A DNA stretch of 64,000 nucleotides from contig NZ_VVIW01000030.1 in NCBI RefSeq assembly GCF_011682045.1, positions 1 through 64,000 of the forward strand, written 5' to 3'. Source of the stretch: Massilia aquatica (lineage in GTDB: Bacteria > Pseudomonadota > Gammaproteobacteria > Burkholderiales > Burkholderiaceae_D). The notes below the pieces were generated by a model, which was not told where the DNA came from, did not search any database, and saw only the letters and a list, made by a program, of their open reading frames with translations. Within the stretch, counting starts at the first letter, position 1. Each line of letters begins with the position of its first letter. A program made the translations under genes and the position numbers. Positions 1 through 64,000 of this stretch are shown here, one piece after another.

Positions 1-2
1 GC

Positions 3-980
3 AACGATATCGCCCTCGACGTCGAGCTCGGCTATCCGGCCAAGAGCCAGATCGACGCCATCCGCAGCGCGGTCGTGGCCGCCTTGCAGGCGCTGCCGGG
101 CGCAGGGCGGATCAATCCGAACGTGTATTCCAAAATTATTTCGCATACGGTGCAGCGCGGCCTGAAAATCATGCCGAACGTGAAGAACATCATCGCGGTG
201 GCTTCCGGCAAGGGCGGCGTGGGCAAGTCGACGACGGCGGTCAACCTGGCGCTGGCCCTGGCGGCCGAGGGCGCCAGCGTTGGCGTGCTGGACGCCGACA
301 TTTATGGTCCGTCGCAGCCGATGATGCTGGGCATTAACGGCCGTCCGGAAACCTCGGATGGCAAGACCATGGAGCCGCTGGAGAACCACGGTTTGCAGGT
401 GTCGTCGATCGGTTTCATGATCGATCCGGACGAGCCGATGGTGTGGCGCGGCCCGATGGTCACGCAGGCGCTGCAACAGTTGCTTGAGCAAACCAACTGG
501 CGCGACCTCGATTACCTGATCGTCGACATGCCGCCAGGCACCGGCGACATCCAGCTGACCCTGTCGCAAAAAGTGCCGGTCACGGGCGCGGTGATCGTCA
601 CCACGCCGCAGGATATCGCCCTGCTGGACGCACGCAAGGGCTTGAAAATGTTCGAGAAAGTCGGCATTCCGATCCTCGGCGTGGTGGAAAACATGAGTAC
701 CCACATCTGCTCGAACTGTGGCCACACCGAAGCGATTTTCGGCCACGGCGGCGGCGCCAAGATGTGCGCCGACTTCGGCGTGGAGTTTCTTGGGGCCTTG
801 CCGCTGACCATGTCGATCCGCGAGCAGACCGATTCGGGCCGCCCGACCGTGGTGGCCGAGCCGAATGGTCCGGTGGCGCAGATCTACAAGGATATCGCGC
901 GCAAGGTTGCCATCAAGATCGCCGAGAAGGCGAAAGACATGACCAGCAAGTTCCCCAGCATTGTCATCAAAAACGACTAA
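3..980 (+). CDS. apbC: Mrp/ApbC-type iron-sulfur cluster carrier ATPase (5' end outside window)
   Basis: The reading frame is open from base 3, so the gene starts before the window and about 325 residues are present; the family is usually about 360. The visible N-terminal part (GYPAKSQID) matches the small DUF59-like domain that precedes the P-loop domain. The ATPase core shows the deviant Walker A GKGGVGKST, the VDMPPGTGD motif, and the CSNC pair that in this family bridges an Fe-S cluster between two subunits. The protein is known to bind and hand over Fe-S clusters in the cytoplasm. The GTG at 75 is an internal codon and not the start. A stem-loop begins at the stop codon. Confidence 0.95.
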   Translation, partial: NDIALDVELGYPAKSQIDAIRSAVVAALQALPGAGRINPNVYSKIISHTVQRGLKIMPNVKNIIAVASGKGGVGKSTTAVNLALALAAEGASVGVLDADIYGPSQPMMLGINGRPETSDGKTMEPLENHGLQVSSIGFMIDPDEPMVWRGPMVTQALQQLLEQTNWRDLDYLIVDMPPGTGDIQLTLSQKVPVTGAVIVTTPQDIALLDARKGLKMFEKVGIPILGVVENMSTHICSNCGHTEAIFGHGGGAKMCADFGVEFLGALPLTMSIREQTDSGRPTVVAEPNGPVAQIYKDIARKVAIKIAEKAKDMTSKFPSIVIKND

Positions 981-1022
981 GTAAGTGTGCAGAAATTACA
1001 AGAATTTATGCGCACTTACTTA
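978..1022 (+). terminator. Long stem-loop beginning at the mrp stop codon
   Basis: Arms 978-990 and 1010-1022 are complementary over 13 positions with one G-T wobble, enclosing a 19-base AT-rich loop. The left arm contains the TAA stop codon. No U-tract follows, so it could be a 3' mRNA stabiliser or part of a two-hairpin terminator with 1038-1057. Confidence 0.45.
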
Positions 1023-1037
1023 AGCCAGGCTGAGAGG

Positions 1038-1057
1038 GCCTATCTGTTCAGATAGGC
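1038..1057. terminator. Hairpin between mrp and the DUF4399 gene
   Basis: GCCTATCTG and CAGATAGGC form a perfect 9-bp stem with a 2-base loop. There is no T-run, so Rho-independent termination is not certain. Confidence 0.45.
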
Positions 1058-1155
1058 GCTATCGTGTGGCGCTTTCGCGGCGCCCGCGTGCAAAATAGGC
1101 AAGGGTTGGCGTGGTCCACGCCGGCCAGCCTTTTACCAACCGCAAAGGAATCTAC

Positions 1156-1551
1156 TTGAAATCGTTCATCAAGCACATCGTCTTCTCCGCAGCCCTGCTG
1201 GCGGCGGCCGCCGCGTCGGCGCAATCGGTCAACTTCGTCGAGCCGGCCGACGGCGCGACCGTCAAGAGCCCGTTCAAGGTCAAGTTCGCCGTCGAGGGCA
1301 TGGAGATCAAGCCGGCCGGGGCGCTGGTCGCCAATTCGGGCCACCATCACCTGGTGATCAACGGCGGCGCCATCAAGGAAGGCGAATCGATTCCCTTCGA
1401 TGACAAGCACTTGCACTTCGGCAAAGGCCAGACCGAGACCGAGGTCAAGCTGCCGCCGGGCGAGTACACCCTGACCATGCAGTTCGCCAACGGTGCGCAC
1501 CAGTCTTACGGCACGCCGATGAGCAAGTCGATTAAAGTAACCGTCAAGTAA
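1156..1551 (+). CDS. Secreted DUF4399 domain protein
   Basis: This 131-residue protein has a signal peptide (MKSFIKHIVFSAALLAAAAASA, cleavage near residue 22) followed by one small beta-rich domain. Features include an N-terminal NFVEPADGA stretch, a GHHHLVIN motif and a C-terminal PGEYTLTMQFANGAH, which fit DUF4399, a periplasmic family of unknown function. The TTG at 1156 is chosen because AAAGGA lies 7 bases upstream and the signal peptide then begins at residue 1; the longer GTG start at 1111 would add an implausible N-terminus. The His-rich loop could bind metal, but that is a guess. It stands alone between two hairpin or palindrome regions. Confidence 0.8.
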   Translation: MKSFIKHIVFSAALLAAAAASAQSVNFVEPADGATVKSPFKVKFAVEGMEIKPAGALVANSGHHHLVINGGAIKEGESIPFDDKHLHFGKGQTETEVKLPPGEYTLTMQFANGAHQSYGTPMSKSIKVTVK

Positions 1552-1580
1552 TTCCCCCTGGAGCGCTGTCGGCAGTACAA

Positions 1581-1600
1581 TTGTTTTATCGATAAAACAA
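1581..1600. promoter_or_regulatory. Perfect 20-bp palindrome upstream of the 1609 gene
   Basis: TTGTTTTATC is followed directly by its reverse complement, ending 8 bases before the ATG at 1609. It resembles an operator for a dimeric regulator, although an AT-rich hairpin ending the preceding gene is also possible. Confidence 0.45.
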
Positions 1601-1608
1601 CCCCTGCC

Positions 1609-2394
1609 ATGACGCGCTCCGATTCCTCCGTTGATGTTGCCAGGCGCGCCCTGTTGCTGGGCACGGCGGCGGCACTCGCCATGCCGGCCGCCACGGCGCG
1701 TTCCGGGCCACGCGAGCTGCTGGTCGTCGGCGCCCATTTCGCCAGGGTGTACGAGCGCGCCAACGGCGAATTTTCGGGCATGGCGGTCGAGATCATCCGT
1801 GCCATTGCAGGCGAACTCGGGCAGCCGGTGCATTTCGAGCTGTACCCGTGGGCGCGCGCGCAGTCGATGGTGGCGCAGGGCCAGGCTGATATTCTGGTCG
1901 GTCCCTACAAGTCGCCGGAACGGCTGGCATCGTTTGCGTTTTCCGAGCGGCCGTTTTACCAGGACCAGATGGTGTTCTTCTCGCGCAGCAATGCACCGTT
2001 TGCCTGGGACGGCACCTACGCGTCCTTGCGCGACAAGCGCATCGTGCTCATCAATGGCTGGGCTTACGGCGACGAATTCAATGCCGCGCGCGAACATCTG
2101 ACGGTCAGCGTGACCAATTCGGTCGAGTCGGCGCTGACCATGCTCGCGCACGGGCGCGTCGATTTATTTGCCAGCAATGTGCGCAATACCGAGCCGGTGG
2201 TGCCATTGCTGGCGCTGGAAGGCAAGGTGATCCCGGTCGGGCGCACCATTTCCCTTCAGCGCGGTTATTTCGCCTTCCCCAAACGTCCCGAATACGACGT
2301 CATGCGTGCACGCTTCGACCGTGCCTTCAATGCCTGGGTCGACAGCGGCGAACTGCGCAAACTCGGCAAGCGGCTCAACGTCCAGGTGCCCTGA
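1609..2394 (+). CDS. Periplasmic substrate-binding protein, SBP_bac_3-like
   Basis: The 261-residue protein has a Tat/Sec-like leader (ARRALLLGTAAALAMPAATA) and a type II periplasmic binding fold. Recognisable parts are FSGMAVEIIRAIAGELG, QGQADILVGPYKSPERLASFAFSERPFYQD and a C-terminal region of the kind seen in amino-acid-type solute receptors. No permease or ATPase gene is adjacent, so it is an orphan receptor or an enzyme-like SBP_bac_3 protein; the ligand is unknown. There is no clear Shine-Dalgarno sequence before the ATG. A 20-bp palindrome sits just upstream and may control it. Confidence 0.8.
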   Translation: MTRSDSSVDVARRALLLGTAAALAMPAATARSGPRELLVVGAHFARVYERANGEFSGMAVEIIRAIAGELGQPVHFELYPWARAQSMVAQGQADILVGPYKSPERLASFAFSERPFYQDQMVFFSRSNAPFAWDGTYASLRDKRIVLINGWAYGDEFNAAREHLTVSVTNSVESALTMLAHGRVDLFASNVRNTEPVVPLLALEGKVIPVGRTISLQRGYFAFPKRPEYDVMRARFDRAFNAWVDSGELRKLGKRLNVQVP

Positions 2395-2549
2395 GCGGCG
2401 CTGTAGCGCGCCGGCCCCGGCTATATCCGCGTAGTATTGACAACTTGCGGTTATCATACGCCGCTTGACGCATTGACTACGGTCATATTCCCAGTTGATT
2501 TTTCGCAGGAGATGCGTTGGTGCGTCGGCCTGCTCCCAGGAGACAAACA

Positions 2550-3749
2550 ATGATTGATAAAAATATTTTGCGCGCTGCTTGCGTGTCGGCGGTAGCGGTA
2601 TTCGGCGTCCAGGCGAGCGCCTCGGCAGCGATATTGTCGGTCGGACCGGGCAAGACCTATGTCAAACCCTGCGCCGCGATCGCCGCGGCGAAGAATGGTG
2701 ACACCGTCGAGATCGAAGGTGGCGTGGTGTACAGCGGCGACGTGTGCGGTATTTATGCCAGCAACTTCACGATCCGGGGCGTGAATGGACGTCCGAAAAT
2801 CGATGCCGCAGGCAAGAATGCGATGGGGAAAGCGATCTGGGTGGTGGTCGGCAACAATGTGTTGATCGCCAACGTGGAAATGTTTGGCGCCAAGGTTCCC
2901 GACCGCAATGGCGCAGCCTTGCGCCTGGAGGGCGCCGGCTTTACCTTGCTCAACAGCTTCCTGCACGATAACGAGAACGGCATTCTCAGCGGCGCCAATG
3001 CGGCCAGCGATGTGGTCATCGAAGGCACCGAATTCGGGCGCAATGGGTATGGCACCGGGCAGACCCATAATCTGTATATCGGCACGGTGCGCAGCCTGAC
3101 CTTCCGCCGCAATTTTTCGCATGATGCCAACGTGGGCCATAACCTCAAGTCGCGCGCGCAGACCAACTATATTTTGTATAACCGCTTTTCCAGCCTGCGC
3201 CCGGGCGAAACCGGTTCGACCGCCGCCGGCCAGCCGAGTTACGAGATCGATTTACCGAATGCCGGTACCTCGTACGTGATCGGGAATGTGATCCAGCAGC
3301 CTGCGGCCAACCAAAACGGGGCCATGCTGGCGTATGGGGAAGAGGGGGCGTCGAATGCCGGGCATGATCTGTATGTGATCAATAATACCTTCCTCAACGA
3401 CGATACCGCGCGCGGGGTGTTTGTGATGGTCGGGTCGGGCGTGACCAAGCCGGTTCTGCTGCAGAATAATATCTTTTCTGGGATCGGGACCTTGAGTACG
3501 CAGGCCACCACGGTAGCCAAGACCAATTACCGCTCTGTGGCGCCGGGGTTTGTCAACCGCGCGACCTACGATTTGCGGCCGACGCCGTCGCCGCTGGTGG
3601 TCAATGCCGGCAGCGATCCGGGGGTGTCGGCCACTGGCTATGTGCTCAAGCCGGTGGCGCAGTACAAGCATGTGGCGTTCTGGGTCGGCCGCCCGGTGGT
3701 CGGCGAGCTCGATATCGGGGCGTACGAGGCGAATTCGATCGCGCCTTAG
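2550..3749 (+). CDS. Secreted right-handed parallel beta-helix protein
   Basis: The 399-residue product starts at the ATG preceded by AGGAGA and has a signal peptide ending near ASASA. The rest shows repeated short beta-strand turns (TIRGVNGRP, VLIANVEMFGA, FTLLNSFLHDN, VVIEGTEFGRNGYG, LYVINNTFLND) typical of pectate-lyase or right-handed beta-helix folds. Such proteins usually act on polysaccharides outside the cell or in the periplasm. I see no catalytic signature that assigns a substrate, so lyase activity is inference only. It is followed by a hairpin shared with the convergent VWA gene. Confidence 0.85.
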   Translation: MIDKNILRAACVSAVAVFGVQASASAAILSVGPGKTYVKPCAAIAAAKNGDTVEIEGGVVYSGDVCGIYASNFTIRGVNGRPKIDAAGKNAMGKAIWVVVGNNVLIANVEMFGAKVPDRNGAALRLEGAGFTLLNSFLHDNENGILSGANAASDVVIEGTEFGRNGYGTGQTHNLYIGTVRSLTFRRNFSHDANVGHNLKSRAQTNYILYNRFSSLRPGETGSTAAGQPSYEIDLPNAGTSYVIGNVIQQPAANQNGAMLAYGEEGASNAGHDLYVINNTFLNDDTARGVFVMVGSGVTKPVLLQNNIFSGIGTLSTQATTVAKTNYRSVAPGFVNRATYDLRPTPSPLVVNAGSDPGVSATGYVLKPVAQYKHVAFWVGRPVVGELDIGAYEANSIAP

Positions 3750-3756
3750 CCACCGA

Positions 3757-3797
3757 CGTCCTTCCCGGCCTCGGCGGCCGCCTTGGCGGGAAGGACG
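3757..3797. terminator. Hairpin between convergent genes
   Basis: CGTCCTTCCCG (3757-3767) and CGGGAAGGACG (3787-3797) form an 11-bp stem around a GC-rich loop in the gap between the beta-helix gene and the VWA gene. The T-run is weak. Confidence 0.5.
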
Positions 3798-3819
3798 GCT
3801 TTCAGGTTAGCGATGAGGC

Positions 3820-4977
3820 TTACGCCTTCACCCCCACAATCCCCGCTTCCGCCGCCCACTGGCTTATATCGCTGCGCTTGATCGCCGCCGCCATCAATTC
3901 CGGGAACAGATCGGGCGTACACGCAAAGCACGGCGCCCCCAGCGCGGCAAAATACGCCGCATTCGCGTGGTCGTAACTGGGCGCTCCGTGATCGTCGAGC
4001 GCCAGCAGCACAATCACCTGCACCCCGGCCGCCACCAGCGCCGCCGCCCGCTTGCGCATTTCGGCATTATTCCCGCCTTCATACAGATCGCTGATCAGCA
4101 CGAAAATAGTGTCGGCCGGGCGCGTGATCAAACCCTGGCAATACCCCAGCGCGCGGTTGATATCGGTCCCGCCGCCCAATTGGGTACCGAACAGCACATC
4201 GACCGGATCGGCCAGCATTGGCGTCAGGTCGATCACCGCCGTATCGAACACCACCACTTGCGTGCTGACCGCCTTGATGGTCGCCAGCACCGCCGCGAAC
4301 ACGCTGGCGTACACCACCGACGGCGCCATCGAGCCGCTCTGGTCGATGCACAGCACGATATCGCGCAGCGATTGCCCCTTGCGCCCGAAGCCGATGCGCG
4401 TTTCCGGGATAATGGTCCGGTATTCCGGCTGGTAATGGCGCAGATTGGCGCGGATCGTGCGCAGCCAGTCGATTTCGTGATGGCGCGGGCGGCGGTTGCG
4501 TACCGCCCGGTTCAGGCTGCCCGATACCGCTTGCCGGAATGGATTGGCCAGCCGGCGCTCGAGCTCGTCAACGACTTGCCGCACCACCATGCGCGCGGTT
4601 TCCTTGGTCTTGTTCGGCATCACCTTGTTCAAGCTGAGCAGGGTGGCAACCAGGTGCACATCCGGTTCGACCGACTTGAGCATTTCGGGTTCGAGCAGCA
4701 TTTGCTCCAGGCCCAGGCGCTCCAGCGCATCTTTCTGCATCACCTGGACCACGCTCGACGGGAAATACTGGCGGATATCGCCCAGCCAGCGCGCCACGTT
4801 CGGCGCCGAGGCACCGAGCCCGGCGCCGCGTCCCGACGGCGGGTTGTACAGGGCCGACAGGGCGCGGTCCATGGCCAGGTCGTCGACCCCGAGCCCGTCT
4901 TGCGGCTGGCCCGGTTCGGCGCCCAATACCATGCGCCAGCGGCGCGTTTGTTCCTGCGGGGTGATGTCATGCGCCAT
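3820..4977 (-). CDS. VWA domain protein of a MoxR/VWA operon
   Basis: The 385-residue protein has a helical N-terminal half (about 1-200) and a C-terminal von Willebrand factor A domain. The MIDAS motif DQSGS is at about 212-216, with a later GGGTDINRAL and an ISDLYEGG segment supplying further metal-site residues. In characterised pairs such as NorQ/NorD, CoxD/CoxE and RavA/ViaA, the VWA protein is the adaptor or metal-insertion partner of a MoxR AAA+ ATPase. Here it is the last gene of a five-gene operon and its start overlaps the end of the DUF5682 gene by 11 bases. The target of the complex is unknown. Confidence 0.88.
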   Translation of the reverse strand: MAHDITPQEQTRRWRMVLGAEPGQPQDGLGVDDLAMDRALSALYNPPSGRGAGLGASAPNVARWLGDIRQYFPSSVVQVMQKDALERLGLEQMLLEPEMLKSVEPDVHLVATLLSLNKVMPNKTKETARMVVRQVVDELERRLANPFRQAVSGSLNRAVRNRRPRHHEIDWLRTIRANLRHYQPEYRTIIPETRIGFGRKGQSLRDIVLCIDQSGSMAPSVVYASVFAAVLATIKAVSTQVVVFDTAVIDLTPMLADPVDVLFGTQLGGGTDINRALGYCQGLITRPADTIFVLISDLYEGGNNAEMRKRAAALVAAGVQVIVLLALDDHGAPSYDHANAAYFAALGAPCFACTPDLFPELMAAAIKRSDISQWAAEAGIVGVKA

Positions 4978-7255
4978 GAGCGCCCTCCGTTGTCAATGTG
5001 GCTGCGCTGCCGCCGAGAATCATGCCGAGCACCGGCAGCACCAGCCTGGCGCGCGCTTCATCGAGCTTGCCGCCCGCTGTGGCGATGCTCAGCGTGCCAC
5101 CGGCGCTGCCGGCGCGTTCGCTCAGCTGGCGCCGCTCGGGCGCTTCAAAGGCGCCAAAGGTGCGGCGCAGCAGCGGCAACAGTTCGACGAAGCTCTCCGC
5201 ATCCAGGCTGTTGATCCAGGCATTGACCAGGGTCCATAAACTGTCGTTGTGCAGCAGCAGGGCCGCGCTGCCTTGCAGGAAGCCTTCCAGCCAGTTGCCG
5301 CTGGCCAGCGGGGCACTGGCGTGCGAGCAGCGCTGGGCCAGGGCGCGCGCGGTGCGTTCCTGGTCCCAGTGTCCTTGCTCCGACAAAATCCGGGCGCAGC
5401 GCCCGCCGATCAGCGGATGCGACTGTTCGTTGCCGGCCACCTGGTCGAGCGCATCGAACCAGGCTTGCAGCAGCGTATCTTCCTGGATCAGGCGGATCGC
5501 GCGGTCGGCGGCGATCACTTGCTTGACCAGCCCTTGCGCCGGTTCGTCGGCCATGCCCAGCACGCCGTAGGGCAGGGCGATGCAGGCGCGCGTGACGAGG
5601 CCGTCGACCACCTGGCCGATGGCGCTGGTGTCGGTGGCGCGCACGCTGCCGTAGCGCAGCACGCCGGCCAGCGGCGGCAGGGCCGCCAGCATGAAACCGA
5701 CGTCGGGCGTGAGCGCGCCGACCTCCTGAATGCGCTGCATCAGCAAGTCGACCGCTTGCGGCAGGTCGGCCAGCAGCACCTGTTCGATCAGGGCGGTCAG
5801 TTCGGGCAGGGTGGTTGCTTCATTGGCCAGGCTGACCGCCTTGCCGGTGGCGGCCGCTTGCACGGTGCCGCCCCACACGTTCGCTTCGATCAGGCGGATC
5901 GCAAACTCCGGCTCCCATGCCAGGCGCCACCATTCGTGGAAGGTGCCGGACTTGCCATTGACGTGTTCGTAACGGCCCCACGCGACCCCGAGCAGCGCCA
6001 GGCGGTGCAGCAGCACGCTTTTTTCCAGGTGTGCCGGCTGGCGCAGGTCGAGTTCGAGCTGGCTGTGGTCGGCCTTGGGCGGCAGGCGCAAGCGTTTTTG
6101 CTGGGCCTGCACATCCTGCGGCAGCGGCAGGGTCGGCACGCTGTCGGGGACCTCGCCCAGGCGCTCGTTGACCAGCAGGGCGTCGTGGATCAGGCGCAGC
6201 GGGGCGTCGTTGTCGTAGCAAAACACCGCGCGCACGGCTTCCTGCAACTCGCCCAGGCCCGGACGGGGCCGTTCGCGCATCGCCGCCAGGGTATCGGCCA
6301 GGCGCACCGCTTCGATGATGCTGGCCGAGGAGGCGTCCAGGTCGTGCTTGCGCAGCAAAATGGCGACGTCGGTCAGCCAGTACAGGCTGGCCTGGGCCGG
6401 ATGGTTCCACATGTGATGGTACCAGCCGGGCGCGCTGACCCCCGCTCCGTAGCCGCTGCGAAACGCCAGGCGGCCGTAGCTCCACGGCGTCCAGGTCGCG
6501 GCCAGTTTGACCTTCGGCAAGCCCTTGAGCAAGTCGTTGTCGCTCTTGGCCGACGGCATGCTTGCCAGCGCCGGCACGTGGTAGGCGCCGCACACCACGG
6601 CGATGCGCTGGTGGCCCTGTTTTTCGGCCAGGCGGATGGCGTTGCGCATCCACGCTTCGCGCTGCTGTTCTTGCAGCTTGGGCGGGGCGGCGATCTCGCT
6701 GCGCACCGTGGTCATCATTTCGGCGATGGCGGCGAACAGGTCGAGGCTGTCTGCGCGCTGCTCGACCAGGTGCTCCCACCAGGTGTCGGTGTCGGAGAAG
6801 CCGGCGGCGTTGGCGAGCCAGTGCAGCGGGTCTTCGTGCAGTTCGTCGGTGTCGGTGGCGGACGCTGCTTGCGTCGCTTCGCGTTCGTCCTCTTGTTCAG
6901 CCTCAGCCTCGGCCGGAACCACGTCGGCCACGTCCGGCTCGGCCAGGCGATGCGCCTGCGGCAAGTCGCAAAAGCGCACCGGCACGCCGTTGGCGGTGGC
7001 GTAGCGCATGGCTTGCCATTCCGGCGAGAACTCGGCGAACGGATAGAACACGGCGCGCTGCGGCGCGGCCGGCACGTAGACCAGCAGCGCGACCGGCGGC
7101 TTGATGGCCGGATCGGCGGCAAAGGCGATCAGCTCGTCGGCCTCGGGCGGGCCTTCGATCAGGATGCAGTCCGGGGCCAGCGCCTGCAAGGCTTGCGCCA
7201 GGCTGCGCGCGCAGCCCGGACCGTGGTGGCGGATGCCGAATAAATGGACGCTCAT
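4967..7255 (-). CDS. DUF5682 family protein
   Basis: The 762-residue protein has no signal peptide. The N-terminus carries FGIRHHGPGC, DCILIEGPPEADEL and FCDLP, and about residue 220 has IAVVCGAYHVPAL. Together these resemble the spaced H, E and GxxH motifs of the TraB/ChaN/EreA-like fold; that relation is my inference, while the DUF5682 assignment rests on the RHHGPG and EGPPEAD blocks. The rest is mainly helical and unassigned. It lies 7 bases downstream of the MoxR gene and overlaps the VWA gene, so all are probably co-translated. No function has been demonstrated that I know of. Confidence 0.8.
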   Translation of the reverse strand: MSVHLFGIRHHGPGCARSLAQALQALAPDCILIEGPPEADELIAFAADPAIKPPVALLVYVPAAPQRAVFYPFAEFSPEWQAMRYATANGVPVRFCDLPQAHRLAEPDVADVVPAEAEAEQEDEREATQAASATDTDELHEDPLHWLANAAGFSDTDTWWEHLVEQRADSLDLFAAIAEMMTTVRSEIAAPPKLQEQQREAWMRNAIRLAEKQGHQRIAVVCGAYHVPALASMPSAKSDNDLLKGLPKVKLAATWTPWSYGRLAFRSGYGAGVSAPGWYHHMWNHPAQASLYWLTDVAILLRKHDLDASSASIIEAVRLADTLAAMRERPRPGLGELQEAVRAVFCYDNDAPLRLIHDALLVNERLGEVPDSVPTLPLPQDVQAQQKRLRLPPKADHSQLELDLRQPAHLEKSVLLHRLALLGVAWGRYEHVNGKSGTFHEWWRLAWEPEFAIRLIEANVWGGTVQAAATGKAVSLANEATTLPELTALIEQVLLADLPQAVDLLMQRIQEVGALTPDVGFMLAALPPLAGVLRYGSVRATDTSAIGQVVDGLVTRACIALPYGVLGMADEPAQGLVKQVIAADRAIRLIQEDTLLQAWFDALDQVAGNEQSHPLIGGRCARILSEQGHWDQERTARALAQRCSHASAPLASGNWLEGFLQGSAALLLHNDSLWTLVNAWINSLDAESFVELLPLLRRTFGAFEAPERRQLSERAGSAGGTLSIATAGGKLDEARARLVLPVLGMILGGSAATLTTEGAHGA

Positions 7256-7262
7256 CGGCCAC

Positions 7263-8354
7263 TCAATTCATCACGTCGCGGCAGGCCCGGTACAGGTCTT
7301 TCCAGCCTTCGCGTTCCTTGACCACGGTTTCCAGGTATTCCAGCATGACCACGCGGTCCTGCACCGGGTCCTTGACGATGGCGCCGATCATGCCGGCGGC
7401 CACGTCGGCGCCGCGCATGGTGCCGTCGCCGAAGTGGGCGGCCAGCGACATGCCGTTGGTAATGACCGAAATCGCTTCGGCCGTGCTCATGCTGGCGCTG
7501 GGGGTCTTGATCTTGCGCTTGCTGTCGGCGGTGAGGCCGGCGCGCAGCTCGCGGAACACGGTGACGACGCGGCGGATTTCTTCCAGCGCCGGCACTTCGC
7601 CGGGCAACTCCAGCGCGCGGCCAAGGCTGGCCACGCGGGTTTCGACGATGCGCACTTCCTCGTCGGCGGTGGCCGGCGGCGGCAGCACCACGGTGTTGAA
7701 GCGGCGCTTGAGCGCGCTCGACAGTTCATTCACACCACGGTCGCGGTCGTTGGCGGTGGCGATGATGTTAAAACCTTTTTGCGCCAGCACTTCGTCGTCG
7801 AGTTCGGCGATCGGCAGCATTTTTTCCGACAGGATGGTGATCAGGCTGTCCTGTACTTCGCTCGGGATGCGGGTCAGTTCTTCCACGCGGGCGATTTTGC
7901 CGTCGCGCATGGCGCGCATGATCGGACTCGGCACCACCGCTTCCATCGACGGGCCCTTGGCCAGCAGCTGCGCGTAGTTCCAGCCGAAACGCACCGCTTC
8001 CTCGCTGGTGCCGGCGGTTCCCTGCACGATCATGGTCGAATCGCCGCTGATGGCGGCAGCGAGGTGTTCCGACACCCACGACTTGGCGGTGCCCGGCACG
8101 CCCAGCAGCAGCAGGGCCCGGTCGGTGGCCAGGGTGGCGACGGCGATTTCGATGATGCGCGCATTACCGATATATTTAGCGCTAATTTCCACGCCATTGT
8201 CCAGGGTTCCGCCCAGCAGATATTTGGACACGGCCCATGGCGACAGCTTCCAGCGCGGCGGACGCTGGCGCGTGTCGGCCGCGGCCAGCGCTGCGAGTTC
8301 CTCGGCGTACTGGGTTTCGGCGTGCTGGCGCAGGATGGTAGAAGTGGCGGTCAT
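7263..8354 (-). CDS. MoxR-type AAA+ ATPase
   Basis: The 363-residue protein begins at the ATG at 8354, which has AGGAG 8 bases upstream; a longer open frame continues upstream but overlaps the DUF5691 gene. Walker A is GVPGTAKS (85-92), sensor 1 is in the FNIIATANDRD segment, and an arginine-finger region follows in SSALKRRF. The usual Walker B DE is replaced by EE in ARVEEL. MoxR ATPases act as hexameric remodellers with VWA partners, and a VWA gene is two genes downstream. Its start overlaps the DUF5691 stop by 4 bases. Confidence 0.9.
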   Translation of the reverse strand: MTATSTILRQHAETQYAEELAALAAADTRQRPPRWKLSPWAVSKYLLGGTLDNGVEISAKYIGNARIIEIAVATLATDRALLLLGVPGTAKSWVSEHLAAAISGDSTMIVQGTAGTSEEAVRFGWNYAQLLAKGPSMEAVVPSPIMRAMRDGKIARVEELTRIPSEVQDSLITILSEKMLPIAELDDEVLAQKGFNIIATANDRDRGVNELSSALKRRFNTVVLPPPATADEEVRIVETRVASLGRALELPGEVPALEEIRRVVTVFRELRAGLTADSKRKIKTPSASMSTAEAISVITNGMSLAAHFGDGTMRGADVAAGMIGAIVKDPVQDRVVMLEYLETVVKEREGWKDLYRACRDVMN

Positions 8355-9949
8355 GCAGATTGCTCCTGAAAAGGTAAGTACATATCGTGTCGGAAACGCA
8401 GGGTGCGCAGGAATTTGTCGACCGTGTCTTCCCACTGCGCAAACTCGGGGATGTCTCTGGGCCAGCCGTTTTCGTAGGCCTCGATGGCGCGCGGATCGAG
8501 CACCAGCGCCAGCGTGGCCATGCTGTAGCCGAGCGACCAGCTTTGCAGCGTGTTGGCCGCGCAGCCGGCCTGGATGCGGCTGACCACGGCCTTGGACAAG
8601 GCCAGCGGCCAGTTGCGCCTGGCATTCTTGGCGGCGTCGTCGAGCAGGTCGATCAGGCTCGAATGGGCGTGCATCCAGGCGGCCGGGGTGGCTTCGACCA
8701 AAGTGGCCAGCAAGTCGTCGGCGGCGTCCGGCGGCAGGGTGCCGAACAGGCTGAAGAAGTCGCGCGGCATGTGGGTGTGGATGCCGGACGATTTCAGGTA
8801 CAGGTCGAGGAAGGCGGTGAACCACGCATGCAGGCTGGCATCGTAGCCGGCTTGCAGGCTGCGCTGCAGCGCGCTCGACCAGCCGAGCAGTAAAGTATGT
8901 TTGAACTCGCTGCCCATGGCCAGGGTCAGACAGGTACGCGGCGAGGCGTCGAAGCTGGCCGACCAGTGCGTCGGCGGAACGGCCGCCAGAATATCGACCA
9001 CCCAGCTCGATTTTTCACCCATGGCGGGGTACAGGCCGGCGCCGACGCCGTCGCGCTGCATGCTTTTGTCGCGTTCTTGCGGTACCTCGACCAGCAGGTG
9101 GCTGGTGCCGCCGTTGCGTTCGAGGCGCAGCAGCGGCTTGGCGCGCGCCAGCATGCGCTGCGCCAGTTGCGAGCCGGGCAGGCCGGCCAGCAGGCGCTGG
9201 GCCACGCTGCGCACTTCCTTGCGCTTGTCGTCGAGCGCGCTTTCGAGAAAGGCTTCGTCGGCCAGGCTCAGGCCGACGGAGAGGCAGCCGAGCAGGGTGG
9301 CGCGGTGGTCCGGCGTTTCGCTGGCCCAGGTCGCTTGCAGGGCTTGCACGGCGGCGCCCGGGTCACTGGCGCGCATGTCGCGCAGGGCGTGGGCGCGCTG
9401 TTCGATATTGCCGTCTTCCCACAAGGCGTTGATGTCATCGGTGTCGGCGCCAACCCAGTTCCAGTCGGGATTCTGCTTGGCCAGCCAGTGCCCGCGCGTG
9501 CCCAGCACGCCTTCGATCAGGCTGCGCAAAGGGCGCTGCGCGGTGCCCATGTCCAGCACGCCGGGCAGCAGGCGCGGCGGCAGGCGGCATTGATGGGCGT
9601 TGGCCAGGCGCAGCCACTCGGGGCGAACTTGCGGATATTCATCGAGCAGCAGCAGCGCCAGCGCCTTTTCGGCCTGCGCCGGGCAGGGGCGCAAGGCATC
9701 GCTGTCGCAGGACGGCGTTGCCGGCGCGGCTTGCGCGGCGCTGCCGGGCTGGTAGCCGGCGCGCTGCCACAGGCAATGGGCGGCCAGCGCGAGCCACAGG
9801 TTCGCCTCTTGCGGTGCCGTGTTCGCGCCGGGACGGCCGCGCACGCCCTCGCGCAGGTCGGGCGGCAAGTCGTCGTCGAAGCCGGGCGCGGCGCGCGAAG
9901 TGCCGATCTGCAGGGTTTGATGGATTTTTATCGGGAGCGGGGAACTCAT
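8351..9949 (-). CDS. DUF5691 family protein
   Basis: The 532-residue, mostly helical protein has no signal peptide or membrane segment. Its middle contains a HEAT-like stretch (ALRDMRASDPGAAVQAL, ESALDDKRKEVRSVAQRLL), consistent with an alpha-solenoid scaffold. The C-terminal third has a long Trp-rich helical region. Placement beside SWIM and MoxR genes and the length fit DUF5691. The start overlaps the SWIM gene by 4 bases and its stop overlaps the MoxR start by 4 bases, which implies translational coupling. Function is unknown; a scaffold role in the MoxR/VWA complex is a guess. Confidence 0.75.
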   Translation of the reverse strand: MSSPLPIKIHQTLQIGTSRAAPGFDDDLPPDLREGVRGRPGANTAPQEANLWLALAAHCLWQRAGYQPGSAAQAAPATPSCDSDALRPCPAQAEKALALLLLDEYPQVRPEWLRLANAHQCRLPPRLLPGVLDMGTAQRPLRSLIEGVLGTRGHWLAKQNPDWNWVGADTDDINALWEDGNIEQRAHALRDMRASDPGAAVQALQATWASETPDHRATLLGCLSVGLSLADEAFLESALDDKRKEVRSVAQRLLAGLPGSQLAQRMLARAKPLLRLERNGGTSHLLVEVPQERDKSMQRDGVGAGLYPAMGEKSSWVVDILAAVPPTHWSASFDASPRTCLTLAMGSEFKHTLLLGWSSALQRSLQAGYDASLHAWFTAFLDLYLKSSGIHTHMPRDFFSLFGTLPPDAADDLLATLVEATPAAWMHAHSSLIDLLDDAAKNARRNWPLALSKAVVSRIQAGCAANTLQSWSLGYSMATLALVLDPRAIEAYENGWPRDIPEFAQWEDTVDKFLRTLRFRHDMYLPFQEQSA

Positions 9950-11301
9950 GCTACGGTCTCATTGTCAAAATGATGCAAGCGGCCTTCGGTGAACACGCTG
10001 AGCGGGACGATGGCGTGGCCGTCCCACTCGCCGATCACCGTGACCGGGTGGCCGCCGCTGAGCGCGAGCAGCGGCCACAGGTGGCGAAAGCCTGGGTGCA
10101 GCGGCAGTATGCGGCCATCGGCGCCGGCAAGGTGGGGCGCTGTTCCTGCGTGCGGCACCATGGCGTCGAGCAGCAACGGAAAGCGCTCAAGAAAGGGGTT
10201 GCGCGCCAGCGCGCCGGCGTAAGCGGCCAGCGCGGCGTCCAGGGTGGGGGCCGGGGCCAGCGTGGTGTCGAGCGTGCCGAAGGCGTCCTGCTGCCTGATC
10301 AGGGCGCGCAGCGGGTAAGCGCCGTGGTAGAAGCACAGTTCGCCGTCGAACTGGGTGCCCGGCGCCAGCACCTTGTCGTAGCCCAGGCTGCCGGCGGCGT
10401 ATTGCAAGATCATGGCCCAGCGCCCGCTCGCTTGCCCGCGCAGCCAGGTCGTGCGGGCGCGCACGCGTTCGTTGTCGCCGGTGTGCTGGGCCAGCACTTG
10501 CCAGCGGTCCTGCACGCCGGCCTGGGCCAGTACGTCCTCCTGGCTGATGTTCCAGCCGACCAGGGAGCGCACGTCGCTTTGCAGTTCCGGCGTCAGGTCC
10601 GGCAGGCGACTGCACGCGGTGCAGAGCAGGTAGATCGAGGCCAGCTCGCGCGCCAGCCGGGTTTCCCAGTTTGGCAGGCTGGTATCGAACGCCATGCCGC
10701 TGGCGCGGCGCAGGCGCGCAGCCAGGCCGGCGGCCTGAGCGTCGACCATGCGGGCGGCAATGTCGTTCCAGAACCCGGGGCCGCGTGCGCGCAGGGTCGA
10801 CAGGCCCTCGCGCGCCAGGTCTTCCAGCCAGGTTTGCAGCTCGACGATGCCGGCTGCAACCTTGCTGTCGCGCTTTCCCTCGCGCTTTTGTGCGGCGGCG
10901 GCCAGGGCCGCGGCTTGTTCGGGCGTGGCGGCGGCGGCTTTGTCGGCAGCGCTTTGCTGCTTCTTTTCGCTGCGCTGCTGGCGGCTGTCGAGCCAGTCGC
11001 TGACCCACTGCGGCGCGTCTGCTGCGGCGAACAGCGCGCCGTTGGCGGCCAGTAGCAGGTACAGGCCGATGCCGTGCTTGCACGGAAACTTGCGGCTGGG
11101 GCAAGAGCACTTGAAAGCAGGCTCGTCGAGGTCGATCTGGGTGCGGTAGGGAACTTTGCCGCTGCCCTGGCATTCGCCCCACACGGCGCTGTCGGTCCGG
11201 CCCAGGTTGCTCCACTTGGCGGGTCCGGCCAGCTGGCTGCCGGCGTTGGCGGAACTCGCATCGGGCGCCAGTGCGAGGATTTGATCGGCGTTCAAAGTCA
11301 T
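9946..11301 (-). CDS. SWIM zinc finger protein
   Basis: The protein has 451 residues from the ATG at 11301; a TTG at 11325 would add eight residues and neither has a clear Shine-Dalgarno sequence. The SWIM motif CxCx(n)CxH is visible as KCSCPSRKFPCKHGIGLYL near residue 67. SWIM fingers bind DNA or protein. The C-terminal two thirds are helical with a Trp-containing conserved tail and resemble no catalytic family that I recognise. It is the first gene of the five-gene minus-strand operon and could recognise its target or substrate. Confidence 0.85.
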   Translation of the reverse strand: MTLNADQILALAPDASSANAGSQLAGPAKWSNLGRTDSAVWGECQGSGKVPYRTQIDLDEPAFKCSCPSRKFPCKHGIGLYLLLAANGALFAAADAPQWVSDWLDSRQQRSEKKQQSAADKAAAATPEQAAALAAAAQKREGKRDSKVAAGIVELQTWLEDLAREGLSTLRARGPGFWNDIAARMVDAQAAGLAARLRRASGMAFDTSLPNWETRLARELASIYLLCTACSRLPDLTPELQSDVRSLVGWNISQEDVLAQAGVQDRWQVLAQHTGDNERVRARTTWLRGQASGRWAMILQYAAGSLGYDKVLAPGTQFDGELCFYHGAYPLRALIRQQDAFGTLDTTLAPAPTLDAALAAYAGALARNPFLERFPLLLDAMVPHAGTAPHLAGADGRILPLHPGFRHLWPLLALSGGHPVTVIGEWDGHAIVPLSVFTEGRLHHFDNETVA

Positions 11302-11638
11302 GGAGGGAACAATGCCCGCGGCCAAAGACCGTTGGTAAATGATTAAAGTTAGTAAGTTAACCGTTGGTGGCCATTTTGGGAAGTCCTTTTTTGCCGAAGT
11401 GGGCCGTCAGTCATGCCAGCGCCGGATGTGGTGGGCGTAGCGCTGGCGCCTGGCTGCGGAGCGGCGACCGGGCCCGGGCGGCTGTGCTTGGTTACGCGCG
11501 GCGGCGTTGACGAGGAAGAATCGGATCTGGGGATGGCGACCGGCATTGATCCGCTCGAGCCAGGCCGGGCCGTACGCGGCTGCCGGCTGCCAGGCCGGCC
11601 GATTCCGGCCTGGCAGCGCGTGGCGGCGCGGCGCGTCG
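11302..11638. other. 337-base gap between the SWIM operon and the haloperoxidase gene
   Basis: I see no supported gene here. It must contain the operon promoter (AT-rich stretch 11336-11365) and a hairpin at 11586-11617. The overlapping short frames have Arg/Pro-rich compositions typical of GC-rich noncoding reading. Confidence 0.5.
11586..11617 (-). terminator. Perfect 13-bp hairpin downstream of the haloperoxidase gene
   Basis: GCTGCCAGGCCGG and its exact complement flank a 6-base loop, 22 bases past the haloperoxidase stop codon on the minus strand. No T-run follows. Confidence 0.55.
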
Positions 11639-13138
11639 TCAGGCGTTGCCGCTCCAGAGCGCGCGTGCGCGTGCAAACGCTGTGGCGCCCACCTGGTTGC
11701 CGAGCGAGCGGCCGTCATCGCTGGCACGCTCGAAGTGGATGCCCGTATATACACGCGACGCGCTGGCCTCGATGACGGCGTCGGTAAAGGTTTCCCAGGC
11801 AAGCGTGACGGGCGCCGTGGGCAGGCCGGGATCGATCAGCAGCGAGCGTGCCTGGATGGTGACCGCGTGCCTGAACAAATCGCTGCCGGTAAAGCGCCGC
11901 AGTACTTCGGCCGAGGCCGCGCTGAAGGTGCTGTGTCCGGAAACATGGTCGGGAAAGGCCGGTGTCGGTGCGCTCGGCAGCTGGAAGGGCATCCAGGCCT
12001 CGCCGGGGACCGGCCGCAGGCCGCCGGCCGGGCCTTCGGGGCCGAAGCTTTGAACGATGCGCCCGTTGAACAGGTAGCGGATCGCGGTGATCGGGCGGGC
12101 TGAATCGTAGGCACGCTTGGCGTCCCAGGCGGCAATGCTGGCATCGAATACGGCATTGGTGAGCGCGAAAAACAGTTTCACGTCGTCATCGTCGGTGTAG
12201 CCCTTGCGCGCCGATATCAACTGGGCAAAGCGGCACCAGTACGAGCCGGGCAATTCGCCGCTGGCGCCGCCGGCCCAGAAGTCGCCGATGACCTTCTGGC
12301 GCTCGGTCAGGGTGGCCTGGATTTGAACGATCTCGGTTGCCTGGTCGACAAATTCCTGGGTGCCGAAGGCGGCAGGCGGGGGCGGGCGGAACTGGCTCCC
12401 CGAGGTCAGCGCGAACGGCTGCAGCGTGCCCCAGAACGGGGTGAGAAAGCTCTGGGTGCGGCGCACGCCGGCGGCGTCGTTGAACGAGAGTGGCTGCCAG
12501 CGGTCGGGGAAGACGATGCCGCTGCGCGGCGTGGGCTGGATGACCAGCAGGGGCGGATTGCGCGCCAGGTAGCCGCTGTAGTCGGCGAACGGGGTGCCGC
12601 CGGGCGCCATCGTGCCTGCCTGGTTGGCGCCATCGTCGCGGCGCTTGTCGAGCACCGCCTGGGCGGCGATGGTGCCCAGGCGGGGTGCGGTGGCGCTGTT
12701 GTTGTAGGCGTCGATCGGGCGGCTGCCGAGCGTGATGAGGTAGGCGGTGAAGGCGGCTTGCTGGCCGGGAAACTGATCGAGCAGGGCGGCATAGGCGGCA
12801 AAGCTCATGGCCCTCGCCTTGTTGGCCGCCGTGCGCTCCACGGCCGGCCTGCGCAACTGCGCGCCCAGGCACTGTCCGAGTGCGGCATTGTCGTAGGCGG
12901 CCCAGGCTTCGTACATGGCGCTGTGAACAATCGCGACCGCGCGCGCGGCCATGGGAGGCGCCATGCGCGTGGTGCGCACGGCCTCAAGCGCCTGGTTGTT
13001 CCAGCCGGTGACCGTGCCCTCTTGGGTCGGCTCCGGTGGTGGTGGCGAAGGAGGTGGGTTGTGCGAGCCGCCGCAGGCCGTGAGCGCATTGCCGATGGCG
13101 GCAGCGCCGCCGGCCGCCAGGAAGGTGCGTCGTTTCAT
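11639..13138 (-). CDS. Vanadium-dependent haloperoxidase / PAP2-type phosphatase family protein
   Basis: The 499-residue protein starts at MKRRTFLAAGG, with a twin-arginine-like leader and an ACGG lipobox candidate, followed by a Pro-rich linker. The C-terminal half contains the acid-phosphatase/haloperoxidase active-site set: K and RP in KRAYDSARP, SGH in HVSGHSTFS, and R with H in SRVYTGIHF. These residues bind vanadate or phosphate. The length and spacing fit bacterial vanadium haloperoxidases, but halide preference or plain phosphatase activity cannot be read from sequence. An exported, cell-surface location is likely. It is monocistronic, with a hairpin after the stop. Confidence 0.85.
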   Translation of the reverse strand: MKRRTFLAAGGAAAIGNALTACGGSHNPPPSPPPPEPTQEGTVTGWNNQALEAVRTTRMAPPMAARAVAIVHSAMYEAWAAYDNAALGQCLGAQLRRPAVERTAANKARAMSFAAYAALLDQFPGQQAAFTAYLITLGSRPIDAYNNSATAPRLGTIAAQAVLDKRRDDGANQAGTMAPGGTPFADYSGYLARNPPLLVIQPTPRSGIVFPDRWQPLSFNDAAGVRRTQSFLTPFWGTLQPFALTSGSQFRPPPPAAFGTQEFVDQATEIVQIQATLTERQKVIGDFWAGGASGELPGSYWCRFAQLISARKGYTDDDDVKLFFALTNAVFDASIAAWDAKRAYDSARPITAIRYLFNGRIVQSFGPEGPAGGLRPVPGEAWMPFQLPSAPTPAFPDHVSGHSTFSAASAEVLRRFTGSDLFRHAVTIQARSLLIDPGLPTAPVTLAWETFTDAVIEASASRVYTGIHFERASDDGRSLGNQVGATAFARARALWSGNA

Positions 13139-13446
13139 GGTGTGTTCCCTGTGAGGTGGCTTCCGGCCGGGAAGCGCGGGGATGCCCGCAGGGTGGTCCG
13201 CGGTCGTGGGGGCATACGTGCGGACGATAGCCCGCCGCCGCCGCATGGGTGTTGCGGTGACTCAGGCGCGGACCTGCAGTCGTATCATTGGTGAGGCGCT
13301 GCCCGGAACAGGCCGCAGACGTCTGTCCCTGAGAATATGGCCCCAGGGCAAAATATGGTGCGGGCATGATGAAATCCGCGACGCTTTGATTCAGCGTGCA
13401 AGGCGACGCTGTAAAATACTTCTCTTTACCTACGCATACCATTCCC
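13139..13446. other. 308-base divergent intergenic region haloperoxidase / gltX
   Basis: No gene is supported. A TAAAAT at 13412-13417 about 30 bases before the gltX ATG is a plausible -10, but no matching -35 at standard spacing is seen. Confidence 0.4.
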
Positions 13447-14841
13447 ATGACCGTCGTCCGCACCCGTTTTGCCCCCAGCCCAACCGGCTACCTCCACCTT
13501 GGCGGCGCCCGCACCGCACTCTACAGCTGGGCGTACGCCCGCCACTTCGGCGGCACCTTCGTCCTGCGTATCGAAGATACCGACGTCGAGCGTTCCACGC
13601 CGGAAGCGGTGCAGGCCATCATCGAGGGCATGCAGTGGCTCGGCCTGTCGCACGACGAAGGCCCGTTCTATCAGATGCAGCGCATGGACCGCTACCGCGA
13701 GGTGCTGGCGCAGATGCTGGAAGCCGGCACCGCCTACCACTGCTATTCCTCGAAAGAAGAAGTCGACGCCATGCGCGAGCGCTTCACGGCCGCTGGCGAA
13801 AAGCCGCGCTACGACGGCACCTGGCGTCCGGAGCCGGGCAAGACCCTGCCTGTGGTACCGGCCGAGCGCGAGCCCGTGGTGCGCTTCAAGAATCCGCTCG
13901 ACGGCGACGTCACCTGGGACGATGTGGTCAAGGGAACGATCACGATTTCCAACAAGGAACTGGACGACCTCGTGATCGCTCGTCCGGGCGGCGTGCCGAC
14001 CTATAACTTCTGCGTCGCGGTCGACGACTGGGACATGCAGATCACCCACGTGCTGCGCGGCGACGACCACGTTAATAACACCCCGCGCCAGATCAATATC
14101 CTGCGCGCGATCGGCGCGCCGCTGCCGCAGTACGGACATTTGCCGATGATCCTCGACCATGAAGGCAAGAAACTGTCCAAGCGCACCTCGGCCGTGAGCG
14201 TCATGGATTACCCCGCCAAAGGTATCTTGCCGGAAGCGATGTTGAACTACCTGGCGCGCCTGGGCTGGAGCCATGGCGATGACGAGATCTTTTCAATGGA
14301 GCAGTTCTGCGCCTGGTTCAATACCGATCACCTGACCAGCTCGGCTGCACAGTTCGACCTGGAAAAGCTGGCCTGGCTCAACAACCGTTATATCAAGCAG
14401 GCCGACAACACCCGCCTGGCCGCGCTGGCGCGTCCGCTGATGGAAGCGCAGGGCGCCCGGTTCGACGGCGCACCCGACCTGGCGGCCGCACTGGCGCTGA
14501 TGAAGGACCGCACCAACACGGTGAACGAACTGGCCGATGCCGCCATGCTGTTCTACCGCGCGCCGCAGCCGGACGCGGCCTTGATGACCCAGCACCTGAC
14601 CGATGCCGTCAAGCCGGCGCTGGCCCAGTTCGCCGAGCGTTGCGCCACGGTCGAGTGGACCCGCGAAGCGCTGGCCGCAATGATCAAGGAGGTGCTTGCT
14701 GCTAACACGATCAAGATGCCAGTACTGGCGATGCCGCTGCGCCTCTTGCTCACTGGCCAGTTGCAAACACCGGCCATCGATGCGGTGCTGGTGCTGCTGG
14801 GACGCGAGCTGGTTCTGTCGCGCCTGAACGCTGCCGTATAA
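13447..14841 (+). CDS. gltX: Glutamate--tRNA ligase
   Basis: The 464-residue class I synthetase charges tRNA-Glu in the cytoplasm. The start at 13447 gives [20 protein letters not shown], in which the HIGH-type signature is HLGG within [11 protein letters not shown]; an upstream frame extension to 13396 is not needed. The KMSKS-type loop appears as KKLSKRT near residue 241. The length is standard for GltX. The gene is followed 64 bases later by a tRNA cluster containing three identical copies of its own substrate tRNA-Glu. Confidence 0.97.
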
Positions 14842-14859
14842 ATTGTTTTTCCCGGGGCT

Positions 14860-14887
14860 TTGCATATTGCAAGCCCTAGTATATAAT
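14860..14887 (+). promoter_or_regulatory. Promoter of the tRNA cluster
   Basis: TTGCAT (14860-14865) and a consensus TATAAT (14882-14887) are separated by 16 bases and lie 18 bases before tRNA-Ala, a layout expected for a stable-RNA promoter. Confidence 0.7.
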
Positions 14888-14905
14888 TCTGCTTCTTCGA
14901 CGGAC

Positions 14906-14981
<76 letters not shown>

Positions 14982-15011
14982 CTAATCGAAGTAGTTGTGC
15001 GTAGTAGATTG

Positions 15012-15031
15012 CAGATAGATGCCACTATCTG
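15012..15031 (+). other. Conserved hairpin in the Ala-Glu tRNA spacer (copy 1)
   Basis: CAGATAG and CTATCTG enclose a 6-base loop ending in TGCCA. The same hairpin with a compensatory pair change occurs at 15500-15519, suggesting a selected precursor-RNA structure. Confidence 0.6.
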
Positions 15032-15044
15032 ATTGCAGTACCGG

Positions 15045-15120
15045 GTCCCCATCGTCTAGAGGCCTAGGACATCACCCTTTCACGGTGAGTACAGGGGTTC
15101 GAATCCCCTTGGGGACGCCA
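15045..15120 (+). tRNA. tRNA-Glu (TTC)
   Basis: A 76-base tRNA with GTCCCCA/TGGGGAC acceptor pairing, anticodon TTC in the loop CTTTCAC and encoded CCA. The three tRNA-Glu copies in this cluster are identical. Confidence 0.97.
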
Positions 15121-15185
15121 GGATTCGAGTAGTAAAAAGCAGTAAGATGCAGTATAATGCAGCCGCAGTTTAGTACCACTAAACG

Positions 15186-15207
15186 CCCTGACAAGTCAGG
15201 GTTTTTT
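15186..15207 (+). terminator. Rho-independent terminator after the first Ala-Glu tRNA pair
   Basis: CCCTGAC and GTCAGGG form a 7-bp stem with a 2-base loop, followed immediately by six T. Confidence 0.9.
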
Positions 15208-15259
15208 ATTGGTGCAGCAGGGCAGGTCAGGATGTAGAATACATCCAGGACAGATTTCT

Positions 15260-15335
15260 GTCCCCATCGTCTAGAGGCCTAGGACATCACCCTTTCACGG
15301 TGAGTACAGGGGTTCGAATCCCCTTGGGGACGCCA
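15260..15335 (+). tRNA. tRNA-Glu (TTC), second copy
   Basis: Identical to the copy at 15045, including the encoded CCA. It lies beyond the terminator at 15186, so it needs its own promoter or readthrough. Confidence 0.97.
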
Positions 15336-15400
15336 GTTTTACCAGAGGGTCGTGAAAACGGTTCTTTGTTATTCCAGCGCCGGGTAGTTCGCGTTACATG

Positions 15401-15476
<76 letters not shown>

Positions 15477-15499
15477 AGTTTTGATGTAGTCGTACATTG

Positions 15500-15519
15500 C
15501 AGGTAGTTGCCACTACCTG
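15500..15519 (+). other. Conserved hairpin in the Ala-Glu tRNA spacer (copy 2)
   Basis: CAGGTAG and CTACCTG with the same TGCCA-containing loop as copy 1. The A-T pair at the third position before the loop-distal end is replaced by G-C on both arms. Confidence 0.6.
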
Positions 15520-15531
15520 ACAACAGTTCAG

Positions 15532-15607
15532 GTCCCCATCGTCTAGAGGCCTAGGACATCACCCTTTCACGGTGAGTACAGGGGTTCGAATCCCCTTGGG
15601 GACGCCA
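15532..15607 (+). tRNA. tRNA-Glu (TTC), third copy
   Basis: Identical to the copies at 15045 and 15260; last tRNA of the cluster. Confidence 0.97.
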
Positions 15608-15615
15608 GTAAGAGC

Positions 15616-15639
15616 AAAAGCCGCCTTGTGCGGCTTTTT
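15616..15639 (+). terminator. Rho-independent terminator of the tRNA cluster
   Basis: AAAGCCGC and GCGGCTTT pair around a short loop and run into a T-stretch directly after the last tRNA. Confidence 0.85.
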
Positions 15640-15709
15640 GCATTGTGCGATCGATCGGGTGGCGATAGCGGCATACCTTTAGCGCGTCGGTCGCGACCTA
15701 GCGTTAGCG

Positions 15710-15733
15710 CGTCGTCCCCGCGCGGGGACGACG
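15710..15733. repeat. Perfect 24-bp GC-rich palindrome upstream of earP
   Basis: CGTCGTCCCCGC is followed immediately by its exact reverse complement, 47 bases before the earP ATG. Could be a protein-binding site or a cruciform-forming sequence; no T-run follows. Confidence 0.45.
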
Positions 15734-15780
15734 GCGCATAAGTTGATGGGCATTTCCAATATAGTCTCCGACAAAGTCAT

Positions 15781-16956
15781 ATGATCCAAGCTCAAAAGCC
15801 TCGGCTGACCCTCGCCCTGTTCTGCCGTGTCGTCGATAACTACGGCGATATCGGCATCTGCTGGCGCCTGGCGCGCCAACTTGAGCGCGAGCACGGTATC
15901 GCCGTCACCCTGTGGGTCGACGACCTGCACAGTTTCCGCCGTATTTGCCCCGATATCGACCCCGCTGGCGCGCGCCAGGAGGTCGACGGCGTGCTGGTGC
16001 GCCACTGGGCCGGCCAGGATGGCGTCTTCGCGCCTGCCGACATTGCCGACATCGTCATCGAATTTTTCGCTTGCGACATTCCGCCCGGTTACATCACGGC
16101 CATGGCCCGGTGCGACCCGCGTCCGGTCTGGTTCAACCTGGAAGGTTTGAGCGCCGAAGAGTGGGTCGAAGGCTGCCACACCTTGCCATCGTCCCATCCG
16201 CGCCTGCCGCTGACCAAGCATTTCTTCTTCCCCGGCTTCACCGCCAAAACCGGCGGTCTGATGCGCGAAGCCACGCTCGACGACGAACGCCGCCGGTTCC
16301 AGGCCGATCCCGCCACGATGGCGGATTTTCTCGGCCAGTTCGGCGTCACACCGCAGGAAATGGCATCGACCAAAGTCTCGCTGTTCTGCTACCCGCACGC
16401 GCCGGTGGCGCAGCTGTTCGCTGCCTGGCAGGGCGGGGCGCAAGCCATCACCTGCCTGGTGCCCGACGGGGTGGCAAAAGAAGCGGTGGAAACTTTTCTG
16501 CAAGCGCCTGCCGACCCCGGCGCCGTCCACACGCGCGGCGCGCTGACCGTGCGCGTATTGCCTTTTGTCGCCCAGCCCGATTACGACCGCCTGCTGTGGG
16601 CATGCGACCTGAACTTTGTGCGCGGCGAAGATTCCTTCGTGCGGGCGCAGTGGGCCGGCCGGCCGTTCATCTGGCATATCTACCCGCAAGATGAAAACTT
16701 GCATCACAAAAAGCTGCGCGCCTTCTTGCAACGCTACGCTACCGGGTCAGACAGCCTGTCCGCGCTGTCGCTGTGCTGGAACGGCGCGACGCCGCACGAT
16801 CCCGATCCGGCGCCGCTGTGGCCGCCGTTTCAGTCCGATTTGCCGGAAATGCATGCGCGAGCCGACGAATGGCAGCGCCAGATGTTGGCAAACGGCGACC
16901 TGACCAGTAATATGCTGATCTTTGCCTCTTCGCTTAGGTCATCGCACCCCGGATAA
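15781..16956 (+). CDS. earP: EF-P arginine rhamnosyltransferase
   Basis: The 391-residue GT-B-like enzyme transfers rhamnose from dTDP-rhamnose to Arg32 of elongation factor P in the cytoplasm. The N-terminus contains FCRVVDNYGDIGICWRLA with the two catalytic-region aspartates (D19 and D23, the equivalents of D13/D17 in characterised EarP). The C-terminal nucleotide-sugar region includes LNFVRGEDSFVRAQWAGRP and HIYPQ. It lies directly upstream of efp, the usual order, and that efp carries Arg at position 32. No strong Shine-Dalgarno sequence is visible. Confidence 0.96.
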   Translation: MIQAQKPRLTLALFCRVVDNYGDIGICWRLARQLEREHGIAVTLWVDDLHSFRRICPDIDPAGARQEVDGVLVRHWAGQDGVFAPADIADIVIEFFACDIPPGYITAMARCDPRPVWFNLEGLSAEEWVEGCHTLPSSHPRLPLTKHFFFPGFTAKTGGLMREATLDDERRRFQADPATMADFLGQFGVTPQEMASTKVSLFCYPHAPVAQLFAAWQGGAQAITCLVPDGVAKEAVETFLQAPADPGAVHTRGALTVRVLPFVAQPDYDRLLWACDLNFVRGEDSFVRAQWAGRPFIWHIYPQDENLHHKKLRAFLQRYATGSDSLSALSLCWNGATPHDPDPAPLWPPFQSDLPEMHARADEWQRQMLANGDLTSNMLIFASSLRSSHPG

Positions 16957-17074
16957 GGTACAATATTCGGTTAATTTCTAACGTATTTTTACCTCGATCA
17001 AACGTGAGCTTCCGGCGTCATGCCAGCAGGCGACAGATGATTTTTATGCAACCCACTTTTTACGTACACTCTTT

Positions 17075-17650
17075 ATGAAACCTGCAAAAGAAATTCGTGT
17101 TGGCAACATTATTATGGTCGACAGCAAGCCTATGATCGTGTTGCGTTCCGATGTCAACGGCTCGAGCCGCACGGGCTTCACTTACAAATGGAAGATGAAG
17201 AATCTTCTGAACAACAGCCCAATGGAAAACGTTTTCCGTGGCGACGACAAGTTCGACGTTGTGGTGCTGGACAAGAAGCCGGTAACCTACTCGTACTTCG
17301 CCGATCCGCTGTTCGTCTTCATGGATACTGAATACAACCAGTATGAAATCGAAGAAGAAAACCTGGGCGATGCACTGCATTACCTGAAAGACGGCATGGA
17401 ATGCGAAGCCGTGTTCTACGACGGCAAGGCTATCTCGGTCGAACTGCCAACCACGATCGCACGCAAGGTTGCTTACTCCGAGCCAGCAGTCAAAGGCAAC
17501 ACTTCGGGCAACGTCCTGAAAGAAGCCAAACTGGAAAACGCGATCGAAGCGCACAGCCACTCGGTCCAGGTGCCACTGTTCGTCAGCACCGACGACGTCA
17601 TCGAGATCGACACCCGCACCAACGAGTACAAGCGCGTCGTCCGTAACTGA
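17075..17650 (+). CDS. efp: Elongation factor P (Arg32 type)
   Basis: The 191-residue factor relieves ribosome stalling at polyproline stretches. The KOW-like N-domain has the loop NGSSRTGF in which Arg is residue 32, the substrate of EarP, rather than the lysine of EpmA-type organisms. OB domains follow and the C-terminal [10 protein letters not shown] is typical. The start is the ATG giving [18 protein letters not shown] at 16959-16964 may be the -10 of its own promoter. A strong terminator follows the stop codon. Confidence 0.97.
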
Positions 17651-17670
17651 TCACGCCGCTGCTCCAAAAG

Positions 17671-17700
17671 AAACGCTGCCTCATGGGCAGCGTTTTTTTT
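17671..17700. terminator. Terminator between efp and the tssQ-like gene
   Basis: AACGCTGCC and GGCAGCGTT with a 5-base loop, followed by eight T on the plus strand and preceded by A-rich sequence. It may work for both convergent genes. Confidence 0.9.
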
Positions 17701-17716
17701 CGTCGGTATGCAATGA

Positions 17717-18181
17717 TTACTTGGCTTTTTTGGCCCTGGCGAAGACCGGACCCCACAGCGGATGCCCGCTTTCGCCGGGCGCCAGCGCAAAGGCGGGATC
17801 GAGCTTGAAGGCTTTGTCGAAATGCTGGCGGCACGGCACCGGGCGCGAGGTCACGCAGTAGCTGAAGGCAATGTACTTGTGCGCCATGACCTGGCTGGCC
17901 TTGGAGCCGCCGGTCACATCGGCAGCGCCCAGGCGCTTGATGGCGTCGTTGTAGGAACCCTGGTTATACAGCTCGATGCCTTCGTTCAGTGCCAGCTGGT
18001 CGGCGCCCGGCGCCTGGGTGGCGGGAACGACCGGTGTTGGCGGGCGCGGCGCGGGCGTGCGCGGCGTCGTCGGCTTGACGGCAGAGCTCGGCTTGGACGG
18101 CGCTTCGGGGGTGACGCAGCCGGACAGCGCGAGGCTGCCGGCCAGTGCGGCGTACATCAGAAAGTGTTGGGATCGGTTCAT
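17717..18181 (-). CDS. TssQ family T6SS-associated lipoprotein
   Basis: The 154-residue protein has a lipoprotein signal (LAGSLALSGC, lipid-modified Cys at residue 22), a Pro/Thr-rich linker (about 25-60) and a helical C-terminal domain. That domain looks TPR-like (ALNEGIELYNQGSYNDAIKRLGAAD, HKYIAFSYCVTSR, HFDKAFKLDPAFALAPGE). This architecture matches lipoproteins annotated as TssQ that accompany type VI secretion regulatory kinases. It ends a minus-strand gene set with the kinase, phosphatase and TagH-like genes, 18 bases after the kinase stop. A periplasmic sensor or assembly role is inferred from context. Confidence 0.75.
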   Translation of the reverse strand: MNRSQHFLMYAALAGSLALSGCVTPEAPSKPSSAVKPTTPRTPAPRPPTPVVPATQAPGADQLALNEGIELYNQGSYNDAIKRLGAADVTGGSKASQVMAHKYIAFSYCVTSRPVPCRQHFDKAFKLDPAFALAPGESGHPLWGPVFARAKKAK

Positions 18182-18199
18182 GCCTCGATCTTAATGCGT

Positions 18200-19891
18200 T
18201 TATTTAGGCTGCGCTGTGAAATCATGTTCAATCGTGCGTGACTTGTTTTTGGCGGTATCGAGACTGACCGTGAAATCCTGGAAACCGGGATTGGCGATCC
18301 GGATCTTGTGCTTGCCGGCCGCCAGGGTCAGTTTTTTCAGCGGCGGCGTGACGCCCGCTTCTTTGCCGTCGACATAGATGGTGCCCCACGGCTTGATCGC
18401 CAACTTGTAGTTGAACGATTCCGGCGCGGCTTCCGGCGCTGGTTCCGGCACGGGCTCGGCCAGTACATCGGTAACGGCAGCGGCGGCGGCGCCGTCGGCC
18501 GGCGCTGTCGCGCCCACGGTGCCGGCCGGCCCAAGCGGCTCGACCGGCGCCGTGGCCGCGACCACGGGCGGCGTCACGGCGGCCGGCGGCGGCAGTGCCG
18601 CGGCGTCGGGGATGACAGGCTGGGCCGGCGCCACCATGATCGTGTCGGACGGCTTGGACAGCAGCGAATACACGCCCACGCCGATCGCGGCGATCATCAC
18701 CACGGCCGAGGCGGCAATGCCGGTCCAGGGCGGCAAGCCCTTTTTGGCTGGCTTGACCGGTTTGGCCGGCTTGTCTGTCACGTCCGGCTTCGGACGGCGC
18801 GAGGACTTGGCCAGCGGATCTTGTTTCGACGAGGCGGGCGATTTCGACAGGCTGGTCTTGGCCGGCGCGCCATCGGCGGCGCTGGCGCCATTGGCCGCGA
18901 GCGGCCCGGTGCTGGCGCTGGCGGGGGCGTCCGGCAGGCGGTCGAGCGTGGCGAAGCGCTGCGCCGGGCCGGTGGGCCGGGCGCGCGGCGCTTCGCCGCC
19001 GGTTTCGATGCCGAGCAGGGCGCGGAAGGCGTCGATGGTTTGCGGACGGTCTTGCGCCAGCACCGCCAGGCCCTTGTCGATTGCCGCCAGGAAGGGCAGG
19101 CTGTAGCCGGGCAGGCCGCGTTCGGCCAGCGGCTTGACCGGATCGCGCACCATGCGCGCGATCGAGGTCGCCGGCGGTTCCTTGATGATGGCAAAAAACA
19201 TCACCGCGGCCAGCGCGTAGATGTCGGTGTACGGCCCCTGGTCGAGCGAGGCGTCGCCGGCGTACTGTTCCACCGGCGCGTAGCCGGGTTTCAGGATCAC
19301 GGTCAGGCCGCGCGTGCGGTCGCCAATGATCTGGCGCGCCGAGCCGAAGTCGAGCAGCACGGCGTCGCCGCTTTCCTGCACGATGATGTTGTCCGGAGAA
19401 ACGTCGCGGTGCAGGATCTTCATGGTGTACAGCATCTCAAGGGCGTCGAGAATCTGCTTCATCACCTTTTTACACCACGCTTCGGTCACCAGTTCCGGGC
19501 TATGCGTGACAATATCCTTGATCGTGCGGCCGTCGTAATACTGCATGGCGGTGTAGGCGGTGCGGTTCTGTTCCCAGAAACGGTGCACCTTGACCAGCGA
19601 CGGGTGGTCGAACTGGGCCAGGAAACGCGCTTCGTTGATAAAGCTTTTCAGCCCCACATTGAAGGTTTCCTGGTGCCGTTCGGCACGCACCATGATGCTG
19701 TTGTCGCTGGCGCGCGCGGCCAGCACGCCCGGCATGTATTCTTTCAGGGCCACGCTGCGCTGCAGCGAATGGTCGAAGGCCATGTAGACGATGCCGAAGC
19801 CGCCTTCACCGAGTACGCCGGTGATTTCGAAGTCGGCCAGCCGGGTGCCGATCGGCAGGCAGTTTTCGGAGCCGGGGGCGAGCGCGTTCAT
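18200..19891 (-). CDS. Membrane-bound Ser/Thr protein kinase with PEGA domain (PpkA-like)
   Basis: The 563-residue protein is chosen to start at MNALAPGSEN (19891), where ATGA overlaps the phosphatase stop. The kinase domain (about 18-290) shows the Gly loop GEGGFG, catalytic VALK (Lys50), HRDVSPDN and DFGSAR. A low-complexity linker leads to one membrane segment (PWTGIAASAVVMIAAIGVGV) and a C-terminal PEGA-type beta domain (GTIYVDGKEAGVTPP), which would lie in the periplasm. Kinases of this type control type VI secretion by threonine phosphorylation together with PppA. The neighbours support that role, although no T6SS structural gene is present here. Confidence 0.88.
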   Translation of the reverse strand: MNALAPGSENCLPIGTRLADFEITGVLGEGGFGIVYMAFDHSLQRSVALKEYMPGVLAARASDNSIMVRAERHQETFNVGLKSFINEARFLAQFDHPSLVKVHRFWEQNRTAYTAMQYYDGRTIKDIVTHSPELVTEAWCKKVMKQILDALEMLYTMKILHRDVSPDNIIVQESGDAVLLDFGSARQIIGDRTRGLTVILKPGYAPVEQYAGDASLDQGPYTDIYALAAVMFFAIIKEPPATSIARMVRDPVKPLAERGLPGYSLPFLAAIDKGLAVLAQDRPQTIDAFRALLGIETGGEAPRARPTGPAQRFATLDRLPDAPASASTGPLAANGASAADGAPAKTSLSKSPASSKQDPLAKSSRRPKPDVTDKPAKPVKPAKKGLPPWTGIAASAVVMIAAIGVGVYSLLSKPSDTIMVAPAQPVIPDAAALPPPAAVTPPVVAATAPVEPLGPAGTVGATAPADGAAAAAVTDVLAEPVPEPAPEAAPESFNYKLAIKPWGTIYVDGKEAGVTPPLKKLTLAAGKHKIRIANPGFQDFTVSLDTAKNKSRTIEHDFTAQPK

Positions 19892-20676
19892 ACGATCTCT
19901 CTCTCGACGCGGATGGCGTAGGCGGAGAAATTGTCGCGTACCTTGTCGGTGCCTTCCAGGGCCGCCTCGGCCAGCGCGCACATGGCGGTCAGCCACTGCT
20001 CGCTGTTGCCTGACTCGGCCAGGGTGCGTTCCATCTCGTCTTCGTGCACCCATTCCCACAGGCCGTCGCTGCACACCAGCAAGGCGTCGCCGTCGAGCAG
20101 CTGGACCGGGCCGTCGCCGAGCGCGACCGGGGTTTCGCCTTCGGCGCCGACCGCCGCGAACAGGATGTTGCGTTGCGGATGGGTGCGCAGCTGCTCGGCG
20201 CGCGCATAGCCGGCGTCGATCAGTTGCTGGGTCAGGCTGTGGTCGCGCGTGACGCTGACCAGCTTCGCTTCGCGGAACAGGTAGACACGGGTGTCGCCCA
20301 GGTGCGCCCATAAAGCGTGGGCGTTGGCCTGGTCGACCAGCAGGGCGGCCACGGTGGCGCTCATGTCGTGGTTCTGCGGCTGGGTTTGTTTGTTTTTCGC
20401 AACACTTGCGATGGCGCTGGCGGTATACGAGAGCAAAGCATGGGCGCCGAAGGCGGGCACGCTGGCAAATTTTTCGAGCATGGCGTCGACCACGATGTTG
20501 GCGGCCACTTCGCCGCCTTCATGTCCACCGGCGCCGTCGGCGATGATGAAGCAGGAAATATCGCCATGCTGGGCTTCGCCGACAGCGTCCTGGTTGGTGG
20601 CGCGCATGCCGATTTCGCTGATGCGGGTCCAGGCCAGGCGGATTGGATTACGCTCAAGCATTGTTGCTGCCGGCAT
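19888..20676 (-). CDS. PP2C-type protein phosphatase (PppA-like)
   Basis: The 262-residue PPM/PP2C phosphatase shows ISEIGMRATNQDA, the metal-binding ADGAGGHEGGEVAA, LGDTRVYL and LVCSDGLWEWV with the expected aspartates. It should oppose the adjacent kinase. The annotated ATG at 20676 overlaps the upstream TagH-like gene by 23 bases; an internal ATG at 20661 with an 8-base overlap is equally possible. The ATGA junction with the kinase gene indicates translational coupling. In T6SS clusters this enzyme dephosphorylates the FHA protein, but here the FHA domain is missing from the partner. Confidence 0.92.
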   Translation of the reverse strand: MPAATMLERNPIRLAWTRISEIGMRATNQDAVGEAQHGDISCFIIADGAGGHEGGEVAANIVVDAMLEKFASVPAFGAHALLSYTASAIASVAKNKQTQPQNHDMSATVAALLVDQANAHALWAHLGDTRVYLFREAKLVSVTRDHSLTQQLIDAGYARAEQLRTHPQRNILFAAVGAEGETPVALGDGPVQLLDGDALLVCSDGLWEWVHEDEMERTLAESGNSEQWLTAMCALAEAALEGTDKVRDNFSAYAIRVEREIV

Positions 20677-21283
20677 TCGCGCGCTCGACTTCCTTTTCGT
20701 ACGCGGCCAGGAAGGCCGGGCCGAAAATGGTCTTGAACTGGTCTTTCGCTTCCGCTTCGGCAGTGTGGTAGGCCTGCTTGTAGGTCTTCCAGCTCTCGGC
20801 CTGGCGGCGCGAAGGAATCAGGCTGCCCATCATGCCGCCGCCCGAGACATCGGACTCGAACAGCTCGGGCTTGAGGCGCGCCATCATGGCGCCCATGCTG
20901 GCGCGGGTGCCGGCCACCATGCCTTTTTGGTGGCTGCGCAGGTCGTTGTAGGCATCGTCGAGCGACTCGAGCGGCTCCATGAAGCCGGGCATTTTCTTGC
21001 GCAGCATCTGGGTCAGCACGGTCTGGCTGTCCGGGAAGAACTTGAGTGGATTGTTGTTGCGCATCACCACCATCGTGACATCCGCCTTGACCTCTTGCTT
21101 GACCAGCGAACGCAGCGCCAGCAAGTCGATCGTCCCCTGTAGCGAGCTGGCCATCAGCTTGCCCATCAGCTCCATTAACTCCGGCGTCAGGCCGGAACCG
21201 AGCGCATCGGCAGGAATGCCGGCGCCGCGCAGGAAAGCCTGCTTCAGTGTTTCAATGTCATCAAGCACGACGTTATTATTCAT
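20654..21283 (-). CDS. TagH/Fha C-terminal domain protein lacking the FHA domain
   Basis: The 209-residue protein matches the conserved C-terminal domain of type VI secretion FHA proteins. It has a LLALRSLVKQEVKAD stretch, the NNNPLKFFPDSQTVLTQML block, MPGFMEPLESLDDAYNDLRSHQKGMVAGTRASM, and a terminal helical region with KTIFGPAFLAAYEKE. Full-length TagH/Fha has an N-terminal FHA phosphothreonine-binding domain of about 100 residues that is absent; the protein starts directly with a helical segment. It is the first gene of the kinase/phosphatase set. The start codon is the only ATG fitting the upstream gap. Confidence 0.8.
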   Translation of the reverse strand: MNNNVVLDDIETLKQAFLRGAGIPADALGSGLTPELMELMGKLMASSLQGTIDLLALRSLVKQEVKADVTMVVMRNNNPLKFFPDSQTVLTQMLRKKMPGFMEPLESLDDAYNDLRSHQKGMVAGTRASMGAMMARLKPELFESDVSGGGMMGSLIPSRRQAESWKTYKQAYHTAEAEAKDQFKTIFGPAFLAAYEKEVERANAGSNNA

Positions 21284-21588
21284 GAGTGCGGGGCCGCAGG
21301 GAAGCGTCGATGTTTATCTCAAGCAATCATGCCAGATTTAACGATTAAGCGCATCACCCGGATGAACCTAATTTACGCATTTTGCCTCATGACAACGCAA
21401 TTTGCCGCATCTTCCAGCACGAGCGCCTTCATTGGCGTCATGCGCGCGTCCTGGCGCTGCATTTCTGGGCAGCAGGACGCGTGACACGTTTAGTGTAGCT
21501 GCATAAGTGCCCCGCCGTATAGCCCGGCTTGTCGGATGCGCAACACAATGCATTAAAGAATCGTTACCAGATGTTTCCTGGCAGACTA
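21284..21588. other. 305-base intergenic region, tagH-like gene / dbpA
   Basis: No gene is supported. It must hold the promoter for the minus-strand T6SS regulatory set and the dbpA 3' end; I see no clear hexamers or terminator. Confidence 0.4.
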
Positions 21589-22998
21589 TCAGGCGTCGAT
21601 AAAGCGCATCTTGAAGCTGCGGCCCTTGATGTTGCCGAAGTCGCGGCCCAGTTTGTTGCCCGCGTTGAGGCGCTGGAAAGCTTGCTCGGCCACATGGCGG
21701 TCGAGCGCGACGTAGGTCATGAATTCGAACACATTGATCTTGCCGACCTGTTCCTTGGTCAGGCCGGCGTCGCCGGTCAGCGCACCCAGCAGGTCGCCCG
21801 GGCGCAGCTTGTCCTTCTTGCCGCCCATGATGACCAGGGTCACCATCGGCGCCGGCGCGGCCGCTTCGCCATCGTCGGCCAGTTCGCTCAAGGGATGCCA
21901 GGCCACCGGCGCGTGCTGGTATTCCTCGATCAGCTTGACCCATTTCTTTTCGTTCGGGGCGCACAAGGTCAGCGCCAGGCCCGATTCGCCGGCGCGGCCG
22001 GTGCGGCCCACGCGGTGGATGTGCACTTCGGTATCTTTCGACACATCGGCATTGATCACCGCGCCCAGGTTGGCAATGTCGAGGCCGCGCGCGGCGACGT
22101 CGGTCGCCACCAGTACCGAGCAGCTGCGGTTGGAAAACAACACCAGGATCTCGTCGCGCTCGCGTTGCTCCAGTTCGCCGTACAGCGCCAGCGCCGAAAA
22201 GCCCTGCGCGCGCAATTCGTCGGCCAGTTCGCGGCAATGCACCTTGGTGTTGCAAAACGCCAGCGCCGAAACAGGTTTGAAGTGCTTCAAGAGGCGGCCG
22301 ACGGCCTGGTCGCGGTTGTCGAAGCCGACTTCATAGAAGCGCTGCTCGATCTGGTCGCCGCTGTGCTGGGCTTCGACCACGACTTCCACCGGGTTGCGCA
22401 GGAACAATTCGGTGGCGCGGCGGATATCGTCCGGGTAGGTGGCTGAAAACAGCAAGGTCTGGCGGCGCGACGGGCAGGCGCTGACGATGCCGGCGATTTC
22501 GTCGTAAAAACCCATGTCGGTCATGCGGTCCGCTTCGTCCAGCACCAGGGTCTGCACCTTGGACAGGTCGATGCTGCCGCGGCCCAGGTGGTCGCGGATG
22601 CGGCCAGGGGTGCCGACCACGATGTGGGCGCCGTGTTCGAGCGAGGCGATCTGCGGGCGCATCGGCGCGCCGCCGGTCAGGGTCAGCACCTTGATATTGC
22701 CTTCGCCGCGCGCCAGGCGGCGCAGTTCGTTGGCCACCTGATCGGCCAGTTCGCGCGTCGGGCACAGCACCAGGCCTTGCACCGCGAACCAGGCTGGATT
22801 GAGTTTATGCAAAATGCCGATGCCGAAGGCCGCGGTCTTGCCGCTGCCGGTCTTGGCCTGGGCGATCAGGTCGCGTCCGTCGAGCACGTGCGGCAGGCTC
22901 TTGGTCTGGATGTCGGTCATCTCTTTATAGCCGAGCGAGTCCAGGTTGGCCAGGAAGGTGGCGGTCAGGGGCAGGGTGGCGAAGGCGTTTGGATTCAT
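21589..22998 (-). CDS. dbpA: ATP-dependent RNA helicase DbpA
   Basis: The 469-residue DEAD-box helicase is set to start at MNPNAFATLP. It carries Q-motif sequence, Walker A AKTGSGKT (48-55), PTRELA, DEAD in VLDEADRM, FSAT, and the domain-2 motifs VAARGLDI and HRVGRTGR. The C-terminal 75 residues (RPGDLLGALTGDAGLT, KINVFEFMTYVALDR, GNIKGRSFKMR) match the DbpA RNA-binding domain, which targets hairpin 92 of 23S rRNA during 50S assembly. The longer open frame up to 23151 has a random-looking N-terminus. Confidence 0.93.
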   Translation of the reverse strand: MNPNAFATLPLTATFLANLDSLGYKEMTDIQTKSLPHVLDGRDLIAQAKTGSGKTAAFGIGILHKLNPAWFAVQGLVLCPTRELADQVANELRRLARGEGNIKVLTLTGGAPMRPQIASLEHGAHIVVGTPGRIRDHLGRGSIDLSKVQTLVLDEADRMTDMGFYDEIAGIVSACPSRRQTLLFSATYPDDIRRATELFLRNPVEVVVEAQHSGDQIEQRFYEVGFDNRDQAVGRLLKHFKPVSALAFCNTKVHCRELADELRAQGFSALALYGELEQRERDEILVLFSNRSCSVLVATDVAARGLDIANLGAVINADVSKDTEVHIHRVGRTGRAGESGLALTLCAPNEKKWVKLIEEYQHAPVAWHPLSELADDGEAAAPAPMVTLVIMGGKKDKLRPGDLLGALTGDAGLTKEQVGKINVFEFMTYVALDRHVAEQAFQRLNAGNKLGRDFGNIKGRSFKMRFIDA

Positions 22999-23093
22999 GG
23001 CGTGCTCTGGCAAAAAAGGGAACGGACCCAGTCTAGCAGGCAAGCTGCGAGAGGGCGGATGGCGCTGGTGCGGTACGGCCGCGCGCCGGGGAA

Positions 23094-23327
23094 TTACGCG
23101 GCAGCCCAGTTGGGCAGGCCGGTCAGGTCGGTATTGTCTTCGCGCCGCCACACTGGCAAGCCGCTGGCGTCGGTTTCGTCGAGCAGTTCGAGCTGTTCCT
23201 GGCGGAGGGCGGCTTTGCGCTGGCGCGGCACGGTGGTGCGGCGCGCTTCGGCAGGGGGGTGAACGAGCGGCGCAGCCGCGCCGAACCCCGGCAAGTCGAA
23301 GGTCGCGTTATCTTTTTTGTCTCTCAT
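23094..23327 (-). CDS. Small hypothetical protein with repeated LPxW motif
   Basis: The frame encodes 77 residues starting at MRDKKDNATFDLPGFG. It is charged and probably unstructured, with two C-terminal GLPVW / GLPNW motifs preceded by acidic residues (DASGLPVW, DLTGLPNW). No membrane segment or known domain is visible. The codon use is GC-rich like its neighbours, which supports a real gene, but there is no clear Shine-Dalgarno sequence. It lies between dbpA and the initiator tRNA, same strand. Function unknown. Confidence 0.55.
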   Translation of the reverse strand: MRDKKDNATFDLPGFGAAAPLVHPPAEARRTTVPRQRKAALRQEQLELLDETDASGLPVWRREDNTDLTGLPNWAAA

Positions 23328-23421
23328 GGGAGGTGTGGTGGACTGGCTTGAAGGCAGCCAGCCCCTTTCTAAAAACAAAAGCCCGGCTGTGTGAAGAGTC
23401 GGGCTCAGTTCAAAATGTATT

Positions 23422-23498
23422 TGGTTGCGGGGACAGGATTTGAACCTGTGACCTTCGGGTTATGAGCCCGACGAGCTGCCAGACTGCTCCACCCCGCG
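23422..23498 (-). tRNA. Initiator tRNA-fMet (CAT)
   Basis: A 77-base tRNA on the minus strand with anticodon CAT, the three consecutive G-C pairs of the anticodon stem (GGG/CCC) and an unpaired C1-A72 end, both hallmarks of the initiator. CCA is encoded. Confidence 0.95.
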
Positions 23499-23723
23499 TC
23501 TGAGCGGCGAATTATATAGAGGTTTGTGCAGAAGTGCAATGCCTGGTGAAAATTGCTGCGTCAGGGGCCAGGATGGCCGGCTGCGCCGGCGGTCATACTA
23601 GAGGGCACCTCGAATTACCCGTAAATCCCGCATAATCGCCGGTCGCGATGCCGGCAGTTGCGTTTTTTGATGTCAGGCCGAGCCGCTTCCCGCCCGTTTT
23701 ATAGGCGCTGAACCTCGTTTTGT

Positions 23724-23741
23724 GCAGTCCGGACGGACTGC
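23724..23741. repeat. 8-bp inverted repeat at the end of the IS5-type remnant
   Basis: GCAGTCCG and CGGACTGC flank two bases just beyond the restored stop of the transposase remnant. It may be an old transcription terminator of the element. Confidence 0.4.
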
Positions 23742-23746
23742 GGGCG

Positions 23747-24195
23747 TCAGAACGCCTCGACCCTGGCCTCCTTCAAGTAGACCAGGCGCCGCAATTGTAA
23801 ACGGCGACCTTCCAATTGAGCTGCAACGTGGCGCACGCCAGTCCGATTGCGCGCAGGCCTTTGCTGCCCATCTCGGCCAGGCCGGCAAACACATGCATCT
23901 GACTACTGGACCGCAGTCCGACAAAGCGCCGGAAGCTCAGGCGGTCGAGCAACTGGAATTCCATTTGTTCGTCGCTTAGGTTGAACAACTGCTGGATCAG
24001 CGGGACGCGAACTATCAGGTCGGTCGGGAATGGAGGACGCCCGCCGCGTTCGCGGCTGGGGCGGGGAGCGGCTTCGTCAAACGCACCGGCAAGCGCGATG
24101 AAGTCGACATGCTGCTCCATCACCTTGAGCGCATTACCAGGCTTGTTCCGCTTCGCTTCGCGTTCCTGGTCGGCAAGCAGGCTCGTTTTGATCAT
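23747..24195 (-). pseudogene. IS5-type transposase remnant with internal deletion and frameshift
   Basis: The N-terminal about 95 residues match IS5-family transposases (GGRPPFPTDLIVRVPLIQQLF, FNLSDEQMEFQLLDRLSFRRFVGL). The frame then jumps directly to the family C-terminus (MHVFAGLAEMGSKGLRAIGLA). The whole DDE catalytic core is missing. A single missing T after TACAAT moves the end out of frame; restoring it gives YNLRRLVYLKEARVEAF and the stop at 23747. The element cannot transpose on its own. It abuts a truncated imuA, so its insertion or the later deletion probably removed the rest of that gene. Terminal repeats were not identified. Confidence 0.85.
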
Positions 24196-24244
24196 GGAAT
24201 TAGGTCAGCAACATGAAGCCGCTATAAGGCCACGGCTGGGGTAG

Positions 24245-24573
24245 CTTTTCGAGGTGTCCCATAGTACCTGAGACGGCGCCAGCCCCATGTGGGAAAGCGC
24301 GATCGTCTGTGGTGGATGGGGCGGCTGCAGGAAAACAACTTTCCGGGCCGCGACGGTCGACAAAGTCGGCGCGAGCAAGCGTATCTCGCCGATTCCTGCT
24401 TGCTGCACCAAGAGGTCGGTCAACGACCCAGTGGCCCATCCACTGCCAGAGAGCTGATTTGACGAAGCGGCATACCTAGTAGGTACGCAGTGGATCGACG
24501 AACGGGCCAGCTGGCTCGCGCGCCAGAGAGAAGGGTGCAACTCCTCCGAAGCAAACTGTGCGTTAGCCGTCAT
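24245..24573 (-). pseudogene. imuA: Truncated imuA (SulA-like translesion synthesis protein)
   Basis: About 108 residues match the N-terminus of ImuA: ELHPSLWRASQLARSS, SGSGWATGSLTDLL, QAGIGEIRLLAPTLS, KVVFLQPPHPPQTIALSHMG and VLWDTSK. ImuA belongs to the ImuA-ImuB-DnaE2 mutasome induced by DNA damage. The similarity stops near 24245, next to the IS5-type remnant; the open frame runs on to 24205 with unrelated residues. ImuB and DnaE2 are not in this window. A near-consensus LexA box lies 17 bases upstream of the ATG, so a truncated product may still be made during SOS, but function is unlikely. Confidence 0.82.
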
Positions 24574-24589
24574 AATTACTCTTGATAAA

Positions 24590-24609
24590 TACTGTATTTA
24601 TATACAGTA
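24590..24609 (-). promoter_or_regulatory. LexA (SOS) box upstream of truncated imuA
   Basis: The site reads TACTGT, eight A/T bases, ACAGTA: the CTGT-N8-ACAG consensus with palindromic flanks. Its position just upstream of the imuA start matches SOS control of imuA operons. Confidence 0.85.
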
Positions 24610-24676
24610 TAGCCGATGGCGGGACAGGAAGTTAAATATGTGTTGGACGTGACTTCGGCTGGATGCACAAAGCAAA

Positions 24677-24711
24677 AGCCACGCCACAGCCAGGACGCTT
24701 TAGCGTGGGCT
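24677..24711 (-). terminator. Possible terminator of the RHS/immunity unit
   Basis: AGCCACGC and GCGTGGGCT form an imperfect stem on the minus strand downstream of the immunity gene, followed by a T-rich stretch (TTTTGCTTTG). Bulged, so weak. Confidence 0.35.
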
Positions 24712-24728
24712 GACCCGAGTCCTGCCAA

Positions 24729-25148
24729 TCAGGCGGCGAGTGTGGAAGGGCGCGGCAACTGTGCTAACAAACCGGAAAAGTACTGATCGAAGTCCGACAG
24801 GAATGCCTCTGTATCAAACTCGGCGAACTTGTACTTTCGGACAATTCGTGGCACTTCTTTCAACATGGCCACTACTACATTTTCCTTCCTTTCCTCTAGC
24901 GTTGCGTTCACGAAATCGGCAAGAGGTAGCATGATATCCATGTATAGTGCCTTGTCTTTTTTGCTATGACGAATACGCTGTTTGAAATTCAGTTCCGGAT
25001 TTCTACAAATGAGAAAAATCGCAACTTTCCACAGCCCGTCCCCGTAGTCGGTCGCAAAGGCTTCCCAGTAGCTAGAGTCTGAAAACCAGTCCGTTACCGC
25101 ATTGACCCCGGATTCATGATTAAAATCGCCTAATATTTGAACTTTCAT
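24729..25148 (-). CDS. Probable immunity protein for the RHS toxin
   Basis: The 139-residue protein is small, acidic and without signal peptide or membrane segment. It starts 8 bases after the RHS stop codon, the standard place for a cognate immunity gene. Recognisable pieces are DFNHESGVNAVTDWF, LNFKQRIRHSKKDKALYMDIML and VPRIVRKYKFAEFD. The RHSKKDK/DIML block reminds me of the Imm44-type immunity family, but I am not certain of that assignment. Its base composition is AT-richer than the flanking core genes, like the RHS gene, which suggests joint transfer. It should bind and block the C-terminal nuclease domain in the producer cytoplasm. Confidence 0.7.
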   Translation of the reverse strand: MKVQILGDFNHESGVNAVTDWFSDSSYWEAFATDYGDGLWKVAIFLICRNPELNFKQRIRHSKKDKALYMDIMLPLADFVNATLEERKENVVVAMLKEVPRIVRKYKFAEFDTEAFLSDFDQYFSGLLAQLPRPSTLAA

Positions 25149-25156
25149 ACTATTTC

Positions 25157-28100
25157 CTAATGGTTAGTTTTGTTTCCTGGTGGGCGCTGACCGTGTATGG
25201 CAGTGTAGTTCCTAATCTTCATGGTTTCCAGTGTACGCCATTCAGGCCTAGTCCCGCCTTGAAATTCCGTTATCATTTTCAGGCCGGCTGTTCCGGTATT
25301 ACTCATGTAAGTTTGCGTATACCGTTTCGTAAAATCTTTAGTGATTCCGAACTTATACACATCCCCTTTCTCGCACCACACAAGCGCTACCGGATCTTTG
25401 AATCCTCTCTTCATCAAAGGATACAACCCCGCTTCCGCCGCTACAAGTGCGTACTGGCCACCGACTTTGGCAGCAGTGCCTGCCGCTTTTGTAGCAGACC
25501 CTACAGGCCCTGGAAGATCCGCGCCGGTAATGAGAGCGGCGCCAATGGTCGCACCGGCTAAGAACCCAAGCTGATTCTCAGCAACAAACATCAACGCGCC
25601 ATAAACAAAGAACGGGACGATTAAGCCTTCGGGATCGGTGTAGCTAAGCGGGTTTCCCCCTACATATGCGTATGGATTCGTACCGCCAAGTAAGCCTATC
25701 GGGTCACTCTGGAGATATCGGCCCAACACAGGGTCGTAGTAGCGAATCCAGTTGTACCAGAGACCGGATTCAGCATCGTAATACTGGCCAGGAAACCCGA
25801 CATTCATGGCGCCAATAGTGTCCGTCACGACTCGCCGGTCGAAAGCAGAATTTGCGGCGCGCCAGACCGGCGCCCCAGCCGCATTGGTCAGCACTTCCGG
25901 GCGACCGATCTGATCGTTATGGCTGGCGTAGAACTGCCCTCCGCGTGCAATGCCCAAGAGCTGTCCGCCAAGATATACGTACTGTGTATCAGTAGCTCCA
26001 ATCTCCGCAATGAGTTCGCCGGAAGGTCCGAAAATTGACCTAGTTCCAACATTTCTGCTGATCTTCAAGGCGCGCTGGTTAAGCCCGTTGACACGGTAAT
26101 CACCGACTTGTGCGTTATTAATCCACACACCGTTCATGCGGTTTAAGTTATCGTAGGTGTACCTATGGCTACCATCATGGCGGTTTTCAATGGTAGCATT
26201 GCCCACTGCATCGTATTCAAATCGACGCGATTGCCCACTGCCACCCCAGTTTTCCAGACGGTTCGTTCCGGCGTAAAGGCCGTAAGTATAATCGCCTTGA
26301 CCTTCCCTGCTGTGTTTTACCCTATTGCCAACATTATCCCATCCGAAATATTGGTGGTCGCCCGGGCGCCCGACGGTCGAAATCCTGCCATGCTCATCGT
26401 AGCCATAGTCGGTCGTCAATTCAGGGTGCACTGCGTCAGAAACTTTTGATATCGTCGCGCCTGGGCTATAGTCGAAGTTCTGGGCATGCACACCTGGTGT
26501 ATGAAGCTGGTCAAGGCGCCCATCCACATCGAATGTGCTAATGCGCGATTGCCCGTTACCAAAGCGCCAAGCGTAGATTGCATCAGTGGCAGGCTGATAC
26601 AGGAAGGTATCAGCAAGCGTCGCCCACTTTCCTCCCAAATTGCTTCGGATTCTGGTCAGCCGGCCGGTCGCGTCGTAATCGTAATTTATGTTAAGGCCAC
26701 TTGACCAAGCCATGCCGCTCACCCGCCCGCTGGTGTCGTAAGCCCATCGAGTTGTGAATTTTGTTCCGTATATGTCGTTATCTTGGCGAATCAGCTTGCC
26801 GGAAACTTCGTACGCCCACGCCGTGCGGCCAGTGGCATCGGTCATGCTCGTCAAGTGGCCCTTGCCCAAGTGTCCTTCATCGTAATTGAATGTTTCAGTC
26901 GTATCGCCGCTTTTCCGCGTTGTGCGGCGGTCCAGGTCGTCCCAATTGTAAGTAACGACCTTGCCGTTCGGTTGAGTTTCTTGGGTTAGGCGTCCAAGGT
27001 CGTCATAATTATCGTATGTAGTTGTCCCTCGATCCGGGCTATCGATGCGGATAACGTCACCAAAATTATTATAAGCATAATTGGTTCTTACTCCGCGAGG
27101 ATCAATTAAGGCTTCTAACCGCCCAGCCCAGTCGTATTCCAGCCTGGTAATCGCACCATTCGCCGTGGTTTGCTTAATTAATCGATTCTGCGCATCATAT
27201 TCGTAAAAAGTTCCCTTGCCATCACCACTGTAAGCCTCGACAAGATTACCGTTCGCATCATAGCGCCGATCTTCCCGCTCTCCCTTGCTATTTACTGTCT
27301 GATAGAGTCGATTTAGGGAGTCCAGCTTGAGTAGCTTGGTAAATTCGCCGCTTGCAGTCGCCACCGGTCCGTTGGGACCAGCAGAGGCCACCTGACGGGG
27401 CGCGACACGGGCTAACGAATTTGTAGCAACGTCAACCCTGGACTCGGCATAATTCTTCTGCGCGTCTCCTACGGCCTCAAGTTCGAGAGAATCAGTGTAT
27501 CGATACCACGTAACTGTGCCGTCCGGATAGATAATAAGCGTAGGCAAACGCGCCTGGTTGTACCCGAACTTTGTAATGAGATTACCAGGCGCTGTAATTG
27601 TCGCGATGGTGCCGTCCGGATTATATGTATAATCGGTACGAAGCCCGTTGATATCAACGACCGATGTCGGCTGCCCTAGCCCCGTAAAGCCGCCATAAGT
27701 AACCGTTTGATTGAGTGGGTTCACAACTGAGCTGACTCTGCCGTAGTAGTCGTAGTTCACGATGGTCGAAACTCCCCGCCCGTTCAATATGTCCGCGGAA
27801 ACGATCATCCCCAAGGTTCGGTTTGGATGAAAACCGTATCCGTATCGCGTGACTCTCTGTTTACCAGACTTCAGATCAGTGACTGTAGTCTCTGCAATAC
27901 GGCCGTGCGCCGGACCACCGGAATGATAAGCATATTTAATGCTCGACTGACTATCACCTGCGGAATTCTTGTACACTGTTTCTACAAGTTTACCTTCCAC
28001 CCAGGAGTGGTCTTCTCGGATTGCTTCCGAGGTATTTTCGGCAGTAATTTTCGAGCGCAAGTGTCCATCAACATTGTACTGGTACCATGTGGCAATTCCT

Positions 28101-29410
28101 TTCCAGTCGAATGTACGCGTGAGAGAACCAAATTGATCGTACTCGGTTCGGCTACTCGCACCTGCGCAAGTTGCTGATGCCGACCGATCTGCTCCGATAA
28201 TCTTCCTTTCTGACACTTCTCCAACAGGCCCAAAAATGTATCGAGTCGTCTGTCCCTGTGCGTTACTGACCACTGTGTACTCATTTTGATTGTCTTTTGA
28301 ATAGTTAAAGGTATCTACCTCTCGATTGCCAGCTAGCTGGCTAACGTGTACACGGCGGTCAGCGTGATAGGCGTAGCTGCTGTAGCGCCGGCCGCCAATC
28401 GAGATACCGGTTAGCAGAGTCGGATCGCCATGTTCGTAATGATATTCGCGGACCGAGCCACCCGGAACTGTGACTTTGATCAACATGCCATTACCATTAT
28501 ATTTATAGTCCCATATCGCTCCCGAGGTGTCCTGGACGGTCGCTACCTTATCCCCGGCCCAATTCAACTTAACCGATTGACCAGGCAGATTTTGTATCGC
28601 GACCAGCCGCGGGCCGTCGTAGATGAACTTTCGGACGAGCTCGCCGGACTCGTCACGGACATGTTGCAGTACACTATTTTGACTAAAAACGTATGTGAGT
28701 CCGTTTGTTACCAAGTCGATATTTTCTCTCGGTTTATAGACAATTTTGTTCAGTTCACCGCCGGACCCGGTAAAGTAGTAATATTCGTTGGGTCGTTTCC
28801 CTTCATGGACAATCGGACCAGGGCGCGAATAGTGGTACACGACCATCGTTCCGGTTTCTGTCACATGGGTGATGTTTTTAGGCACGCAGTCAAAGTCCGG
28901 TTTCTGCTTATGACAGGTTGAATTGACCAATTTTTGCGGGTCTAGAGACGAAAGCCAATTCTTTCCAAAAAGAGTACCTTGAGCATTCTGGCTTCGGTAA
29001 GTGCGCTGTAGCGATATGGCATAAATTCCTTCCGCTTCAAAATCCACCTCAGCTTTGGTTTTTTCGCCGGTCGCAAGCACGACGGGATTGGCTGTCGTCT
29101 TGCAGCTCTGCTCCGACTCCATGTTGGATTCATTCACTGCACCTGGCGCAGTTCGCAACGGCGTGCCTGAGTCGGACATGGTTGAGTAGCGACTCATATA
29201 GAATCCACCACGTAAGCCGTCAAAAATAAATCTCTGCGGTGTAGGTCTCTGCGCGCCGACATACACTTGAAGCACGCCGTCCGAATTAATCGTTCCTTGT
29301 AATGTCGCAGCGTGGTCCGGAGTCGCCGGTACTTCTTCGACAGCTAAGCCAACACTGTTCAATAGCACGAGCGGTATCAAAAAAAGCGCTTTAATGTTTA
29401 TTTTTTTCAT
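25157..29410 (-). CDS. Sec-exported RHS repeat protein with C-terminal GIY-YIG-like nuclease tip
   Basis: The protein has 1417 residues from [23 protein letters not shown], a clear signal peptide; an ORF extension to 29473 adds a non-signal leader. A DUF6531-like start ([18 protein letters not shown]) is followed by many YD repeats and the RHS core near residues 1200-1265 ([39 protein letters not shown]). A short hydrophobic stretch follows. The last 68 residues (from [15 protein letters not shown] through E in WRTLE to PPGN) resemble GIY-YIG/URI-type toxin nucleases, with Y, R, E and N positions present. There is no PAAR or VgrG domain. AT-rich composition suggests horizontal acquisition. 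Confidence 0.85.
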
Positions 29411-30310
29411 GATTGTCCAATTGGAAGGTTTGAAACGAACTATCTGAGAATGCGGCCGACCACTCCGACTCATATCGATTATCTAGTAGCCGAGGTCTAG
29501 GCGATTGATACTTATCAAATTTGAATTTGAGCGGTGGATAGTCTTCATCGCGCAGCTACGCGGCTCAAACTGCGCGACGCGGTATTGCCTTCCTATTGAT
29601 AATGAAGTTTCGTTAATCATTAAAAATAATCTGTTTTTGTTGCGGCGTATGGCGCACACCATGCGCTATCCTCGCCGTCATTAATACTGAAAGCGCGAAT
29701 GTTGAGGTCGGTAAAAAATGGGAATCGTTCGAGGAATTAATTAGCGGGCCCAGATGGGTTGCAAGAGAGGCGTCACAGCTATATTTTTAGATCAATACCT
29801 GTAAGCTTGATTAGCATATTTCTGTGTAATAGCGGATCTCGATATTGCACCAATGAACATAGGAATTATTTCATAAATGGCAATGGGAAAAGCAAATTTC
29901 TCATAACGCGCAAAGAACTGGATCTTTGGTCATTGCCCAGATTGCGAGGTATAAGCCATATCGTTATACACAACTCTGAACAGCTCAGCCGGTGCGTGAA
30001 AAATCGGTTCACATTCAAATACTTGCGTTGGCACTAAACTGGCCCAATGTCGTTTAGAGTGGAAGTTGACTTCGGCTACCATGTCGGCTACCGCTGTGAA
30101 TGCCTGATGTCGTCGTGACCGGCCCGGAACAGGGTCAAGGGCGGGCCGCGCGAAGCGCGGCTCGGGGAAGCGAACCCTTGACGCTGTGCAGGGCCAATAA
30201 GCTCGGGCATCGCCGTCGACCTGGCATGCCGGGGCGATGGCCATGCAGACGCCCGGCGACGATGTACTCGTCCACAGTAATGACCGTTGTTTTGATGCGA
30301 GGAAGCCGCA
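29411..30310. other. 900-base AT-rich intergenic region upstream of the RHS gene
   Basis: I see no supported gene. The left half is AT-rich and should carry the RHS promoter; the right half (from about 30040) becomes GC-rich and probably belongs to the ISL3-type element, including a GCCGCGC/GCGCGGC hairpin near 30153-30170. A 92-codon plus-strand frame at 29759-30037 has no recognisable features and is not annotated. Confidence 0.45.
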
Positions 30311-31645
30311 ATGAGTATTGGTGTTGAAGCTCTGTTCACGTCCGCCCTGGGGCTGAAGTCCCCATGGGAGGTGGTCAAGGTCGAGTTGGACACCGCCAAG
30401 CGGAGGATCGATTTCGAGGTGGCCTGCAACGCCAAGCAGCTGCCTTGCCTGGCCTGCGGCGTGAACGGGCAAGGCATTCACGACAGGGTCCGGCGCGACT
30501 GGCGCCATCTCGATTTCTTCCAGAACGAGGCATGGTTGCACGCCGACATGCCGCGCGTCGATTGCGGCGCTTGCGGCAAGACGACGACTGTGGAGGCACC
30601 CTGGGCGCGGCCGGGCAGCGGCTTCACGCTGCTGTTCGAGGCGCTCGCCTTGGCGCTGTGCCAATCCATGCCGGTCGCGCACGCCGCCAGCCTGTTGCGT
30701 GTCAACGCGAAGCAGTTGTGGCGCCGGATTGAACACTATGTCGGCGCGGCACGCGCCCAGGAGGACATGAACAGCGTCGCCGTGGTCGGCATCGACGACT
30801 TGAGTTTCAGACGTGGTCAGGACTATGTGACGCTGGTCCATGATCTGGAAGGCAAGCGCCCTGCTGTTCATGACCGAAGGCCGCAAACAGGGCACCGTCA
30901 TCGACTTCAAGGCCGACGTGATCGCGCACGGCGGCGATCCTGACGACATCAAACACGTCTGCATGGACATGAGCGCCGCCTACACCAAGGGCGTGATAGA
31001 GATGCTGCCCAAGCCCAGATCAGCTTCGACCGATTTCATGTGATCGCCCTGGCTAACGAGGCGATGGATACCGTCAGGCGCGACGAGATGCGTGACCAGC
31101 CGCGCGTCGTGCGGGCAGCGATGGGAACGGACCGTAAAGGCACTCAAGGGCATGTTCTGGGGCATAAGCAAGGATCATGCCAACTGGAGCGTCGATCAGA
31201 TCAACACGATGTACCGGCTGCAGCGTTTGAAGCTCAAGAGCGCGCGCGCGTGGTGCCTGAAGGAAGGGCTGCGCTCGACTTACGCCGCCGGCGTGACGAG
31301 CAACTGCCCGCAGCAGGCCGAGGCCGCCTTGACGAGCAGGATCTCACGACGCAGCCGGCTTGATCGTTTAAGAAACTCGCCACCACGCTCAAGGAGCGCC
31401 TGGCCGGCGCCGTGCGCGGCATGCTCGATGGGCGCAGCAACGCCTATGTCGAGGCGATGAATGGCATGCTCCAGCAGACCAAACGGGCCGCGCGCGGATT
31501 TCGCACCGTGAAGAACTTCATCGCCATCGCCTACTTTCGCATCTCCAAACTAATTAACTTGCCCATCAATCCGATGCAACCGGCCGCGCCGATCCGATCT
31601 ACCATCTACCGCGCAGGGCGTCCATTTCCACTGAAAACGGCGTAG
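30311..31645 (+). pseudogene. ISL3-type transposase pseudogene with several frameshifts
   Basis: Successive frames read as one ISL3-family transposase. The N-terminal zinc-finger-like region (CLACGVNGQGIHDRVRRDWRH, CGACGKTTTVE) is followed by VGIDDLSFRRGQDYVTLVHDLEG in the first frame. Then come TEGRKQGTVIDFKADVIAHGG and MDMSAAYTKG, then DRFHVIALANEAMDTVRR, then YVEAMNGMLQQTKRAARGFRTVKNF. At least three or four indels separate them, so the gene is dead. Intact family members have about 400-430 residues in one frame. Terminal inverted repeats could not be fixed by eye. Confidence 0.85.
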
Positions 31646-31691
31646 AGCCTGTAAACTGAGCTGGTTTGAGGTTTACTCTCGCCTTTTAAGT

Positions 31692-32000
31692 GATGCGTTG
31701 GCAACAGGATCGAGCCGCTGGACAGAGCAAGAATTCGCGGGTCTCGACTTGGGAGACGGTCGCATCGACGAGAGAGCGAAGATACTGATGGAACGACTTT
31801 CGGCAAATCCGACGGCCAGCATCCCGATGGCGTGCGGAAGCTGGAGTGAAACGTGCGCGGCTGCGGGCACCGCTTCCCATCGTGCAGATCCGCCCGCCGA
31901 ATTTGTCGTTGAGAGACCTGAACGGGACGACTACGGATGCACTCCGGATAACTTGGATGGGAGGCCGGGGGATTTGTACGAAGCGATAGCGCATATCGTG
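31692..32000 (+). pseudogene. IS4/Tn5-type transposase N-terminal fragment
   Basis: WTEQEFAGLDLGDGRIDERAKI and LSANPTASIPMACGSWSETCAAA match the N-terminal DNA-binding domain of Tn5/IS50-like IS4 transposases (family pattern W-EEF--ADLGD-R, ANP-ASIP-A-G-W-ET-AAY). Similarity ends at about 31865 and the rest of the transposase is absent. It follows directly on the ISL3-type remnant. No supported gene occupies 32000-32099. Confidence 0.7.
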
Positions 32001-32099
32001 CTATCGAAAATGAATTGATGACACGCCATGGCAGCGAGCGTGCGGTGGAGCCGCAAAGCGATCGAAATTGAAACGGTCGAGTTGCTATATGTTCGATGA

Positions 32100-32876
32100 T
32101 CAGCGCACACCGTAGCGCGCGCGCAGCGCTTGCAGGGCGCCGCTTTTCTCCAGCCGCCCGATAGCCGCGTTGATGCGCGCCAGGTCGTCTTCAGTGGTAC
32201 TGGCGCGGCTGAGCATCAGGTGCACCGGCGCCTGCTGCAGCACGAAAGGCAGCTGGCGCAGCGCCAGCCTTTGACGCTGCGCTTCGTACAGGATGGCGGC
32301 GCGGTCGCCCATGATCAGCGGTGCGCGGCCGGCGCCGAACATGCGCATGCCCTGCTCGAAGCTGCCGAATTCGTGCAGGCGCCCGCCGGCGCGCAGGCCG
32401 GGTGCGGCGTGTGCGAAGTCGGCGCCGTACCAGCCGACGCGCGGCGCCAGCACGGCCGCCTGGGCGCGCAGCACGGCCGGCATGCTGTTGATGCCTGCGT
32501 AGCGCGGATAGTCGCGCGCCAGCGCGAACAGCGCCACCGTCTCGTGGCGGTAGGCGTTGGAAAAGCGCGCGATGCGGCGCCGCTCGGGCGTGTCGGTGGC
32601 AGACAGCATCAGGTCGAATTCGCCGCGCTCGAACAGCAGTTGGCGCCGCACCGCCGGCAGCGGCGGGGCGGTGACCAGGGTGCAGCCGGCTTCCTTGAGG
32701 ATGGCCTTGGCCATGTCCATATCGAGGCCGGTCTGGAGGTTCTCTTCGTTGGTAAACGAGTAGGGCGGCCACTCTTCGCTGACCATGTTCAGCGGACGGC
32801 TGCAGGCGAGCGCCGGCGCGCACGCGAGCAGGCCCGCTGCGGCAAACAACGCTCTTACAGTGCGCGCAGGCGCCAT
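32100..32876 (-). CDS. Periplasmic substrate-binding protein, SBP_bac_3-like
   Basis: The 258-residue protein has a signal peptide (ALFAAAGLLACAPALA) and a type II binding fold: RPLNMVSEEWPPYSFTNEENLQTGLDMDMAKAIL, RGEFDLMLSATDTPERRRIARFSNAY and a C-terminal INAAIGRLEKSGALQALRARYG. That tail is typical of amino-acid-type SBP_bac_3 proteins. No transporter partner is nearby. Its start overlaps the upstream methyltransferase gene by 22 bases, implying co-transcription, although no functional link is obvious. It resembles the orphan binding protein at 1609 in type but not closely in sequence. Confidence 0.82.
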   Translation of the reverse strand: MAPARTVRALFAAAGLLACAPALACSRPLNMVSEEWPPYSFTNEENLQTGLDMDMAKAILKEAGCTLVTAPPLPAVRRQLLFERGEFDLMLSATDTPERRRIARFSNAYRHETVALFALARDYPRYAGINSMPAVLRAQAAVLAPRVGWYGADFAHAAPGLRAGGRLHEFGSFEQGMRMFGAGRAPLIMGDRAAILYEAQRQRLALRQLPFVLQQAPVHLMLSRASTTEDDLARINAAIGRLEKSGALQALRARYGVR

Positions 32877-34012
32877 AGCGATGTCAGTTCGGCGGCGCGC
32901 GCGGCGTGCAGCGGGTCGGCAGCGTCGCTGGCGCGCGGATGGGTGGGCCGCACATCAATGCGTTCGATCACTTCAAGGCCGCCGGCCGCGATCAGCGCCA
33001 GCAACTGCTCGCGCGGACGCAGGCCAAGGTGCTCGGCCAGGTCGGACAGGATCAGCCAGCCCTCGCCGCCGGGCGCCAGGTGCGCCGCCAGGCCGTTCAG
33101 GAAGCCCTTGAGCATGCGGCTGTCCGGGTCGTACACCGCGTATTCGATCGAGGAACTCGGACGCCCCGGCAGCCATGGCGGATTGCACACCACCAGATTG
33201 GCGCGGCCGTCCGGGAACAGGTCGGCCTGCACCACCTCGACCGTGCCGGCCACGCCGAGGCGCTGCAGGTTTTCGCGCGCGCAGGACAGGGCGCGCGCAT
33301 CCATGTCGGTCGCCACCACGCGTCCCACGCCGCGCTGCGCCAGCAAGGCCGCCAGCACGCCGGTGCCGGTGCCGATGTCGAACGCCAGCGCGCAGGCCGG
33401 TGGCAGCGGCGCGTCGGCCACCAGCGCCACGTACTCGCCGCGGATCGGCGAAAACACGCCATAGTGCGGGTGGATGCGGGCGTCGAGCGCGGGAATCTCG
33501 ACCCCGTTCTTGCGCCACTCGTGGGCGCCGATCAGGCCAAGCAGTTCGCGCATCGACGCGACAAACGCTTCGTCGGCGCGCCCGTAGGCTTCGTTGCAGG
33601 CCTGCGTGACGTCCGGTGCGCGCCGCAGCGGCACCGTGTAGTCGGCCTCGAAGGGCAGCAGCAGCATGGCCAGGGTGCGGGCGCGCTGCGACTGGGCCTG
33701 GCGGTGCAGGTGGAAGGCTTCGGCCGGCGAGGCGGGCACCTTGGGCGCCCTGGCGCGCCCGCCCTTATGGTCGGCGCGCCGCGCCAGCGCCTGCAACAGC
33801 TGGCGCGCATTGTGGAAGTCGCCGCGCCAGAGCAGGGCGGTGCCTTCGCAGGCGAGGCGGTAGGCCACGTCGGCCGGGGTTTTGTCGTCGGCGATGACAA
33901 CCTTTTTTGGCGGCGGCATGCCGCTCTCGGAGCGCCAGCGCGCGTTGCGCGGCTGGCCCTCTTCGGTCCAGTGGATGCGCGCCGGTGCGTCGGCAGTGTG
34001 TTCAGGGTGCAT
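32855..34012 (-). CDS. Class I SAM-dependent methyltransferase
   Basis: The 385-residue protein has a variable N-terminal half and a Rossmann methyltransferase domain. Motif I is AFDIGTGTGVLAALLA, acidic motif II is VVATDMDARALSCARENL, and the catalytic NPPW lies in VVCNPPWLPGRPSS. NPPW/NPPY marks N6-adenine or glutamine-N5 methyltransferases of the PrmB/RsmC/HemK group. The long N-terminal part (KKVVIADDKTPADVAYRLACEG, LLWRGDFHNARQLLQALARR) may recognise the substrate. Whether it acts on rRNA, protein or DNA cannot be decided. It overlaps the downstream binding-protein gene. Confidence 0.85.
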   Translation of the reverse strand: MHPEHTADAPARIHWTEEGQPRNARWRSESGMPPPKKVVIADDKTPADVAYRLACEGTALLWRGDFHNARQLLQALARRADHKGGRARAPKVPASPAEAFHLHRQAQSQRARTLAMLLLPFEADYTVPLRRAPDVTQACNEAYGRADEAFVASMRELLGLIGAHEWRKNGVEIPALDARIHPHYGVFSPIRGEYVALVADAPLPPACALAFDIGTGTGVLAALLAQRGVGRVVATDMDARALSCARENLQRLGVAGTVEVVQADLFPDGRANLVVCNPPWLPGRPSSSIEYAVYDPDSRMLKGFLNGLAAHLAPGGEGWLILSDLAEHLGLRPREQLLALIAAGGLEVIERIDVRPTHPRASDAADPLHAARAAELTSLWRLRAL

Positions 34013-34111
34013 GGGGGCGATCGGTCAGTGGTGCAAAAAACAGGAAACGGCAAGCGCCCCGTGCAGGCACGGGGCGTCAATATCCCTATTATACGTGGGC
34101 GTGCGACGCTG

Positions 34112-34960
34112 TCAGGCGCTCGCCAGCATGCTGGCGGCCGCCGGCGCGCCACCGTAGGAGTTGGCCAGGGCCTTGTTGCGGTCGGGTAGCGGCAGCTCCG
34201 GCTGGTCGGCGCGCGGGCGCGGGGCCAGCAGGGCGGCGCGGTCGACCAGGCGCAACAGGCGCAGGCTGAGATCGCCGCCGCTTTCGCCGGCATTGCCGTT
34301 GACGTTGGACTGCAACTCGCGTCCAAGCAGCTTGAACAAGTCATCCAGGCTGCCGGGAAATTTCACCGGCGGCAGCGGTTTTCCGGTCAGCACCAGCACA
34401 TCGGGGGAGTCGAGCCGGGCCGGGCGGCTGGCCGCGGCAGTCCCGGCCGCCGCTTCACTGGCGATGCTGGCCACGCTGGCACTGGCTTCGTAATTGACTT
34501 CCAGCTCGAAATCGAAAGTCTGGCCGTCGTTTGTCACCAACTGGCCGGTGCCGATGAAGCTGGCGGACTGGTTCAGGGAAAAGGCGCTGCTGCGCACGCT
34601 GCCGTTTTGCGTGGCGGCGTTTGATAATGCCGATTGCGCCTGCACCGCCACGGCGTCGAAACTGACCGTGGCGCCCTTGGCGGCGTCGCCGAACAACTTG
34701 CCCACGAAGGTGTCGAGAAATTTCTGCGCCACATCGACCGTGGAGCTGGCCAGGTTACCGACCCGGTTCATCATGCTCTGTGGCGACAAGCTGACGTTGT
34801 CGTTATACAGCGAGACGGGATCGACCACCGGCAAGCGCGGAGCAATATTGCCGCTCGCTGGCGTCAGCTGCGCGCCCACGGACCGTCCGCCACCCTGCGC
34901 AGCGGCGGGAAGGAGGGTCGTAGCAGGCGGACGGGCGCTCAGGGCGGACAGAAAAGACAT
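34112..34960 (-). CDS. Conserved-looking hypothetical protein
   Basis: The 282-residue protein has no signal peptide or membrane segment. It is Ala- and Ser-rich, with VSLSPQSMMNRVGNLASSTVDVAQKFLDTFVGKLFG near residues 55-95, a beta-rich middle (ASFIGTGQLVTNDGQTFDFELEVNYE) and GSLDDLFKLLGRELQSN later. The SPQSM...TVDVAQKFL pattern is like small uncharacterised proteins seen beside flagellar or exported genes, but I cannot name a family. Codon use is normal for the region. It is monocistronic between the methyltransferase and a small cysteine-rich gene. Confidence 0.6.
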   Translation of the reverse strand: MSFLSALSARPPATTLLPAAAQGGGRSVGAQLTPASGNIAPRLPVVDPVSLYNDNVSLSPQSMMNRVGNLASSTVDVAQKFLDTFVGKLFGDAAKGATVSFDAVAVQAQSALSNAATQNGSVRSSAFSLNQSASFIGTGQLVTNDGQTFDFELEVNYEASASVASIASEAAAGTAAASRPARLDSPDVLVLTGKPLPPVKFPGSLDDLFKLLGRELQSNVNGNAGESGGDLSLRLLRLVDRAALLAPRPRADQPELPLPDRNKALANSYGGAPAAASMLASA

Positions 34961-35064
34961 GGCGGTCAGACAATAAAAACGTTGCGATACTGACCATAAC
35001 GGCAGCCATGCCGATTACTTTAGTTATTTTTCTATTATTTTTTTATTGCCTTGAGGCATCTCAA

Positions 35065-35277
35065 TCAATGGTGATGGGACCATTGCCCTTCTGGCGAAGC
35101 GAGATAGGATTGAACTGCGTCCTTGCTTCCTGTTGCATGGCGCCTCAGTTCACCGCAGGCGCACACGCCCTGGTAAGGCTGGATGTGGGAGCAGGCGGAA
35201 ACTTTCTGGAGGAAGACTTTGACAGGTTTCTCGCACTTGACGCATTTGAAGGTCAGCACGCGGGCGGGTTTTGACAT
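35065..35277 (-). CDS. Small cysteine-rich (zinc-ribbon-like) protein
   Basis: The frame encodes 70 residues starting at MSKPARVLTFKCVKCEKPVKVF. Two CxxC/CxC pairs (CVKC and CAC, with a further Cys-His in between) suggest one zinc ribbon, followed by GELRRHATGSKDAVQSYL and a terminal His run. Upstream in-frame ATGs exist, but the shorter start gives a compact domain. It is too small for a catalytic protein; nucleic-acid or protein binding is a guess. Confidence 0.55.
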   Translation of the reverse strand: MSKPARVLTFKCVKCEKPVKVFLQKVSACSHIQPYQGVCACGELRRHATGSKDAVQSYLASPEGQWSHHH

Positions 35278-35402
35278 GGGAAAGATCCGGACGTAAAAAA
35301 CGCGCATTTTATCATCGGGATGCGCAGCCGCAGTCAACTGCTGGCCTGGCGCGGCGTTAACCGAGCAGGCCCCCGGGCGAAGTGATCGAGACAGGAAGCA
35401 AC

Positions 35403-35555
35403 ATGAATACCGACAAGCAACCAAGCAAGGAAAGCGTGCGCCAGTGGCTGCGCACGCAGATCGCCCAGCGCCGCCCGCCGCCTGACGCGCAGGAAATCCG
35501 GCGCGAGCTGGGGTGGGAGCGGACCAAGGTGCAGTTGGCGAAAGTAAAACGCTAG
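35403..35555 (+). CDS. 50-residue basic hypothetical protein
   Basis: The short reading frame starts MNTDKQPSKESVRQWLRTQI and ends with KVQLAKVKR; AGGA lies 7 bases before the ATG. It has a helical N-terminus (SVRQWLRTQIAQRR), a PPPDAQEIRRELGW turn and a second basic helix, reminiscent of a small helix-turn-helix or RNA-binding fragment. Codon use is GC-rich in the third position like genes around it. It is convergent with sbcC, 20 bases away. Function unknown. Confidence 0.45.
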   Translation: MNTDKQPSKESVRQWLRTQIAQRRPPPDAQEIRRELGWERTKVQLAKVKR

Positions 35556-35575
35556 TCCCGCCGCCGTAAACAGGC

Positions 35576-38500
35576 TTACTGGACGGTCACGGTACTGGTG
35601 CCGCCGCCGTTTGGCTGCACCAGGATGCGCGTGGCGATGCGCTCGGTCATCTCCTGGACGTGCGAGATCACGCCGACCTTGCGGCCCATCGACTGCAAGC
35701 CGTCCAGCGCATCCATCGCCACCCGCAGCGTTTCGCTATCGAGGCTGCCGAAGCCCTCGTCGATGAACAGCGACTCGACCCGCACCCGGTTCGACGACAG
35801 CGACGCCAGTCCCAGCGCCAGCGCCAGCGACACCAGGAACGATTCGCCGCCCGAGAGCGAATTGACCGAGCGCACCTCGCCGCCCATGTCCTGGTCGCGC
35901 ACCATCAGCCCGAGCGACGGCCCGGCGGCGTTGACCACGCGTTCGAGCCGATAGCGTTTGGCCAGGTGAGTGAGGTGGCTGTTGGCATACCCGAGCAGTA
36001 CATCGAGCGTGAACTGCTGCGCGTAGTTGCGGAACTTCTTGCCGTCGGCCGAGCCGATCAACTCGTTCATCTTGCCCCAGCGCCGCTCGCGCAACTGCTG
36101 TTCCTCGATCTGCGCCATGCTTGATGCCGCCTGCGTGCGCCGCACGTCGTCCTGTGCGATCTGCAGGCGCAGCGCGGCGGCGGCGTCGGCGGCGGTCGCG
36201 CGTTCGGCGAGCAGTTCGTCCAGCGCCTGCACCAGCAAGGCTTCGCTGGCGGCCGGATCGTCGCCTTCCACCTGCTGCTGGTGCTGCTCGTGCAGTTCGC
36301 GCTGGGCGCGCCGCTCGGCCAGCACCGCTTGCGCGTTGGCGCTGCGCTCGTCGATCGCCTGCAAGGCTGCGCGCTCCTGCGCGATGACGCCGGCGTCCTG
36401 CGCCAGCAGGTCGGCCAGGTGCGCGCCATCGGTCACGCTCTCCAGCGCAGGATGGCGATCTGCGTAGCTGGCCAGCCAGTGCGCCAGGCGCTCTTTGACC
36501 TGCTGCTTGCCGGTCTGCGAAGTGGTGAGCCTGGTGCCGAGCTGCAGCAGCGCTTCGCGCGCGCGCGTTTCGGCCTGCGCTGCGTGGCTGGCGGCGCTGT
36601 GCTGCTGATCGAGTGCGGCGCGGGCCGCATCGACCGCACCGCGCAGCTGCGCTTCGATCTCGCGCACTGGCTGCCCGTCCCACAGGGCGGCGCGCTGCGC
36701 CTGCATGGCCTGTACCTCGGCGTCGATCCGTACGAAATCAGCGGCGGCGGCCGCGTCGGCCTGGCGCGCGCGTTCCAGCTCGCCGGCCGCCGCCAGGTGG
36801 GCCGCTTCCACGGTCACGATCGCGCCGGCGCGGCTGGCATGCAGCGCCGATTGTGTGCGCCATTGCTGCGCCTCGGCGGCGCGCGCGTCGCGAAAGGCCT
36901 CGGCATCGCGCTGCCATGCGCTGCGCCAGTCGCCACTGAAGGCGGGGTCGAGTTCGTCCAGCAGTTGCGCCAGGGTGCTGGCGGCGCGGGCGTGCTTGTC
37001 CGCCAGCGCCGCATGGCGCGCATTGGCTTCGGCCAGGGCGGTGCGGCCGGCGCCGGCGGCTTCCTGCAGACGCGCGTGGGCATTGTTGGCGCTATCGCAG
37101 GCGCGCTGCGCGGCGTCGCGCGCGCTGGCGGCCGCGCGCGCGGCGCGTTCGCGTTCGTCGAGCTGCTGCGAGTGCTTCTTGAGCGCGGCCGCTTCGCTGA
37201 CGAACCACGCGCTGCGTCCCATTTCTTCAGGCGCGAGGCTGGCCACGGCGTGCTCGCTCCATGCCGCCTCCGCCTCGGCCAAGGTGGCTTCGAGCAGCTC
37301 GTGCTCGCGCACGCTGGCGTCGAGCTGCTCGCCGGCCGCCGCCGCGAGCGCGCGTTCGGTGGCCTGGGCCGACAGGTTCTCTTGCAGCGCGGCGCGGCAG
37401 GCGGCGACTTCGGCGCGCAGGCTGTCCAGCATGGCGCGCAGGCCCGCATCCTGATGCTGATACGGGTGCTCGGCGCTGCCGCACACGGGGCAGGGCTGGC
37501 CGTCATCGAGATTGGCGCGCAGGTTGACGATGCTGTCGGCGCAGGCCAGTTCGGCGATCTTGAGCGAGCGCTCGGCCTGGGCCAGCGCCGCGTCGAGCGC
37601 GCCGGCGCCAGCCACGTGCGCGGCCAGGGCGTTATCGGCGGCCTCGATCGCGCTGCGCGCACGCGCCGCATTGGCGCTGGCCTGGCGCAGGCGCTCGCGT
37701 GTTGCGTTCAAGCCGGTCCAGATCTTCTCGGCCTCGACCAGGCTGTCGCGGTGCCGGTCGAGCGCTGTGCGTTCGGCGCGCAGCTGGTCGGCATCAAAAG
37801 CGTCGAGCGCGGTGATGGCTTGCTGGCGCGTGGTCTCCAACCCTTGCAGTTGCTGGGTCGATTGCGCCAGCGCGTCGGCGCTGCGCGCTTCGGTGTCGGC
37901 GGCGGCCAGCATGGCCTGCTGCGCCGCTTCCAGGCCGGCGCTGCTGGCGCTGTGTTGCGCCGCCGCCTGCGCGGCTTGGGCGAACAGCGTGTCCCAGCGC
38001 GGCCACGCGGCGGCCAGCACTTCCCAGTCGCTCTGGCGCACCAGCCAGTCGGCGCCTTGCTGGTGGGCGCTGCGCAGCGCGGCCAGCTCGGCGGCTTTCG
38101 ATTGCAGTGCGGCGCCGGCGTTGGCGGCATCGCGCGCGGCGTGCTCGCGCACCTGCGCCGCCTTGGCGTGCGGCGGTGTGAGGGCCGCGATGCTGGCGTC
38201 GAAGGCCTTGGCCTGGTCCAGCTGCGGCGCGGCCGCGCGCAGCGCCTGTTCCTGGTCGTGCAGGGCGGCGCTGGCGCCGGCCAGGGCGACGATGGCGCCT
38301 TGCTGCATGTCCTGGGCGCGTTGCAGCTGGTCGCCGCTGGCGGCCAGCGCCTGGTCGAGGGCGGCGATGTCGGCGTCGAGCCGGGCCTGTTCGGCCAGCA
38401 GCGCGCGCGCCGGTTGCAGCGCGTCGAGCGTGGCGAGGTGGCGGCGGCGCGCTTCGGCTTGTTGCGACTCGGCGCGGGCGCTGGCCAGGGTTTCCTCGGC

Positions 38501-39334
38501 CAGCAGTTCGTTGCGGCGCAGGCGCGCGCGCTCCTGGTGCCAGCGCAGCTGGTGCTCGAGCAGGGCCTTGCGCTGGTCGAGCGCCGCCAGGGCGCTGTCG
38601 GCGGCGCCGCTTTGTTGGTCGATCGCGGTGCGCAGCTCGGCGGGCAGCGGCGCCTGGTCGGCCAGGCGCGCGCTCAAGCGTTTCAATTCCTCCTGCTCTT
38701 TTCTGAAACGCTCGAAGGCGCGCTTCGAAATGGCGGTGTAGATGGCGCTTCCGGTGAGCGTCTCAAGCAGTTCGCCACGGTCGTTGTCTTCGGTTTTGAG
38801 GAAGGCTGAAAACTCGTTCTGCGCCAGCAGCACGGCGCGCGTGAACTGGTCGAACGAGAGCCCGATGCATTTGACGATCTCGTCGAGGACCTCGGTCTTG
38901 GTGCCGCCTAAGGGAATCAGGCCGGGCAGCTTGTGCAGGCTCATTGCCGACGGCTGCAGGGCGCCGCCGGACTTGCCGCGCGAGCGCCGCACGCTCCAGC
39001 GCGCGCGGTAGCGCAACTGGTCGTTACCGACGAAATCGACTTCGGACCAGGCTTCGCCGGCGCCGCGCCGCAGCAGGGTACGCGGATCGTGGGCCGATAC
39101 GGTGTCGTCGCCGACGTCCGGCAGCAAGCTGCTGTTGCGGACGATCTTGAGCAGCCGTGGCGTGGCGTTGTACAAGGACAGGCACAGGGCGTCGAGCAGG
39201 GTGCTCTTGCCGGCGCCGGTCGGGCCGCTGATGGCGAACAGGCCGGCCGCGGCGAGCGGCTCCTGTTCGAAGTCGACGCAAAATTCGCCGGCCAGCGAAG
39301 CGAGGTTCCTGCCGCTGATCTTGAGGATCTTCAT
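35576..39334 (-). CDS. sbcC: Exonuclease SbcCD ATPase subunit SbcC
   Basis: The 1252-residue SMC-like ATPase has Walker A GPTGAGKST near residue 40, two very long coiled-coil arms, the zinc hook CPVC in GQPCPVCGSAEHP at about residue 615, the ABC signature LSGGES and Walker B SLFIDEGFGSLD near the C-terminus. With SbcD it forms the Mre11-Rad50-type nuclease that opens hairpins and trims blocked DNA ends. Its length is somewhat above the roughly 1050 residues of the E. coli protein because of the coiled coil. Its ATG overlaps the sbcD stop by 4 bases. Confidence 0.97.
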   Translation of the reverse strand: MKILKISGRNLASLAGEFCVDFEQEPLAAAGLFAISGPTGAGKSTLLDALCLSLYNATPRLLKIVRNSSLLPDVGDDTVSAHDPRTLLRRGAGEAWSEVDFVGNDQLRYRARWSVRRSRGKSGGALQPSAMSLHKLPGLIPLGGTKTEVLDEIVKCIGLSFDQFTRAVLLAQNEFSAFLKTEDNDRGELLETLTGSAIYTAISKRAFERFRKEQEELKRLSARLADQAPLPAELRTAIDQQSGAADSALAALDQRKALLEHQLRWHQERARLRRNELLAEETLASARAESQQAEARRRHLATLDALQPARALLAEQARLDADIAALDQALAASGDQLQRAQDMQQGAIVALAGASAALHDQEQALRAAAPQLDQAKAFDASIAALTPPHAKAAQVREHAARDAANAGAALQSKAAELAALRSAHQQGADWLVRQSDWEVLAAAWPRWDTLFAQAAQAAAQHSASSAGLEAAQQAMLAAADTEARSADALAQSTQQLQGLETTRQQAITALDAFDADQLRAERTALDRHRDSLVEAEKIWTGLNATRERLRQASANAARARSAIEAADNALAAHVAGAGALDAALAQAERSLKIAELACADSIVNLRANLDDGQPCPVCGSAEHPYQHQDAGLRAMLDSLRAEVAACRAALQENLSAQATERALAAAAGEQLDASVREHELLEATLAEAEAAWSEHAVASLAPEEMGRSAWFVSEAAALKKHSQQLDERERAARAAASARDAAQRACDSANNAHARLQEAAGAGRTALAEANARHAALADKHARAASTLAQLLDELDPAFSGDWRSAWQRDAEAFRDARAAEAQQWRTQSALHASRAGAIVTVEAAHLAAAGELERARQADAAAAADFVRIDAEVQAMQAQRAALWDGQPVREIEAQLRGAVDAARAALDQQHSAASHAAQAETRAREALLQLGTRLTTSQTGKQQVKERLAHWLASYADRHPALESVTDGAHLADLLAQDAGVIAQERAALQAIDERSANAQAVLAERRAQRELHEQHQQQVEGDDPAASEALLVQALDELLAERATAADAAAALRLQIAQDDVRRTQAASSMAQIEEQQLRERRWGKMNELIGSADGKKFRNYAQQFTLDVLLGYANSHLTHLAKRYRLERVVNAAGPSLGLMVRDQDMGGEVRSVNSLSGGESFLVSLALALGLASLSSNRVRVESLFIDEGFGSLDSETLRVAMDALDGLQSMGRKVGVISHVQEMTERIATRILVQPNGGGTSTVTVQ

Positions 39335-40602
39335 GCGTCGTCTCCCAGGGCGCCGGGCAGCATCAGTTCCGCGAATGCGCTGAGCTGGTCGGGCGGCGCC
39401 TCGTCGCCGAACTTCTGGCGATACAGGCGGCGAAAAATATCGTCCGGCTGGATCTGCGCCAACTGTTCAAGCGAGAGCACCGTGCCCGCTTCGCCCGCGC
39501 CATTGTGCTTGCGGGTCGGTTCGATTTTCGCCAGGCGCACCGGTTTGCCGGCGATGGCCGCTTCGACCCGGCCGCGCAGGCCCGGTTCGGGCGCGTCCAG
39601 CAGCACCCGCACTTCCAGAAAGGGCTGGGCCACCAGCGGCAGGTCGTCCAGTTCGAGCGCGCCGAGTGCGGCCAGCGCTTCTTCCAGCGGCGCCGGCTTG
39701 GATGGCACGCGCAGCAGGTCAACCGCGCGCGGCACCGGCAGCGCGTCGACGGTCACAGCGCCGTCATGCAGGTCGATGCGCAGGATCTGGTGCTGGTAGG
39801 CGATTTCGGAAAACGACAGGGGCAGCGGACTGCCGCTGTAGCGTACCTGCTCCTTCTGGGCGACGCGCTGCGCCAGGTGCAGGTGGCCGAGCGCGGCGTA
39901 GGCGATGGCGGGGTCGAAGATCGCCGCCGGCAGCGCTTCGGTGCCGCCGATCACGATGCGGCGTTCGGAGTCGAGCGAGGCCTGGCCGTCGACCATGTGG
40001 CAGTGCCCCATGGCGACCACCACCTGGCCGTTTTCGCAGCGCGCTTTGGCCAGCGCGAACACCTGCTGGTAGAGCAGGGCGATGCCGTTCAGGTAGGGGT
40101 CCGGCGGCGGCGCGTCCGATGCTGGCGCGGCCGCGTCAGGCGGGGGCAGGCGCGGCACGTCGCCCGGGCGCAGGAAGGGAATGGCGATGCACCACGCGGC
40201 CACCGCGCCGGTGGCGTCGTGCAACGGCACGATCAGGCGTTCCAGGTCGATCTCGCCGTCGCGCCGGCGCGCCACGTGGCCGACCACGGTGGTGCCGTAG
40301 GCTTCGAGCAGCGGCGCGGGCGCTTCCAGGCGGCCGGGCGAATCGTGGTTGCCGGCGATGATGACGATGTCGAGCGATGGGGCGCGCCTGCGGGCCTGCT
40401 GCAAAAAGCGGTACAACTGCTTTTGCGAGGCGGCGGAAGGATTGGCCGTGTCGAACACGTCTCCGGCGACCAGCAGCGCGTCGGGGCACTCCAGCACGAT
40501 GGTGTCGAGCAGCCAGTCGAGAAAACACTGGTGCTCGTAGGTGCGGTCGTGATTGTGGAGAGTCTGGCCGAGATGCCAGTCGGACGTGTGCAGCAGGCGC
40601 AT
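39331..40602 (-). CDS. sbcD: Exonuclease SbcCD nuclease subunit SbcD
   Basis: The 423-residue Mre11-type metallophosphoesterase starts with HTSDWHLGQTLHNHDR and has LLVAGDVFDTANPS, IIAGNHDSPGRL and a GHCHMVDGQ / LGHLHLAQ pair, covering the dimetal site of the family. The C-terminal capping part is present. It cuts double-stranded DNA ends and hairpins in complex with SbcC, encoded directly downstream with an ATGA-type overlap. The size matches the family. Confidence 0.97.
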   Translation of the reverse strand: MRLLHTSDWHLGQTLHNHDRTYEHQCFLDWLLDTIVLECPDALLVAGDVFDTANPSAASQKQLYRFLQQARRRAPSLDIVIIAGNHDSPGRLEAPAPLLEAYGTTVVGHVARRRDGEIDLERLIVPLHDATGAVAAWCIAIPFLRPGDVPRLPPPDAAAPASDAPPPDPYLNGIALLYQQVFALAKARCENGQVVVAMGHCHMVDGQASLDSERRIVIGGTEALPAAIFDPAIAYAALGHLHLAQRVAQKEQVRYSGSPLPLSFSEIAYQHQILRIDLHDGAVTVDALPVPRAVDLLRVPSKPAPLEEALAALGALELDDLPLVAQPFLEVRVLLDAPEPGLRGRVEAAIAGKPVRLAKIEPTRKHNGAGEAGTVLSLEQLAQIQPDDIFRRLYRQKFGDEAPPDQLSAFAELMLPGALGDDA

Positions 40603-40792
40603 AGGATCGTTGAAGCGAGAGAGAGGCGCTCAATATAGCGCAAGTTGGCGGCGCACGACCGGGGCCGGCGCAGGGCGGCGGCCAACCAGGTGCTGGCCGG
40701 CATGGTTTATGCGGTCTTCCTGATAATCTGGAAAATTTATTTGTCTTTTGGCATAATTAATAACATATCAATGAATTCGACAGGCCAACCGC

Positions 40793-43480
40793 ATGCATTC
40801 TCCTTTGTTTCTCCGTGAACAACTCAAAACCGCCATTGCGGCCGGCGACCTGACGGACGTCGCGGCCATGGTGGATGAGTGCAAGCAAGCCGGCGTGCGG
40901 CGTTTTGCCGCCGTGTTCGCGCCAGACGACTCCGACGATGGTTCCAGCCTGCCCCTGTTCGAGGCGGTACGTACCGGGCAGGGCGCCATTGTCGGCCTGT
41001 TGCTTGAGCAGGGGTGTGACCTGGAGCAGCGCGACAAGATCGGCGCCACCCCGCTGCACCAGGCCTACAGCGCCAGACAAGTGTCGATTGCCGCGCAGTT
41101 GATCGCGGCGGGTGCGGATATCCGCGCCACCACCAAACTGGGCACGCGGGTGCTCGACACGGTGCTCGCCAGCGGCAACATGGAGCAGGTCGACTGGTTC
41201 GTGCGGCAGGGCGTGGCGCTCGCCTCGGTGAACGAGAAAGGCAACACGGCGCTGCATTTCGCCTGCAGATCCGGCAATATCGAGCTGGCCATGCGCATCC
41301 ACGAGCGCTGCGGCGTCGCCTTCGACCGCGCCGCCCGGGACGGGCGCCGTCCCCTCGACGCTTGCAGCAGCTATGCCTTGTTTGCCGCGATCTTGCAGCG
41401 CTATCCCGCCATCGCGCTCGATATCGGCTTCGAGGACGGCAGCTGTTCGCTGCATGGATTCGCCAGGCGCGGCTGCACCGACATCGTGTGCCACCTGCTT
41501 GATGCGGGGTGCGATGCCGACCAGTTGGTTGCGTACAAAAATACCTTGATGCATTCCGCAGTCGCATCGCACAAGGCCGATCTGGTGCAGGAATTGCTGC
41601 GGCGCAAATTGAAGGTGGAGGGCCGCAATACGCTCAATTACCGGCCTTTGCATTGGGCCGCGCAACAGGGCGACCTGGACATCGTCAAGCTGCTGGTGGA
41701 GCAGGGTGGCGCCAAGGTCAATATCAAAGGCAACCTCAATTTCATCATCCGTGAAACCAAGACGCCGCTGTACATGGCGATCAATGAGGGCTATCCCGAC
41801 GTTGCCCGTTACCTGGTCGAGCGCGGCGCCGACCTGAACGCCCTGAACGACCAGGCGAACCGGACTGCTGCCTACGCGGCCGCCGGCCAGGGCGACAGCG
41901 CGCTGCTGCGCTATTTGCTCGAACGCGGCGCATCGCCGAACGGGGTCAACCGCGATCCGGATTGCGCACGAGGCGATTTCTCTTCCTTTCCATTGGCGAA
42001 CGCAGCCAACGCGGAGGTGGTCGATGTGTTGGTCGAATTCGGCGTCGACCTGAACGCGCGCAATTCGAGCTTCATGCGGCCCGAAAGCGCCCTGCGTTGC
42101 CTGGTCGGCCGCATCGAAAAAAAGGATCTGGAATCGGAACGGGGGCGTGGGCGACTCGGTGCGATCGAAGCGCTGCTGCGCCATGGCGCCAGCCTTTCCG
42201 ACGGCCTCGGCCAGATTGTCGACGACGCCAGGTGCGTCGAGGTCGCGCGCCTGCTGCGCGCGGCCGAACGGCGCCAGCTTGCCCCGCCTCCCGCATCGGC
42301 GCAAGTGGAGGCGGGCGACGCGCACCGCGCCTTCATCATGGACATGGCCAACCTGATGAGCGATGGCCGGCATCAAGAGTGCATGCTGGAGATGGAGACC
42401 GAACGGTACCGGACCGGGCTGGGCATCACCCTGTTTGAACAGGCGCTCCGTTGCAGCGAGGTCGATCATCTCGAGATGTTCCTCGAAACGCTGCGCGACG
42501 CCGATAGCGGCGACGTCAATTATGCGAGCGCGGACAGTTACCATGATGACGAAACCATCTTGCATCGGGTTCTCGACAGCTTCCGCTGTTACGAGCCGGA
42601 CGGGGAAGGTGCGCCGATTGCGATGCTGCGCGAATGCGTCAAGCTCCTGCTCGACAAGGGCGCCAATCCGGATGCGGTGGAAACGCTGTACCACGAAACG
42701 CCGTACCACAAGGTGGCGAAGATGGCATGCAGCGCGTTCGGCCGCGGTCACGTCAGGGACGATCTCGCCGTACTGGACATTCTCGAGGACTTCAGCGCTG
42801 CCGGAGCCGATCCGAACCTGCCCAACGAAGAGGGGGCCAACGTCATCGACTTGCTGCGCCACCCGGCACTGGTGTCATGGATGCGCGCGCATCAGGGCTG
42901 CCATGGCGAGTATCCCGCCGCCTTGTTCGATGCGGTCAGCGCCTGCCAGCCGGACCTGCTTGCCGCCCTGATTGGCGACGCCGGCAACTGGCGCGGCCTG
43001 AATGCGCATGGCTGCAACCTGTTGGGGTGGTGGGCGATGGACGCGACCGGCGAAGCGGATTGGCCGAATGCCTTGCGTAACCTGGAAATTCTTGAGGGTT
43101 ACGGTTTTGTCGTCAATGCGGCCATGGAAGATGGCAAGACGGCGCTGTTCCTGGCTTGCCAGCAAGGCGCGCTGTTGCAGGCTGAGTGGCTGTGTTCGCA
43201 CTATGACTGGGATCTGAACGCGCAGGATGATGGCGGCTGCGTGCCGCTCGCTGCGCTGGTTGCGGCAAGCTGTCCGGAGCGCTACGGTGACGCCATGACG
43301 CCGAAGGAATTCCGGGCCAGGCGCGACGCGCTGGCCGTCGCGATGGTCAGACAGGGCGCGCGCCTGGACCTGGCCGATCAGGATGGCGATACGCCGCTGA
43401 GCCGGTGCACGACGGTGGCGTTGAGAAACCAATTGGAAAAGGCGGCGCGGGCTGTTGAGAAAGCGGCGCAGAACGCTTAG
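40793..43480 (+). CDS. Large ankyrin repeat protein
   Basis: The 895-residue cytoplasmic-looking protein has no signal peptide. Ankyrin repeats run from about residue 15 to 500, e.g. KIGATPLHQAYSARQVSIAAQLIAAGADI, NEKGNTALHFACRSGNIELAMRI and RPLHWAAQQGDLDIVKLLVEQGGAKVNIKG. Further degenerate repeats continue to the C-terminus (DGKTALFLACQQGALLQAEWL, DQDGDTPLSRC). An acidic insertion around residues 520-620 breaks the array. Ankyrin arrays bind proteins; no enzymatic domain is present. It is divergent from sbcD and monocistronic. In other bacteria such genes can act in interbacterial or host interaction, but nothing here decides that. Confidence 0.88.
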   Translation: MHSPLFLREQLKTAIAAGDLTDVAAMVDECKQAGVRRFAAVFAPDDSDDGSSLPLFEAVRTGQGAIVGLLLEQGCDLEQRDKIGATPLHQAYSARQVSIAAQLIAAGADIRATTKLGTRVLDTVLASGNMEQVDWFVRQGVALASVNEKGNTALHFACRSGNIELAMRIHERCGVAFDRAARDGRRPLDACSSYALFAAILQRYPAIALDIGFEDGSCSLHGFARRGCTDIVCHLLDAGCDADQLVAYKNTLMHSAVASHKADLVQELLRRKLKVEGRNTLNYRPLHWAAQQGDLDIVKLLVEQGGAKVNIKGNLNFIIRETKTPLYMAINEGYPDVARYLVERGADLNALNDQANRTAAYAAAGQGDSALLRYLLERGASPNGVNRDPDCARGDFSSFPLANAANAEVVDVLVEFGVDLNARNSSFMRPESALRCLVGRIEKKDLESERGRGRLGAIEALLRHGASLSDGLGQIVDDARCVEVARLLRAAERRQLAPPPASAQVEAGDAHRAFIMDMANLMSDGRHQECMLEMETERYRTGLGITLFEQALRCSEVDHLEMFLETLRDADSGDVNYASADSYHDDETILHRVLDSFRCYEPDGEGAPIAMLRECVKLLLDKGANPDAVETLYHETPYHKVAKMACSAFGRGHVRDDLAVLDILEDFSAAGADPNLPNEEGANVIDLLRHPALVSWMRAHQGCHGEYPAALFDAVSACQPDLLAALIGDAGNWRGLNAHGCNLLGWWAMDATGEADWPNALRNLEILEGYGFVVNAAMEDGKTALFLACQQGALLQAEWLCSHYDWDLNAQDDGGCVPLAALVAASCPERYGDAMTPKEFRARRDALAVAMVRQGARLDLADQDGDTPLSRCTTVALRNQLEKAARAVEKAAQNA

Positions 43481-43612
43481 CGCGGAGCGGCGAGCGGCAT
43501 TGAGCTAGTCAGCGGGTGCTTGATTCGCGTAGCCGGCTGGTGCTGCCCCGTTGTCGTAGCGTATTGCGCTGCTGCAATCTGCTTGCCTTCGCCGTGGCGT
43601 TTCACCAACGCG

Positions 43613-44044
43613 TCATGGCGGAGGCGGCGGCATTACATTGATTACTTGTACGATCGTGTGTGTTTCCAGTTCATAAGGAATACGGATATTCTGGCCGACA
43701 AAGTCTTTTTTGTTACGAGTAATGATCAGCCGTCCCGTTACAGTTGCGGTGGCCTTGATGATCGCATCCAGTAATGGAATTTTCGGCGGCCGACGCATAC
43801 TTGCGCTGCGAAGCGCCGCAGCCTCGTGCATGATCGCGTGATTGGTCTGGATAACTTCAAATCCCAATTTGATTAAAAAGGCACGTGCGCGAGGCTGCTC
43901 CGAGAGGGAAGCTCCCGCAATCAGCTCCATCCACGTGACAGTGCTGATGGCCGGATTGGTGTAATACTCGAGCTCTTGACTGGCTTGAGCAATGCCATTC
44001 AACGCGTCGATGACGATATTTGTATCGAATAAGACTGAGGCCAT
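43613..44044 (-). CDS. PIN domain ribonuclease toxin (VapC-like)
   Basis: The 143-residue PIN protein has the acidic active-site set: D7 in LFDTNIVID, E40 in WMELIAG, D93 in LLDAIIKATA and D114 in TRNKKDF. VapC toxins cleave specific RNAs, often initiator tRNA or rRNA. Its ATG lies inside the 3' end of the upstream gene (46-base overlap), exactly where a classic antitoxin tail (RAEW) would end. The C-terminus ends in five prolines, which is unusual. Base composition is lower in GC than the surroundings. Confidence 0.88.
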   Translation of the reverse strand: MASVLFDTNIVIDALNGIAQASQELEYYTNPAISTVTWMELIAGASLSEQPRARAFLIKLGFEVIQTNHAIMHEAAALRSASMRRPPKIPLLDAIIKATATVTGRLIITRNKKDFVGQNIRIPYELETHTIVQVINVMPPPPP

Positions 44045-44559
44045 TCAGCCCTCGACTCGATTTGATATTGAAGGCCGTCCTTAGGCGTGTCGTCGCGATC
44101 CTTCCAGGCTCCGAACATTTCCTTGAGCGCTGCCGCGCGCTGTTCACGCACGGTTTTCAAGGCATTTTCAGCCGACTCCGGATCCCCTGGCCGATGAGGC
44201 GTATCGGGCAACGACACTGACCCGGCATCGCAAGCGCTTGCGTCGATATCAAGGCGCAACTCATCAGTGTCACCTTTGACCCCGATGTCGCAGGTGATCG
44301 ACATGTGCGACTGCGAAACAGAACTGCCCGTTTCCGTCTCCGGACCGTAGGAATAGCGAATCTGATGGACTTTCCTGTCTTCACCACCATTGACCGTGCC
44401 ATGCAAGGTCGTCACGTAATTCAGACGAACATGCGTCGAGTAAGATGGCGCCGGCCCTGCGCCTGCCGCCTGATCGCGGATTTTCTCCGGCGTTGTTCCT
44501 GAGGGCGAAGAATTCTCCGTGCGCCCGGTATCGCCACTGCTGCCATTTAGTGAGCTCAT
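43999..44559 (-). CDS. Atypical antitoxin candidate with VapB-like tail
   Basis: The 186-residue protein (start at MSSLNGSSGD; an earlier ATG at 44595 is possible) has a novel N-terminal part of about 130 residues. It is beta-rich: STHVRLNYVTTLHGTVNGGED, KVHQIRYSYGPETETG, SQSHMSITCDIGVKGDTDELRLDID. The C-terminal 50 residues (REQRAAALKEMFGAWKDRDD, PKDGLQYQIESRAEW) match the toxin-binding tail of antitoxins that pair with PIN toxins. Normal antitoxins of this kind are 70-90 residues and stop after RAEW; this one reads through into the toxin gene. It precedes and overlaps the PIN gene. Role as antitoxin is inferred. Confidence 0.6.
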   Translation of the reverse strand: MSSLNGSSGDTGRTENSSPSGTTPEKIRDQAAGAGPAPSYSTHVRLNYVTTLHGTVNGGEDRKVHQIRYSYGPETETGSSVSQSHMSITCDIGVKGDTDELRLDIDASACDAGSVSLPDTPHRPGDPESAENALKTVREQRAAALKEMFGAWKDRDDTPKDGLQYQIESRAEWPQSYSIQISSSTR

Positions 44560-44585
44560 GCCTTGCCCCCCCCGTTCAATGAGTA

Positions 44586-44811
44586 CTACACCCATTCTGC
44601 CCTTAACTGACGTTGGTATTCCACGCCATCTTTCGGAATGTCGTCCCGATCAGCCCATAGACCGAAAATGCCTTTCAAGGCCGCCGGACGCTTGCGTTCC
44701 CGCTCTCCTTTTCCCCGGTAGCAAATCCTTTTCGGCAGGGAGTTCTTCAACGGCAAGAATCGTCTTGCTTTCTGTTCCAAGCCCATTCTCTGTTGTGATT
44801 GGCAAATTCAT
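44586..44811 (-). pseudogene. Frameshifted second antitoxin-like gene
   Basis: The start MNLPITTENGLGTESKTILAV in one frame shifts, near a GGGGAAAA run at about 44715, to RKRPAALKGIFGLWADRDD and IPKDGVEYQRQLRAEWV. That is the same antitoxin tail as in the next gene, ending normally at RAEWV. It is therefore a degraded paralogue or the original short antitoxin. No toxin gene follows it directly. Confidence 0.6.
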
Positions 44812-44875
44812 CTGTGGCTCCCGGACGTTGGTCTCGCAAAGAAAGTAGGCAATCAGGTGCGACAGAAGTTGGACA

Positions 44876-45490
44876 GGCGCGCGTCGATCAAGTTCCCGCC
44901 CCACGACATCGTCGCGCAGTGCGCTTCCTGGCCCTGGGCGACGCCGGCGAAGGCAACCGTGCCCAGTTCGCCAACGGCAAGGCCATGGCGGCCCGGTGTG
45001 CGCGCAAGGGCTGCGACTTCGTGATCTATCTGGGCGACAATTTCTACGGGCAAGGCATCACCCGCCCCGACGATCCCCAGTGCCAGCAAAATTCGCATTG
45101 CCCTACGCAGGCCTCGACCTGCCGTTCTACGCTATGCCGGGCAACCACGATTACGGCGATCCGCCCCTCGATTACTGGAAGCCGCAGTTCCAGATCGCCT
45201 ACACCTGGCGCCCGGCGCGCTGGCTATTTCTGGAGCAACATGGAAGATCGTTCAACGGCGAGCACGGCAATGCGGGCAACTATGAACGCTGCGGCAACTT
45301 TTGCCCGGAGATCATCAACGGCGCGTCCCTCAAGCGCCTGTTCGAAGACGTCATCTGCGGCAACGCCGACATCGTCCTCAGCGCTCACGACCACAAACTG
45401 CAATGGCCGATGGCACGCTGCGGCACGGAATTCATCGTCTCCGGCGCCGGCTCGAAAACCGCGCAACTGGTCGGACGCGATGCCAAGTCA
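44876..45490 (+). pseudogene. Decayed metallophosphoesterase gene
   Basis: The first frame gives RFLALGDAGEGN and CDFVIYLGDNFYGQGI, then a one-base shift near 45087 moves to KFALPYAGLDLPFYAMPGNHDYG, followed by NGEHGNAGNYE, GNADIVLSAHDHKLQW and CGTEFIVSGAG. These are the conserved blocks of secreted tartrate-resistant-type acid phosphatases. About 60 residues between TWRPARW and NGEHGNAG are missing and the signal peptide is gone. The gene is thus broken by frameshift and deletion. Confidence 0.75.
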
Positions 45491-45549
45491 GTAAGCGTTA
45501 TTCGATCTGGGCAAGCCACTGTCCGCAAAGGCGCGGGCTGTACGCTTGC

Positions 45550-48525
45550 TCAGGCCGCCGCGCGCCAGGTATTGCGCCCGGCCTGCTTGGCCTGGTACAG
45601 CTGCATGTCGGCCTGCTGCAGCAGCGCGTCCGGATCCGGGGCGCCGCCGCTGAAATAGGCCAGCCCGATGCTGGCCGAGACCGACACCGTCACCATGCCC
45701 AGCTCGAACGGCGCCTGCATCGCGCTCACGATCTTGGCCGCGATCGCCTGCGCGTCTTCCGGGCGCGCCAGCTTTTCCATGATGATGGTGAATTCGTCGC
45801 CGCCCAGGCGCGCCACCGTGTCGCTGGCGCGCAGGGTCTGCGTCAGGCGCGCCGAAAACGCCTTGAGCAGGGCGTCGCCCACATGGTGGCCATGGGTGTC
45901 GTTGACCGGCTTGAAATGGTCGATGTCCATGTACATCAGCGCCATCAACTGGTCCTCGTCGGCGCTCTCGCGCATGGCCACGCTCAGTTTGAGCAGAAAG
46001 CCGGCGCGGTTGGCCAGCCCGGTGAGCGCGTCGACCTGGGCCAGCTTGAGCAGGCGTTTCTTCTCGCGCTTTTGCGAGGTGATGTCCTGGCGCATGACGT
46101 GAAAGCCGACCACCGTCGCGCCGTCCTCGCCCAGTTGCGGAATGTAGGTCACTTCCAGCGCGCGCTCGCTGCCTTCGACGCCGTCGTGTTCCTCGAAGAC
46201 CAGGGTCTCGCCCCCCAGCGCGCGCAGGATGTACGGTTCGAGCGTGGCGTAACGCTGTTCGCCGACGGTCTGGCGCACCGTCATGCCGGGCACCTGGGCG
46301 CCGCCGCGGCTGAACTCGCGGTCGTAGGCCAGGTTGTGGAAGCGGTACACCTGTGCCGCGTCGATGTAGGCCACCATGGCCGGCAAGGTGTCGGCGATGG
46401 TGCGCAGGCGCGCCTCGCTTTCGCGCAGCGCCATCTCGGCTTCGCGCAGGGTGGTGATGTCGTCGATGGTGCCCACAAAACCTTCGATGCGATCGCCAAT
46501 GCGCACCGCCGCCACCTTGAGCGAACCCCATACCAGGCTGCCGTCCGGATGCAGGCAGCGCACCACTTTCTTGAATGGCTCGGTGGTCCTGCGCTGGTGC
46601 TGGAAAATGGTATCGAGGCTGTCGCGCTCTTCGGGCAGCAGCGCCTCTTTCCAGCCGCTGCCGAGCGCCTGCTCGCGGGTCAGGCCGGTGATGGTTTCGA
46701 ACATGCGGTTGACGTAGGTGCAGTGGCCGCGCAGGTCGGCGCGGATCAGGCCGAGCGGGGAGGCGTTGGTGATAGCGGTCAGCTGCGCTTCGCTGTTGCG
46801 CAGGTTCTGGTCCTGCTCATGGCGCCGCGTCACGTCTTCGGCGATGCATAAAATGTATTCGATGGCGCCGCCGTTGTCGAACAGCGGCACCGACACCGTG
46901 TGCAGGTAGCGCAGTTCGCCGTCGGGCCGGCGCAGCGGCTTTTCGGGCAAGTCGATCGCCGCCGGATTGGCCAGCATGGCGCGGTCTTCATCAGGGCTGC
47001 ACAGGGCGAAATCGGGCGCGAAGGCGGTGCAGTCGGTCTTGCCGATAACGTCATCGGCGGCGTAGCCGGTGGCCGCTTCGGCCGCCTTGTTCCACACCAC
47101 CATGGTGCCGAAGCTGGCCGCACGCACGCTCTTGACGTAAATGAGCAGCGGCAGGTGTTCGATCAGCGACTGCAAAAAGCCGCGGTTGCCGCTGATTTCG
47201 AGTTCGGCCAGCTTGCGCGCGCTGATGTCGCGCCAGCTCACCGCCACGCCGTCGGGCAGCGGTACGATCTGGTGGCGGATCCAGATCGCCCGCTCTCCGG
47301 GCGCGCGCAGTTCGACTTCTTCTTCCAGCGGGCGCGATTCGCGCAGCACCTGCGCGTAGCGCGCCAGAAATGGCGGCTCGACCCCGCCCGGCAGCAGCGG
47401 CGCAATGCCTTGCCCGGTGATGGCCGCGCGCGTGTGGCCGAACAGGGCCGCGCCCTTGTCGTTGATGTCGGTGACGGTGAAATCGATGACCGCACCGTGC
47501 GCGTCGCGGCGCGCCTTGAGGAACATGACGCCATCGAGGCTGCCCTCGGCCGCCGCGCGCGAGGTGGCCTGGGCGTCGCGCGCGGCGCGCATGCTGGCGC
47601 GCAGGCGCGCGGCCTGGTGCATCAGCAGCGCCGTGACCAGGGCGATCGCCAGGGTCGCGCCCAGCGCCATGGTCAGGTAGCGGATGCGGTGGCGCTCGAA
47701 TTTTTCCATCGCGGCGCGCTCGGTGACGCCGACCACCGCCACCAGCGCGTAGCGGTCCATGTCGCTGTAGCTGTAGATGCGCGCGACGCGGTCCGGCGGC
47801 GCGCTGGGCACCAGTTCGTCCGATCCCTTGCTGCGCGCGCGAAAACCCAGGCGTTCGCCCGTGAACAGGCGCTCGCCCACGCGTCCGATGCTCAGTCTGG
47901 CCTCGTGCGCCCACAGGAACAGGGCCGCTTCGTCGTCGACGTTGACGCGGTCGTAGTCGTCGACGAAATACAGCGGGTCGATCATGATCACGATGGCGCC
48001 GGCGAAGCGGCCGGCGCCATCGTTCAGGCGGCGCGCGACCTGGATCATCCATTTGCCGCTGCGCGGCTCGACCACCGGGGTGGAGAACCGGGGCGCGTCG
48101 CCGGCGCCGCTGGCGAGCGCCTGGAACCAAGCCGGGCTGGCGGCAGCGGCATGGAAACCGTTGGCGCTGTCGAGAATGGCGCCGTCGCGCCCGACGACGG
48201 CCATCGGCAGGTTGAGCTTGGCCGGCAGCACGCTGTCGAGCAGGCCGTTGCGCTGGCTGAATTCGGCCAGGCGCAGGGCGCCATCGGTTTCCTCGAACTT
48301 GAGCTTGAACAATTGGGTCGCGTGGTCGCTCTGGCGCAGGATGTGGCTGACGTGCTCCGACAGCACGCGCGCCAGCGCCTGGCTGCCGAGTACCGCGTCG
48401 TGATGCGCGGCCTCGCGCTCGACGCGCAGGTGGTGGAACAGGGTGATCCACATCGACGCCACCAGCGCCAGCGCGAAGCACGGGAGCAGCAAGACCCGGA
48501 ACAGGCGCCTGGCTGAGCGGCGCAA
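45550..48525 (-). CDS. Membrane diguanylate cyclase with Cache-like sensor and several PAS domains
   Basis: The 991-residue protein has membrane segments near residues 10-30 and 280-300 flanking a periplasmic sensor region. Several PAS domains follow (FGHTRAAITGQ, NKAAEAATGYAADDVIG, NRMFETITGLTREQALG, HNLAYDREFS) and a C-terminal GGDEF domain with RLGGDEF. The inhibitory I-site RASD sits five residues before GGDEF, so product inhibition by c-di-GMP is likely. There is no EAL domain. The start is a TTG and is not certain. The gene is convergent with a pseudogene and divergent from the hemerythrin-like gene. Confidence 0.9.
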   Translation of the reverse strand: MRRSARRLFRVLLLPCFALALVASMWITLFHHLRVEREAAHHDAVLGSQALARVLSEHVSHILRQSDHATQLFKLKFEETDGALRLAEFSQRNGLLDSVLPAKLNLPMAVVGRDGAILDSANGFHAAAASPAWFQALASGAGDAPRFSTPVVEPRSGKWMIQVARRLNDGAGRFAGAIVIMIDPLYFVDDYDRVNVDDEAALFLWAHEARLSIGRVGERLFTGERLGFRARSKGSDELVPSAPPDRVARIYSYSDMDRYALVAVVGVTERAAMEKFERHRIRYLTMALGATLAIALVTALLMHQAARLRASMRAARDAQATSRAAAEGSLDGVMFLKARRDAHGAVIDFTVTDINDKGAALFGHTRAAITGQGIAPLLPGGVEPPFLARYAQVLRESRPLEEEVELRAPGERAIWIRHQIVPLPDGVAVSWRDISARKLAELEISGNRGFLQSLIEHLPLLIYVKSVRAASFGTMVVWNKAAEAATGYAADDVIGKTDCTAFAPDFALCSPDEDRAMLANPAAIDLPEKPLRRPDGELRYLHTVSVPLFDNGGAIEYILCIAEDVTRRHEQDQNLRNSEAQLTAITNASPLGLIRADLRGHCTYVNRMFETITGLTREQALGSGWKEALLPEERDSLDTIFQHQRRTTEPFKKVVRCLHPDGSLVWGSLKVAAVRIGDRIEGFVGTIDDITTLREAEMALRESEARLRTIADTLPAMVAYIDAAQVYRFHNLAYDREFSRGGAQVPGMTVRQTVGEQRYATLEPYILRALGGETLVFEEHDGVEGSERALEVTYIPQLGEDGATVVGFHVMRQDITSQKREKKRLLKLAQVDALTGLANRAGFLLKLSVAMRESADEDQLMALMYMDIDHFKPVNDTHGHHVGDALLKAFSARLTQTLRASDTVARLGGDEFTIIMEKLARPEDAQAIAAKIVSAMQAPFELGMVTVSVSASIGLAYFSGGAPDPDALLQQADMQLYQAKQAGRNTWRAAA

Positions 48526-48931
48526 TGCGCTGGTGGAAGGAATAGGCGTCCCCCTGATAGTGGAGTGGCATCAAATCACATGGTGCAAGCGCAACTGCTT
48601 GAAATGGGGCGGCACGCTAACTTACATTCTGCGCGCAAATACAAGCGGTGTGCTTGGCACACTCAAAAAAATCTTGGGAGCAAGAACAAAGCGTGGCTTT
48701 TCGTTACTAAATCCCCCGCGCCACGTTGCGACGTGCCGACAAGAAACCAGCTGATGACGCGCGCCTTGCGCTAGATCAAACGGATAGTGTCGGCGTTCTT
48801 TACACTGGTTTCTCCGGGCTGATGCAAGAGTTCATAAAAAACAACTTCAGGGGCGATTCTCCAAGCCTGCCTGAACACGCCACGCTGCCAGCGTCCGGAT
48901 CTTGCCTATGCGGGTCTTCTGAGGAGAACGA
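48526..48931. other. 406-base divergent intergenic region
   Basis: No gene is supported; short frames here lack recognisable features. It contains the FNR-like box and -10 listed separately, upstream of the hemerythrin-like gene. Confidence 0.5.
48766..48806 (+). promoter_or_regulatory. FNR/Dnr-like box and -10 of the hemerythrin-like gene
   Basis: TTGCG-CTAG-ATCAA (48766-48779) matches the TTGAT-N4-ATCAA consensus fully in the right half and 3 of 5 in the left. TACACT (48801-48806) gives a predicted start at about 48813, placing the box centre near -40.5, the class II activator position. Confidence 0.55.
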
Positions 48932-49546
48932 ATGTTAACGGCGACATATACCCTGGTTGCACTGTCTGTCGAGCAAGCGAATATTCGCAAGCAAGTGCTG
49001 ACCTTGCAAAAGATGCTACATGCGGCCTTCGCGCACCAGAATGCGTTGGCCGCCGGGCAGGTAAGCGCCGCATGCGAGATGGTCAAACGCCTGTACGAAA
49101 ACTGCCACTGGCGCAAGATCGACATGTTCCTGATGCCGGCCATCCGCAAGGCCAGTCCGGCCGCCGACCGCCTGCTGCTCGACCTGGAAGAACTGGGACG
49201 GGCCGCCGCCGATGCGGTTGGCGTGCTGGTGGTGCGCCTGGGCGTGACCGCGCTCGACACCTATGCCAGCGTGGCCCAGTTCTGCGCCGCGCTCGAAGCG
49301 TTTTGCAGCGCCACGCTCAAGCGCCTCGAGCGCGAGGAAAAAGAACTGTTCCCGGTGGCGCGGGCGGTGATTTCCGGCGAGGCGTGGTTTTCAATCGCCA
49401 ACGAAATGCTGGTACACGATGCGTACGAGCAAGAACGCAAGCCCTCGCGCCAGGCCGTCGGTACGGCCGGATACGGGCTTGAGCGCGGGTCAGCCCGTAC
49501 CGACGAGGCGGGCCGGCGCCGCTTCGCCACCCATCCGGCTCACTGA
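48932..49546 (+). CDS. Hemerythrin-like helical protein
   Basis: The 204-residue protein starts after a strong GGAG at 7 bases. Four long helices are predicted, with CHWRKIDMFLMPAIRK and LEREEKELFPVARAVISGEAWFSIANEML in positions that resemble the HHE hemerythrin repeat (H..EE..LFP). Several histidines expected as di-iron ligands are not present (for example LKRLEREE in place of H-x-x-x-E), so metal binding is doubtful. The C-terminal about 40 residues are basic and disordered. An FNR-like site upstream suggests control by oxygen or nitric oxide. Confidence 0.6.
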   Translation: MLTATYTLVALSVEQANIRKQVLTLQKMLHAAFAHQNALAAGQVSAACEMVKRLYENCHWRKIDMFLMPAIRKASPAADRLLLDLEELGRAAADAVGVLVVRLGVTALDTYASVAQFCAALEAFCSATLKRLEREEKELFPVARAVISGEAWFSIANEMLVHDAYEQERKPSRQAVGTAGYGLERGSARTDEAGRRRFATHPAH

Positions 49547-49717
49547 CGGCCGGGCGCTCCACCAGCGGCGTATGCAGCGCAACAATGCTGCGGCGCGTGG
49601 CTTGCAACCGTGGTTGCCGATGCCACCCGTCGTATCGGCAGTGAATACTCTATCCGATCGCGTGCTTTCCTCGCCATTCTTGCTATCATGGTGGTTTTGA
49701 ATGGTTGATATCACGTC

Positions 49718-52288
49718 ATGTTCGAATTCCTTTTCAAGCGACCGGCCGACAAGTCCGACACCCCTGCCGGGAAGTCCGCGCAGGCGAGCCCGAATCCGGC
49801 GCCGCAGCCCTCGCAGACCAGCGTGCTGCGTGCCCAGCAGGCCGAAAAGGTAGCCGGGTTGAAAGGCGATGAAGCCGCCGCCGTCGAGTTCATCCTGCAA
49901 TCCGATTTTTCCGAGCTGCGCCTGGCTGCCGCCGAGCACGTCCATACAGCCGCCCAGCTCGAAAAAGTCCACGCCGCCATGCGCAACACCGACCGCCGCG
50001 TCGCCAAGCTCATGCAGTCGCGCCTGGACGCGCTGCGCCACCACCAGGCCGAGCTTGGGCGCGGGCAAGCCTGCATCGACCAGGCCCAGGCCCTGCTCAA
50101 GGACGACAAACTCTCGCCCAACCAGGTGGCCGACCTCGACCGCCGCTGGTCGGTGATCGCCGCGCCCGAACTGGCCGAGCAGTTCAACGCCATCCGCGCC
50201 CAGCTGGCCCAGCGCCTTGAAGCGCAGGTCACCTTGCAGCGTGCCATGATCGACAGCCTGAGCGCTTTGCGCGCCCTGGGCACCAGCGGCCTGCGCGCCG
50301 CGGAACTGGGCGAACGCCTGGAACAGATGGCGCAGGCGCAGGCCGCCGCCCTGGCCGCGCCGGAACACGCCTCGCTGCCGCGCAGCCTGACCAACGAATT
50401 CGCGTCCGAGCACGCGCGCCTCACGGCCACGCTCGGCGCGCTCGAACAAGGGCAGTCGGCCGTGATCGCGCGCGAAACCGCGCTGGCCGAATGGCGTGCC
50501 ACGCCGCCCGGCGCGTTCAACCAGGAGCAGCTTAAAAAAGCCTGGCAGCAGTTGCCGGCGGCTCCGGCGGCCGAAGCGGCCGACTTGCAGCAGCGCTTCG
50601 AGGAACTGCTTGCCCTGGTGCCGGCGCCGGTCGCCGCACCTGGCAAGCCGGCCAGAGAGCCGCGCAAGAACGCCCCCGCGCAAGCGCCCGACCAGCATTT
50701 CCTCGACGCGCTCGACGCCATGGAAGCGGCCCTGCAGCAAGGTTCGCTCGGCAGCGCGGCCGAGATGGACAAGATCCTCAAGGACAGCAAGGGCACGCGC
50801 CTCACCCCGGCTTTGTCGGACCGCCTGGCGCATGCGCGCGCCGAACTCAAACGTCTGTCGGACTGGGCGCGCTGGGGTGGCAACGTCTCGCGCGAAGAAC
50901 TGATCAAGGCGGTCGAGCAGTTGACCACGCAAAAACTGGCGATGAGCGAACTGGCCAAAAAGGTCGGCAGCATGCGCGAACGCTGGAAGGCGCTCGATAC
51001 CTTGTCGGGCGCCGCGCCCAAGAGCCTGTGGGAGCGCTTTGACGCCGCCTGCAGCGCCGCCTACGCGCCGGCCGCCGCCCACTTCAAGCACCTGGCCGAC
51101 GAGCGCCACACCAACGCGGCCAAGGCGCAAGCCTTGATCGCCGAGGCGGCGCAAGAAACCGCCAAGCTGGCCGAAGGCGAGAGCGTCGACTGGAAGCACA
51201 TGGCCGCCACCGTGCAGCGCATGCGCATGGCGTGGAGCCACCTGGGCGCGATCGACCGCAAGGAAAAGAAGCGCCTCGACCACGAATTCACCGATGCGCT
51301 CAACACCTTGCAGGCGCCACTGGAACAGCAGCGCAAGAACGAGGTGGCCGAACGCGAAGCGATGATCGCCCAGGTGGCCGCGCTCGACGCGCATGACCGC
51401 CACGCCCTCGACACCCTGCGCGCCTTGCAGGAACGCTGGCAGGAACACGCCAGAGCGCTGCCGCTCGAACGCAAGTCGGAGCAGGCCCTGTGGCAGAAAT
51501 TTCGCGCCGCCTGCGACGCCGTCTTCGCGCGCCGGAAAGAAAGCGCCAACGCCGCCGACGCCGAACGGCGCAGCCACCAGGAAGCCAAGGACGCCATCAG
51601 CGCGCGCCTGGAACTGGCCGCCGGCGAGCCTGACGCCGCCGCCAACGCCGCCAGATTGCTGCGCGAAGCGGGGGCCGAATGGAACGCCATCGGCGCCGTC
51701 CCGCGCGCCAACGAAGCGAAGGTCGAGAAACGCTACCATGCCGCCATCGCCGCGTTGCAGCACCATGTCGATGCCGCCAAACGCGACGCCAGCCGTGCCC
51801 AGGCCAGCGCGCTGCGCGACAAGCTGCGTCTGTGCCAGGAACTCGAAGCGGCGGTTGCCGCCGGCGGCGAGCAGGCCGACAGTATCGACAGTAGCGACTG
51901 GGCCGCGCGCTGGAGCGCCTTGCCGGCGCTGGACGCCAACCACGACCGCACGCTCAAGGCGCGCATGGATGCGGCGCTTGCGGCGCTGGCCGCGCGTGGC
52001 GAGGGCCGCGCCGCGTTTGCCGCGCTGCTCGAGAACAACCGCGCACCGCTGCTGCACGAAATCCTGCGCCTCGAAATCGCGGCCGGCATCGACAGCGGCA
52101 GCGAATTCGCGCGCGAGCGCCTGAAACTGCAGGTCGAGACCTTGCAGTCCTCGCTCAAGTCCGGGCAAAAGCCGGGCAACCAGGCGGCCCAGTTCCTGCA
52201 GCTGTGCGCCATGCCGGCGCTGGTGGACGACCGCACCGCCTCGCGCATCGAACACCTGTTCACGCGCATTGCCAGGGACGGCAAATGA
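49718..52288 (+). CDS. DUF349 domain-containing protein
   Basis: The 856-residue helical protein contains repeated DUF349 units of the form W--IG----E---W--F, e.g. RMRMAWSHLGAIDRKEKKRLDHEF, LQERWQEHARALPLERKSEQALWQKF and LLREAGAEWNAIGAVPRANEAKVEKRY. There is no membrane segment or signal peptide; the N-terminus is Pro-rich and possibly flexible. DUF349 proteins are widespread with no settled function. The gene overlaps moaE at ATGA, so it is co-translated with molybdopterin synthase. A long antisense frame of more than 900 codons is only a codon-bias shadow. Confidence 0.85.
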   Translation: MFEFLFKRPADKSDTPAGKSAQASPNPAPQPSQTSVLRAQQAEKVAGLKGDEAAAVEFILQSDFSELRLAAAEHVHTAAQLEKVHAAMRNTDRRVAKLMQSRLDALRHHQAELGRGQACIDQAQALLKDDKLSPNQVADLDRRWSVIAAPELAEQFNAIRAQLAQRLEAQVTLQRAMIDSLSALRALGTSGLRAAELGERLEQMAQAQAAALAAPEHASLPRSLTNEFASEHARLTATLGALEQGQSAVIARETALAEWRATPPGAFNQEQLKKAWQQLPAAPAAEAADLQQRFEELLALVPAPVAAPGKPAREPRKNAPAQAPDQHFLDALDAMEAALQQGSLGSAAEMDKILKDSKGTRLTPALSDRLAHARAELKRLSDWARWGGNVSREELIKAVEQLTTQKLAMSELAKKVGSMRERWKALDTLSGAAPKSLWERFDAACSAAYAPAAAHFKHLADERHTNAAKAQALIAEAAQETAKLAEGESVDWKHMAATVQRMRMAWSHLGAIDRKEKKRLDHEFTDALNTLQAPLEQQRKNEVAEREAMIAQVAALDAHDRHALDTLRALQERWQEHARALPLERKSEQALWQKFRAACDAVFARRKESANAADAERRSHQEAKDAISARLELAAGEPDAAANAARLLREAGAEWNAIGAVPRANEAKVEKRYHAAIAALQHHVDAAKRDASRAQASALRDKLRLCQELEAAVAAGGEQADSIDSSDWAARWSALPALDANHDRTLKARMDAALAALAARGEGRAAFAALLENNRAPLLHEILRLEIAAGIDSGSEFARERLKLQVETLQSSLKSGQKPGNQAAQFLQLCAMPALVDDRTASRIEHLFTRIARDGK

Positions 52289-52743
52289 TGGCGGTGCGGG
52301 TCCAGACCGCCGACTTCGACCTGAGCACCGAAATGGCCGCCCTGCGCGCGCAGGATGCGCGCATCGGCGCGCTCGTCAGTTTTGTCGGCACGGTGCGCGA
52401 CATGAACGACGGCGCCAGCGTGGCCGCGATGGAGCTCGAACATTATCCGGGCATGACCGAACAGGCGCTGGAAAAAATCGTGGCAGAGGCTTGCGAGCGC
52501 TGGCCCCTGTACGGCGCGCTGGTGGTGCACCGGGTCGGGCCGCTCGCGCCGCTCGACCAGATCGTGCTGGTGGCGTGCACCGCCGCGCACCGGGGCGAAG
52601 CGTTTGCGGCCTGCGAATTCATCATCGACTACCTCAAGACCGACGCCCCGTTCTGGAAAAAAGAGCAAACGCCCGATGGCGCGCGCTGGGTCGACGCGCG
52701 CGTGAGCGACGACGCCGCGCTGGCCAAGTGGGCCGCCGTGTGA
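52285..52743 (+). CDS. moaE: Molybdopterin synthase catalytic subunit MoaE
   Basis: The 152-residue enzyme transfers sulfur from MoaD thiocarboxylate to precursor Z, giving molybdopterin. Visible features are SFVGTVRDMNDG, MELEHYPGMTE, HRVGPLAPLD, HRGEAF and the active-site lysine region LKTDAPFWKKE. The ATG at 52285 overlaps the DUF349 stop (ATGA), with AGGG 7 bases upstream; an ATG three bases later is an alternative. MoaD is not in this window. Its own stop overlaps the crcB start by GTGA. Confidence 0.95.
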   Translation: MMAVRVQTADFDLSTEMAALRAQDARIGALVSFVGTVRDMNDGASVAAMELEHYPGMTEQALEKIVAEACERWPLYGALVVHRVGPLAPLDQIVLVACTAAHRGEAFAACEFIIDYLKTDAPFWKKEQTPDGARWVDARVSDDAALAKWAAV

Positions 52744-53114
52744 ACTTTGTCGCCGTCGGCGTGGGCGCCGCGCTGGGCGCGTGGCTGCGCTGGGCTCTGG
52801 GATTGTGGATGGGCGCCTGGCACCCGAAGCTGCAACTCGGCACCCTGGCCGTGAACCTGGCCGGCGGCTATCTGATCGGCGTGGCGCTGGGATTTTTTGG
52901 GGCGCACCCGCAGCTGCCGCCGGAATGGCGCCTGTTCGCGGTGACCGGTTTCCTGGGCGGCCTGACCACGTTTTCCACCTTTTCCGGCGAGGCCATGGCG
53001 CTGCTCGAACGCGGCGACTATGGCTGGGCGCTGGCGCATTCGTCCCTGCACCTGGCCGGATCGATTATCTGCTGTATCGCCGGCCATGCCAGCTGGCGCG
53101 CTTTATCCACGTGA
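52740..53114 (+). CDS. crcB: Fluoride ion channel/exporter CrcB
   Basis: The 124-residue integral membrane protein has four hydrophobic segments. The signature GTLAVNLAGGYLIGV and the fluoride-binding region TGFLGGLTTFSTFSGE are present, as in dual-topology fluoride channels. The GTG start overlaps the MoaE stop (GTGA), confirmed by the frame giving MNFVAVGVG. No fluoride riboswitch is seen upstream, which fits an operon position. It protects the cytoplasm from fluoride. Confidence 0.94.
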   Translation: MNFVAVGVGAALGAWLRWALGLWMGAWHPKLQLGTLAVNLAGGYLIGVALGFFGAHPQLPPEWRLFAVTGFLGGLTTFSTFSGEAMALLERGDYGWALAHSSLHLAGSIICCIAGHASWRALST

Positions 53115-53135
53115 TGTCAAACCAAGGAGAATTCA

Positions 53136-53573
53136 ATGTCCAAGCACCTGCCGCAACGTCCTACCACCGCCTTTGTCGGCGCCTCCTGGGCGGCGCTGGT
53201 CGTCGGCGCCGGTACTTACCTCATCGGGCTGTGGAACTCGACGATGCAGCTCAATGAGCGCGGTTACTACTTCACCTTGCTGATGTACGGGCTGTTCGCC
53301 GCCGTGTCGCTGCAAAAGTCGGTGCGCGACCGCCTCGAAGGCGTGAAGGTGACGGGCATTTACTTTACGCTGTGCTGGGTGTCGCTGCTGCTGTCGGTGG
53401 CGCTGCTGACCGTGGGCCTGTTGAACGCGTCCCTGGTGCTGAGCGAAAAAGGCTTTTTTGCGATGTCGTTCGTCCTGAGCCTGTTCGCGGCGGTGGCGGT
53501 GCAGAAGAACGTGCGCGACGTCGCCGTGTCGCAGGACGCGGGCGGCGGCTACGTCGATTCGGGCAAGGAATAA
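53136..53573 (+). CDS. YiaA/YiaB-type inner membrane protein
   Basis: The 145-residue protein has four membrane segments arranged as two copies of the YiaAB two-helix domain: SWAALVVGAGTYLIGLWN with FTLLMYGLFAAVSLQKSVRD, and FTLCWVSLLLSVALLTVGLLN with SFVLSLFAAVAVQKNVRD. The pairs end in the repeated QKxVRD motif. A strong AAGGAG lies 8 bases upstream of the ATG. The function of the family is unknown. It follows crcB by 21 bases and may be co-transcribed. Confidence 0.9.
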   Translation: MSKHLPQRPTTAFVGASWAALVVGAGTYLIGLWNSTMQLNERGYYFTLLMYGLFAAVSLQKSVRDRLEGVKVTGIYFTLCWVSLLLSVALLTVGLLNASLVLSEKGFFAMSFVLSLFAAVAVQKNVRDVAVSQDAGGGYVDSGKE

Positions 53574-53579
53574 GCCACA

Positions 53580-53606
53580 CTGACCGGGCCGCCGCGGCCC
53601 GGTCAG
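53580..53606. terminator. Hairpin between yiaA-like gene and the convergent aminopeptidase gene
   Basis: CTGACCGGGCCG and its exact complement form a 12-bp stem with a 3-base loop. GC-rich and without a T-run; probably serves both genes. Confidence 0.65.
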
Positions 53607-53621
53607 CCTGTCACTGTCCCG

Positions 53622-56258
53622 TCACTCCTGCGGGAACTTCATCGCCTTCCTCACCGCCAGGCAGCGCCGGTCGTTTTCATGCTGGTCGCGCAGCGCGCGC
53701 ATGGTCCCCTCCGATAATCCCTTCAACTCCTTGGCGGCCCTGGCCAGGCGCGCCACGCTGGCCGGCGTGCAGTCCTTCGGTATCAGGGTCGCGGCAAAGC
53801 TGCGCATGTAGACCGGGCCGGCGGCCTTGTCCAGCGCCGGCAACTGGCGCAGGCGTTCGGCCGCGCTCATTTCGCTCAGGACGCGCTGCCCGGCCGGGTA
53901 CAGGTTTTCCATCGCCGTGCGCACGCGCGAAAACGGCAGCGTGGTTTTCTGGTCCATGATCGTGGCCAGCCACTGGCGCTTGACGGCGGCGTCGGGCCGG
54001 ATCACGGTGGCGCGCAGCGCGGCGGCCTGGCCGGCGTCGGAATTGTCGCGCGCCTGTTCGGCCGCGATGAGCGCCACGCTGCCCGAGTAACCTGCGCGGC
54101 TGAGCGCTTCGATGATCTTCCAGCGCAGGTCCTGGTCGACCGGCACGGCTTCAAGCACCGTGGCGCCGTCCAGGATGGACACCAGCCGCTCTTGCGCTTG
54201 CACGGTGGTGGCCGCGTCCAGGTAGGCGTCCATCCAGCGGTGCGTGAAGTTGGCGTTGCCCTTGCTCGCTTCGACCCCGCGCCACATCATCGCTTCGAGC
54301 GCGGCGATGGTTTTTTGCGTGTAGCGCGGCGGCGCGTGCATCACGTCGATGTAGTACTTGGCGCCGGCCACCTTGGCCAGCACGTCGCCGAGCAGGTTGT
54401 AGTTCTTTTCTTGCGGGGCGTTGGCCAGCGCGGTCTGGATGAAGCTATCGAGCGGCAGTTCGCCATCGCGCACGCCGTCCCACAGGCTTTGCCACATCAT
54501 CGCGCGCAGCAGCGGTTCATCGATGGCGCCCAGGTGCGCGCCGGCCGAGGCGAACGAGCGCTTGTCCAGCTTGACCTTGACGTAGCCCCAGTCCTGGTAG
54601 TTCGGATACACCAGGTCGGGGCAGGCGCTGCCCACCAGTTCGGGCACGCCGGTGGTGGCGCCCTTGTACGTGACGGCGACGGTTTTTCCCGCAGCGAGCT
54701 TGCCGGCGTCGAGCACGAAGGTGGCCACCTGCACGCGCTGTTCGCGCAGGGTCGGCAGCGCGGCCGGGGCGCTCTGGCGCAGGCTGAAGCTGGCGATCTT
54801 GCCGGCGCTGCAGCGGTACTCGGCCGCCAGCGTGTTCACGCCGGCCTTGTACAGCCACTGCTGCGTCCACGGCTTGAGATCGCGCCCGGCGGCGTCGCCC
54901 AGGCTGCCGATGAAGTCGTCCAACTGCGCATTCTTGTACTGGTACTTGACCAGGTAGTTATGCACGCCCTTGCGGAATACTTCTTCGCCCAGCAGATGGC
55001 GCAGCTGCTTGAGGGTGGAGGCGCCTTTCGAGTAAGTGATCGCATCGATGTTATCGAACGCGTTGGCGGTCGACGCCACCGGCACCTCGATCGGGTGCGT
55101 GGCCGGGCTCTGGTCCTGTACGTAGGCCTGCTGCTTGCCTTCGGCATAGAAGGTTTGCCAGGCGCCGGTAAATTCGGTCGACTCCGCCGTCGCCATGGTC
55201 GCCATGAAGGAGGCGAAGCTTTCGTTGAGCCACAGGCCGTTCCACCATTTCATGGTCACCAGGTCGCCGAACCACTGGTGCGCCATTTCGTGCAGGATGA
55301 CTTCGGCCAGGGTTTCGCGCTGGGCCTCGGTCATGGCCGCCTTGTACAGGAAGCCGTTTTCGGCGAAGGTCACCGCACCCGCGTTTTCCATCGCGCCGTA
55401 CAGGAAGTCGGGCACCAGCACCTGGTCGTACTTGTCGAACTGGTAGGGAATGCCGAAGTAGTTGTCGAAGTAGGCCAGGCCCTGGCTGGTGTACTTGAAC
55501 CAGTCGGCGGGCGAGACTTGGGCGGCGACCGACTGGCGCGCCAGCAGGCGCATCGGATACTTGCCGCTGTTGTCTTCCCAGACCTTGTACGGGCCTGCGT
55601 GCATCGAGAAATTGTAGGCCGAGAGCTGCCTGGTGGCGGGGAAGGTCCAGCGCCGCGTGGCGCCGCGTTCTTCGATGGCGCTTTCGCGCCTGGTCGAGAC
55701 CACCTGCCAGTCGGCCGGCGCGGTCACCGTCAGCTGGTAGGTCGCTTTCAGGTCGGGCTGGTCGAACAGGGCGAACATCTGCTGCGCCGCCGCCGGCTCG
55801 AAGTGCGAGTAGGTGTAGACCTTGCCGTCGACCGGGTCGCGCATGCGGTGCAAGCCTTCGCCATTGGTGCTGTGGGCGCGCTGGTAATTCACGGTGATGC
55901 TGTTGCGCCCCACCTTGAGGTCGCGCGCGGCGATCGTGATGTAGGCCTTGTTGTACTGCGGCGTGACCGCCACGCCGTTGACGGTGAGGCTGGCGATGGT
56001 GGCCTTGTCCAGGTCCACCGTGATCGGCGCGCGCGTGTCGGCCAGGTCGAACTGCAAGGTGCTGGCGCCGCTGAAGGTCTCGGCGCCGCTCAAGGTGAAG
56101 TCGAGCACATAGGCCACGTTGGCGATGCGTTTCGATCTGGCCGCGGCGTCGGCCTGGGTCAGCGCGTCGGCGCGCACCGGCGCGGGAGCGGGGGCGGCTG
56201 TGCAGGCGGCGCCGGCCAGGAGGAGGGCGCCCAGGGCGCTGAATCGGGAAATAGACAA
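53622..56258 (-). CDS. M1 family metallo-aminopeptidase (exported lipoprotein)
   Basis: The 878-residue protein has a lipoprotein-type leader ([13 protein letters not shown], Cys near residue 20). The M1 exopeptidase signature GAMENAG is followed by the zinc site [10 protein letters not shown] at about residue 322 and the downstream Glu in LWLNESFA. An ERAP1-like C-terminal helical domain fills the last 350 residues. M1 enzymes remove N-terminal residues from peptides; an exported form would act in the periplasm or at the surface. It is divergent from clpB. Confidence 0.93.
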
Positions 56259-56328
56259 GGCGGCAGTCCAATAAAGGTTTCAAGGGTGCAAGAATATCAT
56301 GGGCAATGCGTTGGTCACGCGGCTGCGC

Positions 56329-56356
56329 CTTGAAAACGGCGGCCGTGGCCCAATCT
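56329..56356 (+). promoter_or_regulatory. Sigma-32-type heat-shock promoter of clpB
   Basis: CTTGAAA (56329-56335), a 13-base spacer and CCCAATCT (56349-56356) match the sigma-32 pattern CTTGAAA-N(11-16)-CCCCATnT, 40 bases upstream of the clpB start. Confidence 0.8.
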
Positions 56357-56395
56357 TTCAATCAAGTTAATCACACTTTTATGTGGAGCTCGACC

Positions 56396-58990
<2,595 letters not shown>

Positions 58991-58994
58991 AAGC

Positions 58995-59027
58995 TGGCGC
59001 AGGCGGGCACCTTGCCCGCCTGCGCCA
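58995..59027. terminator. Terminator-like hairpin between clpB and the metalloprotease gene
   Basis: A perfect 15-bp stem (TGGCGCAGGCGGGCA and its complement) with a 3-base loop lies directly after clpB, in the gap to the convergent gene. Confidence 0.75.
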
Positions 59028-59044
59028 CGCAGGTCACATCACGA

Positions 59045-60097
59045 TCAGCGCTTGCGGCGCAGGCCGACCAGGCCGGCCAGGCCAAGCATGAACAGCGCCA
59101 GCGCGCCCGGCTCCGGAACCGCGTTCACGTTCCAGCCGATCACGTCAAAATACTGCAGGTCCAGCGGCGACAGGCCGAGCTTTTCGCCACGGCCGGCGGT
59201 TGGGTCGAGCAGGCCCAGGTTCAGGTTATCTTCCCAGTGGCTGGCCTGCTGGCCGTCGCCATACACCGACCCGGTGGAGAAGGTCGCCAGGGTGGTCTGG
59301 CATTTATCGAGCGAGAAGAACTTGGTGCGCGTATCGGCCGACCAGTCCAGGTCCGCCGCTTTCTTTTTGCTGTGCGACGAGCAGCGATACAGGTCGCCCG
59401 GGGCGATGTAGCTGAACTCCGAGTCGGCATAGTCGCCATCGCGGTTGTAGTCGAGGACATCGACGCCGCTGATGAAGCCGAGCGCGTGGCCGATTTCGTG
59501 CGCGGCCACGCCGATGAAATCGTAGGCCTTGCCCTCGACGCCATTATCCGGATCGAAGTCCCAGTCGAACAGGCTGCTGAAATTGATTTCGCCGTCGGAG
59601 ACATCATCCCTGGCGTCGCTCAGGCCGACCGCGCGCGCGTTGGCGCGGGTCATGCGGATGCTGTTGTTGTTGGCGTCGCAGTTATCGTCCAGGAAGGGCG
59701 TGGCGCTGCCGATGCCCGACGGGTTGGTGCCGGTGCCGTTCATGATCACGTTCAGGCAGCTGCTGGCCGACAGGTTCGACACGGCCGTCTTGTCGTTGCC
59801 GCTCCAGGCATCCTTGGCCAGCGCGTTGCGGTAGTCGTCGTAACTGAACAGCTCCTGGGTCGAGCCGGTCGAACCAAGCACGCCCGCATCAAGCTCCAGG
59901 AAGCCGATGTTCAGGTTGACCTGAACATTATCGTGCAACACATTGGTCCAGCGCGCGGCGGCCGCCTGGAAGCCGGCCAGCGCCAGCGGATCCATGCCGG
60001 GGGCCGGGGTGAAGTTGATGACGAGTGCCTGGGCAGAGCCGGCATAAGCGCACAGCAGGACCGGCGCGATCTTCAAGAGACGTTTTAAGGTTTTCAT
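59045..60097 (-). CDS. PEP-CTERM metalloprotease (NF038122-like)
   Basis: The 350-residue protein has a signal peptide (KIAPVLLCAYAGSAQA), a metzincin-type zinc motif HEIGHALGF in AAHEIGHALGFISG, and a C-terminal VPEPGALALFMLGLAGLVGLRRKR. That tail is the PEP-CTERM sorting signal: PEP motif, membrane span, basic end. It is therefore exported and processed by an exosortase. An N-terminal domain of NFTPAPGMDPLALAGFQAAA type and Asp-rich stretches (DDNCDANNN, NRDGDYADSE) may bind calcium. No exosortase gene is in this window. Confidence 0.9.
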   Translation of the reverse strand: MKTLKRLLKIAPVLLCAYAGSAQALVINFTPAPGMDPLALAGFQAAAARWTNVLHDNVQVNLNIGFLELDAGVLGSTGSTQELFSYDDYRNALAKDAWSGNDKTAVSNLSASSCLNVIMNGTGTNPSGIGSATPFLDDNCDANNNSIRMTRANARAVGLSDARDDVSDGEINFSSLFDWDFDPDNGVEGKAYDFIGVAAHEIGHALGFISGVDVLDYNRDGDYADSEFSYIAPGDLYRCSSHSKKKAADLDWSADTRTKFFSLDKCQTTLATFSTGSVYGDGQQASHWEDNLNLGLLDPTAGRGEKLGLSPLDLQYFDVIGWNVNAVPEPGALALFMLGLAGLVGLRRKR

Positions 60098-60327
60098 TTC
60101 CGCTTTTCAAGGTGTCGCTGATTAGAATCAGACTATTGGTATATTTTTAACCATGCTTGGTGCAATCGGGCATTGCCCGCATGGTTCACTCGTAAAAGCG
60201 TATTGTAAAAGCAAGTTTCGCGCCAGAAATTTAAGCCCTTGTTACTAAACATTAAATTTTGAACGAGGGCGGATTTGACAGTTGGAGTGTAAAGATATCC
60301 GACAGCGCAGGCTTAGGTGGCGGAAAG

Positions 60328-60367
60328 AAAAAACCGCCATGCCTGCGTTGGCAGGGATGGCGGTTTT
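60328..60367 (-). terminator. Terminator of the coiled-coil response regulator gene
   Basis: A long stem with one mismatch (AAACCGCCAT/CCTGC with the complementary arm) ends in a run of T on the minus strand, 28 bases after the stop codon. The remaining sequence up to 60098 shows no other gene. Confidence 0.8.
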
Positions 60368-60394
60368 TGATGGAAAGACCGGATGCCGGCCGGG

Positions 60395-62365
60395 TCAGGT
60401 GCGACCCTCGCGCATGAAGCGCTGGATGTGATCGAGCATGACGGCGTCCGAATACGGCTTGCCGAGCAGGACATCGACGCCGGCTTCGGCAGCCTTGACC
60501 TGGTAGCTTTCTTCGGCGCTGATCATGATCACGGGAATGTGCGCCGTCAGCGGGTTCTGGCGCACGTGCCTGGTCAGCTCGAAGCCATTCATGCCCGGCA
60601 TTTCGACGTCGGTGATGAGCACGTCGGGCATGCGCGCGGCGATCTGATTCATCGCGTCGAGGCCGTCTTCGGCCAGCGCTACCTGGAACTGATTGTTGAC
60701 CAGCAAGCGGTTGGTTTTTACCCGGACCACTTTGGAATCGTCGGCGATCATGACGACGGTCTCGGTGGCGACCTTAGCCTGGTGTACGCGTGCCGGGGCG
60801 GCGGGAGCAGCCACCTCGGGCGCGGCAGCGGGGGCGCTGTTTGCAGCGGCCAGGCGTGCTGCCTCGTCGGCGGCGGCGCGTTCGGCTTCCAGGCGCGCTG
60901 CTTGTTCCGCAGCGACGCGCTCGGCTTCGGCACGTGCCGCTTGTTCGGCGGCAATGCGCTCGGCTTCGGCACGGGCCGCTTGTTCGGCAACGACGCGTTC
61001 GGCTTCGATGCGCGCCGCTTGCTCCGCCGCCACACTTGCCGCTTCTTGCGCTGCAAGGCGTTCGGCTTCAACTCGGGCAGCCTGTTCCGCAGCAAACCGT
61101 TCGGCTTCGCGTCGGGCGGCTTCTTCGGCGGCCACGCGTTCAGCTTCCGCTTGCGCGGCAGCGACGCGTGCAGCTTCTTCCGCCGCCGCCTGTTCGGCCA
61201 GCAAGCGTGCAGCTTCGGCGTCGGCCAGGCGCTGCGTTTCCACGCGCGCCGCTTCTTCCGCAGCCAGGCGCTCTGCTTCGATGCGCTCGGCTTCGGCCGC
61301 AGCGATGCGTTCGGCCTCACGCTGCGCCGCATCGATGGCAGCGATGCGTTCGGCTTCGCGCTGTGCCGCTTCGATGGCGGCGATGCGCTCGGCTTCCAGC
61401 TGCGCAGCCTGTTCATCGGCAACACGCTGCGCTTCCAGCTGCGTTGCTTGCTCGTCGGCGATGCGCTGTGCTTCCAGCTGCGCCGCCTGTTCGTCGGCCA
61501 GGCGTGCGGCTTCCAATTGCGCCGCCTGTTCGTCGGCCAGGCGTGCGGCTTCCAATTGCGCTGCCAGCTCGTCGGCCAGGCGTTTGGCTTCCAGTTGCGC
61601 CGCCTGCTCGTCGGCCAGGCGTGCGGCTTCCAGTTGCGCGGCCTGCTCATCGGCGATGCGCTTCGCTTGCGCCTGCGCGGCCTGCTCATCGGCCAGACGC
61701 TGCGCTTCCAGCTGCGCCGCCTGCTCGTCGGCGAGGCGCTGGGCCTCCTGGCGGCCGGCTTCCTCGGCGGCCAGACGTTCCGCTTCCATGCGGGCAATAT
61801 TGATGGCGGCGATGCGCTCCGCTTCCACGCGCACGGCCGCGTCGAAGGCGGCGCGCGCCGCTTCGGCACGCGCGGCTTCTTCCGCCGCAAGACGCTCTTC
61901 TTCGGCGATGCGTTCGGCTTCCAGGCGCTCGGCCTCGGCGCTAGCGAGCCGCTCGGCGTCCAGGCGTACCGCTTCTTCGGCAGCGGCGATGCGCTCGGCG
62001 TCGAGGCGGGCGGCCTCGCGCACCTGTTCCAGGCGCGCCTGTTCGGCGGCAGCCATGCGTTCTTCGTCCAGGCGCGCTTGTTCCAGCGCCGCCAGGCGGT
62101 TCTGTTCGTCTTGTGAGCGCGCTTCGGCGATCAGGCGGGCCGCTTCGACGCGCGCGGCTTCCTCGGCTGCGTCCTTCTCGGCCTGGATGCGCGCGAAGTT
62201 CTTTGCCTGCTCGTTAGCATCGAGCATGCTCGGTTCATCGCGTTGTTGCAGTGCCTTGATTTCGCGTTCGCGCAACTTGTACATCACTACGCGATACCCC
62301 ACGTAGAGCAACAAAATGATAAAAACGCCTATGCCGACATTGGTTTCGTAACTTGAAGTAAACAC
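60395..62365 (-). CDS. Membrane-anchored coiled-coil response regulator
   Basis: The 656-residue protein has one N-terminal membrane segment (about 10-30, [21 protein letters not shown]). An Ala/Glu/Arg/Gln-rich helical region of some 450 residues follows, built from 13-residue units such as [13 protein letters not shown] and [13 protein letters not shown]. The C-terminal receiver domain (about 535-656) shows IADDSKVVR, the phospho-acceptor in LITDVEMPG, and [12 protein letters not shown] domain at the end of a membrane-tethered rod is unusual; the rod resembles TolA. The output and partner kinase are unknown. No kinase gene is adjacent. Confidence 0.88.
61388..61750 (-). repeat. 39-bp tandem repeats inside the coiled-coil gene
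   Basis: About nine copies of a 39-base unit encode 13-residue repeats ([13 protein letters not shown]-like). Two neighbouring copies (from about 61498 and 61537) are nearly identical, indicating recent duplication. Confidence 0.8.
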
Positions 62366-62623
62366 GCGAACAGCTCTCCGTCGTTACCTTTTTTTCAAGG
62401 CAATGGGTTAATAAAAGGCGATCTTGGTTGTAGGCAATAATGATACACCGGCGCGCCGCAGAACACGATGGATGGTTGTAAGCAATTCATGTGAGCTTGT
62501 TTTACGACAGCGCCGAGGCGATTGGTACGAAGCTGGTTTTAGTATCGCCACCTGCTACTTTATCCGATTTCTTGCCTGAGCTCAGCAGGATTGGGCGGAT
62601 AGCGACACTATATTCGCTGCACA
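62366..62623. other. Intergenic region between catalase and the response regulator gene
   Basis: No gene is supported. It holds the response-regulator promoter region; the plus-strand frame at 62491 runs through a terminator and into the catalase gene and is not real. Confidence 0.5.
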
Positions 62624-62648
62624 AAAAAAGCCGGCGCATGCCGGCTTT
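62624..62648 (-). terminator. Rho-independent terminator of the catalase gene
   Basis: AAAGCCGGC and GCCGGCTTT pair around a 4-base loop and are followed by a T-run on the minus strand, 18 bases after the catalase stop codon. Confidence 0.88.
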
Positions 62649-62665
62649 ACCACACACCAGGCCGT

Positions 62666-64000
62666 TTATACGGCCGGCGGCTCGGTGTCGCGCTCGAATG
62701 TGCGGTGCCGCGCGAGCGCCTGCCTGAACTGGCCGATCGCCAGGGTCGCAAGCGCGGGGTCCATGCTGACGATGCCGGGGTCGTCGCAGCCATCCGGCAG
62801 GGTGGTGGGGATGCCGGCGGCGCTGAGCAGGCCGGCGCCGTTGCCGAGCGCCAGGATGGGCTTGCCGTGGCGGTATTGCTCGCGCACGAAGTCGATCACG
62901 CGCGCATCGCGCCCGAGTGCGATCGCGCCATCGTCGCCGCCCGGCGCGACCATGGCGTCGTACACCACCGAGGGCGTGACCTCGATGGTGGTTTCGACAT
63001 GCAGCGGGACACCGTCCAGCGAACTGACCTGTCCGAGGCGCTGGCCCACCAGGCGCGGCACGGCGCCCGCGTCCAGCAAGGCCGCGTAGACCGCGCGCAC
63101 GGCGGCCCCGTCGACGCCCGGGGCGACAAAGATCGCGACCTGGCGCGTGCGGATGCCGGTCACGCCCGGACGGCTGAGCAGGGACAGGGCGGGCGAGGGC
63201 GCGTAGTTCGGCAGCGGCAGGCTGGTGGCCAGCGGCAGCGGCGGCGGCACCGCAATGCCCAGGCCGCAGGCGAGCGCGTGCGCCAGGGTCGCGTCCACAT
63301 TGACCAGCCCGGCCACCATGCGAATCCGGATCGCCAGCGTTTCCACGCGCGTGAGCTCGTAGCGGAAGGCATCGATGATGTGGGCTTTTTCGGGCGCGCT
63401 CTGGCTGATCCAGAACAGGCGCGCTTGCGAGTAGTGGTCGGCGAACAATTCCGGCTTGCCGCGCATTTTGTTGCCGACGACGGACTCGGGCGCGCTCACG
63501 AAACCGGCGCGGCCAACCTGGAACGGGCAGCCGCCGGCCAGCGAGTTGGGCTCGTAGTTGACCCGGCCGCGGTTGATCGACTGCCGGTGAAAGCCTTCGC
63601 GCTGGTTGTTATGCACTTCGGCCAGCGGCGCGTTGATGGGGATTTCGTGGAAGTTGGGGCCGCCCAGGCGCGTGATCTGGGTATCCGGATAGGAATGGTT
63701 GCGGCCTTGCAGGATCGGATCGTTGGTGAAGTCGATGCCGGGAATGATGTGCTGGGTGCAGAAGGCCACTTGTTCGGTCTCGGCGAAAAAATTGTCTGGA
63801 TTCCGGTTCAGGACCAGTTTGCCGACCGGGAACACCGGGATCAGTTCTTCCGGGATCAGCTTGGTCGGGTCGAGGATGTCGAAGGGGAAGCTCTCGGCCT
63901 GCGTTTCGGTGAACACTTGCAGGCCCAGTTCGTACTCGGGGAAGTTGCCCGCTTCGATGGCTTCCCACAGGTCGCGCCGGTGGAAATCGGTATCGAGGCC
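62666..64000 (-). CDS. katE: Large-subunit (HPII-type) catalase, 5' end outside window
   Basis: The reading frame is open to the window edge, so the N-terminus lies beyond 64000; about 444 residues are present. The heme-proximal tyrosine region [26 protein letters not shown] is seen, followed by [11 protein letters not shown]. The C-terminus carries the flavodoxin/GATase-like extension ([47 protein letters not shown]) that defines large-subunit catalases. They dismute hydrogen peroxide, often in stationary phase. The gene ends before a strong terminator. Confidence 0.95.

Follow-up and report, generated by a model that had tools for sequence, protein, structure and literature searches.

A conserved five-gene MoxR-VWA operon in Massilia aquatica is a second type of the Escherichia coli yehLMPQ system and may encode a target-processing machine

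Our analysis of a 64,000-nucleotide stretch of Massilia aquatica DNA (the window) indicates that five tightly packed minus-strand genes, running from 11301 to 3820, form a real module beyond chance co-occurrence and belong to a system of two types, the other type being yehL-yehM-yehP-yehQ of E. coli, rather than to an orphan operon. We tentatively favor a reading, short of an even chance, in which the products build one machine of three sub-units, a MoxR ring driving a VWA-DUF5682 unit (possibly a hydrolase) onto a target recognized by SWIM-DUF5691. The features are as follows:

11302..11395, minus strand: leader/promoter stretch, conserved in two close Massilia relatives
9946..11301, minus strand: SWIM zinc-finger protein, 451 aa, operon gene 1
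8351..9949, minus strand: DUF5691 protein, 532 aa, 4-bp overlap with the SWIM gene
7263..8354, minus strand: MoxR AAA+ ATPase, 363 aa, 4-bp overlap with the DUF5691 gene
4967..7255, minus strand: DUF5682 protein, 762 aa, 7-bp gap after the MoxR gene
3820..4977, minus strand: VWA (CoxE-like) protein, 385 aa, 11-bp overlap with the DUF5682 gene

Checking the open reading frames on the sequence confirmed this gene set and its four junctions as they had been described in the original prediction, and the tightness of the junctions suggests that the five products would be made in fixed ratio. A Pfam scan of the five proteins assigned DUF5682 (E 7.9e-270), DUF5691 (2.5e-124), VWA_CoxE (3.5e-53) and AAA_5 (4.2e-37), and the SWIM match (E 1.9e-4) lies barely above its cut-off at 21.3 versus 19.6 bits with its CxC-x6-CxH motif intact. 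DNA farther upstream than the leader diverges between the Massilia relatives, and neither a sigma-70-type site (consensus scan) nor a full LexA core was found within the leader itself.

The original prediction held that the five families belong together and named their seldom co-occurring as the outcome that would count against it; the opposite was observed, with all five families present at 67 of the 80 best-scoring DUF5682 loci, which span eight named phyla to which NCBI annotation adds Deinococcota. These loci are biased towards the type found in the window because they are the best 80 of at least 587 DUF5682 relatives; all six window-type loci of a 299-genome Pseudomonadota sample likewise carry the five families. 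Complete loci, among which we counted one with a DUF4132 gene between DUF5682 and VWA (L072) and one with DUF5691 split over two ORFs (L081), share strand and gene order with the exception of L041, where overlapping ORF calls put MoxR ahead of DUF5691. Seven of the 13 incomplete loci end at a contig edge on the missing side (L033, L047, L059, L067, L068, L071 and L077) and the other six had some room (L017, L021, L056, L066, L073 and L074). The five proteins have co-evolved, their pairwise tree distances over 73 loci being correlated at r 0.80-0.94, whereas 500 permutations never exceeded 0.16. Clustering of flanking ORFs (887 in total, called greedily at 96 loci in stretches of up to about 10 kb) revealed no further family in more than eight loci, the most frequent being a response regulator, an ABC protein and a transporter family. 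The five genes travel alone across phyla.

In E. coli K-12, yehL-yehM-yehP-yehQ encode MoxR, DUF5682, VWA and SWIM proteins and adjoin DUF4132 genes. This operon shares four of the five families with that of the window, together with the same invariant residues, and in both a YehL-like MoxR gene is followed directly by DUF5682 and VWA (identities of 42% for MoxR, 31% for DUF5682 and 35% for VWA, that is, YehP). The two differ in that SWIM comes last in E. coli and first in the window, with no blastp match between the two SWIM proteins at E <= 0.01, and in that the E. coli operon lacks DUF5691 and has DUF4132 genes alongside, whereas the window type has DUF5691 and no DUF4132 relative was found in positions 1-20000 of the window. 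In three midpoint-rooted trees, of MoxR, DUF5682 and VWA, the E. coli type forms a separate clade that excludes the window type (support 1.0). Both types are represented among the three copies in the window's own genome, where an E. coli-type copy (L007) with two SWIM motifs is 75%, 46%, 66% and 38% identical to YehL, YehM, YehP and YehQ. The cousin operon is present at >= 80% length coverage in 5162 of 5426 E. coli genomes, and E. coli DGF-298 is viable without it (PMC10652928). The original prediction knew of no published function for the set, and this stands insofar as the open-licence literature searched yielded no function for any of the genes, among the matches listed, and no activity, binding or phenotype data for any homolog. 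The available portions of PMC7159879, PMC3893208, PMC10910872, PMC8533742, PMC7824862, PMC11039860, PMC6254334, PMC13036017, PMC11432383, PMC11834572, PMC9964418, PMC10652928 and PMC12795559 likewise give no function for YehL, YehM, YehP or YehQ. The set is not wholly unknown, given its yehLMPQ cousin and the naming of YehL, one of two MoxR proteins in E. coli K-12, as a MoxR subfamily (PMC3893208).

The proposal that MoxR and VWA form the core pair is supported. MoxR, nearest to the YehL subfamily by similarity, retains an intact Walker A (GVPGTAKS), a Walker B with EE at its end, the sensor residue N202 and R217/R218, and these motor residues are invariant in 93 of 93 relatives except for S/T at position 92. 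It also matches bpMoxR at 28.9 bits against a cut-off of 27, over profile positions 9-60 of 205 only and far under AAA_5. The MIDAS of the VWA protein is complete (D212-x-S214-x-S216, T271, D297) and invariant in 90 of 90 relatives. Across both types there is no variation in the motor, MIDAS or DUF5682 polar residues, and the SWIM zinc ligands (C65, C67, C74 and H76) are all kept in 73 of 73 window-type relatives.

In its predicted model, DUF5682 consists of an N-terminal alpha/beta domain (about residues 1-260) followed by a helical C-terminal part. R9, H10, E34, E79, D97, G223 and H226 are invariant in the N-terminal domain, and they include a GxxH, E, GxxH series (G7-R9-H10, E34, G223-H226) in which H10, E34, G223 and H226 occur in 96 of 96 relatives and G7 in 91. 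GxxH, Glu and GxxH in this order are defining motifs of the Tiki/TraB/ChaN superfamily. The active site of the Tiki family is formed by two His and two Glu residues (PMC6254334). Aligned to TraB with hhalign, the DUF5682 N-terminus reached 65% with a four-sequence profile, the smallest used, and 25% (both types), 23% (other type) and 2% (window type, two runs) with larger profiles; against ChaN it reached 24% for the other type and at most 3% otherwise. Negative controls gave 0.1-3.4% and reversed TraB 0.1-0.2%, and since TraB against ChaN, meant as the positive control, reached no more than 0.6%, the method is weak. Among 29 N-termini searched against Pfam, two matched TraB (best E 0.0059) and two ChaN (best E 0.047), and five of ten other-type N-termini, three of them shared with the 29, matched one or the other weakly, all five stretches covering a GxxH motif. 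Among the matches listed, the best scores of 15.8 bits for TraB and 13.5 for ChaN fall below the curated cut-offs of 26.8 and 27.7; other families score as highly by chance (CBM46 at E 0.0044 in one member, CNOT1_HEAT in two of 29 N-termini), NCBIfam traB matched one of the 29 at 0.13, no better than neighboring families, and neither TraB nor ChaN was among the best 25 of 43 families for 59 whole window-type proteins. A Foldseek search with the whole model gave no match at E <= 0.001 and, with its best 50 matches mainly helical proteins, was dominated by the helical part; the alpha/beta order at the N-terminus of that model would fit a Tiki fold. Together, these data weakly suggest, from sub-threshold sequence matches, that the domain remotely resembles the Tiki/TraB/ChaN superfamily in the order of its motifs, which the weak profile matches cover; it differs in lying below the curated thresholds, in its long helical C-terminal part and in being encoded with a MoxR-VWA motor. 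Of the TraB/EreA-like character originally suggested for this protein, the TraB side has weak but consistent profile support, the comparisons having been made with TraB and ChaN.

The AlphaFold2 model of DUF5691 is nearly all helical (mean pLDDT 89.1), which supports the earlier suggestion of a solenoid-like protein; in a Foldseek search it broadly resembled ARM/HEAT-like proteins (best E 2.6e-3, TM about 0.2), and we regard a helical solenoid as the predicted fold. PDB searches with DUF5682, DUF5691, SWIM and DUF5682 N-terminal profiles found nothing better than E 0.027, and single-sequence searches found no PDB match for DUF5682 or VWA. DUF5691 diverges fastest of the five (mean identity 0.26, versus 0.72 for MoxR), and DUF5682 is better conserved than both DUF5691 and SWIM. 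We also considered DUF5691 as a shortened DUF4132, that is, an adaptor swap by descent, and rejected this since hhalign gave only 14% over 66 columns; nor are the two mutually exclusive, because six Bacteroidota window-type loci hold both strongly and a seventh does so weakly.

Natural fusions suggest how the sub-units may be paired. SWIM and DUF5691 share one ORF at four loci (L019, L049, L080 and L085; the SWIM profile for the locus survey was built without these fused ORFs), representing approximately three events because L019 and L049 are nearest neighbors. DUF5682 and VWA of the other type lie on one 1257-aa ORF of a Streptomyces plasmid, annotated in S. atratus as a single gene of 3768 bp, and we count this as one event because it is found in five Streptomyces records, source included, at 97-99.9%. 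Open frames of 1149-1170 aa containing DUF5682 at L097 and L099 were rejected as fusions, being upstream extensions. On the strength of these fusions, SWIM may be paired with DUF5691 and DUF5682 with VWA.

In the machine that we tentatively favor, the MoxR ring would be the ATP motor. VWA and DUF5682 would form a first arm, the VWA domain docking on the motor while its MIDAS site grips the target, and the DUF5682 N-terminal domain could be a hydrolase of Tiki/TraB type, either a peptidase or an esterase. SWIM and DUF5691 would form a second arm, in which a zinc finger and a solenoid serve as the adaptor that locates the target. Driven by ATP, VWA would move, as has also been proposed for NorQ/NorD (PMC13036017), and would thereby either open the target or switch the enzyme, allowing DUF5682 to act on the target. 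Such a machine would more likely serve in stress, or in the quality control of a protein or of a protein-nucleic acid complex, than in maturing one neighboring enzyme.

An unlikely but not negligible reading would make the operon a cofactor or enzyme-maturation chaperone whose MoxR-VWA pair opens a partner enzyme for metal insertion, as do NorQ/NorD and CoxD/CoxE, with DUF5682, through its conserved His and Glu residues, as a possible client. In Pfam the VWA protein scores best against VWA_CoxE, the PDB relatives of MoxR include NorQ (E 3e-5), nitric oxide reductase depends on NorQD for the insertion of its iron (PMC13036017), and the E. coli cousin adjoins DUF4132/MolR-type genes, molR being linked to molybdate (PMC8533742). 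NorQ/NorD, CoxD/CoxE and RavA/ViaA share with the window operon a MoxR ATPase and a VWA protein with a complete MIDAS, but they belong to other MoxR subfamilies (PMC3893208), and the window operon adds SWIM, DUF5691 and DUF5682 and has no adjoining target enzyme gene; the absence of a conserved enzyme gene among the flanking ORFs and the solitary travel of the five genes across phyla both argue against this role. Several observations speak for a conflict system (anti-phage or self/non-self) akin to the MoxR-vWA ternary systems, in which DUF5691 would be the diversifying sensor and DUF5682 the effector: DUF5682 is patchy, occurring in 12 of 299 Pseudomonadota genomes and 13 of 145 genomes of the window's family (12 above cut-off), the window's genome has three copies, 36 plasmid-collection records, several of them chromosome-sized, contain a match, DUF5691 diverges fastest, and some Shigella sonnei lineages have lost yehL and yehM (PMC12795559). 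We consider this reading quite improbable. It is weakened by the near-universal E. coli cousin and by PADLOC 2023, which gave no family for any of the five proteins at E <= 0.001; only one phage-collection record, an unverified contig, has a match, and DUF5682, being better conserved than DUF5691 and SWIM, does not behave like a variable effector. A defence-island context was also rejected: 150 neighboring ORFs were drawn from the 278 lying within 5 kb, long ORFs being omitted, and 142 of them were scanned with PADLOC and Pfam, with no control set. A few of these neighbors match PADLOC families strongly (REase_II in one, at E 7.7e-59), which speaks for the conflict reading, yet none of the best 25 of 97 families matched more than three of them and no theme emerged. 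The ternary systems (Kaur et al. 2020, PMC7159879) resemble the window operon in combining a MoxR-vWA core with further proteins in one operon; by Pfam scan, none of their four third components (VMAP, iSTAND, double FtsH or beta-propeller) is among the five proteins, and the available main text of that paper does not mention SWIM, DUF5682, DUF5691 or YehL.

A DNA-damage response module, whose task would be to clear away or remodel proteins bound to damaged DNA, with SWIM (and WGR/DUF4132 in the other type) targeting it to DNA, is slightly more improbable. molR is listed among LexA-regulated E. coli genes (PMC11039860) and sits just ahead of yehI-yehQ (PMC10652928), a LexA-like site with 7 of 8 core bases, one of ten such sites in the same 25 kb, lies 25 bp before yehF, upstream of a same-strand array ending in yehLMPQ, and D. 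radiodurans DUF4132 and WGR genes rise on depletion of the DdrO repressor (PMC8533742). All of this evidence comes from neighbors of the other type, however, and no DUF4132 relative was found in positions 1-20000 of the window. LexA control of the window type was rejected, with a full 8/8 core near the first gene at 0 of 87 loci and a 7/8 core at nine, not clearly above shuffles. The remodelling machine is the reading we retain, those of cofactor maturation and defence being weaker.

A bolder form of this reading, which we consider doubtful, is that the operon encodes a new class of ATP-powered protein-processing machine in which MoxR-VWA force is passed via VWA to a Tiki-type hydrolase, DUF5682, and a variable adaptor (SWIM-DUF5691, or SWIM with DUF4132 in the other type) picks the substrate. 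If true, E. coli would almost universally carry an overlooked protease or esterase that depends on ATP and has no relation to Clp, Lon, FtsH or the proteasome. What is new here is a wider family for the YehL operon, a two-arm architecture suggested by fusions and an enzymatic hypothesis for DUF5682/YehM with named residues. The wider family and the named residues therefore make this gap in a well-known genome open to testing in E. coli.

The five-gene system is real and widespread. On the minus strand of the window, its SWIM, DUF5691, MoxR, DUF5682 and VWA genes run in that order from 11301 to 3820, joined successively by a 4-bp overlap, a second 4-bp overlap, a 7-bp gap and an 11-bp overlap. 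Together with a Pfam family name for each of the five proteins, this arrangement bears out the compact operon of the original prediction; NCBIfam and PADLOC scans of the same proteins gave no specific name. The genome holding the window comprises 7.47 Mb in 99 contigs. Over the operon region its nearest named relatives are Massilia rubra, whose aligned stretches >900 bp show 89-95% DNA identity, and M. frigida, at 79-94%; the alignments with each continue into the flanks. The ~90 bp before the SWIM start (11302-11395) are strongly kept among three Massilia genomes and the DNA upstream of them is not, as would be expected for a regulated promoter. Elsewhere in the window, near-identical short stretches of ~77 bp shared by 15045-15656 and the M. 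rubra locus (L008, 1-480) suggest a small repeat family, and the start of the window (75-980) carries what we take to be an mrp-like gene.

Scanning 84,980 species genomes for DUF5682 relatives returned at least 587 stretches, and among the best 80, a choice that favours the window's type, the complete five-family set was present in 67. Seven of the 13 incomplete loci are truncated by a contig end and six are not clearly so.

Complete five-family sets among the best 80 DUF5682 loci (phylum labels from record titles)
Pseudomonadota: 25 of 29
Bacteroidota: 23 of 27
Actinomycetota: 6 of 8
Planctomycetota: 4 of 4
Verrucomicrobiota: 3 of 3
Desulfobacterota: 2 of 2
Acidobacteriota: 2 of 2
Chloroflexota: 2 of 4
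Without a named phylum: 0 of 1

Across 73 loci, pairwise distances in the trees of the five proteins are correlated, with r of 0.80-0.94 versus at most 0.16 in 500 permutations; permutation was the yardstick applied to r, high values of which are made easier by kinship among the sequences. The DUF5682 tree requires 14 phylum-label changes (minimum possible 7, shuffles at least 36), and inheritance is therefore mostly within phyla, with some transfer. By NCBI annotation, Deinococcus and Rhizobium plasmids carry the same five genes and a Methylosinus plasmid four of them; in the latter (L138, M. trichosporium OB3b pOB3b3, ~11200-12400), the VWA gene beside SWIM-DUF5691-MoxR-DUF5682 is broken across three reading frames, which gives the copy a decayed look, and insertion-sequence genes lie nearby. 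DUF5682 matches occurred in 36 of 72,556 plasmid records, several of them chromosome-sized, and in a single record of the phage collection, an unannotated, unverified 'Bacteriophage sp.' scaffold (L142, MT835988.1; 28% identity, with 94% of the protein aligned) that may be bacterial rather than phage. Five loci (L015, L070, L077, L078 and L082; four Actinomadura and one Singulisphaera) share an opposite-strand gene 3.5-5.2 kb from the DUF5682 start, presumably protein-kinase-like.

DUF5691 separates this operon from a cousin. Among 299 Pseudomonadota genomes, DUF5682 was found in 12 and DUF5691 above cut-off in six, exactly those with high-scoring DUF5682 (658-898 bits); the six with only low-scoring DUF5682 (329-346 bits) had no DUF5691, and two more genomes gave a sub-threshold DUF5691 match without DUF5682. 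E. coli yehL-yehM-yehP-yehQ belongs to the low-scoring type, of which ten loci (L004, L006, L007, L093-L099) form a single clade with support 1.0 in the MoxR, DUF5682 and VWA trees, VWA having been found in eight of the ten. DUF4132 is present in nine of them. Among first-type loci, six from Bacteroidota have it as an addition, and a seventh gave a partial match, a weak one, where its contig ends. The window's genome holds one first-type and two second-type loci. A metG-like ORF lies ~7.4 kb from the window-type operon in two Massilia relatives (L008, L009), and metG lies ~10.6 kb from yehM in E. coli (L004), though the two types are not orthologous; this is either coincidence or a shared site. 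The E. coli cousin operon was matched in 5301 of 5426 genomes (at least 80% covered in 5162) and is dispensable, since excerpts of two reports describe genome-reduced E. coli DGF-298 without yehL-M-P-Q (PMC10652928) and some Shigella sonnei lineages without yehL and yehM (PMC12795559).

The predicted working parts are intact throughout. MoxR retains Walker A (last position S or T), a Walker B Glu-Glu, the sensor Asn and two Arg in 93/93 homologues, Asp-Glu being the usual Walker B ending; the five MIDAS residues of VWA are kept in 90/90, the four SWIM ligands in 73/73 of the window type, and R9, H10, E34, E79, D97, G223 and H226 of DUF5682 in 96/96. The best PDB sequence matches of MoxR (7263-8354) were Midasin AAA+ domains (E 1.6e-10), followed by NorQ (3e-5). 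Mean pairwise identity over 73 loci falls from 0.72 for MoxR through 0.63 (VWA), 0.47 (DUF5682) and 0.39 (SWIM) to 0.26 for DUF5691, whose model (55 sequences, pLDDT 89.1) is helical nearly throughout and in Foldseek showed an ARM/HEAT-type resemblance of a general kind only, with no match at E <= 0.001. A conserved motor and a fast-changing solenoid suggest that DUF5691 may be the side facing a variable partner.

Gene fusions suggest which components go together. SWIM and DUF5691 share a single ORF in four loci (L019, L049, L080 and L085); these amount to about three independent events, L019 and L049 being nearest neighbours and counting as one. In Streptomyces, DUF5682 and then VWA occupy a single 1257-aa ORF, likewise annotated as one gene in S. 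atratus; the five matching plasmid records, source included, are 97-99.9% identical and therefore represent one event. NorD is similar in that its VWA domain is also preceded by an N-terminal domain and linker, as an excerpt of PMC13036017 describes.

DUF5682 is possibly a remote Tiki-type enzyme, judged from sequence profiles, and we do not call it a member of that superfamily. Its model (59 sequences, pLDDT 87.8) has an N-terminal alpha/beta domain, the rest being helical, and Foldseek with the whole model returned mostly helical proteins and no match at E <= 0.001. In comparison with a TraB set (30 proteins drawn from genomes of relatives), the N-terminal profile scored 65% when built from four sequences covering both types, 25% from all sequences, 23% from the other type and 2% from the window type (two runs); against five ChaN sequences the other type gave 24% and all others at most 3%, with unrelated families at 0.1-3.4% and reversed TraB at 0.1-0.2%. 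A scan of 29 N-termini with 24,736 Pfam models matched TraB_PrgY_gumN in 2/29 and ChaN, labelled 'Tiki superfamily', in 2/29, the same size as a chance-type match to CNOT1_HEAT (2/29); the lowest non-self E was 0.0044 (CBM46, one member), and NCBIfam traB matched 1/29 at 0.13. Among the families listed for 59 whole window-type proteins (best 25 of 43), TraB and ChaN were absent. Ten other-type N-termini, three of them shared with the 29, gave TraB matches in L093 and L140 and ChaN matches in L094, L097 and L141, all below cut-off; each stretch spans a GxxH motif, the first in L140 and the last in the other four. The Pfam DUF5682 alignment (PF18934; window 4967-7255) begins at residue 19 and so leaves out the first conserved motif, GIRHHGPG (residues 7-14), which may be why the Tiki link was missed.

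No function is assigned to the system in the open-licence literature searched, and it is a variant of an already known, little-studied kind. Judged by a term search of its main text, PMC7159879 does not have this operon among its four MoxR-vWA ternary conflict systems; PADLOC did not recognise it as a known defence system, and the flanks compared, in stretches of at most ~10 kb, hold no enzyme conserved enough to be a client. What points to a stress link comes from the other type only, where excerpts place molR on a list of LexA-regulated genes (PMC11039860) and D. radiodurans DUF4132/WGR genes under DdrO control (PMC8533742), and where a LexA-like site lies 25 bp upstream of yehF. The five genes form one set and are inherited together; for the contacts, activity and target we infer a mechanism in which, most likely, MoxR would drive a VWA-DUF5682 enzyme arm that would act on a target chosen by SWIM-DUF5691.
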